Origin: Uloborus plumipes
Taxonomy: Eukaryota; Arthropoda; Arachnida; Araneae; Uloboridae
Assembly: GCA_038373865.1 (NCBI GenBank)
Contig: JAXGGA010001073.1
Location: 106,767 to 170,766 of the forward strand
Length of the DNA stretch: 64,000 bases
Direction: 5' to 3'
A program made the position numbers and the translations under genes. The number at the start of each line of letters is the position of its first letter. The stretch's first letter is position 1. The notes below the pieces were generated by a model that was given only the letters and a program-made list of their open reading frames with translations, ran no database searches and had not been told where the DNA came from. This document shows positions 1 through 64,000 of this stretch, piece after piece.

Positions 1-927
1 GTGTCAAGAGTGTGCCGAGAGTATGAAATTTCAGGCATAACATCCCACCATGGACAGCGCAGTGGTCGACCGCCTGCACTTAAAGATCGAGACCGGCGAC
101 GTCTGCAAAGAGTCGTAAATTCTAACAGACAAGCAACACTGCGTCAAATCACCGTAGAAATCAATGTGGGACGTACAATGGACGTGTCTGCTAGAACTGT
201 GCGGAGAAATTTGGATTTCTTGGGCTATTCCAGCAGAAGACCGACTCGAGTGCCTTTACTGACAGAACGACATCGCTTGCAGCGACTCTCGTGGGCACGT
301 GAGCATATCGGTTGGTCCCTAGATGAATGGAAAACCGTGGCCTGGTCCGATGAGTCACGATTTCAGCTGGTAAGAGCCGATGGTAGGGTTCGAGTGTGGC
401 GCAGACCCCACGAAGCCATGGACCCAAACTGTCAGCAAGGCACTGTTCAAGCTGGTGGTGGCTCCGTAATGGTGTGGGCTGTTTTTTCATGGCATGGACT
501 TGGTCCTCTAGTGCGACTGGACCGAACATTGACTGGAAATGCTTATGTGCAGCTACTTGGAGATCACTTGCAGCCATTCATGGACTTCATGTACCCAAAC
601 AACGATGGGATTTTTATGGATGACAATGCGCCATGTCACCGGGCCACAACTGTTCGCAATTGGTTTGAAGAAAATTCTGGACAATTCCAACGAATGATTT
701 GGCCACCTAGATCGCCCGACATGAATCCCATTGAGCATTTATGGGACACCATCGAGAGGTCTGTTCGTGCCCAAAATCCTGCCCCATCAACGCTTTCACA
801 ATTATGGACGTCTATCGAGACAGCATGGCTCAATATTCCTGCAGAAGACTTCCAACGACTTGTTGAGTCCATGCCACGTCGAGTTGTTGCACTTCGCCGG
901 GCAAAAGGAGGGCCGACACGATATTAA
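1..927 (+). CDS. Tc1/mariner-superfamily transposase (DD36E type), cut by the window edge
   Basis: The frame is open for 308 codons from base 1 to a TAA at 925-927, so the true start lies outside the window. Residues about 25-75 resemble the second helix-turn-helix DNA-binding half of a Tc1 transposase. The catalytic triad is visible: D117 in WSDESRF, D208 in FMDDNAPCH and E245 in MNPIEHLW. There are 36 residues between the second D and the E, the spacing called DD36E rather than the classic DD34E of Tc1. The enzyme would cut and paste its own element. All three acidic residues and the frame are intact, so this piece shows no visible damage. I could not find the right terminal inverted repeat in the AT-rich sequence downstream. 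Confidence 0.9.
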   Translation: MSRVCREYEISGITSHHGQRSGRPPALKDRDRRRLQRVVNSNRQATLRQITVEINVGRTMDVSARTVRRNLDFLGYSSRRPTRVPLLTERHRLQRLSWAREHIGWSLDEWKTVAWSDESRFQLVRADGRVRVWRRPHEAMDPNCQQGTVQAGGGSVMVWAVFSWHGLGPLVRLDRTLTGNAYVQLLGDHLQPFMDFMYPNNDGIFMDDNAPCHRATTVRNWFEENSGQFQRMIWPPRSPDMNPIEHLWDTIERSVRAQNPAPSTLSQLWTSIETAWLNIPAEDFQRLVESMPRRVVALRRAKGGPTRY

Positions 928-1625
928 GAGGTATCCCATGACTTTTGTCACTTCAGTGTACTTATTATTATGTGAACAAATAATTAACGTAGATAAAACT
1001 TCACTCCTATTTCATACATTTCCTTTAGAAAGCTGTGCTTTTTTCTCTCTACAAACAGCGAAAATAAGCAGATACGCAAAACTTCACAATTCAAACTTTA
1101 GTAAAGATCTTTCTACTTTGGAAGTTTAACTATCATTTTTAAACTGTAAATGAGCTATTATCTTTTTTTTCCATTAAAAAATATATATATATATAAGTTA
1201 AAAATAATTCATTGACGAATGAAAAAATGCTTAACATTTGTTGTTGTCTTAAATTTTATCAGCAATAACAGAAAAATTTAATCCATTTTTATAAGTGCTA
1301 TTTTATCATTATACCATATTTTTCACAAAATGGAAATTTAACTGACAGAGAGATCCATAAAGTTTCTTTACAAAGTTTTGCATGAACATAAAGCTTTAAA
1401 ATTTTGATTTTGTGGAAACATAAAAAAAAAGAAACACGATTCTAAATTCTTACCTTTGTATTTAATCTTAAACTGTTAATTTGCTTCAAATTTATGTAAA
1501 ACAATTCCTGTAATATTGAAAACATCTGCATTTTAACGTAAAATAACCATTTCTCAAGCCAAAAATATTAACTTTTAAAGGCATTTGAATAACTTCTCTT
1601 TTTTTAGTTGAATTTGCTGCGCAAT
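928..1625. other. AT-rich non-coding stretch
   Basis: No coding frame of note. It contains an (AT)n run near 1181-1195 and poly-A/T tracts. It presumably holds the 3' end of the Tc1-like element on the left and the 3' flank of the ZMYM1-like pseudogene on the right, but I see no clear boundary. Confidence 0.5.
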
Positions 1626-1887
1626 TCATGAAAATTCAGCTTTTCTAGCTTTGACTGATGCAAATTCATTTACCAATTCATCTAAGTTTAATTTTTCGAC
1701 TTCCTCATGCTCGATTGAAATTATTGCAAGGTTTGACAAATGCTCTTGTCCCATTGAGCTTCGCAAATAATTTTTTATTAATTTGAGTTTACTAAAACTT
1801 CGTTCACAAGAAGCTACCGTAACAGGGAGGGTTAGATATATCCTAAGCGCAATTTGAATATTTGGATAAATGTCTCCCAGTGAAAAC
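1626..1887 (-). pseudogene. ZMYM1-like hAT transposase, C-terminal dimerisation domain (fragment)
   Basis: The minus strand encodes the typical hAT C-terminal dimerisation region, including ASCERSFSKLKLIKNYLRSS and LSNLAIISIE, and ends at a stop at 1626-1628. It is the missing C-terminus of the ZMYM1-like frame at 8681-10328: both pieces are on the same strand, the reading frame continues across, and the break falls exactly at the 8-bp duplication gtgaaaac (1880-1887 and 8681-8688) that flanks the element between them. Codons upstream of 1887 belong to the inserted element. It cannot be translated together with the rest now, so I call it part of a broken gene. Confidence 0.88.
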
Positions 1888-2223
1888 CAGGGTCGGACTG
1901 GCCATGTGGGCATTCGGGCAAATGCCCGGTGCGCCGCTCAAAAAAGCGCCGGTCAACAGTCGTCGTGTTTTTTTTTTTTTTTTTTTTTACGGCAAACTTT
2001 TTATTGTATTAATTTTTATGTATTTTTGTCGCCTTGTTCTCAGAATTACATCGAACATTTTTCACACGCAGTCAGTAGGCAGAAGCAGAAAACTCAAAAG
2101 CAGTTTTTCTTTCTTAACACCAGCAGGCGCGGCGGATCCAAGGTGGGGTTGGGGCAATTGCCCTCCCCTGAACAGGGGCGCTTTCACAGCTTTAAGAGAG
2201 CGCCTTCGGCCCCTCATACTCAC

Positions 2224-2822
2224 CGGCCGAAGGCGCTCTCCGCACTTCAAACGCCAATACTGCTTCAAGCTTAGGCGCCCCCTTTTCACCGACCGAAGGC
2301 TCTTCGCAATTACAACGCCAATAATGTTTCAAGCTTCGGCGCCCCCTTCTCACCGACCGAAGGCTCTTCGTAATTAAAACGCCAATAATGTTTCAAGCTT
2401 CGGCGCCCCCTTCTCACCGACCGAAGGCTCTTCGTAATTAAAACGCCAATAATATTTCAAGCTTCGGCGCCCCTTTCTCACCGACCGAAGGCTCTTCGTA
2501 ATTAAAACGCCAATAATGTTTCAAGCTTCGGCGCCCCATTCTCACCGACCGAAGGCTCTTCGTAATTAAAACGCCAATAATGTTCCAAGCTTCGGCGCCC
2601 CCTTCTCACCGACCGAAGGCTCTTCGTAATTAAAACGCCAATAATGTTTCAAGCTTCGGCGCCCCATTCTCACCGACCGAAGGCTCTTCGTAGTTAAAAC
2701 GCCAATAATGTTTCAAGCTTCGGCGCTCCATTCTAACCGACCGAAGGCTCTTCGTAATTCAATAATGTTTCAAGCTTCGGCGCCCCCTTCAAACCGACCG
2801 AAGGCTCTTTGTAATTAAAACT
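2224..2822. repeat. 64-bp tandem repeat array in the left part of the hAT element
   Basis: The motif caccgaccgaaggctcttcg recurs at 2287, 2351, 2415, 2479, 2543, 2607, 2671 and, slightly changed, at 2735 and about 2792, giving a strict 64-bp period that shortens to 57 in the last copy. Each unit contains the complementary words cttcggcgcc and gaccgaag, so units can form small hairpins. The open frames running through it are by-products of the repeat. Confidence 0.92.
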
Positions 2823-2891
2823 TGAGGTGAGAAATATCTGGTTAAATTACCCAGGCTATCAATTCCAAGATATTTTGATTAACAAAATGGC

Positions 2892-3062
2892 CAGGGACGT
2901 TATTTCGAAATGTTCCGGGGGGGGGGGGGAAGGGTGCATACACAATGCAAAATTTAGCAAAAAGTTGCAAAAACCACGCCCACTTATATGCCAATATATT
3001 GATTTCCCAAAGTCAGGGGGGGGTGCAATTGACCCCTCTGTCCCCCTTAAATGACGGGCCTG
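2892..3062. mobile_element. 171-bp hAT-type MITE with G-tracts
   Basis: The ends are imperfect inverted repeats (CAGGGACGT and its counterpart ACGGGCCTG). A perfect 8-bp duplication, aaaatggc, flanks it (2884-2891 and 3063-3070). It has long runs of G inside. A sister copy lies at 31595-33184, where it is split by a Tc1 element. It is nested inside the 6.8 kb hAT element. Confidence 0.88.
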
Positions 3063-3070
3063 AAAATGGC

Positions 3071-5542
3071 CTAAACTTTTATATTCAGATCAGAGTTATT
3101 TTTATGTGCAAATTATCTGAGAAAAATTACCAGCACTGTACAATACACTCTTTATAAACTTCATTTTCTAATTTTAGAAAAGTATAGTTTATGTCGTTTG
3201 AAATAAATTCATGGGTAGTGTTAGGATTGGGTGCCATAACAGGCCCAGATTAATGCTTTGTGAAGTCTGAATACGACCATACAGTTTCACTGCGCTTCCT
3301 GTCCCGAAGCTGTAATCCCATTAAGCGTGGCGACAGGCCACCAACGGCGAGAAAAAGAGAAAGGGTCCAAAGAGCCCAAATCATTCCCACTCCATTCTGC
3401 TCAAATGTTGGTAAATGTTGTCCAGACTAATGTCACTTTATCTGTCATAGGATCGATGTCTACGTTCGGCCGATACGAATGTTGCTTCAGGCGCCCGCGC
3501 TTGTGGCATCCTGTGTTTGCGCGAATCGTCTTGGTACCCTCTCTCTTCCCGCCCAAGTAAAAAAAAAAAATTAGTGATTGTCTGTTGTTACGTGTTGCCT
3601 CATCTGCAGAAAGTTGTTTTGACGTTTATTAGAAAAACATCTTATAATTTTTTTTTATTTTTTGTTATTCCGCCTTCTTAGCGAAGGGGGGAGGGGGCGA
3701 GAATTGAATCTCTTACTTGATGTTTTAACATTAATATGTTTGTTTTTAATTGACATTTGATATTTAAAAAACTTTATAAAACACTGTCACACATGCACAT
3801 AGAAGATAGGTCGTAATTTTCATTGCATCAAGATTTTTTCTTAACATGGGAGGAGGGAGGGATTACTTGGTATTTTATAGGTCTATTTCCCTTTAAAGTT
3901 AGAGGAAAAGTTTTTGAGTTGGATGCAAAAGAAAGATATTTGGAAAATGTATTTGACTCACCTACGATTCTCAACCTGTGTAAAAGTGGGGCTCGTTTGC
4001 GTTGCAATAGGGGCGCAATATTGACGACTTATCATCCCCCCACCCCCTTAAGCTTTTGAGAGAAAGTTTTGGAATCGGCACACTAGGTTTAATCCGTAGC
4101 ACAAGCGGCTCGTACACCAAAAAAGGGGGGGGGGGTCAAGATAAATGTGAGGGGGGCAAGAGAAATATGTGTGTGTATGTGAGGGGGGGGGTGCGAAGCA
4201 TCGCCTCGAAAGTTTTTCTTTCTTTTTGATAAGTTTTGCGATTTTGTGTGGGATTTTAACATTACTGATTAAATGACCTCTAAAAAATGCGGAATATGAC
4301 CTTAAAAATCAACCAGGCTGGTTGTTCTTCATTCATTTTTGTGAAATAATATGCAAAAAGTCCAAGGTTATGGAATGTTCAGCTGTTATCTTGATAAAAT
4401 TAATCAATCCACTTAGTAAAAAATCATTTTTCACTCGATCATCACTTTATAGATCCGTAGTAGCCCTACGATTAGTGGATATTTGTTCGATTTAGTGAAA
4501 TTTCGGTTCAAGTAACTTACATTATATGACTTTAATTTCGTCGCTGACGTATCTTTTGAGATAGTATGTTCAATTTTGTTTTATTTTATTACTGTGATTT
4601 TTTTTTTATTTTTAACTCCTTTAATTTTTGTTAGTTGAAAAATGAAGGAGTTTTTCGCTTGGGATAAAAAATATCGGAAATTTGAAAAAGCTAGACCACC
4701 CAGAAATCTCATTTCCTAATCACACACTATAGGGAGTCACTAATCACACACTTATCTTGATGAACGTCATCATAGGAAAAAGGGATGGAGCGAGGGACAA
4801 TTCCTTTCACACCACTCACATTACAACGTAGATCGCTATAAGCAATTGTGTCACATCTGTTTTTGTTCATCAACAGGACTGAAAATTGCCCCGCTTAACT
4901 ACAGATAACAAGCAGTACTCGAGTCACGTGGGGACATCTTTGCCCAGTGTTGACAAAAGGGCTTTTTTCCTTTCTCAGAATGCACCATTTTTCCTTGCCT
5001 GCTTTCTATGTCGGCAGATTAGAAAGACAGTTTTATTGCTCATCTGACATCTCGGACACCAATTCTTTCTTCCGACCGTTTTAGATGGACAAAGAAAACT
5101 AGGAAAGGATGAGACCGCCCGGTCATGGGGGGGCCCGCTACGCGGCCCCCGGATGATGGAACCTAAGGCTTTATGCTAAATGGTGGGGCGTGGAGGAGCA
5201 AAGGAAAGGATGAGAGCGCTGGGATACCAGATGAAAATATAATTGGATGTCGCACGCCGGCGCGTGTTTATTTCAAGTGTACATGCAATATATTGTTTCA
5301 TTTTAGCTATTTCGTGACGAGGACCATGTCCCAAGTTTATTAGCTTTAGAAAAAATTATCCCGAATATCTCTAAAGTGTATTTAAAATTATTTTCATTGC
5401 ATAAATTGAGTAAAAGAACAATTTTTTGAGAATATTCCGAAATGTAAGTAAAATGAATGATATTTTTATATTTATTAATTCACTGTAATTATTTGTTATA
5501 ATTATTTATTTTGTTGACAGAATACTATGTTAAGATTTGTTA
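3071..5542. other. Interior of the hAT element, no gene seen
   Basis: No coding frame I can support. It has several G- or C-runs (around 4120-4190), a repeated word (aatcacacac, about 4718 and 4742) and a strong GC hairpin at about 5127-5153 (gggggggcccgc / gcggccccc). It is probably decayed internal sequence and older nested insertions. Confidence 0.4.
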
Positions 5543-5687
5543 GGGCCATGCTCCACATCAGCGTAAAACGCGACCGAAACTGAAGGCAGAAACCGAAAAT
5601 CCAGGTACTTTCCATAGGAACACCATTGAATCCATTTTACACTTCTGCCTATTTTTTCTGCTTTACGTCGATGTGGAGCATGGCCCC
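5543..5687. mobile_element. 145-bp palindromic MITE with TA duplication
   Basis: Inverted repeats of about 28 bp (starting ggccatgctccacatc, with the complement before 5687) are flanked by TA on both sides (5541-5542 and 5688-5689). TA target and short palindromic body fit a Tc1/mariner-type MITE. Confidence 0.75.
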
Positions 5688-5689
5688 TA

Positions 5690-8321
5690 GTGATCGAATT
5701 TTCTTGTTAGTGTTGTAAAAATGTTTCGGTCGCTAACGATTCGCAAAAAAGTATGTTTCTAGTTATGATTACAACTGAGGGTGTATCGAAAGTATTTTTG
5801 TGTGTCTGCGTTATTTAATTAAAAAATATTTTTATTTTCCAAATGAGATCTGAAGTTAAAAGTTTTCCACGAAAATTCATTCTTTCTAAGTATTAAAGTA
5901 AGGTTTTTTTTCTTTTCCCAAGTTGACTGAGGTAAAGAAAGAAGTTGAATATTATTGTTAAATATATTTTTTGCTGCAATGCTATAGTTACGTCTCCCGC
6001 ATAGTACTAAAAAAATAGGAATTCTTTAAAGTTAAATTTTTCCTCACGAAAAAATTAATTACCTACTCTGCCTGGCATGAAAAAATGCTTCCAACAATTT
6101 AAATTGTTGGATTTGTTAATTTATGTTGCAAATTTGCATTTTAAAGTTATAATTACATGAAATATTGTTATTTAAGCTATACACAATCATCAAAGATAGT
6201 AAAACACATAAGAAAATTATGTTTAATTAATATGATTGTGTAATGAACCCATGGAATCAAAAACTGGTCAATAATTAACAATATATTCTATTTAATTAGA
6301 AAAATTATTTATTTACTTATTTATTCTTATGAAATAAACAAGTCAAATAAAATTAAATTTAATTAATAATTTTTGAACTTTAATTGCTTTAAGTTGCTTT
6401 AACACTTTAGTTGAACACTTTAGTTTCTTTAAAATGAGGCATTTTTAAAAATATTTCTACTTTTGTAACATAGAAAAAAAGAAGAAAAATTAATTTTTAT
6501 CATCTACCAGACCAGAATTTTTTTTAAAGTCATATTTTATTTTATAGAATTATTGTGTCATAGGTGTAAAATTTCAGTTTTTGTTCAATGGTAAAAAAAA
6601 CTCCACATTTGGTAGATATTGATCAAGATTATTAATATGGAACATTCTGAGAATCAACAAAAAGTAAATTGAAACTGAATTTTTATTTATTTTTTATCAA
6701 GCGAAATACGAGGAAAGGGCCCATTCGTCACACATTCACTTTTGATGAAAGATACAATTAGTTTCGATTTCATTTGTTATTAAAAGAAAAAACTTATTTT
6801 TCATTTAATCATTTTCGAAATAAACAGTTCTAAAATTTATATTTTATATAAAAAATTAAATATTTTATATAAAATATAAACACTGAATTATAAGTAACGA
6901 AAAATGCATGTCCATGACTCTAACAAATTCAACATGAGTTCAAAATTTTTATATGAGGAATATTTAGATATCTATTACAATTCTAAGTTATAGTGTAAAT
7001 AGCACCTAATTGCTGTTAAATTATTCTGTGATTTAATATTTGATAGCAGTTGGCTTTATTACAAACATCAACTTAATCATTAAATATGCTTTTTCATATT
7101 CCAAATAATGCTTCATATTACTTGCCATAAAGAAGTTAGATATGTTTTCTTTTCTGGTACTACCAGTAAAAAACAAAAAATAGTGAAATTAATCAAAAAA
7201 TGAAACGGTAAGCCAAAGATTTTGTGTAACACTAGGAATATTAAATCATAAGGATTATGCAAAGGTTCCCTAAGTCCAGACCTCCTCGGACCCCCTTCTG
7301 CAAATTACTAACTTCGCTCTGTCCCTAAGTGCTCCGAACAAAAACTTGATGTGATACTTTTTTTCTAATACGTTTTTACTGTTTTTTCCTTTGAATTTAT
7401 TGTTCTTTGCATTATTTTGAGCTCTTATGTAGTTTTCATTATTTAACATTATTATTTTGCGCTATGAAAATAAAAATCTATTAGGAATTAAAATATTATT
7501 ACCCAATTTCTACAATATGTTTACTATCAATAACGAACGTTTGAAGTTTCGTGAACAATACAATGGGTAGCTTAGTTTAAGTGTGTTCATTTTTCATGAG
7601 CTGCGCATGAAATATTATTAGTTTTTTAGTATTGGTATTAGTTATTATTTTAGTATTGGAAATATGCGTGAAAATAGATGTTTCGGGTGGGGGTGGGGGG
7701 TGGCTTAAAAGTAAAATTTTGTTTTTAACAATGATATTCAACTTCATTGTCTATATCGGCTAACATGAAAAAAAAAATCATTGTAAAGAATTAAAGGGAG
7801 AGGAGATTGAAAAGTGATTATTTTACAAACATTTTTTTAATTTAAAACTTTACTCTTGAGGGAGACCAAAATATTTTTGTATTTGAATGAAATATTTTCC
7901 GGTATATGTGTGTCTGTGGAGGCAACTGTTTATCTACTAGAAACATTTCTTTTCGATACACTTTAACACATACACGCATTCATACACAGAAATTTCAAAT
8001 GCTTATTAGCAAAATGTCCGAATTTGAGACTTAGTAGTGTACTAAAAATTTGACGTTAATTGTATTAGTAAAAAACACACTATGTAATTTAATAAAATTT
8101 AGAAGAAATGCCTTCGAAGTCCTTGATCAATTTGATTATTTAAGGAAAGCGAAATTTAGTTCTTTTTAAATGTAAATATTTGCTTCATTTAATAAAATGT
8201 TATTTTGATTTTAATAAATATTAGCTTCATATTTAAATAAGTATCTGAGTATTTATTTTTAGTAATTAATTGATCAGACAAGCATGAAATTAGCAGTTCA
8301 GTTTAGAGTAAATTATGGTTT
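5690..8321. other. AT-rich interior of the hAT element, no gene seen
   Basis: Very AT-rich DNA with no supportable coding region on either strand. Stops are dense in all frames. Confidence 0.5.
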
Positions 8322-8610
8322 TTATTAATTACATTAATTTATATTATCTTTTAATTAATAAATTAGATTAATAAGGAATTAGTTATATTCATAATTAATA
8401 AATATATTATTAATTAATAAAACTATTAATAATTAATAAAAATGTTAATAATTAATAAAAATATTAGTAATAATAATAATAACATTATTAATTTTTTAAT
8501 TATATTACTACTTAATCAATTATGTTAACAATTAATTATAATAATTATAATAGCAATTAATTATATTAATAATTAATTAATTACACCAATTAAATTAATA
8601 ATGAATGTTT
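8322..8610. repeat. AT-rich simple repeat block (ttaataattaataa type)
   Basis: Degenerate short repeats of attaataattaataaa fill this stretch just inside the right end of the hAT element. It is low-complexity DNA with many self-complementary TTAATTAA words. Confidence 0.8.
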
Positions 8611-8680
8611 TCTTTTTAATCGGTGAGGCGCCGGTTATCTCAGGATGCCCGCGCCGAATTTTCTTCCCAGTCCGACCCTG

Positions 8681-10328
8681 GTGAAAACTCTTCTATTTTT
8701 TCTAGTAGATCCAGTGGGGTGGCTTTGTCAAGATCCAATAGCTCTTTCGCTTGTAATTTGAAAGTGTCAATTTCATATGAAAGTTCAACAGAGTCAATGT
8801 CATTGGAATACTTTACGCTAAAATCAGCAGCATATTGTTTAAGATCCGTCAAAGACTCGTTTTTTAAAGCTGGACCTGTCAAAAAATAGAAATCGTCAGA
8901 TATTGTAGCCATTGCTTTATATCTTGTGAGTTCCGATAAGATGCGGTCCAAAACTGCATTAACCTCTCTTTTAAACTCGTTGATAGGACTGAGAGAGCAT
9001 GAATCTTCATCTTCAGCTCCTGCACCTGTGAGTTTTCTAATTGCTATTTTTCTTCTTTTTTCAGGCAAATGGGCATTAATGCCCATTTCTTTCGCAGTTT
9101 CTGTAGCAAATGACATTTCTCTCTCAATCCCTTCATCTCTTATTAGCTGAATGGTCTTCGAGAGTCCCTCTATCATTTTGCTTGCCGTACCGATCGAAAC
9201 AGACTCTTTTTGCAGAGCTCTATTGATTTTGTCGATAGACACGAGGATTCTTTCCCAAATTTCCAAAAGACAGAGAAATTTGTAATTGATTTGTGTTATT
9301 AATCCCTGAGATCCTACTGTAGTTTCTAAATTCCACTTCTCTCGATCTGTCATTTCGTTCAGAACTGAATATATTTCTTTCACTCTTCTCTTTAAAGCGC
9401 TTACAGCTCTTCTTTTCGTAGACCATCTTGTTTGACAGTGTCCTTTTAGAGTGATGCCACTGTTACTCAGTGCAAGTTGCCACCTTCTTGTTGAGCCACT
9501 AAAAAAGTTAAACACGTTTTGAACAGTTCCAAAAAATCCAATCATCACAGGTGAAATCGCAGCAGCATGTGCACCTATCAAATTTAAACTGTGAGCTGCA
9601 CATGGCACATAGCGAGCTTGATCATTTTGTCGCAAAATCTGGGCTTGAACACCATTATATTTTCCCGCCATATTACTGCCGTTGTCGTATCCTTGCCCCC
9701 GACAGTTGGCAATACTGAGACCATCCTCATTTAATTTTTGAAAGATATCACCGGAAAGACCTTCTCCCGTTTTCTCATTTGTGCTGATGAAGTCAATAAA
9801 ACTTTCATTAATTTGACATGTTCCTCCTGATACATTAACAAACCGAATAATCTGACTCATCTGCTCAGTGCGAGCACTGTCTGGAGTGCAGTCAAATATT
9901 ATAGAAAAGTATTTGGCAGACTTAACTTTTTCTAAGATTTGCTGTTTAACTTTTCTTCCAATCAAAAAAATCACTTCATTCTGTATTTGAGGTGAAAAAT
10001 AACTAAGCGCTTGTTTTTTAGCTTTGACATAGGCCATGTGTTCGGCTAATTTAATGTGATAGTGACTGATTAGCTCCAAAGTGCTTAAGAAAACGCCACT
10101 GCCTGGTTCTCCGATTATTTCCTTCTTTGATGTTCCCCGAAGAGGTAAATTATTCTTGACACAAAATAGAATGACATCAACTACCACTTTAACAATATTT
10201 CTCCACTTTTGAATCTTGTTTTGGATTTCTTCTTGAATTTCAGCATCAATAGTTTTTTTTAGTTTTAAACGTTTTTGCAAATCTTTCCATTCAATGCCTG
10301 CACAACCTATGGCTAGAAGAGTTTTCAT
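8681..10328 (-). pseudogene. ZMYM1-like hAT transposase, main body (interrupted)
   Basis: A long minus-strand frame matches the hAT family related to zinc finger MYM-type protein 1: a DUF4371-like middle with the DCTPDSARTEQMS block near residue 146, GQGYDNGSNMAGKYNG near 214 and CAAHSLNLIG near 243. The last 14 codons (8640-8680) come from the inserted hAT element. The first 8-10 codons at 10328 are also not original: reading upstream shows the natural frame entering from the TTF-type finger through a frameshift around 10290-10310. With the C-terminal piece at 1626-1887 it would have formed a full transposase. The damage (frameshift, N-terminal insertion, 6.8 kb insertion) makes it inactive as it stands. 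An alternative is an old domesticated gene, but the breaks argue against that. Confidence 0.88.
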
Positions 10329-10504
10329 GGTGATAAAGAACTGGGTTTAAATGTTTCCAATCTTTAAAACCTTTGTTGATGTCAGAAAATGATGAAGTCT
10401 TTCCCTGTTGACTTTTCCCAAAAAGGAGACAAGGAAAACAAAACAGAGCACCTTCTGATTAACTAAGGTTTAATCAGAATGATTAACTACTATTGAACTT
10501 CTGA
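10310..10504 (-). pseudogene. ZMYM1-like pseudogene, TTF-type zinc-finger segment outside the open frames
   Basis: Read on the minus strand, about 10451-10310 encodes LFCFPCLLFGKSQQGK and, further on, KHLNPVLYHHENSSSH, the Cys and His pattern of the TTF zinc finger that precedes the catalytic domain in this family. It is separated from the N-terminal frame by about 60 bp of short repeats (ttctgattaacta at 10453 and 10499) that bring in stops, and from the main body by a frameshift. It shows that the two long frames are pieces of one gene. Confidence 0.75.
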
Positions 10505-11122
10505 TTAACTACTATTTATACTGTATAAGAGCCAATTTCTTCGAACTCGTTCACCGTTTGCTAGAGTTTTGTAAAACCATTTTGCATCTAGATGCCTAAC
10601 CCCATCCGAGTCAGGGAATACGAATGTTGATAGGTCAACTGTTTGTGGTCCATGATCAACCAGAAGCAGTCTTACCTTATCACTAATTTCAGGAAAGCCA
10701 GGCCATTGCTTTGGATCGTCGTAAATGATTTCCTCTATTGTCGTGCAGTATTCTTCTGCAGTTGAGTCAAAATCATGGGGATCTTTCAATGATATATCCT
10801 CATCTGGGCTTGAAACAGACATCCTCTCTTCTATCAACCTGCTATCTTCGACTGATGGAGCATTGTCCACACATAAATCAGCAGAAGTTGATGGTGGACA
10901 ATCAACTTGGTGGTGGTGGTCAGTTTTTTCCGCAATATCAGAAAATTCCTGCTTCGCGTCATTTTCATCTTTAGAGCTTGTAATGGCACTTAAGTCTTGT
11001 TCATTAGGCTTTAGCCAATTTTTTAACTGTCCTGAAAGATCTGCAGCAGTTTTTTCTTTATTTTTTCTGATTTTTTTAAAAGCACTGCCTGACGGTTTTT
11101 TAGGTCCCATTTTTGACCTCAC
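10505..11122 (-). pseudogene. ZMYM1-like hAT transposase, N-terminal piece
   Basis: This 205-codon frame starts at an ATG and has a basic start (KKIRKNKEK), a long acidic and serine-rich linker, and then the start of the TTF-type domain (HLDAKWFYKTLANGERVRR, residues about 177-195). This order is usual for ZMYM1-like transposases upstream of the CFPC finger. The frame ends in a short repeat insertion at 10450-10512. I take it as the N-terminal part of the gene at 8681-10328. Confidence 0.78.
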
Positions 11123-12220
11123 AAGAATTGATATGCATCTGAAGTTATAGAAAACGAGAGCACCAAATAATACAAATAATAACGTGTCAAAGGCGAGATG
11201 CAGTAAGTATACAAAGGATTTGCAAGTTTAATCTCTTTCCCTTTACTAAAACGCACAGAACCTCTGAAATCAGCGGGAGGAGGGGCTATCTCGCGAAGGT
11301 CACTTACCCTCGAAGGAGTGACCAATTAGAAAAGTCTTTCTTTGTCCGAACGGACGAGAAAAGCCCCTCACGAAAGCCATTAAGTGTCCGATTACACTGA
11401 AAGAATTGAGTCTAGGACAGGAGACAAAGCTTAAACCAAAAGTGCAGCTGTAGTTTTCCACTACATGAATATGAATGGAAGTAAAATTGCATTATTGTAT
11501 TTTTTGGTGATTCTATGTTTAAAACGCGCTTTCAGATTAGTATATAAACTGAAATTATAGTAAAGCGCTTTCAAAACTACTTTTAAAGTCACTGTGATTT
11601 AATTTCTGCTGTTAATTAACAATTTAAAGTTAATTGATAAATCAAATATAATGTTTAAACCTACCGTTGTTGTGAACGCATAAAAATAAATAAATAAATA
11701 AATACAGGATTGTGCCAATTAATGTAAAAAAGTGAATTCTAATAAGTTTTTATCACCCGCTCCAATCATAGAAGATTACAAGCTGCAAAAATATTACACA
11801 CGGATGCGTAATAAAATGTTTACTATTGTGTCTATAGTAAAAGAAACGTGGAAATGTGCATTGAAATTCAATAATCGTTTCTAACAAATCTCTCCCCTCT
11901 CGACTTTGAGAAATACGTACCTACATACATTATTTTTTTGCTAGTTTTTGCCAAAGAAAAATTGTTGCCAACTTTAAAGCTATTTATGTTAGTGTAAAAT
12001 CCCCCTACAAAACTATGTATCCGAACTGTTTTCAAAATGATAACGACAATTTTGCCAATTTTTTGATGTCGTGGAAAAATGATATTTCAGATGTATGGTA
12101 ATTAATTGATATGATATCGGGGAACAAGCGGCAAGAAAGGAGCGGAAAAGGCGGTTTGCTTCTTTTGATAGGACAGGCACGGTCAATTTCAGGTCAGCCT
12201 ATTGGCGTCATATAGCTAAA
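11123..12220. other. Intergenic AT-rich stretch
   Basis: Nothing coding that I can support. It contains a short (AAAT)n run near 11683-11703. The 5' flank of the ZMYM1-like element would lie here, but I found no terminal repeat. Confidence 0.5.
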
Positions 12221-12924
12221 TTCTATCCTGTTAAATAGATCTGAGCAGTGTATCCAACTGAAATCCGCCAAAACATAATTCCAAGTTCTACGTGATTTGT
12301 GGCGCAGTGAGGGGAGCTTGCGCTGTGCAGGGCAGTCTGTCTAAGTTTGTATAAGGTTTATCGCTAAAAGAGTTGAGGTAAGACGAAGAAAAGTCAATCG
12401 GAATGGCATTCCCTGCCACGGGTAAAATTGCTATTTTTTTCTTTTTTCGACAATTGTTTCATTTTGTCCTCTAGCTCTTGTTCTTACGAGTTTTTTTTCT
12501 TCAACATTTTTCTACTATTAAAAAAAAAATCGGTCAAAATGCCGCCCCCCCCCCCCCCGGTTGCTGCGAGCTTTCTATCCTGTTAAATAGATCTGAGCGG
12601 TGTATCCGACGACTGAAATCCGCCAAAACATAACTCCAAGTTCTACGTGATTTGTGGCGCAGTGAGGGGAACTTGCGCTGTGCAGGCCAGTCTGTCCAAG
12701 TTTGTATAAGGTTTATCGCTAAAAGAGTTGAGGTAAGACGAAGAAAACTGAATCGGAATGGCATTCCCTGCCACAGGTAAAATTGTTATTCTTTTTTTTT
12801 CTTTTTTCGACAATTGTTTCATTTTGTCCTCTAGCTCTTGTTCTTACGAGTTTTTTTCTTTAACATTTTTCCACTATTAAAAAAAAAAAAAAAAAAGGTC
12901 AAAATTGCGCCCCCCTGGTTGCTG
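12221..12924. repeat. 352-bp tandem direct duplication
   Basis: The sequence from ttctatcctgttaaatagat (12221) is repeated from 12573 with few differences, each copy running through a T-run, an A-run and a C-run to ggttgctgcg. Copy 1 carries a longer C-run (12545-12558). After copy 2 comes agctacgcctctg, which resembles the right end of the element at 23618-24255. The duplication may belong to an older element of that type. Confidence 0.85.
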
Positions 12925-12971
12925 CGCCCGTGGCAAGAGCCACTCCTGCCAACCCCTAGCTACGCCTCTGT

Positions 12972-14050
12972 CCACGGATCGATGACACTCTGGACACCCT
13001 TTCCGGACACCAGTGGTTTTCGACCCTGGATTTAAAGAGCGGCTACTGGCAGGTAGAGATACACCCCGACGACCGAGAGAAGACGGCGTTTACAACCGGA
13101 CAAGGCTTGTGGCAGTTTAAAGTGATGCCCTTCGGCCTCTGCAATGCACCAGCCACGTTCGAGCGTCTTATGGAATCAGTGCTACGAGGACTCTCTTATG
13201 AATCCTGTCTTGTCTACTTGGACGACATCATCATCATAGGACGCAGTTTTGAGGAACATTTGGCTAATCTTAGGAAGGTGCTGCAAAAGCTTAAGGAAGC
13301 CAACCAGAAGTTAAGCCCGTCCAAGTGTAATTTGTTCCGCCGTGAGGTGAACTACCTTGGTCACATTATCTCTTCTGAGGGTGTACGAACAGATCCAGAT
13401 AAGGTATCCGCAGTCAAGAATTGGAGCCGTCCCGAAAATGTCAATCAGCTGCGAAGTTTCCTGGGGCTCTGCACGTACTACAGGAAGTTTGTGAAGGGTT
13501 TTTCCAACATTGCTCGACCTTTGCATAAGCTGACGGAGAGCAAACAAAAATTTGAATGGTCCAAAGAATGGGAGGATGCATTTCTACAACTGAAGGAGGC
13601 TTTAACATCAACACCAATTCTCTCTTATCCTCAGCCTGAAAAATCCTTCATACTTGACACTGATGCGAGCCACGAGAGCGTTGGAGTTGTTTTATCTCAA
13701 GAAATAGACGGTAACGAACATGTCATCACCTACTGGAGCAAATGCTTATCCAAGTCGGAACGAAATTATTGTGTCACGAGAAAGGAATTGCTCGCCATAG
13801 TTAAAGCTGTAGAACATTTCCATCATTACCTCTACGGCCGTAAATTCCTGCTCCGGACCGATCATGCCTCTTTAACTTGGCTTTTGAATTTCAAGAATCC
13901 AGAGGGCCAGGTAGCCAGGTGGATACAGCGGCTCCAGGAATATGACATCGAGATTAAGCACCGAAAAGGTTTGTCACACGGTAATACTGACGCATTATCA
14001 AGAAGACCTTGTTCCGAGAACTGCCATTATTGCTCCCGAATAGAGAAACA
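12972..14050 (+). pseudogene. Ty3/gypsy element 1: reverse transcriptase and RNase H (5'-truncated)
   Basis: In one frame the sequence starts abruptly inside reverse transcriptase at RIDDTL, then shows TLDLKSGYWQ, MPFGLCNAP and the catalytic YLDD (about 13217-13228), followed by RNase H with DTDASHESVGVV and a C-terminal NTDALSRRP. The first residues of RT, the protease and gag are absent: the element begins directly after the TE-like end agctacgcctctg. After the RRPC word the frame is lost, through an internal deletion that joins it to the integrase in another frame. It is a dead copy. Confidence 0.92.
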
Positions 14051-15025
14051 GTACGGGACGAAACCCTCCACAAGGTTCGAGAGCGCTTCTTCTGGAGCAA
14101 GGCGAAGGATGACGTGGAGAAGTGGTGCCATTCTTGTGACGCCTGTGCTGCCCGTAAAGGACCGAAGAGAAGAAGCCGCGGGAAGCTACATCTTTACAAC
14201 GTAGGAGCTCCTTTCGAACGAATCGGGATCGACATTTTTGGTCCTCTACCGAAAACTACTGATGGGAACAAATACATCCTCGTTTCCATTGACTATTTCA
14301 CCAAATGGCCCGAAGCATATTCCATTCCGGATCAAGAAGCTACCACTGTAGCAGAGACTCTAGTCCAGCATTGGATCTCGAGATATGGGACACCTTTGCA
14401 GATCCATTCCGATCAGGGAAGAAACTTCATCTCTGCTGTGTTTAAGGGCCTATGTAAAATCCTCAAAATTGAGAAAACTCGAACGACACCACTACACCCA
14501 CAATCGGACGGCATGGTGGAGAGATTTAACAGGACAATGCTTAATAATCTCTCGCTTATGGTCTCCAAAAATCAACAGGATTGGGACAAGAAACTTCCTC
14601 TGTTCCTGCTGGCCTACCGCAGTGCTGTCCACGAGACCACCGGATATTCCCCATCACAGATGCTCTTCGGACGAGAGCTTCGGCTACCTTGTGATCTCGT
14701 CTTCGGTCTCCCTCCAGATACGCCTTCATCGCCTGAGGAGTACGTCCAGGATCTCCAGGCCCGGTTGGAAGACGTTCATCACTTCGCACGGGAGCGAATC
14801 AACATCGCGACGGAGAAGATGAAGACCCGATACGACACAAGGTCCACTGGCCATGACTTTCAAGAAGGTGACAAGGTATGGCTATGGAATCCCATCCGAC
14901 GTAAAGGTCTATCACCCAAATTGCAGTCGCATTGGGATGGACCCTACACAGTCCTCCACCGGCTGAACGACGTCGTAGTGAGGATCCAGAAGTCATCACA
15001 TTCAAAACCTAGAGTTGTACATTAG
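14009..15025 (+). pseudogene. Ty3/gypsy element 1: integrase (frame shifted, interrupted)
   Basis: From about 14060 the frame encodes the end of the HHCC zinc-binding domain (CHSCDACAARKG), then the integrase core with IDIFGPLPKT (first D), HSDQGRNF (second D) and GMVERFNRT (E), and a C-terminal chromo-like or GPY/F tail (HWDGPYTVLHRL). The first His pair of the zinc domain is missing. Codons before about 14060 are the RT region read in the wrong frame. The last codons before 15025 run into an inserted element that supplies the stop. The remainder of pol resumes at 17272. Confidence 0.92.
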
Positions 15026-15066
15026 GGTGGGGCGAAAAACAAAAAGTTTTTCAGATCAACTTCTAA

Positions 15067-15174
15067 CCCAAGTAGCACACTTCGTTTTTTAAAGGTTGTA
15101 AAATGGTTAATAACGTTGTGACAACAGATTAAAAACGTTTATAAAACGTTTAAACGTTTTTTGTGCTACCTGGG
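15067..15174. mobile_element. 108-bp palindromic MITE in the left arm of the foldback element
   Basis: The ends are cccaagtagcacac and its near-complement tgtgctacctggg. It sits between two aa dinucleotides (15065-15066 and 15175-15176). The right arm of the host element keeps the empty site (complement of ctaatagttgcc), so the insertion and its borders can be read directly. Confidence 0.8.
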
Positions 15175-15418
15175 AATAGTTGCCAAAAGTTGTCTTTGGT
15201 GATAGTTAGCTTTTGTGCAAAATTTGAGAAAAATTGGTTAATATCTTCAGGGGGCGCTGCGATCGCAAAGTTTTATCATAGCTTTTATCGGGATTTTATG
15301 GTTAAAATATGAAAAATAATGCCGTTAGCTAATCTTATAGCATTTTTTTACTCATAAGATATATTCATGCATTCAAAGCATATGAAATAACTCACAAAAA
15401 ATTATTTTATATGATATA

Positions 15419-15509
15419 CTAGCAGTACCCGCACGGCGATGCCCGTGCAATAAATGTAAAGGTAGTTAACTAAATAAAGTTTAACTTACTCTTAAGACTT
15501 TTCGTCGTT

Positions 15510-15555
<46 letters not shown>

Positions 15556-16919
15556 GACGAACTTATTTATTTTTAGCGAAATTTTTACGTTTCAATGGAA
15601 CTTTTGACACAACTGTAGTGCCAAGATTTTCGAAAACTCTCAACGAACACAGCAATTTTGCCCTTGAAATTTAACATAATTCACCGATTTAACCGTAATT
15701 TCAATGTAAAATTGGTCGCCAAATTTAAATTTATTAACATAGGGAACCGATTGTGTCAGGTAGCTCAGCCTCAACCATTCTTCCATGATTTTAATTTGAA
15801 CATTAAAAGGCAAGAAATATAATGTTATTCGCACCATTTCTTTGAAGTGATTACAATCTATAACAGTAACCCTCAAATAAGCAAGATTTCCCTGGCTGGT
15901 TGGTTTGGTAAATTTCCAGATTGTTGCCAAACTTTACGACGCCAAATACGAAGAGTAACTTCATAGCGGTGTTACCGAAAATGTCAGAATGGAACTATTA
16001 AAAATTTAGGTTTGGCGACATTATATACATGTTTTAAACATGCAATAAAATACTTTTTAGACTGCAAACAACTACTGTTCCTTCACAGAGCGTTTTCTTT
16101 TTCTTTAATTTGGAGAAAGAAGTGTTTCACTGGCTGGGAGGTTTGGTAAATATCCCTATTGTTGCCAAACTTTACCACGCCAAATACGAAGAGTAGCTGA
16201 TAGCCATCGCTAATTTTTTAACAATAATAGTTCCATTCTGACATTTTTGGCAACACCAAATTTTGAGGAATTCAACTGAATAAATTTAAATTCCCTCCCA
16301 CCCCTCTGAACTAAAATTATTATATCATTAATTCAAATGCGCTTCATCTTTTAAACTCCACTTAAAGTCATGTTAAAGTTTAAATCAATTCGCCAAATAA
16401 ATCAAAAAGACAGAAAATTAAGAAAGAAATAAGAGATATTAAACATTCAAATTGAATAAATTTTCAAGGCTTAAATCTATACGCACAATTTTAACCACAA
16501 AGTAACTTCAGGGACAAAAGAGCAGCTGATCAGGAAAATGAACCTAGTGTTTCAGTACTGCGTACATAGTTAAGCCTTGAAAATTGACTAAATTTGATTA
16601 ATTAATATCTCCTGTCCTAATTAACGGACAGAAACGTGCTAAAACTTTTCTTTTTCAGAAAAAAAAACCCTTTCCAACGATATATAATGTTTTGGGGTGG
16701 GGGGAGGTTTTCCCCCCTCAATTATGGCGGATACACCAAAAATGAGACTAATTAATTAATTTAAAAATAACTAATTCGAAATTAAAAATTTGGGCTTCGA
16801 GGTGCACGAGGGCGGGGTACGTTCGAATTTTTGAGCCAAGTTTCAGGTCCGTAGGTGCTGTGGGGGCTTCTGGCCAGCGGTTACAAACGGACAAACACCG
16901 TCATCTTTATATATATAGA
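15419..16919 (-). mobile_element. Non-autonomous Helitron, 1.5 kb
   Basis: Read on the minus strand it begins with TCTATATATATAAAG (from 16919) and ends with CTAG (15422-15419) preceded by a GC-rich hairpin (GCACGG loop CCGTGC, 15431-15448). It sits between an A and a T, as Helitrons do, with no duplication. It lies in the centre of the foldback element. There is no Rep/helicase frame. It contains a (GT)n run at 15512-15556 and two similar internal segments of about 120 bp (15898 and 16130) that carry the word ccaaatacgaagagta. Confidence 0.85.
15512..15556. repeat. (GT)n microsatellite
   Basis: An almost pure GT dinucleotide run of about 45 bp inside the Helitron. Confidence 0.95.
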
Positions 16920-17271
16920 TTTATATTTCAAGCATTTAAAAAGAAACAAAAACGTGAAAAAAAAATTTTTTTTGAAATATAAATTGTATATCATATAAAA
17001 TAATGTTTGTGAGTCATTTCATATGCTTTTAATGCATGAAAACATCTTTTAAGTAAAAAAACGCAAAGAGACTAGCTAAAGGCATTATTTTTGATATTTT
17101 AACCATAAAATCCATAACATAGCTATGGTAAAACTTTGCGATCGCAGCGCCCCCTGAAGATATTAACCGATTTTTCTCAAATTTTGCACAAAAGCTAACT
17201 ATCACCAAAGACAACTTTTGGCAACTATTAGAAGTTGATCTGAAAAACTTTTTATTTTTCGCCCCACCCTA

Positions 17272-17318
17272 TTGTACATTATGATCGGCTAGCCCCATAC
17301 TATGGCCATAGTTCGTAA
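17272..17318 (+). pseudogene. Ty3/gypsy element 1: last codons of pol
   Basis: After the foldback element and one copy of its target duplication, the integrase frame resumes and reaches a stop at 17316-17318. This confirms that the foldback element landed in an existing gypsy copy. Confidence 0.7.
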
Positions 17319-17554
17319 AATAAATCTTCAGCTACCATGGTAATTTGTTTGTAAATTTTGTAAATAACTTTTGCCTTTAATTGTTTGTAATATTACTTTA
17401 TCAATGTTATTAGTTCTTTCATGTTCTCATTGTTATTGTTTATCATGTTTACGATTGGTTATCATGTACGTAATGTGTGCATCTGTAAATTTTCTCTTGC
17501 TTCCTTTCTGGGGATTGTACTGCCCGGGACGTGCAGTCCTTGGGAAGGGGGCAA

Positions 17555-18176
17555 TGTTACAAATCTTGTAAATAGTTGTTGTTTTTCCTGTCTTGTTTCA
17601 TTTTCACTAGTTTTGGTTTTATCTGACGACATGTTGCAAAAGTATCTGAAGATATAACTTTTATCATCTGTATACCGGCCCTGAAACACTTTGTAGTTTT
17701 TACACTTGCCCTACATTTGATAAGCATGAAGACATTTTCGCGCTGAGTGAGTTTTTTTTCTTTTTATCGCTAGAAATTTTTTGAATGGATTATGGAAGTT
17801 ATGAATGAATCGGAACACTCCGGATTTTGCTAGAATGTTGTCGAGATTTCGTTCCGAGTATAAAAAGCTGGCCTTGAATACAGTCAGTTAGTTCTTTTCA
17901 GATTTGATTTCTGGTGACTCGTTGTATTCGCTATTCGCTTGGGCGAATGTTTGTTTTGCTTTTGTAATTTCTTAATTACTGTTCACGTTAGATACGTGGT
18001 GCTGAGTTACTGTTGAGAGTACAGTGTACTGTTTGCTACCTAATTGCTGGATGTTTAGCAATTGTTTACTGCTCCTTTTGTAAATAAGTGTACATACTTG
18101 TAAATAAATTTATAGTTGCTTCCTCAAGATTGGAATGCTCATTTAAGAAAGTTGAATGTGCTACGGACTCGTTACA
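17555..18176 (+). repeat. 3' LTR of gypsy element 1 (622 bp)
   Basis: The LTR starts TGTTACAAATCTTG and ends CTCGTTACA, so it has TG...CA ends with a matching TGTTAC...GTTACA flavour. It is preceded by a purine tract (gggaaggggg, 17542-17551) that would serve as the polypurine primer. It contains a TATA box (17859-17866) and an AATAAA-type signal near 18102. No 5' LTR is present, because the 5' half of the element is gone. Confidence 0.82.
17859..17866 (+). promoter_or_regulatory. TATA box of the gypsy LTR
   Basis: tataaaaa lies in the middle of the LTR, about 30 bp upstream of a cagtcagtt word at 17881-17889 that resembles an initiator. This fits the U3/R border of an LTR. Confidence 0.6.
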
Positions 18177-18745
18177 ATGTATTTGAAAAATATGAGGATG
18201 TTGAGTGTGTTGTATATTCATATAAACATCGGTTTTCCTCCCGATATCATCCTCGCAAATAAAATTCTCTTTGTCCTTGCTACGCATGCAGCTCAAAAAA
18301 ACGAAAAAGACGTGTGGACAAGGATAAAGGATATATATTTAAGTTTCGTGAGAAATACACGTAACAGCAAACGTGTAAAGTTATCCTGTTTCTCCAACAT
18401 CTGGTTCTGCTTATCATTATTTATGTCGTCTATACTTCAGAAATTTAAGTTTGTCTAAGTAAACACACTGGACCCCGAAAACTGAGGAGGGCATGAGCAA
18501 GCATGAGTACTGAAAGTTAGTGGTTTGGATAAAATTTAGTTTTCACCTGTGCCTACCTGCTCTGAAAAAACTTCCCAGTACCTTTTTCTTTTCGTTTCTT
18601 TTTCTTTCTTTCTTTCTTTCTTTTTTTTTTTTTTGCAATTGCATGAAGGGTTGATTGTGCGTGTAGAGGGGGGGGGTGTGGCTGTAAAAAAGTCCAATGT
18701 TTAATCAAATACAAGAGATGCTGATAAAGATGATCTCGATGAAGA
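18177..18745. other. Intergenic stretch with a pyrimidine run
   Basis: No coding signal. It contains a (TTTC)n-like tract at about 18587-18633 and a G-run at 18666-18674. Confidence 0.5.
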
Positions 18746-18747
18746 TA

Positions 18748-18900
18748 CTGTCGGCCCTGCTTAAACGAATACCGTCGATTCCAAGAAAAATTATTCGATT
18801 AAGCGGGGATCTCTAACATTGCGTCTATGGCATCGGTTCCAAGAACATTTATTCGCATAAGTTTTCGTTTATCCGTTACCCGATTAAGCGGGGACGACAG
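18748..18900. mobile_element. 153-bp palindromic MITE (CTGTCGGCCC ends), TA-flanked
   Basis: The ends are ctgtcggccctgcttaa and the complement of ctgtcgtccccgcttaat, with TA on each side (18746-18747 and 18901-18902). The inner part repeats gcttaatcga and ttccaagaa words in both directions. A second copy is at 58319-58493. TA target and end sequence suggest a pogo/Tigger-like or other Tc1/mariner-derived MITE. Confidence 0.82.
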
Positions 18901-19088
18901 TATATGTGATCCATCTTTTTCATTCGAGCAATCTAAAAAAAAATCAGGATCTAGGAGAAAAAGCTTAGGGCCACCACCAGCCAAGGTGGGCTGCTAGTCA
19001 AATTGGTCACCGTGCCTCCTTCCCCATAAAAATTGTAATAGTAAACTACACGAACTCCGATTCGGGCCCCTCAAGGGCCAGGTCTCTA

Positions 19089-21855
19089 CACTGTAAAAAA
19101 TTTCGGAAACGTTTCTGAAAATAAGATAAACGTTTCTGAATATAACGGAAACATCCGTCTGAAACCAGCTCTTCGAAATAGTCGGAAACGTTTCTGAATA
19201 TACAAAAAAACAGAGAGGAAGTTGCGTAGCTCGATGCGCAACGAGCAAAATTGAGGTTCGGGAGAAGATTGAAACCGGAAACGGCGCCATATTAACGGTT
19301 CGCATTTCAGCTCGTGTGTGTCTTTAGTCTTTTGCTCGGTATAAAATCAGATCTGATGGGAACTGTTAATCTGTGAGGAATTTAATACAAGCGATCAATA
19401 TACGAATGGTATTTTTCTCATAAATCCGCAAAGCATTATATTTGCTTTGGTGACGTATAAAATTAATACGAAAATGAAATCTTCAAGGCTTACTTCAACG
19501 GGGCTATCCGAGAGTGTAACACGTATTACGATACAACGCGAAGCGGTTTGGATTATTTTTTTTGTTCCAGAAGCCGGTAAGTACTATTCATTGCTTAGAA
19601 TTAGATTTATTTTCTTTCAAAGTGTATAAAGTTTTTGCTGTGCCTTAACTTTCTTTTTCTCGGGACTTGTATTGACATAATCAAAACTTGTTTTTATTCT
19701 GCGCTTTGAGAAATTTTTCTAGTTAAAATTAAGCGAATTAGTTAAAAATAATAATGATAATAAGATCAGGAGCTCTCCCAGGGTCATGGGAGGTCGCTGG
19801 GACCTCCAAAACATTTTCCTCATTCTGCAAATTCGGACTGTCGATTCTGAAAATTCATCGACAGTATTCCAATATTTTTTGTGATAAAATTTGTTTGTGA
19901 GTTGCTGCAATCTTTCATTCTTTATGCATGTTGAGCATAAGGAGAACCGATTAATAAAAATATATCTTATTCTGGTATTGACGTCACTACATCGTTCCTG
20001 CTCTTCGCTCCTGGGGGAATTCCCGTATGACGCAAGACTTCATTCAAATGAGTAATTTTTTGTTGCGCGGAAGAATAATTCAAGTGAGTGTTAGAATATT
20101 TTAATAGTGTGTCATTTTCTGTACTCTTAAAAACGCTCTGAACAAGAGTGGAACATTATTCGAGTAGCAATTACTTAAGGATTGTGTGCTATTTATGAAT
20201 GGACATTCATCGATGTATTATGGAATATTTCATTTAAAAATGAAAAGTAAGTATACATTTTTATTTTTTAAGATTTTTTGCGTTTAGCTTCAGGCTTTTA
20301 GTTTTGGGACTTGGGGGAAGAGGGGGGGGGAACCGTTCCCCCTAGATTTTAAATTTACTGCTTTTTATCATGCATTTATGCTTGTAATTTGATGCTTTTT
20401 TGTGTAAAATACATCGAGCACATACCTTTTGCCCCCCCCCCCCCCCCAAACTTTGAAATGGTGGTCTAGTTTATATTGTTTAATGAATAAAGGACATGAA
20501 AATATCCTTTCAGACTGAAGTTGCACCTGTTACTATTCCAACATGTCACTATTCCTGAATATTAATATTGATACATTCCTTGGCTATTATATACTTTTTG
20601 AATGTCAATAATATATAATTTCGAATTCACTGAAATATTTTTTAGCCATTACTTGTGGCACAAACGCTTATTGTACTACCTATGTACGTTCTAAAATGTT
20701 TACCACACAAAAAAGGAAGTGCGTACATTGTCAAAAATATCAATTCTAAATTTTTAGGGCAGCTGCAGTTCATGATATTTTTAAAAACATTTCTGAGATA
20801 CTTCTGAGTGTTTCGGAATCTACTTTCTGTAATTTTATACAGCATTTCTGTGTACTTCGGAATCTGCTTTCTGTAATTTCAAAAAACATTTCTTAGTATT
20901 TTGAAATCCTCTTTGTATAATTTTCAAAAACATTTGAGTGTATATTGTGCCGCTGCGGTTTATGAAATTTTCAAAAAGAGTTCTTGAGTATTCCAGAATT
21001 CTCTCTGAAATTTTCAAAAAGTTTTCGAACATCTTGGAATCCTTTCTCTGTAACTTTTTTTAATACAAATCTTATGTCGCAGACTTCAATAAGTTTAATT
21101 AATTTTTTTACCGCTGAGATGAGCGATATTTCATTCCAAAAAGAAAACAAAAAATAAATCAATAAAATACTTTAATAATGGTGTGACAATACAAAATTAT
21201 TATTATTTTTTTAATCCTCCAATTTCTTATGTTATAACTCTATTTTTATGAACCTCAACTTTTACAAAAAACAAAACAACTGGTGGATTAAAAAACATAA
21301 TAAAATTCATAAATAATAAGAATTCTGTATTTTTACACAATTATAAAAGTATTTTATTGAATAATTTTTTATTTGCTTTTTAAAATGAAATATTACAAAT
21401 CTCAGCGGTAAGAAAGAAAAAAACAGAATCATTATAATACAGATGATTAATATAAAAAAAAAAAGAGTAACAGAAAAAAGGATTTCGAAACATTTGAAAA
21501 CATTTCTGAAAATTTCAGAGGTTTCTGAAATATTGAGAAAGCTTTCTGAAATACTCAGATACCTTTCTGAATATTTCATGAACCGCAGCTGCATGAAATA
21601 CTCAAAAACGTTTCTGAAAATAACAGAAAAGGGCTTCCGACATACTCAGAAACGTTTCTGAAAATGACGGAAAGAGGTTTCCGACATACTCAGAAACGTT
21701 TCCGAAAATAACAGAAAGAGGATTCCGACATACTCAGAAACGTTTCTGAAAATAACAGAAAGAGGATTCCGACATACTCAGAAACGTTTCTGAAAATAAC
21801 ATGAACCGCAGCTGCCCGAAATACTCAGAAACGTTTCCGGATTTTTTTTACAGTG
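19089..21855. mobile_element. TA-flanked foldback element with CACTGTAAAAAA ends
   Basis: The ends are CACTGTAAAAAA followed by a CGGAAACGTTTCTGA word, in opposite orientation, and TA lies on each side (19087-19088 and 21856-21857). The right arm holds a 44-bp tandem array (21600-21840); a degenerate array of the complementary type lies at about 20755-21060, and a palindrome centre falls near 21245. Between 19216 and 20640 I recognise nothing coding. The small open frames over the arrays are repeats, not genes. TA duplication suggests Tc1/mariner-type mobilisation. Confidence 0.78.
21600..21840. repeat. 44-bp tandem array in the right arm of the foldback element
   Basis: The word actcagaaacgtttc recurs at 21644, 21688, 21732, 21776 and about 21821, with a related start at 21600. 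Each unit has the palindromic core gaaacgtttc. The words gaaccgcagctgc flank the array on both sides (21580 and 21805). Confidence 0.9.
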
Positions 21856-21857
21856 TA

Positions 21858-22938
21858 GTTTTCGAATAGGCTAACATAGCCTCTTGTCTGCCCTGAGAAG
21901 AAGGAGAACATATCACTGTTCAAGAATTTGAAGAACAATAATTGATACACACTTTTCTAAAATGAAATAGAAAACTGCATGGTTGCATTTGTATTATCAA
22001 CTCTGTCGTCACGTCACATTTCTAACGAGACTTCTTCAAATAGCTATATTTTGATTTCAAAATATTTGCAACCTATTATTATTATTATTAATTATTTTTG
22101 ATCAGTGACACCAGCTGATCATGTGAAGCATCTATGAGCCCTTTAAATAAGTCCAAGAATAATCGTTAATAGCTTCACGGACTCCAATATCGTATTGTCG
22201 ACCAATTAATGCTGTTTGTCGAAGAAGAAGAAAAAAAACTGAATTGTTGAGGGACTGTAAAACGACGGTCCGTAAATGATGTCTCATTTTTTTCATAATT
22301 TTTGACCCCCCCCCCTACCATGGGCTAAAATGGTGAGTGCCTCCTTGTGATGTGGCTTGGGTAACGCTAAACCCACCTTCCTTCCACCCCTGACGGATGT
22401 TTGGTCAGATTTGTATCTGGACAACGGCTAATGAGGTGGTAAATTAAGCAGGCGATGGGCGCCATAGGACCATATTTGTATCTGATTCCGCGGCGTCTAG
22501 AGTCGTATTGGCCATGAACTGAGTCGTTTAGAAGCAAAGCCAGTAGAAGTCAATTTCTCAAAATCCATAGTTTCGAAGGCGGAACTATGGATCTAAAAGG
22601 GTATTGACTTAAAACCCTTACTTTATATTCCCTTTTTTGAGATATAGTGGCTTTTGGTCTATTGCCTTTAAGCCATTGGTAAAGGAGCTTTTTAACCGAA
22701 TTCAAAAAAGGAGGAGCTTCTCAATTCAAAGCGTATGTTTTTTTTTGTTTGTTCGCACATAACATGTGATCTACTGAACCGATTTGGACGATTTTTTTTT
22801 AATCTATAGGAGATGGTGTAACTTAGGTACCATGTACTCATATGACGATGTTTGTTCACTAGAAAAAAAAGTTATGATCGAAAAACTAAAATTTCATGTT
22901 ATTTAAAGCAATATGCGCTATCATAAATCCTTACTTCA
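21858..22938. other. Intergenic stretch
   Basis: No coding frame. It contains a (TTA)n run near 22075 and a C-run near 22308. The segment 22385-22700 has mixed, non-AT-rich sequence typical of an old element body, but I cannot name it. Confidence 0.4.
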
Positions 22939-23030
22939 ATGAGCGACCCGATGGTCAAGTGGTTAAACGTGTCAAGTTGAAGTTCCTGGTGGAATGAGAT
23001 CGAGTTCAGGTCTGCAAGGATTTTTTTTGA
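22939..23030 (+). other. tRNA-like head of a probable SINE
   Basis: gagcgacccga is followed by a good RNA polymerase III A box (TGGTCAAGTGG, 22952-22962) and a weak B box (gagttcaggtc, 23002-23012), then a T-run. It cannot fold as a normal tRNA and has no clear anticodon arm, so I read it as a tRNA-derived SINE head or tRNA relic. Confidence 0.5.
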
Positions 23031-23110
23031 ACAGCTGCATGGTTTTTAAACTTTTGTTTGATATTTGATTATTTTAAGTGCATTTACACTAAAAAGAATG
23101 AAATAAAATA

Positions 23111-23380
23111 TTTTTGGAAAAAAAAATAGAACCGACTTCAGTTGGAAATTGTTCTAAAAAGTAAAAAATAATTTTTTTTCTTTGAACACCATCGAAACTA
23201 CTTTTAAACATAAGTTTTGAAGTCGGCACAAAAACAATTTTTTGAATCATACGCAACTACAATTCAACTATAAATATATATTTTAATGGATACATTTCAT
23301 TGGCGTTCAACGAAAAAAAATATTTTTTACTTTTTAGAGCAATTTCCAACTGAAGTCGGTTCTATTTTTTTTTCCAAAAA
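23111..23380. repeat. 270-bp inverted repeat (MITE-like)
   Basis: Arms of about 80 bp start at tttttggaaaaaaaaa and contain ataga accgacttcagttgg in one direction and its complement in the other. The spacer includes cttttaaacataagttttg. I see no clear target duplication. Confidence 0.7.
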
Positions 23381-23617
23381 CATTTTTAAACTTATATTTT
23401 TTAGATAAAATTAATTTTCATTAAAAAAAGGCCGAAACGGGTTTTGATTCAAAACGACTCAACTGCTCCTATGGGGAGGTGTTCACGCACGCATCATTGC
23501 GTTCCCCCCTCCCTCCTTTTTCACATATCACGCCGTTTTTCGTTAACATTACTGAAATAAAAATGCATGATGCCACACTTTCTGTTGCCATTTCCCTCCC
23601 TTTATCACGAACTGGCA

Positions 23618-24255
23618 TGGGCGTAGCCAGGACTCACGTTAGGGGGGTGCAAGCAGTGGCACCCCAATAGGAGGTCACTGTGACCTCCCAAAAAGTTCTT
23701 ATCCGATACAAATTAGCTGATGAAATTTGAAAACTGTGAGACAGTATTGCAAGGCTAAACTTCTTTATTTTATTTATTATTTATTTATTTTTCTTTAATT
23801 TACTTATTTTTGTGATGCCTCACGCGTCTCTTTTGGTAAACATAGATAAGTATGCATTCTTGTATTTTATTTATTTATTTTTAATCATTCAGTAAAGTTC
23901 TAAGTTTTATTCGGTAAATTAAAATTTTTCTCCTCAAAAACAGGAAAAAGGATCCGGATTAGGTAAAGAATGAAGTGCATTCTCTGATAAGTGGCGCCAA
24001 GGAGTTAAAATTTATTGGTGGGAGAGGAGGCGAGGGGGGGGGACTCTCAATGACTGAATGAAATTCCAAATTTCACCGAGTAATAAAATGCGAATTTATT
24101 TGTCTGCACCAGCATGTTACAATGAAAAGCATGAAAGGGGACAAAATCGTTTGACAAAAAAATAAAATAAAATGGGAGGTCACAGTGACCTCCCATGAGC
24201 TCTGATCTAGGGGGGTGCAGCTGCACCTCTCTGCACCCCCCTAGCTACGCCCTTG
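23618..24255. mobile_element. 638-bp element with GGGCGTAGC ends and a 10-bp duplication
   Basis: A perfect 10-bp direct repeat, cgaactggca, flanks it (23608-23617 and 24256-24265). The ends are tGGGCGTAGCC and the complement of caaGGGCGTAGC, both followed by a ggggggtgca word. Near each end lies a perfect palindrome AGGTCAnnnTGACCT (23672-23686 and 24177-24191). No coding frame. A 9-11 bp duplication would fit a Mutator-like MITE, but I am not sure of the superfamily. Confidence 0.75.
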
Positions 24256-24424
24256 CGAACTGGCACAATTTCATAAAACCCGTCAAAGGGTGGCATCATT
24301 TGCGGACAGTCCCTAATCAATGTGCTTCTTTTTCTGAAGCAAGGGGTTTTTTTCTCGCTCATGATTCTTTACAAATGGTGCGCATGCTTTTAAATTAGTT
24401 CTGAATAAAATAAACAGTATAAAA

Positions 24425-24758
24425 CAGTGGTGCCCACCTACTTCTCGCAGTTCATATCTTGATCTGTGTGGCCCATTATTTGCTAAATGGAGCAAATCGA
24501 AAATCACGATTAACGACCAGTGTCTCAAATTTGGAGACAAAGATTCAGATATTAGTTTCTGAAAAACAGTTGCATTTAGTAAAAGAAGCATCAAGTAATG
24601 ATAACAACAGTTGATTTTTAACTTTCCTTCTTTTCCTGTATTTTCTAATGCTACTCAGAAGATATTTAAATACTTTGAAATTTAATGTGTATTCTGGCTG
24701 CGAGAATTATTTTAAAAGGAAGTGCAGCCCTCGGGCAGAAAAATTTTGGGCACCACTG
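24425..24758. mobile_element. 334-bp hAT-type MITE (CAGTGGTGCCCA ends)
   Basis: The ends are CAGTGGTGCCCA and TGGGCACCACTG. The 8 bases outside match at six positions (gtataaaa and atctaaaa), consistent with an aged hAT duplication. The interior contains gtggcccattatttgc and has no coding frame. Confidence 0.75.
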
Positions 24759-24766
24759 ATCTAAAA

Positions 24767-27700
24767 GGTTGAAAATTAATATAGCAAACCTCCCCCCCCC
24801 ATATGTTACAGGGAATTTATTAAGTAGTAAGGTGTATAAAAAGTAGAAAGGAAAACTTTAAAAAACGGCAAAATGTTGTATTTATGTAACGGTTATAAAA
24901 TTGCGCATGCTGTATAGCGGCATTTTATATTCATTAAATGGTGAAATGAAATATTTATTTCCCACACATACACGAGAGTTGAAGCAAACATAGAAATCCC
25001 TCTTTTGTATAATTTGCTAGTGTTGCCTCCACTTTTTATGATGACACAAATCGTTTATGAAATATTGCGAAAAAAATTCTTTTTTTTTAATGTTGACCTT
25101 TGACCTTGCATGATTTTAGGTCAAATAGGATCAATGGGGACTTTTGATGTTTCAGTTATAATAATGCATTTTAGGACCATACCAATTTTCTACTCTGTGT
25201 GTATTTTCCTATGTTTTAGACCATTTTTGTCTCTGACCTTACATTAATTTTTTTAGCTCAAGTGGGATCGATGGGGACTTAGGTATCTAATTTATAATAC
25301 TGTGCCAATTTTCAGCTCTTTGGAATTTCTTTCAATTTCCAAGTTTTTAAAAAGTTATTTTGACCTTTGACCTTGTATAGAATGTTTAGCTCTACAGAGA
25401 TCTATGGGGGCTTTTTTAATTTCATTTATAATGATGTATTTAAGTTGTTACCTATCTTCAGCTTTAAACAAATTTTACCGAATTTGAATGTCTATTTTGA
25501 CCCGGCTACTAAGTCGGTAGCAAATTTTTCAAAGTGTGCAACATTCAATTTAAAAAGATAAAAAAGAAATCGTTCGGACACAGAATGTAAACTTCGGACA
25601 TGCGTCTTCTACATGCCTGCCTTTAAGAAAAATGGTCAAGCCAAGAGTGGATCCAGATGGAGAGGATGGGGTCATGACCCCCCTCCCCCCTTAAGCAAAC
25701 AAATAACCAAATATAGCTTAGACTGTATTTTGAAGTCTCTTATTTCGAAAAATTTGCCCCCGATCCGCTCTTAGATCAAGCCAGTTCGAAGTAATACAAA
25801 TTCGGCTCATTGGAAAATTTCTTTTTATTACCATAAAAGCATTTTCTAGCAGTTGTTATTGAAATACAAAATGGAGTTCTTTGTACAATATTGCATAGCT
25901 GAAAGCACCTGTGTGATGACAATGCATAAAACTTGGTTCTGTATGTAGGTAGGGGAATATAGGGCGAAGAGAAGTAGGTATTTTTCGAAAGAACAAAGTG
26001 GAAATTTCTTTTGAAAATTTATAAAAAGGGAATGAGAGAGCACAATGTATTTCATTACCAATCTTGTATTGAAAGGTTAAACTTCCATTTTAGTGGGAAG
26101 ATTTGAGTAATTCATGTAAAAGTGGAAAAAAAAAATCTCATTTTTCCATACATGAGACAAAGGTATTTTTTAATAAAATGTATTCGATCATTTAAAAAAA
26201 ATCTTTCAGTTTATAAATAAACGAATTAATTAATAAATGGAAGTAATTATGCATAATAAAGGAATTATGAAAAAAATGAGTGAATAAATTAGTGAATAAT
26301 GAATGAATAAGAGAATAAATAAAAAGACGAAATAAACTACTTCACAATGCCCTGCATAGGCATGACATTATGTAACATAATTCGTATTAAATGAAGGCGA
26401 ACATTAAATGAGTAAGCCCTACTGAATGTCAGTAGGTCTCCATTTATATTTTATTTAAATGTTCATAAAAACGCCTGTATATTTTCTTACAAAAAATATT
26501 TTAGATAAACCACGCAATATTATAACATCAGTGCTAAATTTTGAAAATTGCTTCTAACCATGATCTTCAGAGTTAACTATTTTCTGACGCTACATATTTA
26601 ATAACGTAGTTAAAATATTGCCAGATAGGTGGCGCCGCACACAGAGTAAAATATTTTAATATTTCACTTTTCCTCACATTCCCCTATTTTACCAAAAGTC
26701 GTGTGATGACAATATCATATGAATGAAACTATTGCATGAATGTGAGAAAAGATCTTTTGAAAAACATTGAAGTGGTCTGTGACAGGACATATTTCATCTA
26801 ATCCCACCATGTAGCCGACAGCTACTCTAAAATCTCAAAACATTCCTTGGTTAAAAAGGACAAAGCACAGGTTGAAATTTTATCTATAACTTTCAGTTCA
26901 CTAAATTATGTGTACTTAAGTGTGTTTCTATTACGTTTTGTAAAATATTTCAAATTAATTTTGTTTAAAGCGCACATAATGTCTCGACTTACACTTCAGA
27001 GGTTGAAGTGAGGGAGGCATTATGGCAAGCTTGATATGCGGAATTTTAACATTTCGTTTTAAAAGAAATTTTAATGAAAATGATGTTTTCAAATTGTAAA
27101 GTAAAATAAAAGATTTGTTGGAGCTTAGATTGAAGTAAAATTTAATTACTGCAAAAAGCTCCTTTTCATTTTTTATTTTAATTTTAATTATCTAATTAAT
27201 TTTTTAAACCTTAAAAAGTTCTTACTCCAAATTTTATTTCATTTGTATGTTATTTAGACAAAAGAGAAAGCGACCACATAAACATTTCCCTCGTATAGTC
27301 GGAAACTGCATCTAAAATAACTAACAAACTTATCTTTAATGATTATCATTTAGTGTTAATGTTATAATATGTTTCCATGTATAATAATATTTTGACAATA
27401 AGCAATTTTTCACCTGATATAGCTTTGAACGTATAAGTAAAGTTGCACTTTGTTGTGAAAATAACTTGCACAAAAGTATTGCTTAAAGCACTGATGTATT
27501 GTGATTTGTATGTGAACGTGAAAAAGCAAGATTTAAAAAAAATATTTTTACTCAGCAAATAAAGCTGCTTTGAATATTTTCTTGAAAACCATTATCTCTT
27601 CTTAAAAAGAGAACTTATATCTTAGCATCTAAGAAAACTCATGAAATAAAACTTGTACAATTTATTCCGCCTTTCAGACAGCAAGTATGATGGAAAAATG

Positions 27701-28460
27701 CATTTCGATTTTCGGTGAAAACTCGAAATTAAAAAATTTTGTCTTTCATTATGGATGAACAATAATTGAGTTGATGAAGAGATTTGTCGTGTAGAAATAA
27801 TGATATTGAAGTATCTTTCAATATGATTGCTTTTTATGCGAACACTGTTTTGGCAACAAGTTAATATTACCTTTTAAAACAGTCATTATTCTGAAAAGAA
27901 AATCTAGTTTTTAAGTTTTATGTAAAAATATTTGTTTTTCAAAACTCTTTTCTCAATGCATGCTGTTGAAATGAACTTTTTACGCTACAGGTAATGGCTT
28001 TATGAAAAATCACTTATTCTTAATATGTACATCATATTCAACTACCGAGAGAACTGTTTATAACAAGGATTGACAAACAAAAAGCTTCCTATATATCTAC
28101 GCTTTTCCATAGCGAAAATATTGCTTATCATACTTTGTATATATTAATGGCAATATGGAATCCAGAAGATTTAGAACCTTCAAAATGGAAGCCTACATTA
28201 TACAAAAATATGATTTCCAATCCGTTTTTACCAGAAAGAATCCAGAAAAATGATTATGAACTTTTGAAGAAATGATAACTTTTAATAGTTATAATCTTCT
28301 CTTCAAGAAGTCTTAGGTTTCGTAATGCTTTCTCTCGGTAGTTATATTTGCTGAAGAAATAAAATTCCCATAATTCGTTGTACAAAATTTTAACTCTTCC
28401 CCAGTGTTTAAATATTTCAATACAAACACTGCGAAGAAAGTTGTGGAATCGTTATATCTT
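24767..28460. other. Gene-poor AT-rich stretch
   Basis: I see no coding region with support. The part from 25080 to 25480 carries three degenerate repeats described separately. The rest is AT-rich DNA with poly-A/T runs, a C-run near 25680 and no recognisable element ends. Confidence 0.5.
25085..25480. repeat. Three degenerate repeats of about 140 bp
   Basis: Each unit begins with a tgacctttgacctt-like word (about 25094, 25227 and 25369), followed by a ga-tc-atgggggctt word (for example atcaatggggactttt, atcgatggggactt, atctatgggggctttt), an atttataataatg word and a ttttcagct word. The copies differ a lot, so this is old. No frame runs through all three. Confidence 0.6.
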
Positions 28461-28462
28461 TC

Positions 28463-28785
28463 AAAAAGTAAACCAATGTTTCCAATTTCATTTTGAAGCA
28501 ATAGTATCCAAGTGGACTAATGTTTCCAATTTCATTTGGAAGCAATAGAATCCAAGTGGACAATAGAATCCAAGTGGAAGAATCCAAGTGGACTAATGTT
28601 TCCAATTTCATTTGGAAGCAATAAAATCCAAGTGGACAATAGAATCCAAGTGGAAGAATCCAAGTGGACTAATGTTTCCAATTTCATTTGGAAGCAATAG
28701 ACTCCAAGTGGACAATAGAATCCAAGTGGAATAATGTTTCCTATTTCATTTTGAAGCAATAGAATCCAAGTGGACTTTCCAAAGT
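28463..28785. repeat. Minisatellite built on aatccaagtgga
   Basis: The 12-bp word aatccaagtgga alternates with ctaatgtttccaatttcatt and tggaagcaatag in a higher-order pattern of several copies. The overlapping open frames here (with the words STWILL and NEIGN) are products of the repeat and not genes. Confidence 0.9.
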
Positions 28786-28849
28786 GTTGATCAAAACGCA
28801 TGCGAAGTTCAAACCGCAGGTAGCCACTCATTGAAAAGTTTTTTTAACT

Positions 28850-30075
28850 TCCGTACTCACCAGTGCAGTTAAACCTCAGTCGGAAACCTGAACCTTAGAT
28901 TGAAGCTTTTTTACAGCCATATTCACTAGACAAGTTGAACCTCAATCAGCACCCGAACCATCAGTCGATGTCTTCTTTAACCAATCAGAAGGCTTTAATT
29001 GACGTTTTGGATGTCTTACTGAAATTCAATTTGACTGGTGTATACTTTTTTGCACTAGTTATCTGAAGTTTTTAATTTTGACACCTACACTCTATGCGTC
29101 TGGTAGATTCAATACTAAAACTTTTTTTCCTAATCAAAATGTTTTTTCGTTTTGTACATTCATAATCTTAGTATTAAAAATACATTTTTAACGCATTCAT
29201 TTTTAGGAAAGTTGGCTGTCTAATTTTAGTGTTCTTTTTTTTTTCAACAGCCTTTTTCTCTGAATGTTGAGAAATGAAGAAAGCACTTTTTAATTTTTGC
29301 GAGGTTCGATTTTTTTTTTTAGTTTTACCTTTTATCCTTCTTGCTAATGAAGTTAGGAAACATTAGTTTAATTGAAATATCCTTAATGAAACTTTATACT
29401 TATTTATTATAAGTTGATGCACTAATTTGGGTTAAAAATAACTCATTACGTTTGCCTATCAAGCGTAAAAATTATGATGAAAACAGAAAGATTATGAGTA
29501 AAACAATTCATCGATGACTCGATTTCAAAGTCTTAAAAATGTACAAAGTTTTACAAGTTCTTATCAACATACATTTTCTTTATATGTTGATCGTTGAAGT
29601 GAAACTGCTTTGTAATTCATAAACACCCGTATTCACCAGATTATTCGAATCACGGTCAGGTACTTGAACAGCAGATTGAAGCTCTTTTACTGTCTTATTC
29701 ACCTGACGAGTTGGACCTCAGTCAGATATCCGAATCTTCAATCTAAACCTTCTTTAACCAATCAAAAGTCTGCAGTCGGTGGTTTGGTTGTCTGACTGAG
29801 GTTCAACTTGGTGAATATGGCCGTCATTGGTTAAAGAAGGTTTTGACTGGCGGTTACACTGAATATTTTTACAATCATTCACCTGGCGAGTTGAACCCCA
29901 GTTAGATAGTTCAACCATCAATCTAAACCTTTAACCAATCACAAGCTTTCGATTGGTGGTTTGGTTTTCTGACTGAGGTTCAACTTGACTGGTGAATATG
30001 GCCCTATTGGTTGAAGACTTTGATCAGCGGTTTGACTTCTGAATGAGAGCCGAATTGCCTGGTGAATACGAGGGT
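28850..30075. mobile_element. Cluster of palindromic MITEs (tattcacctgacgagttg family)
   Basis: At least three related palindromic units occur (about 28850-29045, 29630-29820 and 29875-30070). Each starts with a tattcacc...gagttgaacctcagt-like word, ends with its complement (actgaggttcaacttg...ggtgaata), and has ttaaccaatcanaag in the middle. They lie in tandem or nested in one another just downstream of the SAXO-like gene. Exact borders are uncertain. Confidence 0.7.
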
Positions 30076-30159
30076 GCATTAGATTACAAATGAGGATGTA
30101 GTGAGTTCACTGTGAGTTTATGAGTTTAAAAAAGTACAACATCGGTTAAACATTTTCAT

Positions 30160-30721
30160 TCAACCTTGTACTTTTGGGGCATAGAAAATATGTCCGTTCC
30201 TTTCTTCATTGAACAACAACCCCGACCGCCCCGTTTGCAAGTCAATAACAGGACAGTGGCATCCTCTGGTCTCGAAGCTCTTTCTGTAAGTGGATTCACC
30301 AGTGAATCCGTTTTCCGTGGACAGGATGTTGTGGTTCTGTGGTTTTATCGTCTTGGTTTTCTCCACGTGTTCCACAGGGACTTTGAACGAGCTACGAGCA
30401 GTGGTCTGTCCTTCGAAATGTCCCTCTCCAACTTTCTGACTTGTTGTCGGTCGGTGTGCTCTGGACGGTCTGATGGTGTTGTGTCCGACGTACGACGCTC
30501 GAGATGTAGACGTCTGGTCTTGCCCGGTTTTCGTTTCAGGGTTTGACCGACTTGTATTCGCAGGAGTTTCTTGATTTTCGTAACCTCCTAGTTTGAAAGA
30601 AGACCTAGGTCTTAAATTTCTGCTTCTAGAGCCAGTATTACCCATGTATGAAGTGTTGGCCGTCGTAGAAAACTCCATGCCTCCAGTTTCTGTTAGACTG
30701 CTCCTTTGTCCTTCCTTATTC
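30160..30721 (-). CDS. SAXO-like repeat protein, last coding exon
   Basis: The acceptor (attttacag, AG at 30723-30722) opens an exon that begins with one base completing an Arg codon split by the intron, and runs 186 codons to a TGA at 30162-30160. The frame agrees exactly with the phase-2 donor of the previous exon. The protein continues the same repeats: LTETGGMEFSTTANTSYMG, then RPRSSFKLGG, HRPTTSQKVGEGHFEGQTTARS and NGFTGESTYRKSFE. It ends in a different tail with CHCPVIDL and GHIFYAPKV. The repeats are looser than in the big exon. I see no AATAAA right after the stop; the nearest candidates are several hundred bases downstream. Confidence 0.85.
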
Positions 30722-31668
30722 CTGTAAAATAAGGTCAAAAAGTTTCGATTATAACATAATGTAACCCTTTATGCCCTGAATGAATTTGGCAAGTAGAAAA
30801 TACATCAAAATAATATAGATGCAAAGCGTAAAAAATTTGACAATCAATATTGCAGGTATCATATCTGTTGACCTCTCAGCTAAGTACAAGGAATAGTACT
30901 TTCAAGTACCAGCATGATTCCAGTCATTTAGGATTCATGATACTAAATTAAAAGTAAGCGGTACTTCTGAGTACTGTCAGGGCTTAAAGGGTTTAACTGA
31001 TTTTTTTTTCGAAATCAGAGTAAAGTTTAGATTAGAATATTTAAAGAAATTTGAACACTCTCAGAAATGAATCTTCAAATCTCACGAAACTTTCTTCGTA
31101 TTTATAGAAATGGCTTCATGAAAATGGTCCGAATAAATTTTTCGTCAAACCGAGGTTCTAGACAAATTGAGGAATATTTTGTGGTATTTGAGCATGAGCT
31201 TAACTCAGTGTGAAAAGGATCGTCGTAAGTGACGAAATTTGTCTAAGAATTGAAGAAGCTTTGAAAATGAACGATGCATTTCTATTAATGAACTCTTTGA
31301 CTGACCTAAAACTGTGTGAAGCACAGTCATTAAAATTCATTCACTTTTCAATTAAAGACAGTAAATTACCGAAAAAATATTTTTTTTACTCCTTTCAGTT
31401 TTACGCTGCCAAGGTTCATGCTTTTAAGACAGGAATTCCCTTGATATCTGTTATTTCAAAGTTTGCCACCACGTAATATGGTTCAGCTTGCCCAACATCT
31501 TACTTCTATATTTAAACATTTTACGGATTCTACTATTATTGTCACTTTGTCAAACATTCCATTAAAGTTTACAATATTCTCTGACAGCTGAAACCAGGCC
31601 CGTCATTTATGGGGGCAGGAGGGTCAATTGCCCCCCCACTGGCTTTGAGAAATCAATTTGTGTACATA

Positions 31669-33088
31669 CACTGCTCGACATTGAAAATGCAACACCAAGA
31701 AGGAGTGGTCAGAAATTGATGAAATTTGGTAAGAAGACAGAGACAGCATGGAACAATAAGTGATATTTATTTCAAAATAAATAAGCAAAATTTAGAGCGA
31801 GGACGGCGTCGGCTCAGTAAGAAGTAGGACCACCGCGGACAGCGATGCACGAAGAAACACGTCTAGGCATGGAGTCAATAAGCCTGCGGATGGTGTCCTG
31901 AGGGATGGCACTCCATTCCCTTTCAACCATTTGCCACAGTTCGTCCTCTGAACGAGGCAGTGACAGGTTCTGCAAACGGCGTCCAATCACGTCCCACACA
32001 TGTTCGATTGGTGACAAGTCAGGAGAGTATGGTGGCCAGGAAAGCATCTGTACACCTCGTAGAGCATGTTGGCTGATTCGAGCACTGTAAGGCCGGGCGT
32101 TATCCTGTTGAAAAATTGCATTTGGCAGACCCTGAAGGTAGGGGATTGCCACCGGCCGCAGTACATTATCTACATATCGTTGGGCCGTCATAGTGCCCCG
32201 AATACGAACTAGAGGTGATACGGAATTGTATGCAATAGCGCCCCAAACCATTATGCCACGTTGTCGCGCTGTGGGGCGTTCCACAGTTACTGCCGGATTC
32301 GATCTTTCTCCACGTCGACGCCACACACGTATGCGATGACTATCGCTGGACAAACAGAAGCGGGATTCATTTGAGAACACTACGGTTTGCCATTCTGCCA
32401 TCCACGTCGCTCTGGTCCGGCACCATTCCAAACGTTGGAGTCTGTGCTGTGAGGTCAATGGCAGTCTTCTTAGCGGGCGCCGTGATTGCAGGCCACGTGC
32501 AACCAGTCGACGGGAAATGGTTCTGGTCGACACAGGAACATCCAGGGTACCTTGCACGTGCTGCAGAATCGACGTACAAGTGACTTGCGGGTCCGCCACA
32601 GCTTGTCGGTGAATCCGTCGATCCAAGCGGTCTGACGTCACTCTGGCTGCACCTGCACCCCTCAATGTGGCTACATTTCCTCTTTCCAACCATCTCCGAC
32701 ACAGCCGATGCACAGTGCTTGCATCCATGTGGGTATCAGCTGCAATTTGACGTATGGACCAACCTCCCCTTCTCAGTCCGATCACCATACCCCTTGTAAA
32801 GTCGTCTATATGCTGGAAGTGTCTTCGTTGAGGACGGCGTGGCATTTCCTCCTATCACACGTATCCTTCGAGACAAAAACCAAATTTCTCCGATAATTAG
32901 TCTGGCAGAAAAACCAACATGAACATAGCCCACTTTTCAACTTCATTCTCTTATATCTTACTTCACGTGCGTCGGAGAGCTGCGCATTTCATATCATTTG
33001 CATAACTCAGTGACGTGCGTCTACGGTAAAATTTGCATGAATTTCTGACCACTCCTTCTTGGTGTTGCATTTTCAATGTCGAGCAGTG
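31669..33088 (-). mobile_element. Tc1-like element, copy 1 (1,420 bp)
   Basis: The inverted ends start CACTGCTCGACATTGAAAAT and run for about 45 bp. The left flank is TA (31667-31668); the right flank is now ga, probably a mutated TA. It carries one transposase frame on the minus strand. The element is one base longer than copy 2 at 51193-52611, which is what the single-base deletion in copy 2 predicts. Confidence 0.93.
31814..32845 (-). pseudogene. Tc1-like transposase, copy 1: full frame but first catalytic Asp replaced
   Basis: This 343-codon frame is the normal full length of a Tc1 transposase. The N-terminus has two helix-turn-helix regions (WSIRQIAADTHMDASTVHRL near 29-48, and a second near 70-125). 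The catalytic motifs are VFSNESRF (the first Asp is Asn here, GAT to AAT), FQQDNARPY and LSPIEHVWD. Between the second Asp and the Glu there are 32 residues instead of the usual 34. Copy 2 has SDES at the first site, so Asn is a loss in this copy. The protein may still be translated and could bind the ends, but should not cut DNA. Confidence 0.9.
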
Positions 33089-33635
33089 GAAAAGTGGGCG
33101 TGGTGTTTGATGTTTTCCGATGTAATTGCATTGTGTTTGGGCCCTTTGCCCCCCCCCCTGGAAAAACTTGAAATGACGTCCCTGGCTGAAACCGAATACT
33201 TTTCTTTCCTTATCGTCAAATTCTATTTCAATGATGTCCTGTAAGGAAAATTTCAAATTGATATGATAAATTTTTTTTTTAATCTTACTAAACTGACTCC
33301 GAATTTACCCCCCCCCCTGGTTTTAAAAACATAATGCAATTATGCATTATTTCTATGAAATGCATTGAATATGTGCGTCCTTTGCCCCCCCCCCTCCCTC
33401 CAGAATTCAGATGACGGGCCTCGTTTTTCTCATACCTCAAACCTCGTTTTTCTCGTACTTCATCATTTTACTTTTTCACTATTTCGTCCCTCTAAAAGTT
33501 GCTTATAACCTCTGCAAATTTGTTCCTCGCTTTATTTTTATAGCAATTACTCCAATTACTTTTTCCTAACTTAAACTTATTATAGCGAAATTTACAGGTA
33601 AATAGAAATCAAATACATGTTCTAAAAGGACTTAC

Positions 33636-36600
33636 CTTAACTGCATCTGGCGTCTGTTAGTGAAATAATCCTTATTAACCGAATAATCATGCGATGTAGT
33701 CTCAAACTCCATTTTCCCTTCCTGTTTCAACGACTCGCCTCGTCTCTTTGAAGATGAACGTCTAGCCTCCCATTTTTTGTACTCTGACCTTGAAGTTGTA
33801 GAGCCTTCAAATGGTACCGAGTCTATCTTCAAATTGTCATCTGGTCTGTAACGTTTCGATGCTCTTGTACGCACGTGTTGCGACGATTGGGATACTGCCT
33901 GATGCATATCCTGTGATTCAGAAGACTGAGAAATTGCTCCCTGTACCTCGTCTAATGTAATATGAGCTCCAGCTTCTCCATTGCTTTCTGTAACGATTTC
34001 CCCATTCGTTAAGTGTGATGCTTCAATCACTCCATTTTGAACTGCTGATTGCATTTCACCTGAAGCAGCAGCTGCGTCAGCCTTATTGAAATCTGATTTG
34101 GAAGTTGTTGCAAAAGTCATGCTTACACCTGGTCTCAGATTCACATCGGGTCGAATAGCTTTCACTCTTGGAGCTTGCTGTCCTCCGTAGTCGGCCATGA
34201 CTGTTGAAACATCCCTATAAGCAGTTTTTTGAGCTACTTCCTGAGAATGAACTAGTTCGTTTTGTGAATCTGCTTCAACCTGTTGGTTCGAACCTTCAGC
34301 ATCCTGTTTTGAATTCTCATTATCTTGATGTATTGTTACAGATTGTTGCAATGCGCTTTCTTCAGCATTTTGATTTTCATTGGCTGCTTGGGAAGTATCT
34401 CCTTCTGCTTCTAAATTTTCAGATTTCAACTTCCAAAGCTGATGATCTCCGCCGTTTTCAGTCTTCTGAACTTCGCCGGTGCCATTTGAGTCTTTTCTTT
34501 GGGTTTGAATTCCTGCAGCGTTTACTTTCTTTCTTCTTGATTGCCTACTTTCCATTCTCACCCATTGTTTGTACTCTCTGCTGGATGTTGTTTCATTAGT
34601 AAATTTTCCGGCTTCTACATGCAGATTGTTTTCGTGGCGAATTGGTTTCACACGTTCTAATTTTTCATGCTGCTGAAACATAGCTTGATTGGTTGTAGTT
34701 CCTGTGAACGTACCTTCAGTTTTATTAGTGGTTTTTGGACGTATTTGCTGTACTTTATCAAAAGATTTTTCTCCGAATTCTTTTCGATTGGTTGTCTCAA
34801 AATTCATGTCACCTTCGTGCTTCAGAGAGGTGATAAGTTGATATGCTTTTGGTTTTTCTGCTACCCACTGTCTGTACTCGTCGCCTGTAGTCGTGGTATC
34901 TTGAAACAATCCCTCGTTCATTTGAATATTGTTACTTGGCCTTATTTCAGCAGTTCTTTCCATAGTTTGACCTTGAAACGTCTCTTGATTTGTTGTAGTT
35001 GAATGAGATTGACCATCTAATGTTTGCGTTAGAGTTCTTTGCCGCATTCTTTTAGGTCTGTTGAGTGGTTTTTCTTCAAAATCTATTTGATTAGATGTCA
35101 TAAAATCGAAATCTCCTTCCTGGCCAAGAGTTGACTGATGTTTTATAGGTGCTGGTTTGTTTGATGGTTTGTAACCGAAATCTTTCAAGTTGGTGGTTTC
35201 ACTACTAAATTCACCACTTTGGATTCGTAAGTTATCCCGTGGTCTTATGTCGCGAACTTTCTCGATTGGAACCGTTTGATACATAATCTGGTTAGTGGTT
35301 GTTCCATCGAATTCTCCTGTTACAGGAGAAGAAGCGTGAGGCACTATCTTTTCCACTTTTGTCATTGGTTTTTCCTCAAACTCAATTTGATTTAACGTGG
35401 TGAAATCCATTGACCCCTCCTGAGTTAGATTTGATGTGGGCACAATGGCCTCTGGCCTATTTGCGTTCCAATTCTGAAATTCTCTTCGAGCGGTTGTTTC
35501 ACCATCAAATTTGCCCTTTTCTAAATGAAGATTAGTAGATGGTCTTTTCCCTCTTACTTTTTCGACTGTTTTGTTTGGATACATAACCTGGTTGGTAGTA
35601 GTGGCATCGAAATCACCTTCTCCAACAATCCGTGTTGCTGTAGTTGGTCGTACTTGAGGCATTCTTTCTCCCATTTTCCCCTCGAATTGCATTTTATTAG
35701 TAGTTGTAAAATCCAAGTCTCCCTCCTGTCGCAAACTACTGCGAGGTTTGATTGGAGACGGCCTTGAATAATCCCACGTTTGAAATTCTGTTTGATTAGT
35801 GGTTTCATTATTAAAAGACCCTTGTTCAAGCTTTAAATTTGTTTTAGGTCTTATTTGGCGAGGTCTTTCAGTTGGAATATTTTGAAACATGAGTCGGTTT
35901 ATTGTAGTGTCATCAAAAGAACCTGTAATTCGTGGATCACTTTTAGGTCTTATTTCAGACACTCGGTCCACACTTTTAGCTGCATATTGCAATTGATTTG
36001 TTGTTGTGAAATCCATATCGCCTCCTTGATGATGCATTTGACTTCTCGGTGTTATCGCGTCTGGTTTAGCAGGTTTCCATGCCTGAAATTCCACTTGATT
36101 TGTTGTGTCACTGGAAAACTTTCCTTTTTCTACTTCTAAATTATTCCTCGGTTTTATCATATCAGGCCTCTTATAAGCTTGTGTTTCATACATTATTTGG
36201 TTAGTTGTAGTGCCGTCAAAATCGCCAGTGATCTTTGAGGACGTTTTTGGACGAAACTGCTGAAGTTTTTCCATAGGTTTCTGGTCAAACTGCATCTGGT
36301 TCATAGTTGTAAAGTCTATAGAGCCTTCTTGCCGTAAATTTCCTACGGGTCGGATGGGTTTCGGTCTTTCTGAATTCCAGTCTTGAAACTGAGCTTTACT
36401 CGTTGTTTCAAAGTCAATTGCCCCGGAACTCATTCTCAGATTGGGTTGTGGAACAATTTTCTGAACTCTTTCTATCGGATATTCAGCATGCATTTCTCGA
36501 CTTGTTGTTTTTAAATTCATATCTCCTGATATTCTATTTGTAGTCGTAGGTCGAATGGGATAAACTTTTTCCGGATGTTTTTCTTCAAACTCAGTATTGT

Positions 36601-38367
36601 TCGTTGTAGTAAAATCAATCAGACCTTCTTGAGTAAGACTTGACTTCGGTACAATAGGAGCAGGGCGCTTAATCTCCCACTGCTGAAACGCCTTTGCAGT
36701 TGTTGTTTCATCGACAAAATCTCCCTTTTCGACGTGGAGATTACTTCTTGGTCTTATGGGAACTGCTTTTTCTGCTTGTTCACTGGAAAACATTATTTGA
36801 TTCATAGTAGTGGCATCGAAATCTCCCTCAAATACTTTTGTCGTAGTTTTTGGCCGAATCCCTTTCACCCTTTCCAAGGATCTCTCAACAAACTCACTGC
36901 GATTAGTTGTGTTAAATTCCATATTTCCTTCTTGCCTTAAATTACTGTGCGGTCTTATAGGTTTAGGACGGATTTCGTCCCAAGTCACAAAATGTTCTTC
37001 ATTTTCTTCATATCCATTTGTATAATCCTCAGTTGCCATGCTTTGTTGTGCAATTTGGTCTTTTAATGCTCCGTTTGTAATAGTTTCTGCATGATTTCCA
37101 TCTCTTGCTGCTGCTTCTTGATCTTGGAATGATTTAGCTTCAAACGTAGCACCTTCTGCTGATTTAAAATCCGTGACATTCTCTGTGCCGTGAACTTCTG
37201 TGGTTTGAACGTCTTGGGCTGCACTTGATTCACCCCCGAAGCCATTTTCGAATGTTCTAACTTCAGATGATTGCATTTCTTGATAATCAGAATGTGCCTC
37301 GGCAAATTGATGTGTATGTTTTGATGGGGAATAATCCGTGTCCTGCGTTGTTTCAAAAGTAAAATCCCCTTCCGACATAAGATTGTCTTTCGGTTTCTGA
37401 GCAATACGTTCGGATATTCCCTTCATTTCAGAACCCTCCAGATTGGCAAATGTCATACTCTCTGTTCGAAAACCATTCGTTTCGGAGCCATCACTGAGGT
37501 GAAAAGTATCAGATGGCTTGTGTCTCATCGGCTTTCCAACTTTCCATCGTTTGAAATCGTTAACAGCTGTTGTTTCATCCGACATTAGATCGTTTGATAT
37601 TTTAATTTCACTTTGTGGTCTGGCGTTCCTTGGCTTCAGTGCTACAAGGTCCTCAGCATGGATGTTTGAGGCAACAGCGTTGTAATCCAGCGATGTGGTA
37701 TCGAATATCATTTCACCTTCGGGCTTTAAATGACTTCGACTAGTACCTTTCTTCACTTTGAAGTTATCACTAGCCTGTTTCGGAGTGAAAGCTTGCTGAT
37801 AAGAGCTGTCGGATTGAAAATCGCCGCTTAATTTCAACGATGTTCTTGGTCTATGGAAAGGCTCGCCATTACCCAGCGCCTCATCAGACTGCTTCCTGAA
37901 CACATTTTCGTTAAAAACAGCATTGTTTGTCGTTTCCAAATTCAATGGACCCGATAAAGTCAGATTGTCTTTCTTAACTATCTTTCGCGTTTTCGATATC
38001 TGTCTTTGATTCCAAGATTCTGCTGTTGCTTTTTCGGAGTTAGATTCATTCGCAGGATGTATCAGCTGAATCTTTGAAGACTTTGTCTGAAAGTCTTGTT
38101 GGTGAATCGTTGTAAAATCTGCACTTCCTTCTGGTCTAAGGTTATCTGGCCTTCTTATGGGTCTAGTTTTCGGAATATGTTTTGCTGACCAATTCGTGCC
38201 ACCATTTGCGAGTAAACTTTGGCTGTTACCTTTATCTTCGACGGTTAATGCTGTTGCGACGTTCGTTACGTCACCAAGAGACTCTCTTTCTTGTCTTTTT
38301 GTCGCAGATAGCAATGAATCTTCTGATTTACTTTTTGATAAGCTCCATCGTCTTCTTTGCCGTCTCT
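33636..38367 (-). CDS. SAXO-like microtubule-associated repeat protein, giant exon
   Basis: A 4.7 kb exon is open throughout (1,576 whole codons plus a split codon at each end). The acceptor is TTTTAAAAG|AG (AG at 38369-38368) and the donor AAG|GTAAGT (GT at 33635-33634). Its phases match both neighbouring exons: G+AG gives Glu, AG+G gives Arg. The product is made of modules of about 33 residues with the pattern RPxxxLxxEGxxDFTTTN. In the middle (34.64-36.96 kb) three module types, A (SLRQEGDMDFTTTN), B (GDFDGTTTNQIMY) and C (NLHVEKGKFSSETTN), alternate eight times. The start is basic (RRQRRR) and a Gln/Glu/Ser-rich linker follows the array. The pattern matches Mn modules of SAXO/FAM154 proteins, which bind and stabilise axonemal microtubules; the role here is inferred. 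An arthropod-specific cytoskeletal protein is the alternative. Confidence 0.85.
34640..36960 (-). repeat. Eight tandem copies of a ~302-bp coding unit
   Basis: Corresponding positions of the A module (the stretch coding FTTTN next to QEG) fall at about 34797, 35095, 35397, 35700, 36005, 36306, 36607 and 36910, a steady period of about 302 bp or 100 residues. Each unit codes modules A, B and C once. The copies differ at many silent and some replacement sites, so the array is not a recent satellite but a kept coding repeat. Confidence 0.88.
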
Positions 38368-38589
38368 CTTTTAAAATAGAGAAATGCACAACAATTAATA
38401 AATGCTAATGAGTCAAAATTCGACAAAAATATTCTTTTAAGATATTATTTTAAATGTATATCTTTTTCTGTACTCATTTGGGATGGACGTTGATTCAAAT
38501 TAAGTAACTTTTCACACATTGTTCTTGATAAATAAAAATAATGCTACTTTTAAGTTATAGATTGTATTTGAAAAGAATTTTAACAATGC

Positions 38590-38899
38590 CCCCCCCCTAT
38601 CAGGAAATATACTACACTATACCCTAGGGTCCCCGTATCTGCACTACAATGGTTTAACCAGTTGGGTGAGGACCTAAAGAGTCTTTTTGATCTGTACCAG
38701 CAGTCTAGCAACTACTGATCTCGTATTTATGGAGCAAGGATTGCTCGGCTCCAGAGGAATTGATTTGAAAGCGAATTTTGAGAACTGGGTGAATATTACA
38801 GATTTAGCGTACATGAAGGATCTTTGATAGGAGGCAGGAATCGAGCCCGCAGCCCTCCAGTTACGAATTCAAAGTTTTGTCAATTAGGCCACAACGGTT
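38590..38899 (-). mobile_element. tRNA-derived SINE
   Basis: On the minus strand the head has a good A box (TGGCCTAATTG, 38891-38881) and a B box one base off consensus (GGCTCGATTCC, 38847-38837), followed by about 250 bp of unrelated body that ends near a G-run at 38588-38596. The spacing of the boxes fits a tRNA promoter. The tail border is not certain. Confidence 0.7.
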
Positions 38900-39222
38900 A
38901 TTAGTAAATATATTTCCATTTAGGATTTATTCAAATTTGCACATTAACCGTTCATAACTTACAGTTTATTATTTATTAATTTTGAAGTTGACGCTATTTC
39001 CTAAAAAGAGAGAAAAGCAGTATAAAATTTTCTGTTAAGTGTCATGAACAAAATTGAATAAGAATACAAAATATGTTCTATATCATCAGGGCTCTCAAAC
39101 CTACGGCCCGCGAGCAGATTTTTTCCGGCCCGCGGAAAAAATCTGTTTTTTCAATTCCCCCCCCCCCCTTTTTAAAAAAAAAATATATTTTTAAAATTAA
39201 ATTAACCAGAACAGTGAAACAC

Positions 39223-39290
39223 ATGGATGTAGCTGAAGTAATGGATGTAGTTGTCAAAACAGTTAACTTTATTAGATCCAGTTCTCTTAA
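39223..39290 (+). pseudogene. hAT transposase remnant, segment before the TTAA insertion
   Basis: The frame codes MDVAEVMDVVVKTVNFIRSS, a block typical of GTF2IRD2/ZBED5-like hAT proteins that comes just before the RQFKNFL and EVRWLSRG blocks. Those follow directly at 40163 once the TTAA element is left out. Confidence 0.8.
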
Positions 39291-40162
39291 GGTAGTAGTC
39301 TGGTAACTTATGCCTATTTTCATGACTTCTTTGGAGGGTGGTTTTTTATAGGAAAATAAAAATGAATTATCTTGAATATTAAGAGTGTTTTTATTTACAT
39401 ATTGAAAATATAAAAAAAATTTATTTGAAAAAATTTAATAGTTTATTACTATTATTATTGTCCCTCGAAGTTGGAACTTCAAAAAAAAAATGCACATGGG
39501 TGGCCCGGGTGATTTTGGCTCTTGATGTTATCTGAAATCAAATATTCTTGATTATTCTTAATCTATAGACATGTCATTCTGGTCGGAACTACTGAAGTTA
39601 AATTTCAAGGGTAAATAACAAAATGGCGGACTTTCAAAAAAAAATGTCTTTTTATTTTAGCAAAGAAAGGGTTGTAAAATAAAAAGTTAGGGGTGAAAAA
39701 AATTCTCTTTAGTTCCGACGAGAACTATAAGTGTGTAGAACAGCCTGTTAAAATTTGAAAGCAATCGGTTCAGTAGAAAAAAAGTTAGGACCCGGGCCGA
39801 CCAGAAAAACAGTGTTTTGAGAAAAACGCGTTTAAAGTTCAACAACAAACTCCGAGGCGCTCTAGGAAACTCGTTATAACTCCCGAAATATTTCGAATTT
39901 CTGTGTGAAATTTTCACAGTATATTCTCAAGACATTGTACTTGCAAATTAGGCAAAAAAAAAATCGAGTTTTTGAACTCAAGTTACCAGACTACTTCCTT
40001 AAAGGTTGGTCTCCGAGGCGCTCGAGGAGACTCGTTCTACCTCCCGAAATATTTCGAATTTCTGTCTGAAATTTTCATAGTATATTCTCAAGACATTGTA
40101 CTTTCAAATTAAGCAAAAAAAATTTTTTTGATTTTCTGAACCCAAGTTACCAGACTACTACC
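39291..40162. mobile_element. 872-bp TTAA-flanked element (piggyBac-like, non-autonomous)
   Basis: The ends are a perfect 19-bp inverted repeat, GGTAGTAGTCTGGTAACTT, and TTAA stands on each side (39287-39290 and 40163-40166). It splits the hAT transposase at Ser-Leu-Lys and the frame resumes after one TTAA. An inner copy of the end word (agttaccagactacttcc, about 39982) suggests an internal partial duplication. No transposase. Confidence 0.88.
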
Positions 40163-41026
40163 TTAAAGATCGCCAATTCAAAAATTTTCTTGCTGAAATT
40201 GACAGCGTTTATCCAGATGTTCTTTACCATTCTGAAGTTCGCTGGTTAAGTAGAGGCAAAGTATTGCAGCGATTTTTTGAACTTCGAGAAGCGATTGATA
40301 TTTTTATGACTGAACGTCGGCATCCTGTACCTGAACTTTCTGACAGTGTATTTGTCTGGAAATTGGCTTTTCTTGTTGATCTCACCACACATATTAATTT
40401 TTGAATTTAAAGCTGCAAGGGGAAAACTCCTCAATTTGTGACTTATACTGGCATGTCAAAGCTTTCAGACAAAAACTCATGCTTTTCGAGAAGCATTTAG
40501 GATCGATGAACTTTGATCACTTTGAAATGTGTAAAAACTAAGGTGCATTAAGTACTACTTCCTTTCCCAAGGTTCCTCGTCTAACCTACGAGAAGAATTT
40601 AAGAGCCGTTTTGAAGACTTTGACCGTGCATCAGATGATATCCAGATTTTTCAAAACCCTTTTAACTGCGATATAGGCAAAGTGCCTCCTGAAATCCAAC
40701 TTGAAGTCATCGAACTTACTACCAACGACTCACTCCAGACTGCTTTCCAGGAATGCCAAAAAGAAGGTAATCTACTTTCATTTTACAGTTCTCTCCCGGA
40801 AAAAGATTTTAAGAACATAAAAATTCACGCTCGAGTTATGTTTTCTCTTTTTGGGTCTACCTACAAGTGTGAGTAGACATTTTCAAAAATGAAGTATGTT
40901 AAATCTAAGTACAGCTCCTCTTTATCAAATGAACATTTAAAATCAACTTTAATGATGGGAAGTACAAAGTTTGACCCTAAATGGACTGAAATTTTAAGAG
41001 GCAAACAAATGCAATCTTCTCATTAA
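40163..41026 (+). pseudogene. hAT transposase remnant, C-terminal half
   Basis: Recognisable blocks in order: RQFKNFLAEIDSVYPDVLYH, SEVRWLSRGKVLQRFFELRE, then after a frame break near 40400 further matching pieces, IHARVMFSLFGSTYKCE, and after an in-frame TAG (40873-40875) TFSKMKYVKSKYSSSLSNEHL, the hAT dimerisation region. It ends at a TAA (41024-41026). Stops and shifts show that it is long dead. Confidence 0.85.
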
Positions 41027-41587
41027 AAATTGTCCTAAGCGTCGCACTCGCTCTGTCCTCATTTATTGTTAAGTTTCTTATCATCATTAATACATAAAAT
41101 TCATTTAATAAATTGTAGTACATTGCAAGGATTTAGTTTTTAGTCCAGTTTGGCTTTTTTTTAAACTCCTTTTTGAGAGCAAAATACATTTTGTGGGAAA
41201 AAAAGACTTTTATTTCAGTTTTCTGAACTGCTCTCTAAATTTTAAGAGTTTCCGTAATGTTACTAAAAACCATCTGAACTGAACTATTTTTGGACCGTTG
41301 GCCCTCCTCGCTTCCAAAAATTTTCAATTTGGCCCCCGAGTAAAAAAGGTTGTAGACCCCTGTTCTATATCATTTCTCTTTAACTTGAAGCAAAGAGCTT
41401 ATTGAATGGCAATCCGTTTTCACTTAAAGTTATCAAAATAATCAAAATAGTATTATTTACGACATCATTTTGATTAAGTTGTGTCATAGTATAATTTATA
41501 ACTTGTTTACACATAGTTGCGGAATGCCTATTGCGAAACAAATGGTATGAATTTTCCCCTCTCCTCTTACTCATTTTGTTTGCACCA

Positions 41588-42080
41588 CAGTCAAACTTGT
41601 CTATCTCGAATTTCACGGGACAAAAGAAAAATTCGAGATATGAAGGTTTTCGACATACAGAGGTTGTGATAAAATTTACAAAAATAAACAATTGGAACAA
41701 AGTCAAATACTTAATAGATTGTTTCGTATTGATATTGTCGAATATTCTACTGTACGACATGTTGTGAGTCCACGTTTTACTAATTGTGGTGACTATATCG
41801 GTAGTAAGTTAATGCATACCTTTAAGTACGAACATAGTCTTTGAATGACTGTGCAAAAGATGATTTTTGTCTCCAAGTTATACTATTGATGAAGGTGGCT
41901 AGAGATGAAATTCAAACATTAGAGTCGTCGAAATTCGAGATATAGAGGTTTGTGGGAAAATCATTCGATATAAACATGAGAAAAATCATTAAATTTATGC
42001 TGTAAAAGCAAGGAAATTGAAAAAATTCGACATAGAGAGGTTTTCGAGGTAAGCAGGTTCGAGATAAACAGGTTCGACTG
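41588..42080. mobile_element. 493-bp MITE with CAGTCAAACTTGTCTATCTC ends
   Basis: The left end cagtcaaacttgtctatctc matches the complement of the right end (gagataaacaggttcgactg) at 17 of 20 bases. The inner part repeats aaattcgagatat words in both orientations. End sequence of the type CAGTCGAACCTG and size fit a Tigger/pogo-like MITE; a TA duplication is not evident. Confidence 0.65.
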
Positions 42081-42464
42081 CATGTGACTTGAGATTGAAT
42101 CATGCGTGAACAAAACTAACTTTGATCAATCGATTGTATGAAATTTAAAACTTGTTTCAATCCCTTTTTGATGAAATATTTGTCTGGGATTCAAGAAAAG
42201 AGAAGATATCCCTTTTCGACGTGTTCTTCACTGTGTCGAAAATATTTCAGGTAATGGTGTCATTAATATCATTAAGATTAGTTGAAAGACAACATCTGAG
42301 TCCTTAAAGAAGAGTTGTTCGAAATAGGAACAACTTTTCATGGGACATAATCGGAAACTATGGGGGATATGTTGTTTGAATGGAAGTCCCCCTCTTTGAG
42401 AAACTAAATTAAACACGTAATAAGGACATAGTGAAAGTTATTTGTCAAAGTTGTGCCAACTCAC

Positions 42465-42550
42465 CTCGAAGTATTTCACGTTTGCTTTCAACTTTATCTT
42501 CTCCAAGAACTATGTGGCCTCCTGCTTCTCTGTGAGGGCACATGTGCCTC
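42465..42550 (-). CDS. SAXO-like protein, N-terminal exon with RHxCPH motif
   Basis: A short 86-bp exon between a strong acceptor (TTTTTCTGCTACAG|G, AG at 42552-42551) and a strong donor (CGAG|GTGAGT). Only one frame is open, and it codes RHMCPHREAGGHIVLG and ESKREILR. RHxCPH is the end of the Cys-rich N-terminal motif of SAXO/FAM154 proteins. The exon enters with one base (phase 2) and leaves with one base (phase 1), and the phase-1 end fits the giant exon. It was too short to be found as a long open frame. The upstream exon is uncertain (see 45271-45284). Confidence 0.75.
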
Positions 42551-42836
42551 CTGTAGCAGAAAAAGAATACAAAAAATAAGTAACACAACACACATCGTCA
42601 TTGCAACGATTGCAAGTATCACTACAATCAGATCTACTTTGGTATGAAATGTTTTTTATTTGATTTAATGAATTTCTGGAAGTAATACTGCTAATTTTTT
42701 TTCTAAAAGTAAACTGTGGTGATGAAATGAAAATGGGCAGCATTTAAGACAATAATTTATCTAATATTATACGCAGAAAGAGTGGCGCACCCACGAGGGG
42801 AGCTAAGGGGTTAAAGCCCCTCCCAGAAGCATAAAG

Positions 42837-43547
42837 TGTCATTCCATAGTGACTATACTTCGCAGCAGTTTAACTTGGCAGTGACGTCACTACGGGTGGA
42901 GCCAATAAGAGCTCACAAGCAGTCAGCGGTCTCCTCTAATTCGCCAAGTAGGCTGTGACGTTTTATCTAGCTCGTTTTTCATAGGCTAACGTCACGCTGT
43001 TGGCTCCGCCCGTAGTGACGTCACTGCCAAGTTAAACTGCTGCGAAGTATAACGTAACATTCAGAGCTAATTTTGTAACTGTTTTTACTTGTAACTTAAA
43101 GGATAAAAAAAAATTTTAGTTATGCTGGTGGATTTACAATGTACATGGTATCTATGAATCATTTCTGCAAAGAATTTAAAGCAAAATTACTGACAGTAGA
43201 TATTTTTTCAACCAAAATAGCAGCGTGACTAACGTAACATTTTTGCAACCCTGAAAATTAATGCTCATGTTGTGAGACAAAAATTTCTAAGCAAGAGTTA
43301 AAAATTGATAAACAAATATGGAGTGTGACTAACGTAACGTGACTAACGTAACCATCGAAAAACAAGCAGTAAACACACTACAAACTATTTGTTATGACTA
43401 ATCTCAGTGATAATTACAATACTTTTTCAATTTTTTTTAGCTTCTTATGCTGTATGATTTTTATTTATTTATTTATTTTTTGATACATTTTTCACTTCGG
43501 TATTTTTTTTTTCTTCGGCTGAGGTTGACATTTCTATGGAATGACCC
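42837..43547. mobile_element. GGGTCATTCC element, copy L (with a nested MITE)
   Basis: The ends are tGTCATTCCATAG and CTATGGAATGACCC. A 5-bp word, taaag, lies outside on both sides (42832-42836 and 43548-43552). Its body is the reverse complement of copy R at 43746-44353. The word gtgactaacgtaac occurs several times inside. A 194-bp MITE sits near its left end. Confidence 0.78.
42856..43049. mobile_element. 194-bp palindromic MITE with CRE motifs, TA-flanked
   Basis: The inverted ends, TACTTCGCAGCAGTTTAACT and onward, run about 48 bp with one mismatch. TA stands on both sides (42854-42855 and 43050-43051). The homologous place in copy R reads gtgactaacgtaac, the empty site. Each arm has a perfect TGACGTCA (42882-42889 and 43016-43023), the consensus site of CREB/ATF factors. 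A relative is at 49526-49886. Confidence 0.88.
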
Positions 43548-43745
43548 TAAAGATGAACTCCCATAATAAAACCAAACTGCTTCAAGTGCATTTTTTGGAC
43601 TTAATTTTTGAAAATTTGCCGAGAGATAGCCTCAAACTCCATTCTTACTTTAGCCAAAAATGACTAGTTTTTTTTCTCTATTACTTCAAATTCGAAAACT
43701 TTCCCAAAGAGTGCCACTTAGCACCTCCCAGGAAACAATTCTGGA

Positions 43746-44353
43746 GGGTCATTCCATTGAAATGTCAACCTCAGCCAAAGAAAAAAAAATACTGAAGTGA
43801 AAAAAGTATCAAAAAGTAAATAAATAACTAAATAAATAAAAATCATACAACATAAGAAGTTCAAAAAAATTAAAAAAATATTGTAATTATCTCTGAGATT
43901 AGCCATAATAAATAGTTTGTAGTGTGTTTACGGCTTGTTATTCGATGGTTACGTTAGTCACACGCCATCTTGAGTAAAAGTGACACTTAAGGCTAAAAAA
44001 AATTTAAGATTTAATAAAAACGTTTTATGTTTTTAAAGACAACTTTACACATTTTTCAAATATATCATTCAATTTTTAACACTTGCTTAACTTTGAGATA
44101 TTTTTGCCTCAGAACATGAGCATTCATTTTCAGGGTTGCAAAAATGTTACGTTAGTCACGCTGCTATTTTGGTTGAAAAAATATCTACTGTCAGTAATTT
44201 TGTTTTAAATTCTTAGCAGAAATGATACATATATACCATGAACATCGTAAATCCACCAGCATAACTAAAAAATATTTTTTATCCTTTAAGTTACAAGTAA
44301 AAACAGTTACAAAATCCGCTCTGAATGTTACGTTAGTCACTATGGAATGACCC
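43746..44353. mobile_element. GGGTCATTCC element, copy R (inverted relative to copy L)
   Basis: The ends are GGGTCATTCCATTG and ACTATGGAATGACCC, and tgga lies outside on both sides (43742-43745 and 44354-44357). Sequence along its length matches copy L in reverse orientation, for example the words taacttaaaggataaaaaa and gctggtggatttac. No coding frame. The class is unclear; 4-5 bp duplications are short for hAT. Confidence 0.75.
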
Positions 44354-44357
44354 TGGA

Positions 44358-47300
44358 TGCACGCAGAAATATATTCTAAAGTTAAATAAAATGTGGATTT
44401 TTTTTTAATTTAAACTGGAGGACTCAAACTTTGATTAGTAGACAAAGATAATAACCAGAAATACAGAAATGCTTTTGTGCTTAAAAAAAAGTAAATAAAG
44501 AGATGTTCAAATCACAAATGTCTTTTCATCAATAAGCTCAACGTATTGCATTGAAAAAGGCGTCCCTTTGCAAGGCCGATGTTCCTGCTCATTTGTGCTT
44601 AAACGCTGTTATATTTATTTTTAAAGAAAATAATAGTTTATTTTCTGGTTCCAATATAAATATTTTTCAAGAATTTTACAAATAATGAATTTAGAAGGTA
44701 AACACATAGCTGGAATCTGAAAAAAAAAAAAAAAAACTTGCATGAATAATAGTGGTAGGAAAATAATCCGGCAGTAATTTCAAAGTAAACAACTGAATTC
44801 AATTCAAAAGTTAAAAAAAAAAAAAAGATTTACAACATATATTGAAAGCATAAAATAAAATATTTACAAGGGTTTAAAACAGTATATACCACTAGCAACA
44901 AAGGTACATTAGAAGCAAAGCGCATTTTGTTTTATTTAATTCACCATAAAACTTAACCTGTGCATCTTAATGCTTTCTTGCTTTAATGCTTATTGTTCCC
45001 TCTTCAAAAAGGAATGTTATTATAATTTTCCTTTTTTAGTCTTCTTTTGTTCTCCTCTAATTTTAAAATAAGTACAACAAAGTTGAAAAAAAGTACTTTA
45101 ACTGCAAAAAATGAATAAAATAATAAATAAATAAATGAAATATTGACAGTGAAAACATATCATACCAAGAAGCATCAATGTTAAACAACCTTCGAGTGTA
45201 ATGCATTCATGTTTTAACAGATAAATCAATTTTTGAAAATTTTGACGTCTGTGTATCATTTTTTACTTACCATTTTACTGGCATCAATTTATCGAAATAA
45301 ATGTATTTATAATAGAACGAAAACAAAGTAAAATATGTTTAATTAATTACATATCATGAATTAATAGAACAGTTATATTATTAATTATTTTTAATAAATC
45401 AAAGAAAAAGTAAGGGAGAGAAAGAAAAAAACAAAAGTTTTATTCAATGTATATGATCATTTACAATTTTGAAAAATTCCTCTATTTTCTCATACTACAA
45501 TTTTTCAACTAAGAGCAAAAGCGTACAAAGACTGATCGATCTTTTATTTGTTAAACTTTTATCTTGTTTCTCAACAATAAATTATCATACAATTAATTCC
45601 ATTTTCAAAAGAACAATTTGTGAAGCATAATGCAGACAAGTAAAAATGTTATCCATGCACGTACAACCCACAAAAGTGCAGAGAGCTATTAAAAACCGCC
45701 GTCAAACTTCCGGAAATTAAAAAAATTATCAGTCTGAGCTGCATCTAACTAGGCAATTAGAGAGATATTATAAATTATCGCTCCATTTTCGCTCAGGTTA
45801 CTTTCGGTTTAATGAAAATTGGACGTGCTTCCCAGTAAATTAGCTTTTTTGTTTTTCGCTGAATTAATACGTTGGTACTTACAAAATGTTACCTTTTTTC
45901 ATGTTTAGACAGCTATTTGAAAGTACTGCAATTACCATAACCGTTGCCGCTGTTAAAATAATGTTAACTAGCTGACCCGTGAGAAAGCATTCATACGTAA
46001 ACTATTACAACCACAGTAAGTGATTAGTTAACATTGTCCGCATGTATCGTTAAGTCGTAATTAAATGTGAGATAAACTAACAGTAAACGCATCAAATCGA
46101 TATTTTTTTGACATCGATACTTCTCGTTAAGTGATGGATTATGTGTCACATAACATCCATCTCTCGATTTCTTGCTTTTCCCATGTTGTTTCCCGTTTTT
46201 AACCCCCGACGCACCAAGGAAATTTCAAAATTATCCTATTTTTCAGGTGGGTTTGCTGCACAACGCAAAAATAGAAAGAACTTCATTTACTTGAGCCATC
46301 ATGAAGAGGACTTTGGTATAAAAGGAGAGTGGCCTTTTTTTTTAAGTGGAAAGTTGAAATAAATTACTTCATAACTCTTCTTAGTCTTTTCTTAGCATTT
46401 AAAATAAGGTATATATTACTATATTTAAATAAAAAAATATTAAAAAAGTATGAAATTAATTGCGTTGTTTCTGCGCAATTATTTGAAAATTCAGACCCTT
46501 ATATCTGCCAAGCGCCTTTGAATAACAAAGCAACATTTGTTTCATTAGAAAGCTGGTAAAAAGTACTTAAGATTCCACAAGTAAAATTATTTTTACCTTC
46601 TCCCCCACATGCATTTTTTTTAGCATTGAAAACTGGATTTTGTTGCAAATTTGCAACTTTCAAAAGTAGTAAAAAATGAGATTTTCGTCGCAAACCTTGA
46701 CCTTGAAAAACTAAGTATTTTTTTAAAGTCTGAAATTTATTGATATCATATGTAAAAAGATCTCTTCCTTAGCTTTCCAATGAGTTATGTTTGAGCTCAG
46801 GTAGAAAAAAAAGTTATAGTTCATAAGACAAAGCATCAAAATGCCCCATTTTTGCTGTTGCCAACAACAAATATGGCCTATATATCAAAGGGTAAATTTT
46901 TCTAAAATAAAAGAGTTATTTTTTTGAGGTCTGGGAAATAAAAGGAATGCACATGCACATTTTCATCAAAATCAAAAATGATGGTGCAACAGCATTTTTG
47001 AAAATTTGTTGATTTAAAATGGAATGACCCAGCCTCATTACACGCCACATCCTTGTTACAGCTTCATTCCTTTAATCTCGTATGGAATATATTCTAATGC
47101 AAAACATAAAACTGATAAAAAGTGGAGCAATCTTTTTCTTACACTAAAAACTTGAATCATTAAAAATAATAAAACTTTTAAATTCAGCCAATTTTAAACT
47201 TCATTAAAAATGAAAATAAAACACATCTTCTAATTCCCATACTTCTGTACACATATAGAGCTGCATTTAGGAAAAAAATATTTTGAGGGATACACATTGG

Positions 47301-48097
47301 TATTTGGGGAGACGCAAGAAAAGAAAAGGTGATTTGGAACCAATTTACTTTACACTTGCATTCTTTGTACAGTAAAAACAAATGAATCCGGGTAGGGTGT
47401 CCCCTCGCTCTCCCCTCCCCTCCCAACTGCAACTGAGTACACGTAAAAAAAAATCCCTATCGTTTTAAAAATGCAATGAATATAGATTTCGATACAGGAA
47501 TTACATCAAGATTTCTGTTCCGCAATGCAAAGGAAAAAAAATCGCGATTGGTCAGAAAATATTAATGTTTTTCAAAATTTGAAAATCTTCAATTGTGAAA
47601 ACCAATATTTTCCAAAATTTTCAGAACGAAGGCGCAAACTCATAGCGGTGAACATACCTAAGAAATTGAAACAAAACTTAATTCGCAATAACCTGCAAAT
47701 AATAATGATAATAATAAATAAAAACAAACAAACAAATAAAAATAAAAGTAAAAATTTAATAAAAATAAATGAATGAAAAAATATTTATGTAATAATATGA
47801 AAAACAAATTCTGCTTAACTATATTAAATTGTTTTTTAATAGCATCTTTAACTAGGGCTACTTGGGAAAGCTAGGATGGAATTCTACACGGATACTTACG
47901 TAAAATAATGCTTTAAAAAGTAAAATATTGTCGAAATTAAAAAGAGACACATCACAAGAAAACAACATGTTTTTTTTTTTTTTTGAATGTGAGAAATTTT
48001 GAATTAATAGACGTGAAATTCTAAAAAAACAAACGGAGCGTGTAACAAAATTTAGCTTTTCCATTCGATAATAAAGAAAACATTTTTAATATTATCT
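44358..48097. other. AT-rich stretch, possibly the first intron or 5' flank of the SAXO-like gene
   Basis: No supported gene apart from a weak first-exon candidate at 45271-45284. Homopolymer A/T runs are common. A tggaatgaccc word at 47023-47033 is a single end of the GGGTCATTCC type without a visible partner. Confidence 0.45.
45271..45284 (-). CDS. Candidate first coding exon of the SAXO-like gene (weak)
   Basis: On the minus strand ATG CCA GTA AAA TG is followed by GTAAGT (GT at 45270-45269), a strong donor in phase 2, exactly what the exon at 42550 needs. Spliced, it would give MPVKW before RHMCPH. SAXO proteins usually have a longer Cys-rich start, so a different upstream exon, perhaps outside the window, is quite possible. 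Confidence 0.3.
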
Positions 48098-48101
48098 TTA
48101 A

Positions 48102-48607
48102 TCTATTAATGCCTAGCGTCCCTTTTTAGCGACGGTCCAAAAAAGGGTCTGAATGTCCCCAAAATGAACATTTCAAACAAATAATTGTGTTCAATTAGTA
48201 CCTTGGTATTGTTTCGATTCGTTATTAACAGATTGCAGCACATAACCATTATAAAGTCTATTTTGTAGCAGTTTTAATATGATCTTTATCAAAAATGACA
48301 TCGTTCACAATCTCAAGATAAGAAGCTAAGTTTTCAAAGTTATTCCCAGTTGATGTTAATTGCTGATTTTATTTCTTCTGATAAAATGTCTTTTTAAATA
48401 TTATATCGTAGGCAGAATAAAGTTTTAGTAAAAAAAGTATGTACCCTCTGGGGTCTATCGTAATTTTTAAGGGACAATTTTTCTTTCCATAAGAAAAAAA
48501 ATTATTTTTTACATAATATTGTTTTTATTATTTTTCCTGTCCATTAAACACTGTTTGTAACCAGTATACAAAATATCTTTGGAAAAAAAATGTCAGGCAT
48601 TAATGGG
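48102..48607. mobile_element. 506-bp TTAA-flanked MITE (piggyBac-like)
   Basis: TTAA stands at 48098-48101 and 48608-48611. The ends are tctATTAATGCCTagc and gtcAGGCATTAATggg. No coding frame inside. A TTAA target and ends of the type CCCATTAATGCC fit non-autonomous piggyBac-like elements. A related pair of ends bounds 58500-62248. Confidence 0.78.
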
Positions 48608-48923
48608 TTAATGTGAAAAAAAGAATATTCAGTATTCACTTTCAAATGTAAAAGTTTAAGTTCCAGCTGTTACGGTTTTTAAAGAGAAAAACTACAATAT
48701 TCGAGTTCATGTTTTAGTAGGTAAATGCATAGAGGAACAAAAAATATAAAATTGACTTGCAGAAAAAACCAGAAAAAGGTTTTAAAAGGAAACAATTTCA
48801 ATCATTTTCTTCAAGGTTCTTTGTAGCAGTTCAGGTTTCGACAACTAATCTTTATTCCAATTCTATGAGATGTTTTATGGCGCGAACTGGGTTACTACCC
48901 ATTCCAAACTGATGAGTTCTAAT

Positions 48924-49342
48924 CAGGGGTGCCATGGGGGGGGGATATGGCGTAAGTTGAACCATCAACATTTTTGGGGGATGATGTTTTTTTGAACAAA
49001 TTTACTTTTTTTTAAATTATTTATTCATAAATTTTTTAATTTAAATTATTTACGGATTTTTTAATAAAAATTATTCATTAATTTATTTGTTTCATAATTA
49101 TTTCTTTTATTTCTTTATTATTATTTGTTATGTTTTTGTTTGCGTGTGCGTGCTTGGAATGTCTGTAAGGTAAAAAAGCGATTCTATTCTGCACATAATT
49201 CGAACTTTTAAAAAAATAATAATACATAAAAAAATAAGTTATCATTAAAAAAATAAATAAATAAAAAAAGAGGAGTTAAAAAAAACACACACAAGAGGTT
49301 GTGACAAATTGGGGGAGGGGGGGATGAGCATGGGCACCCCTG
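48924..49342. mobile_element. 419-bp hAT-type MITE (CAGGGGTGCC ends)
   Basis: The ends are CAGGGGTGCCATGG and CATGGGCACCCCTG, followed inward by G-runs. The 8 bases outside are gttctaat and gttctatg, six matches of eight. The interior is AT-rich with (ATTT)n-like runs. Confidence 0.78.
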
Positions 49343-49525
49343 GTTCTATGATTGAACGAAACTGCAGTCTCTGGATGACATGGCTGAGCTGGAAGTGTGT
49401 TACATTTTGTTCTGCCTTTAGCTGGACAGTAACTCAGTAACTTACTGCGTTAAGTTTTTCCTTCACTTCATGAGTTGTACCATACCATTGCTGTGGTCTC
49501 TCGCTGATGTGCCAATTTTACACTA

Positions 49526-49886
49526 TACTCGACAGCAACTTAAGTTGACACTGACGTCACTACGCGCGGAAGAAAAACGGAGTTAACAGAAACCTTCTTG
49601 GCGAATTAGAGTAGATCGCCAACTGTGCGGGAACTCTTATTGGCTGGCGCGTTCGATTCAAATGGATTACGCTTCCGCGCTACTCTGCTCATAAAATTGA
49701 AAATATTAAGAAAATTACGAATATTATAACAGAAAAAAGCTACATATGCGTAGATGAAACACTCTAATCTGATTTCTAAAGGGAAGGATCTAATTTCACC
49801 CGAAATTCGGACACCGCGCAAGGAACTACTTCCTTTGCTTGGTCTCAGCTTATTTCTTCACAGTCAAGAAAGGTTGCAGTCGAGTA
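49526..49886. mobile_element. 361-bp TA-flanked MITE related to the CRE-bearing MITE
   Basis: The ends are TACTCGACAGCAAC and the complement of TACTCGACTGCAACC; TA on both sides (49524-49525 and 49887-49888). The left part continues into TGACGTCACTACG (CRE at 49552-49559), and the word cttggcgaattagag is shared with the MITE at 42856-43049 in the other orientation. Confidence 0.75.
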
Positions 49887-49888
49887 TA

Positions 49889-50298
49889 GCTACCAGTTTG
49901 TTCGGCATTCTTAGCTTCTACGAGAAGATTTCTGTTTCCAAATGGGTTACTGCTTAAGCCATACTGATGAGTCCTAATGGGGACGAAACTGCAGTCATGG
50001 ATCGTTTGACAGAGCTAGCAGTGTATTACATAAAGCATGGTGACTATTTCAACAGACTGTCGCACTTTTTGTCTCACTTTCAGGACTTTAAAAAGACAAG
50101 GATGTTAAGCAATGGAGTTTATGAGTGTTCTCATTTTTATCATATTTACATGTTGGAAAATTTTACAAAAATGTTTATCTATATACTTGCTTTTTACAAC
50201 GAAAAAAAAATCATCAAAATTGAAATTCATAAACTCGCTGCTGATCGCAGGAAAACAAAGTTGTGTACTGGAAGAACTGAGAGAAAAAAAAATATATA
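49889..50298. other. Non-coding stretch before the LTR retrotransposon
   Basis: A 139-codon frame spans most of it, but it runs on into the LTR and resembles nothing I know; its codon use is AT-rich and biased like the surrounding intergenic DNA. I do not support a gene here. Confidence 0.45.
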
Positions 50299-50951
50299 TG
50301 TAGAATCTAGTGGCAACACAGAGTTTCCCGCCCTTCTAACGCCGCCCCCTGGCGAGCGCGTCGGGCAGTCAGCAAAGTTTGTGTAGGCGCCGACTGAGTA
50401 AGATGTGACGAATAGTGCTGTAACGTTTTGTGTTCGTTTCGTTTTGTTGTGTGTTAATAAATTGTGTGTTTGAAGTGAAGGTCTCGTCATTAAGAACCCT
50501 CACCCCCTAGACAACACCACACATGTGATTACTTTCAAAGCAATTTGGCTGAAAATATTTGACATATTGTGATTGATAGGTTCTACGGGCAAAAGTGCTA
50601 TCAAATGCATTTAGTAAAAAATTTTATCATCATTTTTATTTTTAACTTTTATCATTTTGGTTTCTCTAACTCAGTTTTATTTTATTTAATTTTTTCAAAT
50701 TGAAATTTCCAACCAAAACCAAGCAAGCGAAGACTGCTCCCTTTTAAAGCTGGGTGGATTTTGCCATCTCCTCCCATTATCTTCGTCTAGAGATTAGAAA
50801 CTTTAAATGGATTGAAAATTTTAGAGTGGATAGAAATTTTTTTAAGGCAGATTGGTAGAAGGGCGGAACTATGTTTTGCCAATCAAATTGGCTGATTTCA
50901 GCCAATTGGCTGAAGAATCACATGTATGCAACACCCTGCCAAAATTCCACA
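50299..50951 (+). repeat. 5' LTR of retrotransposon 2, split by a MITE
   Basis: The LTR runs from TGTAGAATCTAGTGG to CCAAAATTCCACA. A MITE (50519-50928) with a 7-bp duplication, caacacc, splits it near the end. Without the MITE it is 236 bp, equal to the 3' LTR. AATAAA at 50457-50462 is the likely poly(A) signal. The two LTRs differ at only a few positions. Confidence 0.85.
50519..50928. mobile_element. 410-bp MITE in the 5' LTR
   Basis: caacacc stands on both sides (50512-50518 and 50929-50935); an eighth base, a or g, differs. The ends share ACATGTGATT in opposite orientation, followed by a ttggctga word. The intact 3' LTR shows the empty site. A 7-8 bp duplication fits a hAT-type MITE. 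Confidence 0.78.
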
Positions 50952-51192
50952 AAGTTGAGGGCTCGGCCTTCCAAATGACGACAATGCTGCGACTTCACTG
51001 ACAAAAGAAAGTAAAGTTGCCTTCCAAATGACGACAATGCCGCGACTTCGCCGATGAAAGAAAAAATTAAAGTTATCTACTAATAGCCGTCCAGCTCCAA
51101 GTGAATCATCGACGATTTCCACCGCCTACATGCGAAACAAAAGTGTGCCGTTTCGTTGTGTTCATCAAGATTGTGCTTCAAGTGTGTTAATA

Positions 51193-52611
51193 CACTGCTC
51201 GACATTGAAAATGCAACACCAAGAAGGAGTGGTCAGAAATTCATGCAAATTTTACCGTAGACGCACGTCACTGAGTTATGCAAATGATATGAAATGCGCA
51301 GCTCTCCGACGCACGTGAAGTAAGATATAAGAGAATGAAGTTGAAAAGTGGGCTATGTTCATGTTGGTTTTTCTGCCAGACTAATTATCGGAGAAATTTG
51401 GTTTTTGTCTCGAAGGATACGTGTGATAGGAGGAAATGCCACGCCGTCCTCAACGAAGACATTTCCAGCATATAGACGACTTTACAAGGGGTATGGTGAT
51501 CGGACTGAGAAGGGGAGGTTGGTCCATACGTCAAATTGCAGCTGATACCCACATGGATGCAAGCACTGTGCATCGGCTGTGTCGGAGATGGTTGGAAAGA
51601 GGAAATGTAGCCACATTGAGGGGTGCAGGTGCAGCCAGAGTGACGTCAGACCGCTTGGATCGACGGATTCACCGACAAGCTGTGGCGGACCCGCAAGTCA
51701 CTTGTACGTCGATTCTGCAGCACGTGCAAGGTACCCTGGATGTTCCTGTGTCGACCAGAACCATTTCCCGTCGACTGGTTGCACGTGGCCTGCAATCACG
51801 GCGCCCGCTAAGAAGACTGCCATTGACCTCACAGCGCAGACTCCAACGTTTGGAATGGTGCCGGACCAGAGCGACGTGGATGGCAGAATGGCAAACCGTA
51901 GTGTTCTCAGATGAATCCCGCTTCTGTTTGTCCAGCGATAGTCATCGCATACGTGTGTGGCGTCGACGTGGAGAAAGATCGAATCCGGCAGTAACTGTGG
52001 AACGCCCCACAGCGCGACAACGCGGCATAATGGTTTGGGGCGCTATTGCATACAATTCCGTATCACCTCTAGTTCGTATTCGGGGCACTATGACGGCCCA
52101 ACGATATGTAGATAATGTACTGCGGCCGGTGGCAATCCCCTACCTTCAGGGTCTGCCAAATGCAATTTTTCAACAGGATAACGCCCGGCCTCACAGTGCT
52201 CGAATCAGCCAACATGCTCTACGAGGTGTACAGATGCTTTCCTGGCACCGTACTCTCCTGACTTGTCACCAATCGAACATGTGTGGGACGTGATTGGACG
52301 CCGTTTGCAGAACCTGTCACTGCCTCGTTCAGAGGACGAACTGTGGCAAATGGTTGAAAGGGAATGGAGTGCCATCCCTCAGGACACCATCCGCAGGCTT
52401 ATTGACTCCATGCCTAGACGTGTTTCTTCGTGCATCGCTGTCCGCGGTGGTCCTACTTCTTACTGAGCCGACGCCGTCCTCGCTCTAAATTTTGCTTATT
52501 TATTTTGAAATAAATATCACTTATTGTTCCATGCTGTCTCTGTCTTCTCACCAAATTTCATCAATTTCTGACCACTCCTTCTTGGTGTTGCATTTTCAAT
52601 GTCGAGCAGTG
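51193..52611 (+). mobile_element. Tc1-like element, copy 2 (1,419 bp)
   Basis: Inverted ends CACTGCTCGACATTGAAAAT and onward, about 45 bp, with TA on both sides (51191-51192 and 52612-52613). It sits in the leader of retrotransposon 2 between short tandem repeats of gtgcttcaagtgtgtt. It is very close to copy 1 (31669-33088), in the other orientation. Confidence 0.95.
51436..52466 (+). pseudogene. Tc1-like transposase, copy 2: one-base deletion before the catalytic Glu
   Basis: The frame starts MPRRPQRRHF and keeps both helix-turn-helix regions, VFSDESRF (first Asp present) and FQQDNARPH (second Asp). At about 52243-52246 one C is missing compared with copy 1, in TCCTGG(C)CACC, so the frame shifts before the SPIEHVWD block, which lies in the next frame (52263-52466). 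The original frame stops at 52293. Thus this copy keeps the catalytic residues in DNA but cannot make a full protein. Confidence 0.93.
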
Positions 52612-53153
52612 TATGTTCATCAAAATTGTGCTTCAAGTGTGTTCATAAAGAATTTCGTTTTCAAGTGTGTTCATAAAGAATTTCGTTATCTACGCCGTCA
52701 CGTGACGTCTGCTGAATTTTTCCCCGCTTACTTCTCCCGAGAAAAGAAAAATAAAAAACCGCAAGAGTGAAAACATTTCGGCGCCTATTTTGTTTTTGGT
52801 TTTTTGTTGTTGGCTGATTTTGATATTTATGATAAGATTTTTTTTTCTCACCGATGAAAATGTCGTTTCGAATTGAAGTGAATTGTTTATTTTTATTTAT
52901 GCTGTTTCATGTTATGTTTTTGGTAAAATATCCACGGTATGCATTTTTAATTTTTATCATTGCTATATTTTGTATGCTTCACGGTGCTTTTTATCTATAC
53001 TCTTTATTTTTAGTATTCAATAATTGTATGGTATACAGTGTATGTCAAATAAGGTATTAGTAATTTTTCACAAATTTACATATTCTGTCAGTATTAAAAA
53101 TTTCTAAGGTTAATTTTTTCCCCCACAAAATAGTACATCCGCATTAATTAAAA

Positions 53154-54278
53154 ATGGCATACTTACTACGTTTCAAAAAAGACGATTTAATAGAGCTGTC
53201 GAAAGAGTTAGGACTTATCGTAGAGGAAGAGGACACGAAAATAAAGCTAAAGGATAAAATTATCAAACAAGAGGGCTATGTAGAGGAAGACGTCAAGGCT
53301 CTGATAGACGCTATCCAAGAAGAAAAAGATCTCGAAAAAAAAAAGAATACAGGAAGAAAGGGAGTTCAAACTTGAAAAATTAAGAATACGAGAAAATAGG
53401 GAACTCGAACTGGAAAAGTTAAAAATACAAACACAACAGCAACTGAATGCAGATAATCAAACAGAAAATATCGCAACGCCGCCGGCTAAATTTGTTCACG
53501 AAGCGTTCCACAAATTTAATATGAAGGATGATATTAGCTTAAATTTAACACTGTTCGAAAGATATGCTGAATTAATTTTGCTACCGAAGAAAGACTGGGT
53601 CCAACGACTTATAGGATTGATTCCGATTGACGTAGCTCACATGATCGCCCGAGAACCCGCAGAAAAGGCCAATGACTACGACCACGTAAAAAGTCTACTA
53701 TTAAAAGGATTTAAATTGTCTCCAGGAAAATTTCGCCAACTATTTGTTTCGCATCGAAAAGTCACCGAACACACATGGTCAGATTATTACAACGAACTGA
53801 AGACTTATTACGAAGGATGGATTTCAGGCCTTAAGATAGAAACTTTCGAGAAACTCAGCGAATTAATTATAGCCGACCAAATGAAGAGAAAAGCGCCGTA
53901 CGAGTTCAAAGCACATTTTCCAGATGAATGGGCAACCATTAATTCACCAATTGAGTTAGCAAGGAAATTCGAAGAGTATGAAGACGTACGTAAAGAACAT
54001 TGAAGCCAAAACCGTCGAATTCTTCTAAAAGACGAAAATTCGAAAATAGAGAAGCTAATAATGCTGGGAATGTTTACCGAAACTCCGAAAATTTCAGAAA
54101 CGAAGAATATAGGTACGAAAGAAAACCGTTCCATGCTTATCGAGAACCATACGCAGTAAGAAATAATTCACCGAAAAACCAAGAACATTTAAGAAACGAA
54201 GGATATAAGTACGAAAGAAAACCGTTTTATTCTAATCGAGACTCATACACCGAGAAAACAATTTACCGAACAAAATGA
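53154..54278 (+). pseudogene. gag of retrotransposon 2 (frameshifted)
   Basis: The start ATG at 53154 begins MAYLLRFKKDDLIELSKELG. The frame breaks at an A-run (53336-53346) in a Glu/Lys-rich coiled coil, resumes to 54003 and changes again near 54000, followed by a basic Tyr/Arg/Asn-rich tail. Residues coded at about 53740-53960 (KFRQLF, then LSELIIADQMKRKAPYEF and FPDEW) look like the SCAN-like capsid C-terminal domain found in some gypsy gags. The zinc knuckle follows in the next frame (54278). At least three frames are used, so no whole Gag can be made. Confidence 0.82.
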
Positions 54279-57200
54279 TATGCTGTTACTGCCGATCACA
54301 AAGCCATTATGGAGTAGAATGTCCAGACCGACCTAGCCTTAACATGAAGAGCGACACACCTCCGATCAAAGTAGTACAATTTTGCAATAGAACCTCAGAC
54401 GAAAAACACGGAATGAAAGAAATTACTCAACGAAACAAAGTTCTAAATGCGTTAGTTGACAGTGGTAGTTCCGTAACCCTCTTACGCGAAGACAAAAGCG
54501 ACAAAATAGTAAAGCATACTGAACTTTCCAACGAAGGATTAATACTCACCAGCTTCGGAAACACACAGGTTCAAACTAAAGGATCGTTTAAAGAAGAAAT
54601 CGAATTGGATGAACAAAACTATATTTTGACCTGGCATGTTCTCCCTAAACAGCATCTCGAATTTGAAGCGATTATAGGAAGAGATATCCTAAACCAAGCA
54701 TCGGTGAATTCACAAAAGAAGGAATTAAATTTCGCAAACGAGAAAATCAAGTTTGGTCTATGCATGCGCAGCTATTTGAAGGCAGAACGCAAGACCAAAT
54801 CGATGTCAAACATGTTTCAAACCCGAAAATAAGGGAAGACTTATCGGAATTAATCTCTAATTATACGTCAAAGAAAACTGAAACAACAAGTGTATCAATG
54901 AAAATCATTTTAAAAGATGACATTCCGGTTTACCAGTCAGCGCGCCGACTATCATTCTCCGAGAATCAAGTTGTAAACAAACAAATTGATGAATGGCTAG
55001 AACAAGGAATCATACGACCCAGCTCGTCTGAATACGCAAGTCCAATTGTACTTGTGAAAAAGAAGGATGGAAGCACCAGATTATGCGTGGATTATAGAAA
55101 ACTAAACCGTAAACTCGTTTAAGATCGATTCCCACTACCATTAATAGAGGACGTGCTAGACAAGCTTCAGGGAGCTAAATTGTATACGACACTTGATTTG
55201 AAGAACGGATTTTTTCACGTGAACGTAAACGAAGATAGTAAACAGTTCACCTCTTTTGACGTTCCAGATGGACAGTTTGAGTTTAATAAAGTCCCTTTTG
55301 GTCTCAGTACAAGCCCCAGTGTATTCCAGAGATTTATCTTCAGTATTTTCCGAGAACTTATGCGAAAAGGCATTGTAAAAATCTATATGGACGATTTAGT
55401 AATTCCTGCTAAAGATGAAAAAGAAGGACTTGAGAAGTTGAAAAAAGTCTTCGAAGTAGCTTCAAAATATGGTTTGGAAATAAAATTCTCAAAATGTCAA
55501 TTTTTACAAAGAAAAATAGAATTCTTAGGCCACATCATTGAGAACGGAACAATTCGTCCATCGACAGAGAAAACGCTAGCAGTGAAAAAGTTTCCCATAC
55601 CAACTACGGTTAAGCAAGTTCAAAGTTTTCTAGGCCTAACCGGTTACTTCCGCAAATTTATTCCAAAATATTCCGAAATGGCAACCCCTTTAAGCGACTT
55701 GACAAGAAAAGATAATGCATTTGTATTTGATCGACCGCAAATCGAAGCGTTTGAGAAGCTGAAAAAAATGTTAACAGAAAGTCCAGTGTTAAGTATCTTT
55801 AGACCGGGAAGAAATACCCAGTTACATACAGATGCAAGCCAACATGGCTATGGAGCTGTTTTATTACAAGACGACGATGGAAAAATGCATCCTGTACTGT
55901 ACATGTCCCAAAAAACCACTCCGGCGGAAGAAAAATATAGTAGTTATGAGTTGGAAGTCCTCGCTGTCGTCACAGCTCTAAAAAAATTTCGGACTTATCT
56001 CTTAGGCAACCACTTTAAAATTATGACCGACTGTTCAGCATTCCAAAAGACTATGGATAAAAAGGACTTAGTTACCCGAATAGCCAGATGGGCCCTTCTC
56101 TTGGAGGAGTTCGACTATGAAATAAAACATCAACCTGGCAAGCAAATGCAACATGTGGATGCCTTAAGCAGGAATCCAGTGGCCGTAATTACGGACGATA
56201 CTCTCACCGCAAAATTAAAACGGGCTCAACAACTAGATGAAAACGTACAACATTTAAAATCCCTCCTAAATAGTGACGCACCAGACTTTTTTGAAAGAAA
56301 TGACATTTTATACAAATATGAAAACGGCCGCGAATTAATTGTCGCACCAAGAGATATGCAAAATGAACTTATCAAACTGGCACACAACAAAGGACACTTT
56401 GCAGCAACGAAAACTGAAGAGATCGTTAAATTAGACTTTTTTATCCCAAATTTAACAAAACGTGTGCAAGATGTGATTAGAAATTGTGTACCATGTATAC
56501 TAGCCAATAAAAAAAGTTTAAAGAAGGAAGGATTCTTAAACCCTATACCTAAAGAAGATATACCGCTAAGCACCTATCATGTCGATTTCATAGGCCCTAT
56601 GCCATCTACAAACAAAAATTACCAGCACATCCTAACCGTTGTTGACGCATTCACAAAGTTCACATGGCTTTATCCAACCAAATCCACTTCCGCGGAAGAC
56701 GCACTCGAAAAACTGAGGCTGCAACAAAAAACTTTTGGAAACCCCAAAAGAATAATCACTGACAAAGGACCAGCATTCATCGCTAAAGCTTTTAAAGACT
56801 ATTGTGAAGACGAGAAAATACTTCATCTGCCAATAGCAACAGGAGTACCCCGATAAAACGGCCAAGTTGAGCGAATACACCGCACGCTTATACCAGTTCT
56901 CACAAAACTGTCCATCAAAGACCCTAACAAATGGTACAAATTCGTGGACAAACTACAAAGGACACTTAACAGTACCTCCAATCGAAGTACCAAGCGCACT
57001 CCTTTCGAGCTGTTGGTGGGTACCACTATGAGAAACAAAGAAGACCTTAAGATACAAGAACTGCTAATGGAGGAATTCATAGAAGAATTAGAGGAAGCTC
57101 GAAAGCTACTACGGCAAGAAGCAAAGAAAAACATCCAAAAACTTCAGGCTGAAAACAAGAAAACATACGATAAAAAACGTAAGAAAGCTCCTGAATATCA

Positions 57201-57396
57201 AGTGGGAGATTTAGTGGCAATCCAAAGAACTCAGTTTGGAACAGGGTTAAAATTAAGACCTCGATTTTTAGGACCCTATAGAATAAAAAACGTTAAATCA
57301 AGAGACAGATACGATGTAGAGAAAGTAGGGACTCATGAGGGCCCTAACTTAACCACCTCATCGGCAGACATGATGAAATATTATTCCCAAACTTAA
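54275..57396 (+). pseudogene. Zinc knuckle and pol of retrotransposon 2 (stops and frameshifts)
   Basis: Order: a CX2CX4HX4C zinc knuckle (CCYCRSQSHYGVEC, 54281-54322); aspartic protease with ALVDSGSSVTLL and IIGRDIL; a frameshift near 54755; reverse transcriptase with TLDLKNGFFH and catalytic YMDD (about 55387-55398); RNase H with HTDASQHGYGA; integrase with the HHCC domain, YHVDFIGPMP (first D), ITDKGPAF (second D) and NGQVERIHR (E); and a C-terminal tail to a stop at 57394-57396. In-frame stops lie in RT (55120-55122) and just before the catalytic Glu of integrase (56854-56856). The domain order PR-RT-RH-IN is that of Ty3/gypsy. Inactive. Confidence 0.92.
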
Positions 57397-57585
57397 TTTT
57401 CCTCTCGTTATCTTCATTTTCATTGACTTATCGTTTAATTTTGCGTGAATTTTCAAGTTTTAGTTAGATGTTATTTTTAGTGTATGTGATTTTTCTTGTG
57501 ACTTTTTCATTTTTCATCGTTATCATATATTTATGTAATTGTACGTTTGGTCACTGGGGGCCAGTTCCAGCAGGATGGCCGAATC

Positions 57586-57821
57586 TGTAGAATCTAGTGG
57601 CAACACTGAGTTTCCCGCCCTTCTAACGCCGCCCTCTGGCGAGCGCGTAGGGCAGTCAGCGGAGTTTGTGTAGGAGCCGACTGAGTAAGATGTGACGAAT
57701 AGTGCTGTAACGTTTTGTGTTCGTTTCGTTTTGTTGTGTGTTAATAAATTGTGTGTTTGAAGTGAAGGTCTCGTCATTAAGAACCCTCACCCCCTAGACA
57801 ACACCCTGCCAAAATCCCACA
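57586..57821 (+). repeat. 3' LTR of retrotransposon 2 (236 bp)
   Basis: From TGTAGAATCTAGTGG to CCAAAATCCCACA, intact. AATAAA at 57743-57748. It is followed by tatat, matching the left flank. Confidence 0.88.
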
Positions 57822-57825
57822 TATA

Positions 57826-58316
57826 TTCATTCAGAAAATCTGTTATACAATAATCTTTGAAATAATTCATTTCATTTGAAAAATGTGATAACTAAAGTAT
57901 AGACTGATCCAATTAATCATCCAGAAACGTGAACTTTCAAAATATGTAATTAATATGGTTTTTTCTGGTTCAAAAAAATTGTATGGTAAAATGTTCTCTT
58001 CGTCGCGACCAGTAACGATTATTGGAAAATAATTCAACTTCTGAAACACTTGCACTTTATCAAATTTTGAAGTACATTGTTTAAAATGGTGCAACAGTAA
58101 TCAATAGAGCTAGGATTATATGTACTAAAAAATCGTGAAAGCGTGCCTGCATGTATGTACTAAACATCACTAAATAATGCACAAAAAACTGAAGAATATG
58201 AGCCAAAAGCTTAAGAACATGCACCAATATTTTTTATTCACGCCAAAAAAGTTGTCTTATTTGACTAAAAATAGGGTCTCTATTTTTTATTTTGCTCTTC
58301 TAACGTAATAAATACA
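57826..58316. other. Intergenic AT-rich stretch
   Basis: Target region of retrotransposon 2. I see no gene or element end here. Confidence 0.5.
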
Positions 58317-58318
58317 TA

Positions 58319-58493
58319 CTGTCGTCCCCGCTTAATCGGGTAACGGATAAACGAATACCCCGCTTATACGAATAAAATATCTTGGAACCGATGCCATAGA
58401 CGTAATGTTAAAGATCCCCGCTTAATCGAATACACCGTTTAATCGAATAATATTTCTTGGAACCGACAGTATTCGTTTAAGCGGGGCCGACAG
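58319..58493. mobile_element. 175-bp palindromic MITE (CTGTCGTCCCCGC ends), TA-flanked
   Basis: Second copy of the family at 18748-18900: ends ctgtcgtccccgcttaat and gcggggccgacag, TA on both sides (58317-58318 and 58494-58495), same ttggaaccgatgccatagac word inside. Confidence 0.82.
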
Positions 58494-58560
58494 TATTAAC
58501 CTATTTATGCCCAGTAGCTTAAAAACGGGAGGCTTGTTAGTTACTGCATACAAAAACCTA

Positions 58561-59108
58561 TTAGGTTGGTGCGTATGAAATGTCGGATTCTTAAGTTGAT
58601 TGTATAAAACTGCATATCTTTCTTCAAAAGCTGTTTATTCAATCAAAGTATGCTCCATTCGCTTCCATACACTTCTCCCAACGAGATTTTAAAGCGTAGA
58701 TCTTAAAAAAATTTTGGTCTTTAGAATTAATAAACTCTGATATCGAGTTTTTTAGACTGTCTTCATTTTCATAGTGTTTGCCCCTTAAAAACAGCTCTAA
58801 ATGCTTGAAAAAATGAAAATCGGTCGGCGAGAGATCCGGTGAATATGGTGGATGCTGCAAAACTTCATATTCCAGTTCGTTCAGTTTCGCAATTGTTTTG
58901 TGTGTCGGCAGAATTCATATCGGCAATAAACTCAAAAGAAATAACAAAAGGGAAGACCTTCGAGAAAACCTATTTTGCTGAAATGAGTCTCTGGCAATGG
59001 ACAATACGACTATGAATGAGGTTATGCCAAAGACAAAAGTATAACGAAAATAGGGAGACAAACGTCCGCATGTAAAGAGAATCCGACATTTCATACGCAC
59101 CAACCTAA
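58561..59108 (-). mobile_element. Internally deleted mariner element with C-terminal transposase remnant
   Basis: The ends are a perfect inverted repeat of about 30 bp starting TTAGGTTGGTGCGTATGAAA, with TA on both sides (58559-58560 and 59109-59110). On the minus strand 58897-58639 encodes the last third of a mariner transposase: HPPYSPDLSPTDFHFFKHL, which includes the third catalytic Asp of the DD34D class, and RWEKCMEANGAYFD before the stop. The first two thirds are missing, so it is not autonomous. A full mariner would be about 1.3 kb. Confidence 0.88.
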
Positions 59109-59267
59109 TATAATGGATATGTATCATTTTACTAAAAAGCTGTTTTTCATAAGTGAAATAGTCCTTCTCTTGAGAAAACCAGTTAGAGCCACTATTCGGA
59201 CATCAGAGTTTATTTATTGACGGCTATTTTCAGACAAATCATTCAAGCAACGATCCAGCATGGGTAG

Positions 59268-61938
59268 TAGGGTGGAGCGAAAAAAATGAATTTTTGATTT
59301 TCGTAAACGGGTACCTTTCATTTACTGTGAATGAGGCTAAGTAACAATTCTGTAAAATATTTCACTTTTGCGACGTTATCTTTAGTCTGCGCATTTGGCC
59401 TAAAGTTTTGAAATTTTTGATTTTTTTTAGATTTTTCAAATTTTTTAAAAAAATAATGCAAATGATAAAACTAGTGACGGGTGGTTATTAAATGGAACAA
59501 AAAGGTTTGAAATATACAAAGAATTTTTTTAAACCATTTTAGATTACGATTTCAGTCTGTGCATTAGGCCCAAAGTTCATCAAATTTTCCGAATTTCCGA
59601 TATTTTCAATATTGAGCAAACATTTTTATAATTTAAAATTTCATCTCAATAATTACTTAAAGTTCCTTCAAAACATTTCCTTAATCATTTTGTTTTTTCT
59701 TTGAACTACTCAACTCTTTGCTTTCTCATTGAAATTACCCAGGACTCACCACGTGGAAGTGGCCGCACTTTGGGTGCCACCCGCGCTCCTCTTTTGCTTC
59801 CAACCAATAGAGTGCACTCATTTACACTTCTTAGACAAGTCAGGAACAAAAAAGTTTCTTTGCGTAGGAAATTGTTCGCATTGGTTTTGATGGATGCACT
59901 ACAAAGACAGGAAAATACAAAGGTGTAATGCGGAAACTGGAAGAAAAACTTGGCAAACCTCTGTAATGGGATATTTGCCAATTACATTTAAATGAACTTA
60001 ATTTGCGGCCTTTTTTTGCAAAAACTAGATGGACCTACCAGTGGACCAAAGTGATTTTTTGGACCTGTTGAACGAAGCTAAACAACTGCTATACTTTCAA
60101 ATCAGTTTAGTATGAACCTATAGAGTTTGTCATTGATCAGATCGATGGTGACAATAAAAATGATTTAAGTGCTGAACAACAGTAAATTCATGAGATGAGA
60201 AAGGTAGTTTTGACGGGAAAAATATCCAAAAAAAATATGAAACAGAAGTCCGAGAAAGCTTTCCCAAGCCAGATGGTTGACTACAGCAAACATAATCTTT
60301 AGACTATAATTTTTAAAAGAGTTTGTAACTTTCGCGGTAAAAGTGTCCTTGCTATTTTAGGATGAAGTGCAGACGTTACTAATTTAGCTATTAATTTTAG
60401 TGAGATTATAAAGAGTTACGTTTATCTCTCCAGGAAGAAGCAGAAAATTGTATTCACATCCATTCAAAACAATGTATACTTGGCACCCTAGAAATATGCT
60501 ATTATCGATATCTATTATAAAAAAGGATGTATGTATGTTTGTTCCTTGTACAAATCCACAGTTTTTGTCGGATTTTTATCAAACTTGGCACAGAAGTTCC
60601 TTCATGTGCTAGAATTCACATAGGTGGAGTTTTAAAATTCCAAAAAAGTCCAAAAAGCTCAAAATTTAAATTTTTTGTTTCAAAATGGCCATTTTCTTTT
60701 AGTTTTGAATAGATATAGCAATAGAGCTTTTAAGCATACAAATTGATTAAATTTAACACAATTAAATAGGAGTATTTCCCAACAAAGTTTACGATGAACA
60801 ATGAATTATTAATTTTAGCATGAAATAAGTTTTTAAATTCCCATATGGATAGAATTCATTCAAATATTTTTAGAGTTATGTTGTATTAATAAGCACCCGG
60901 GCAACGCCGGGTAATAATCTAGTTAGTTCATAAGAAAGAGCATTTAAGAAACTTGTTTTAAATCGTACTATCAACGCTCAATCTAGAAAACAAACAAGAA
61001 AACAAGTTCAGATCCCAAAAATAGATAAAAATCTATTTTTATACATTACATACACAAATAAAAAATCAGAATACATCGATATTATTTCTTGTCATGATGT
61101 GGAAATAACAAAGTCACCTTTTAAACGTAATTTAACAACACATTATTTAAAAAGATTACTGGTAACTGAGAATTTAAATATGATTTCGGAATGCGGCCTT
61201 TTTAAACTTCCATTCAAGAGTCAATCAGTTGAAAGAGCTGTCAAAAAGGTCACAAGCTATTCAAAATTGGTATTTAATCACAGAAAAAGAAAAAGGTTAG
61301 AAAAAACGAGGATATCTGATAGAAATATTTGATCAATTTACGACACAAAGGAACAATTTAACTGTTAAAGACGTATCTAAGAAAAATAAATACGTGCTCG
61401 CATTGGTTGGAAGGAAAGTGTGTGTGTGAAGGCTCACGTGAATGACTCGAAATGCGCTTACCTCCTCGTGGTGAGTCCTGGGTCCACATGAGCTAGCGAA
61501 GAGTTGCACGGTTTAAACTAATAACAAAATAAATAATACCAGGTTTGAAGACACTTCAAGTGAATATTGCGAGGGAAATACTGAGTTAAAAAATGTTGAA
61601 AATATCAGAAATTTTGGGAAATTTGATGAACTTTGGGCCTAATGCGCAGACTGAAATCGTAATCTAAAATGGTTTTAAAAAATTCTTTGTATATTTAAAA
61701 AAATTTTCTTCCATTTAATAACCACCCGTCACTAGTTTTATCATTTGCAATATTTTTTTAAAAAATTTGAAAAATCTAAAAAAAATCAAAAATTTCAAAA
61801 CTTTAGGCCAAATGCGCAGACTAAAGATAACGTCGCAAAAGTGAAATATTTTACAGAATTGTTACTTAGCCTCATTCACAGTAAATGAAAGGTACCCGTT
61901 TACGAAAATCAAAAATTCATTTTTTTCGCTCCACCCTA
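59268..61938. mobile_element. Foldback-type element with long inverted repeats (TAGGGTGGAGC ends)
   Basis: A perfect 8-bp duplication, atgggtag, flanks it (59260-59267 and 61939-61946). The ends are TAGGGTGGAGCGAAAAAAAT and its complement, and the arms stay similar for about 340 bp (to about 59610 and from about 61605), both including cagtctg/cgcattaggcc words. The middle holds a Helitron and a few open stretches, such as a Lys/Arg-rich 77-codon frame at 61099-61332, that I cannot assign. It may be an old non-autonomous hAT-like element. Confidence 0.88.
60511..60922 (+). mobile_element. Non-autonomous Helitron, 412 bp
   Basis: It starts TCTATTATAAAAAAGGATG after an A, and ends with a hairpin (ACCCGG loop CCGGGT, 60895-60912) and CTAG (60919-60922) before a T. 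The internal word tatgtatgtttgttcc and the acccgggcaacgccgggta hairpin are common in arthropod non-autonomous Helitrons. No coding frame. Confidence 0.8.
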
Positions 61939-62489
61939 ATGGGTAGCCACAGAATGCAAGTTTTTTTTGCGAACTTATTTTTCATAAAAAAAAACTATTT
62001 TAAAACGATTTGATTAAAATTGATCAGAGATGCCTTCTATAATGTTACTTTATAAAAGTAAAGTCAAGTAAGATCGTATTTTGCTCACATGTCTGCAAAA
62101 TATCCCATATACAGGACGTTAAATAACTTAATGAATATAGCAACGGTAAGCTATTTTAAGCCTAAAATGTATGCGAATCATTCCAAGTAAGAGTTTTAAG
62201 CAGATAAAAATTGAAAAAAAAATGTTTAAAAAATTAGGCATAAATGGGTTAAAGAAAATACACGGAAGGTAGCATGCCACATTAATTACGTTAACTGCCG
62301 TACAACACAGTGCGGGTTTCTTTTGCTAAAAATCGTTACTTTTCATTTAATGTCAGCTCTGCATGTGAAAATATCCTTTCAACTTCTACAGAATATCTTT
62401 AAAGTCAGAGAAAATCTTGTGTAAAACGCATCAGTATGCATTCATTTTTACTTATTGACGTTTTTATGCTTTTATACGGGGATAAAATC

Positions 62490-62629
62490 TGTACCTCAGA
62501 ACCAGACTAACGTAAGTCCATTTTCGTTATATTTCAGTACAGGGGAAAAACAATGTATTCGACAATCGTTTTTCCCCTCCACCGAAAAATGACGAAAATG
62601 GACTTACGTTAGTCTGGTTCTGAGGTACA
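62490..62629. repeat. 140-bp near-perfect palindrome (MITE)
   Basis: Arms of about 45 bp, beginning tgtacctcagaaccagacta, with almost no mismatch, around a short loop near 62560. The flanks do not show a clear duplication. The near-perfect arms suggest it is young or kept similar by repair. Confidence 0.8.
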
Positions 62630-62678
62630 GAAATATGCAATTGCATTCACTGATCCGGACTAATAGGGGATCCAGGTA

Positions 62679-63229
62679 CAGGAGCGCCCCGAAGGGTGGT
62701 CATGAGAGGTCACCCGGACCTCCCAAAAATTTCCTCTTTCGGCACATTCGGATTGACGATTCGGCACATTCATGGATGCAATTTTTTAAGGGATGGCGTG
62801 CACGGAATTTTCCTAGCAATTTTTTGAAGCAAAAGTTGCAAAAATTCAATTTCAAACGATCTCAGAGGAGATCCTAAGGGGGAGGGGCGCACGATTCAGG
62901 AAAATAGCACTATGAGTTGCACAGAAAAAATATTTTTTTTATAATTTAATAGGGGGGGGGCACTCAAAACCTTGCAAGGCGTTGGGTGCACTTAAGTCAT
63001 TGTACGCGGCTGCCCCCGTTATAACGAATCGAAGTTTTTCAATCATGTGTAGAAAATATTGAAAGTGCTAGTTTTTCAACTTTTTCGTGATACCTATTGC
63101 TTTTTCCTTATAAAGTAACGTTATAAGGTATGCGTATGCTCGCATTTTATCATTCGGCACATTTCGAAATTTCATTCGGCAAATTGAGAATGTTCCCCTT
63201 CCCAAAAATTTAAGCTCGGAGCACCCCTG
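62679..63229. mobile_element. 551-bp hAT-type MITE (CAGGAGCGCCCCG / CGGAGCACCCCTG ends)
   Basis: A perfect 8-bp duplication, tccaggta, flanks it (62671-62678 and 63230-63237). The ends are degenerate inverted repeats. Near the left end is agAGGTCAcccGGACCTcc, a slightly altered form of the AGGTCAnnnTGACCT palindrome seen at 23672 and 24177. No coding frame. Confidence 0.85.
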
Positions 63230-63237
63230 TCCAGGTA

Positions 63238-64000
63238 GTCCGAATTAACAACACTACGGATTAAACAAAATGACCCAGAAATGAAGCCAATGTACGTAAG
63301 CTATGTACCGCAAAGGCGCATTTAAGGGGGGTCCAAAATCGAGAAAGATTTTTTCAAAAGTAGGTGTTCGGTTCGTGTTTGCTCAAAAAAAAAAAAAAAA
63401 TCCTTAAGAAAAAAGCCCATTCTCTATTAACATTGTTTTCAAAGGTGTATGTAAGGAAGGGCTCCAGAGGGTCTTTCCCTCCTATACCCCCCCCCCCCCC
63501 GAAAAAAAAATTTTCGAGGGGGGGTATAGGGTTTTTTTTTTTTAATAAAGGTAGTTCTTATTATTCGGTTTAAGTTTTTTCTTAAACTATTAACATACTT
63601 TTAGCTTGAAATATATAAATAAATAAATAATTATTGCTAATAATAATTCGTTAGATGGCACCAGGCAGTGGTGCAACCCAAGATTGTCAGGGAGCCCTTG
63701 CGCTTTACTCGAGAGAAAACGCATAGAAAAAATTCTAATCATTTTGAATAGAAATCTTTAAATAAAAAAATTCAACACATGTAGATTATTAGTCAGCAAA
63801 TTACGTTTCTCTCTTTCTTCTCATTCCCCTTTTTTTCTAGTCAGTCAGGAAATAAGAGTCTTTAAAATAATGTTACACTCAATAAATTTAAAATAAAGTG
63901 TAATCATTCCTCCCCGGCAAGAAATTTAAAATAAAGTGTAAGTATTCCTCCCAACAAGAAATTTAAAATAAAGTGCAGTCATTTTCGGTGCATAGTTTTT
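63238..64000. other. Low-complexity stretch to the window edge
   Basis: Homopolymer runs (A at 63386-63401, C at 63487-63500) and no coding region. A cagtggtgcaaccc word at 63667-63680 may be the left end of a hAT-type element that leaves the window. Confidence 0.4.
63884..63978. repeat. Tandem repeat of 37-38 bp
   Basis: The word aatttaaaataaagtg occurs at about 63885, 63923 and 63960, separated by taatcattcctcccc-like spacers. Confidence 0.85.

Follow-up and report, generated by a model that had tools for sequence, protein, structure and literature searches.

Introduction

Structural work on microtubule inner proteins places Mn modules in the lumen, with an 8-nm spacing and 32 residues per tubulin dimer (PMC8144581). 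As described there, SPM1 and FAP363 follow one or two protofilaments on the lumenal side, and for the inner proteins of the cortical microtubules of Toxoplasma a period above 8 nm was looked for and not detected. SAXO (stabiliser of axonemal microtubules) forms a lining on the inner face of microtubules in cilia and sperm tails. For human cilia, the Mn motifs of SAXO are given as 8 nm apart, and SAXO1 is reported as enriched in testis and tied to sperm axonemes; the corresponding thread was not assigned by sequence, with SAXO1 and SAXO2 named as the most likely candidates (PMC9564825). The mouse sperm doublet study, as outlined in PMC10663601, did not identify SAXO1. The related MAP6 and MAP6d1 act in neuronal and primary-cilium microtubules, MAP6d1 being described as binding on the outer lattice as well as in the lumen, and MAP6 as causing a helical path of microtubule growth (PMC12228683). 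Regarding longer periods, the bovine doublet study states that none of the inner proteins there has a 24-nm period (PMC8595878), and outside axonemes such a period is known for CF2 of the Toxoplasma conoid (PMC12819142). A shared difficulty in the cryo-EM papers is that look-alike Mn repeats prevent SAXO-type threads from being told apart, or their true period from being found (PMC9564825, PMC8144581, PMC12819142).

Results and Discussion

A three-exon gene encoding a giant SAXO protein

In the window, by which we mean the whole stretch of 64,000 nucleotides analysed here, the gene resides on the minus strand, where three exons splice into an uninterrupted reading frame of 1,792 residues closed by a stop codon, bearing out the three exons, exact splice phases and about 1,790 residues of the original prediction:

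42465..42550, minus strand: exon e1, 86 bp, encoding RHMCPHREAGGH..., its first base inside a codon
33636..38367, minus strand: exon e2, 4,732 bp, the large repeat exon
30160..30721, minus strand: exon e3, 562 bp, carrying the stop codon
42529..42549, minus strand: RHMCPHR, latter half of the N-terminal cysteine motif of SAXO (mammalian SAXO1 P0014 for comparison: CICDLCSCGRHHCPH)
30175..30195, minus strand: C-terminal GHIFYAP, matching centipede GHKFYNP and vertebrate SAXO1 GHRIYRP (hare) or GHKFYCP (turtle)

The phases match and the frame is kept at both junctions, e1/e2 (CGAG/GTGAGT ... TTTTAAAAG/AG) and e2/e3 (TTAAG/GTAAGT ... TTTTACAG/GAA), and the Uloborus diversus protein P0001 has identical residues across both. 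Orthologous gene models such as this one here take the place of transcripts as evidence for the joining of the exons; for U. diversus, RNA libraries of male and female bodies and of body parts have been made (PMC9912274). Because e1 starts inside a codon, the model is incomplete on the 5' side and lacks an upstream coding exon. A six-frame search of the window with the pattern C.C..C hit four sites, each on the plus strand and hence opposite to the gene, a donor-site pattern gave a single match, which lay in a copy of a transposon and lacked the cysteine motif, and tblastn with the Parasteatoda and Stegodyphus N-termini yielded weak matches only, the best being of 17.3 bits and on the plus strand. 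With no 5' exon recovered from the window, the N-terminus given for this genome is provisional. A Tc1-like element is located in intron 2, and an Rfam search recovered nothing at the gathering threshold.

The profile check upheld the SAXO/FAM154 likeness originally proposed, with a match to Pfam PF05217 (SAXO1-2) at E=1.2e-20 (74.4 bits, cut-off 26.5), a match to PDB chain 8ou0_D, named SAXO1, at E=1.4e-8, and the C-terminal GHxFYxP-type motif, a feature noticed in this analysis for which we know of no published criterion. Of SAXO motif 1 (CxCxxCxCGRHxCPH), the window model holds the RHMCPHR part only, the CxCxxCxC exon not being found on the minus strand. The e1 residues recur in U. diversus P0001. 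In Parasteatoda P0002, Oedothorax P0006 and Stegodyphus P0007 they come after CICQLCTCG, the motif being complete in these three orthologues. This departs from the MAP6/STOP pattern of Mn modules without SAXO motif 1, as the motif is partial in the window and whole in the three orthologues. Judged from sequence, the giant spider protein is a true SAXO1/2 homologue, with a likeness that goes beyond composition.

Three module classes in an eight-fold array

Trained on eight proteins, the window's own among them, a position-specific matrix called 37 Mn modules in the window protein, compared with 0.4 per 1,800 residues in 30 shuffled sequences. The strict published syntax [TS][TS]x4[YF] occurs 32 times (500 shuffles: mean 3.9, maximum 9) and is present in 29 of the 37 modules. 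Modules 7-30 form a single contiguous array of 24, at a mean spacing of 33.61 residues:

37331..38128, minus strand: Mn modules 1-6, N-terminal, irregular spacing (residue positions converted to window coordinates)
34514..36931, minus strand: central array, 24 contiguous Mn modules (eight A-B-C super-repeats)
36629-36931, 36329-36628, 36026-36328, 35726-36025, minus strand: super-repeats 1-4
35420-35725, 35120-35419, 34817-35119, 34514-34816, minus strand: super-repeats 5-8
33680..34126, minus strand: Mn modules 31-33, irregular spacing, in e2 (coordinates derived)
30274..30684, minus strand: Mn modules 34-37, in e3 (coordinates derived)

Each of the eight super-repeats is 100, 101 or 102 residues long (about 302 bp). 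The anticipated eight-fold alternation of A, B and C with a ~302-bp period was confirmed, at 34514-36931 rather than 34.64-36.96 kb. The 'several dozen' modules at ~33-residue spacing held for the spacing, the exact count being 37, with 24 regular modules and 13 in irregular flanks.

Module similarity in the window array peaks at lag 3 (z=4.7, p=0.00025 in 4,000 permutations of module order), unsupervised three-way clustering recovered a strict alternation over the 23 scorable modules, and leave-one-out class calls, using profiles from the window and Stegodyphus proteins, were correct for 23/24 and 24/24. These are the non-circular tests of the classes; the profiles were built from the same two proteins with classes set by position, so that their 23/23 in the transition count is circular. 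A tryptophan three residues past the aromatic is present in 7/8 C modules and 0/16 A or B modules (Fisher p=2.3e-5, the modules not being independent samples). The super-repeats are old, with a mean identity in the window of 0.37 for protein and 0.52 for DNA. Taken as sequence classes, A, B and C are supported as three distinct kinds of module; they may also differ in their partners, as the original prediction proposed.

The array in spiders and other animals

Thirteen homologues were found, namely 11 spider records, one centipede and one priapulid. The spider orthologues (U. diversus LOC129225041, Parasteatoda LOC107438339, Stegodyphus LOC118183952 and others) are labelled either uncharacterised or hypothetical, and the literature covered, which mostly lacks subscription journals, yielded no paper on a spider SAXO. 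Identity with U. diversus P0001 (1,791 residues) is 82% before, 92% within (742/806) and 79% after the array, while for Stegodyphus it amounts to 64% in the array (516/803) against 43% in either flank; as these alignments show, the array is more strongly conserved than its flanks. Exactly 24 array modules are present in the window species, U. diversus and Stegodyphus, although U. diversus is a near copy of the window protein and carries little independent weight. The Stegodyphus array has a lag-3 z of 6.6, and its best match sits at the same index for 21/24 window modules (20/24 in the reverse direction), and hence the array is older than the split of the two species.

Across the spider arrays counted, the modules number 24, 24, 24, 39, 32, 32, 44 and 38, the last from a partial model. 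Non-canonical class transitions amount to 2/38 in Parasteatoda, 4/31 in Oedothorax, 4/31 in Nephila, 7/43 in Trichonephila clavata and 5/37 in T. inaurata, a count that left out Trichonephila P0008, Caerostris P0009 and Araneus P0010 and P0011 as short or partial models with irregular strings. These irregular strings count against a strict three-step in orb-weavers, as do, for the three-step generally, the AB or AC units of four spider species (Oedothorax, Nephila and two Trichonephila). A profile search for further giant relatives gave six matches among the 7,989 candidates sharing most words. Two of the six are the ant proteins P0136 and P0137, which have significant E-values (5.1e-39 and 4.2e-23) but no listed Pfam domain, and in which module matches number only 10 over 3,573 residues and 7 over 3,124; they may or may not be distant Mn proteins.

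Period 3, or its double, was observed in four of eight spider proteins and in the centipede. The strongest lag of T. clavata is 5 (z 6.0), and Oedothorax, Nephila and Caerostris display weak lag-2 peaks with lag 3 close or behind. The module period is 2 in the priapulid (28/30 modules used) and in vertebrate SAXO1, and 6 in two gastropods; for Lymnaea two gaps were filled by position, from 26 to 28 modules, and in Haliotis a near-identical six-module unit is present four times, a plain block duplication. Hare SAXO1, with 12 module positions set by eye, peaks at lag 2 (z 2.8, p 0.0023) with lag 3 at z -1.6; vertebrate SAXO1 is insignificant at lag 6 (z 1.1, p 0.13), and echidna SAXO1, tested as one block of seven modules, shows no significant lag.

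A probable lumenal thread and its alternatives

Our preferred reading, to which we assign a probability of roughly 0.7, is that of a spider SAXO orthologue enlarged by old internal duplication, which would serve as a lumenal microtubule-stabilising thread, likely in the sperm axoneme; location and function we infer by analogy. Each Mn core would, as in solved relatives, form a short helix on the alpha-beta intradimer interface inside the microtubule, and with one module per 8-nm dimer the protein would run as a thread along the lumen and stabilise that microtubule, the 24-module array spanning about 192 nm. As the relatives' structures hold one Mn module per 8-nm dimer, an A-B-C set would correspond to 24 nm, with each class recurring every third dimer and the C-module tryptophan setting that dimer apart, perhaps to serve a lumenal partner crossing there. 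AlphaFold returned a mean pLDDT of 30.7 and no helix of four or more residues for a 761-residue array piece; with the predicted structure uninformative, helix and lumen binding rest on the relatives. The sperm axoneme is the most probable site, followed by the sensory cilia, which belong to the remaining ciliated cells of spiders.

The axonemal doublet repeats every 48 nm, and outer dynein arms are spaced 24 nm. At one module per 8-nm dimer, the module periods 2, 3 and 6 translate into 16, 24 and 48 nm, all divisors of the doublet repeat. It is conceivable, if doubtful, that the order of SAXO modules spells out the axonemal register and that the spider protein is an axonemal inner protein of 24-nm period; the lag 5 of T. 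clavata would then need explaining as register lost later on. The chances appear evenly poised for A-B-C being instead the footprint of a three-module DNA duplication without relation to the lattice, A, B and C being interchangeable microtubule binders. Such a footprint fits array sizes that vary freely from 24 to 44 modules, units missing a module, the non-canonical transitions of five spiders, the lag-5 and weak lag-2 peaks, the six-module block of Haliotis, and the Toxoplasma inner proteins, for which no period beyond 8 nm was detected (PMC8144581), yet the super-repeats of the window are old and have nevertheless kept the class-specific tryptophan in 7/8 C modules.

Placement on microtubules other than sperm axonemes, for example in sensory dendrites, centrioles or the spermatid manchette, seems unlikely: MAP6 and MAP6d1 offer a precedent as Mn proteins of neuronal and primary-cilium microtubules (PMC12228683), but the spider protein has SAXO end motifs rather than MAP6 architecture, and vertebrate SAXO1 has been connected with the testis and with sperm axonemes (PMC9564825). 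The molecular ruler, or tether between microtubules or to other structures, of the original prediction we regard as very improbable. Length, regular spacing and the 24 modules shared by the window species, U. diversus and Stegodyphus are in its favor, whereas the differing module numbers of the spider arrays make a fixed-length ruler unlikely, and an outer tether found no support, with SPM1 and FAP363 following one or two protofilaments within the lumen (PMC8144581), though MAP6d1 is said to bind both faces (PMC12228683). We give hardly any credence to a decaying or chimeric gene model, which could draw on the 5' exon not found in the window and the transposon in intron 2; the single 1,792-residue frame, the 92% array identity with U. 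diversus and the conserved C-terminal motif oppose it.

Returning to the lumenal thread, spider sperm are described with an axoneme coiled in the cell and long storage (PMC3765205). As a speculation tied to the register reading, and given that MAP6 makes microtubules grow helically (PMC12228683), the giant form may help the axoneme to coil unbroken. Three clear module classes, one with a tryptophan, provide a built-in marker every third dimer, making the register question testable, and were the register reading true, it would show how inner-protein periods can shift between animal groups.

Comparison with known systems

Vertebrate SAXO1 (FAM154A) shares Mn modules at 33-35-residue spacing, the N-terminal CxCxxCxCGRHxCPH and the C-terminal GHxFYxP-type motif, but has 477 residues and 12 modules in hare, about a quarter of the spider length. 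MAP6 and MAP6d1 share the lumen-targeting Mn motifs (PMC12228683) and differ in being described without the SAXO N-terminal motif 1 (PMC3280300). SPM1 of Toxoplasma is similarly built of tandem Mn repeats, one per lumenal tubulin dimer (PMC8144581), but has six repeats of 32 residues, and its true period is called unclear (PMC12819142). The centipede protein of Strigamia maritima (T1IJX3, 1,209 residues, 34 modules) resembles the spider proteins in its lag-3 peak (z 4.8) and in a W-bearing class with 5/10 steps equal to three modules. It differs in that the other W-class steps are 2, 4 or 5 and a weaker lag 5 is seen (z 2.6). Transfer of all spider classes to the centipede failed, as the W class carries over and A does not; with 1/33 modules called A by the spider profiles, any homology of the full set of three is conjectural. 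The other giant spider SAXO proteins have the same three module classes as the window protein, and differ by their 24-44 modules and, in some, by AB or AC units.

Gene structure and family membership

A single minus-strand gene occupies positions 30160-42550 of the window, with a coding capacity across its three exons of 1,792 residues up to the stop codon:

42550-42465, minus strand: exon e1, opening mid-codon with RHMCPHR, phase matching e2
38367-33636, minus strand: exon e2, phases matching both neighbouring exons
30721-30160, minus strand: exon e3, phase matching e2, ending in a stop codon

Judged by its sequence, the encoded protein belongs to the SAXO family (stabilisers of axonemal microtubules), as correctly assigned in the original prediction: the Pfam SAXO1-2 score is 74.4 bits versus a cut-off of 26.5, a PDB chain named SAXO1 is matched at E=1.4e-8, and the C-terminal GHIFYAP agrees with the GHxFYxP-type termini that SAXO has in the centipede and in vertebrates. 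A 761-residue piece of the repeat array matched 13 proteins of a large collection, 11 of them spider records, the others from a centipede (26% identity to the query) and a priapulid (21%). An uncharacterised Uloborus diversus protein comes closest, with identities of 92% in the array and of 82% and 79% in its flanks, which places the window in a spider close to Uloborus. The gene represents a giant form within an established family, and databases already contain such proteins, unnamed; our literature search on spider SAXO found no published report on this spider gene.

RHMCPHR, at the start of e1, corresponds to the latter half of the cysteine motif of SAXO. As CICQLCTCG directly precedes the equivalent residues in the Parasteatoda, Stegodyphus and Oedothorax orthologues, the window gene model is short of one or more coding exons; neither pattern searches nor tblastn located a 5' exon on the window's minus strand. 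The U. diversus record (P0001, 1,791 aa) begins at the same MCPH, and is therefore likewise without the upstream coding exon.

Intron 2 holds a Tc1/mariner-like element (31669-33088; 59-nt inverted ends, 95% complementary) with a 345-aa open frame carrying transposase domains, a near-match of which at 51430-52293 (plus strand) stops early at 287 aa. Directly upstream of e1, nested long inverted repeats (42854-44335; arms of 184, 143, 68 and 52 nt, 92-98% complementary) may represent foldback or nested mobile elements. An open frame at 8643-10346 (minus strand) carries DUF4371 and is of a type known from hAT-type transposons, and two LTR-type retrotransposons (12960-15022 and 53308-57393, both plus strand) have reverse transcriptase, RNase H and integrase domains in separate frames or split by stops. 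A minisatellite-like array with periods of 76, 62 and 44 bp lies at 28475-28775.

A three-class array of Mn modules

A module matrix built from eight proteins, including that of the window, found 37 Mn modules (the repeat unit that binds microtubules in relatives) in the window protein, whereas 30 shuffled sequences gave 0.4 per 1,800 residues. Modules 7 to 30 follow one another without a gap, 33-35 residues apart. Permutation of module order revealed similarity peaks between modules 3, 6, 9 and 12 positions apart (z 4.7, 4.8, 4.4 and 3.3), with no further peak among lags up to 12. Average-linkage clustering, with classes not preset, yielded three classes, A, B and C, that alternate perfectly across 23 modules, the 24th being unscored for want of a following module. 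The observation of a super-repeat holds, and the earlier measurements of three phased exons and eight three-module units were good. Each unit is 100-102 residues long; with a mean identity of 37% in protein and 52% in DNA the super-repeats are old, and they are absent from the Tandem Repeats Finder listing. A tryptophan three residues past the core aromatic marks seven of the eight C modules and none of the 16 A and B modules, with identical counts in Stegodyphus.

The Stegodyphus array has exactly 24 modules, as in the window, and is 64% identical over 803 aligned residues, versus 43% in each flank. Compared module by module, 21 of 24 window modules find their best Stegodyphus counterpart at the identical index, and 20 of 24 do so in the reverse direction. 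Canonical transitions were counted in further arrays, leaving out four models that are short or partial and have irregular module strings (P0008, Trichonephila; P0009, Caerostris; P0010 and P0011, Araneus).

Module arrays of other spiders (modules; canonical transitions)
Parasteatoda: 39; 36/38
Oedothorax: 32, AB units present; 27/31
Nephila: 32, AC units present; 27/31
T. clavata: 44, AC units present; 36/43
T. inaurata (partial model): 38; 32/37

In the lag test, four of eight spider proteins peak at lag 3 or 6 (window, U. diversus, Stegodyphus and Parasteatoda). Oedothorax, Nephila and Caerostris have weak lag-2 peaks (z 3.4, 3.4 and 2.6; lag 3: 3.3, 2.3 and 2.3), and for T. clavata the highest peak is at lag 5 (z 6.0). 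Given these differences in composition and lag peaks, the three-step holds strictly in some spiders and breaks down in others.

Proposed binding and site of action

Solved structures of relatives place the Mn motif, a short helix, in the microtubule interior at the alpha-beta intradimer interface, spaced 8 nm, or 32 residues, per dimer (PMC8144581, PMC9564825). The spider modules retain the Mn core and spacing; by analogy, the 24-module array would span about 192 nm of protofilament and a single A-B-C unit 24 nm. The suggested role as a microtubule tether finds no support, as these relatives bind inside the microtubule, nor does that of a molecular ruler, as spider arrays vary from 24 to 44 modules.

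The spider sperm axoneme is coiled inside an immobile, encapsulated cell, four times in Argiope (PMC3765205). A lumenal stabiliser would fit such an axoneme, and MAP6, a related Mn protein, produces helical microtubules (PMC12228683); we conjecture that the giant SAXO is tied to the coiled sperm axoneme. Against this site, a study of mouse sperm doublets reportedly did not identify SAXO1 in its map (PMC10663601).

Comparison with known systems

Module periods of 2, 3 and 6 fit 16, 24 and 48 nm. This is suggestive only, because the lineages are few and block duplication would suffice as a cause, because orb-weaver units are mixed and T. clavata peaks at lag 5, and because the inner proteins of Toxoplasma cortical microtubules reportedly gave no detectable period longer than 8 nm (PMC8144581). 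In the bovine doublet, the inner proteins individually have 8-, 16- and 48-nm periods, with 24 nm reported for none, the interior nonetheless being in register with the outer 24-nm repeat (PMC8595878). The interest of the three-class array is that it makes lumenal register testable.

Outside spiders, vertebrate SAXO1 (12 modules; mean of 16 orthologues picked among the 120 matches listed for spread across mammals, reptiles and birds) has a lag-2 signal (z 2.8, p 0.0023 uncorrected for eight lags), lags 3 and 6 being without significance. Two very long ant proteins (P0136, P0137) score significantly against the SAXO alignment profile, with few recognisable modules. The giant gastropod SAXO-like proteins of Haliotis rubra (P0134) and Lymnaea stagnalis (P0135) have a six-module super-repeat, which would equal 48 nm if each module spans 8 nm, with lag-6 peaks of z 12.8 in the former (recent duplication contributing; z 5.0 for the older 23 modules alone) and z 7.6 in the latter. 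The priapulid protein peaks at lag 2 (z 6.0) and at multiples of that lag, and the centipede protein has its main peak at lag 3 (z 4.8) and a lesser one at lag 5 (z 2.6).
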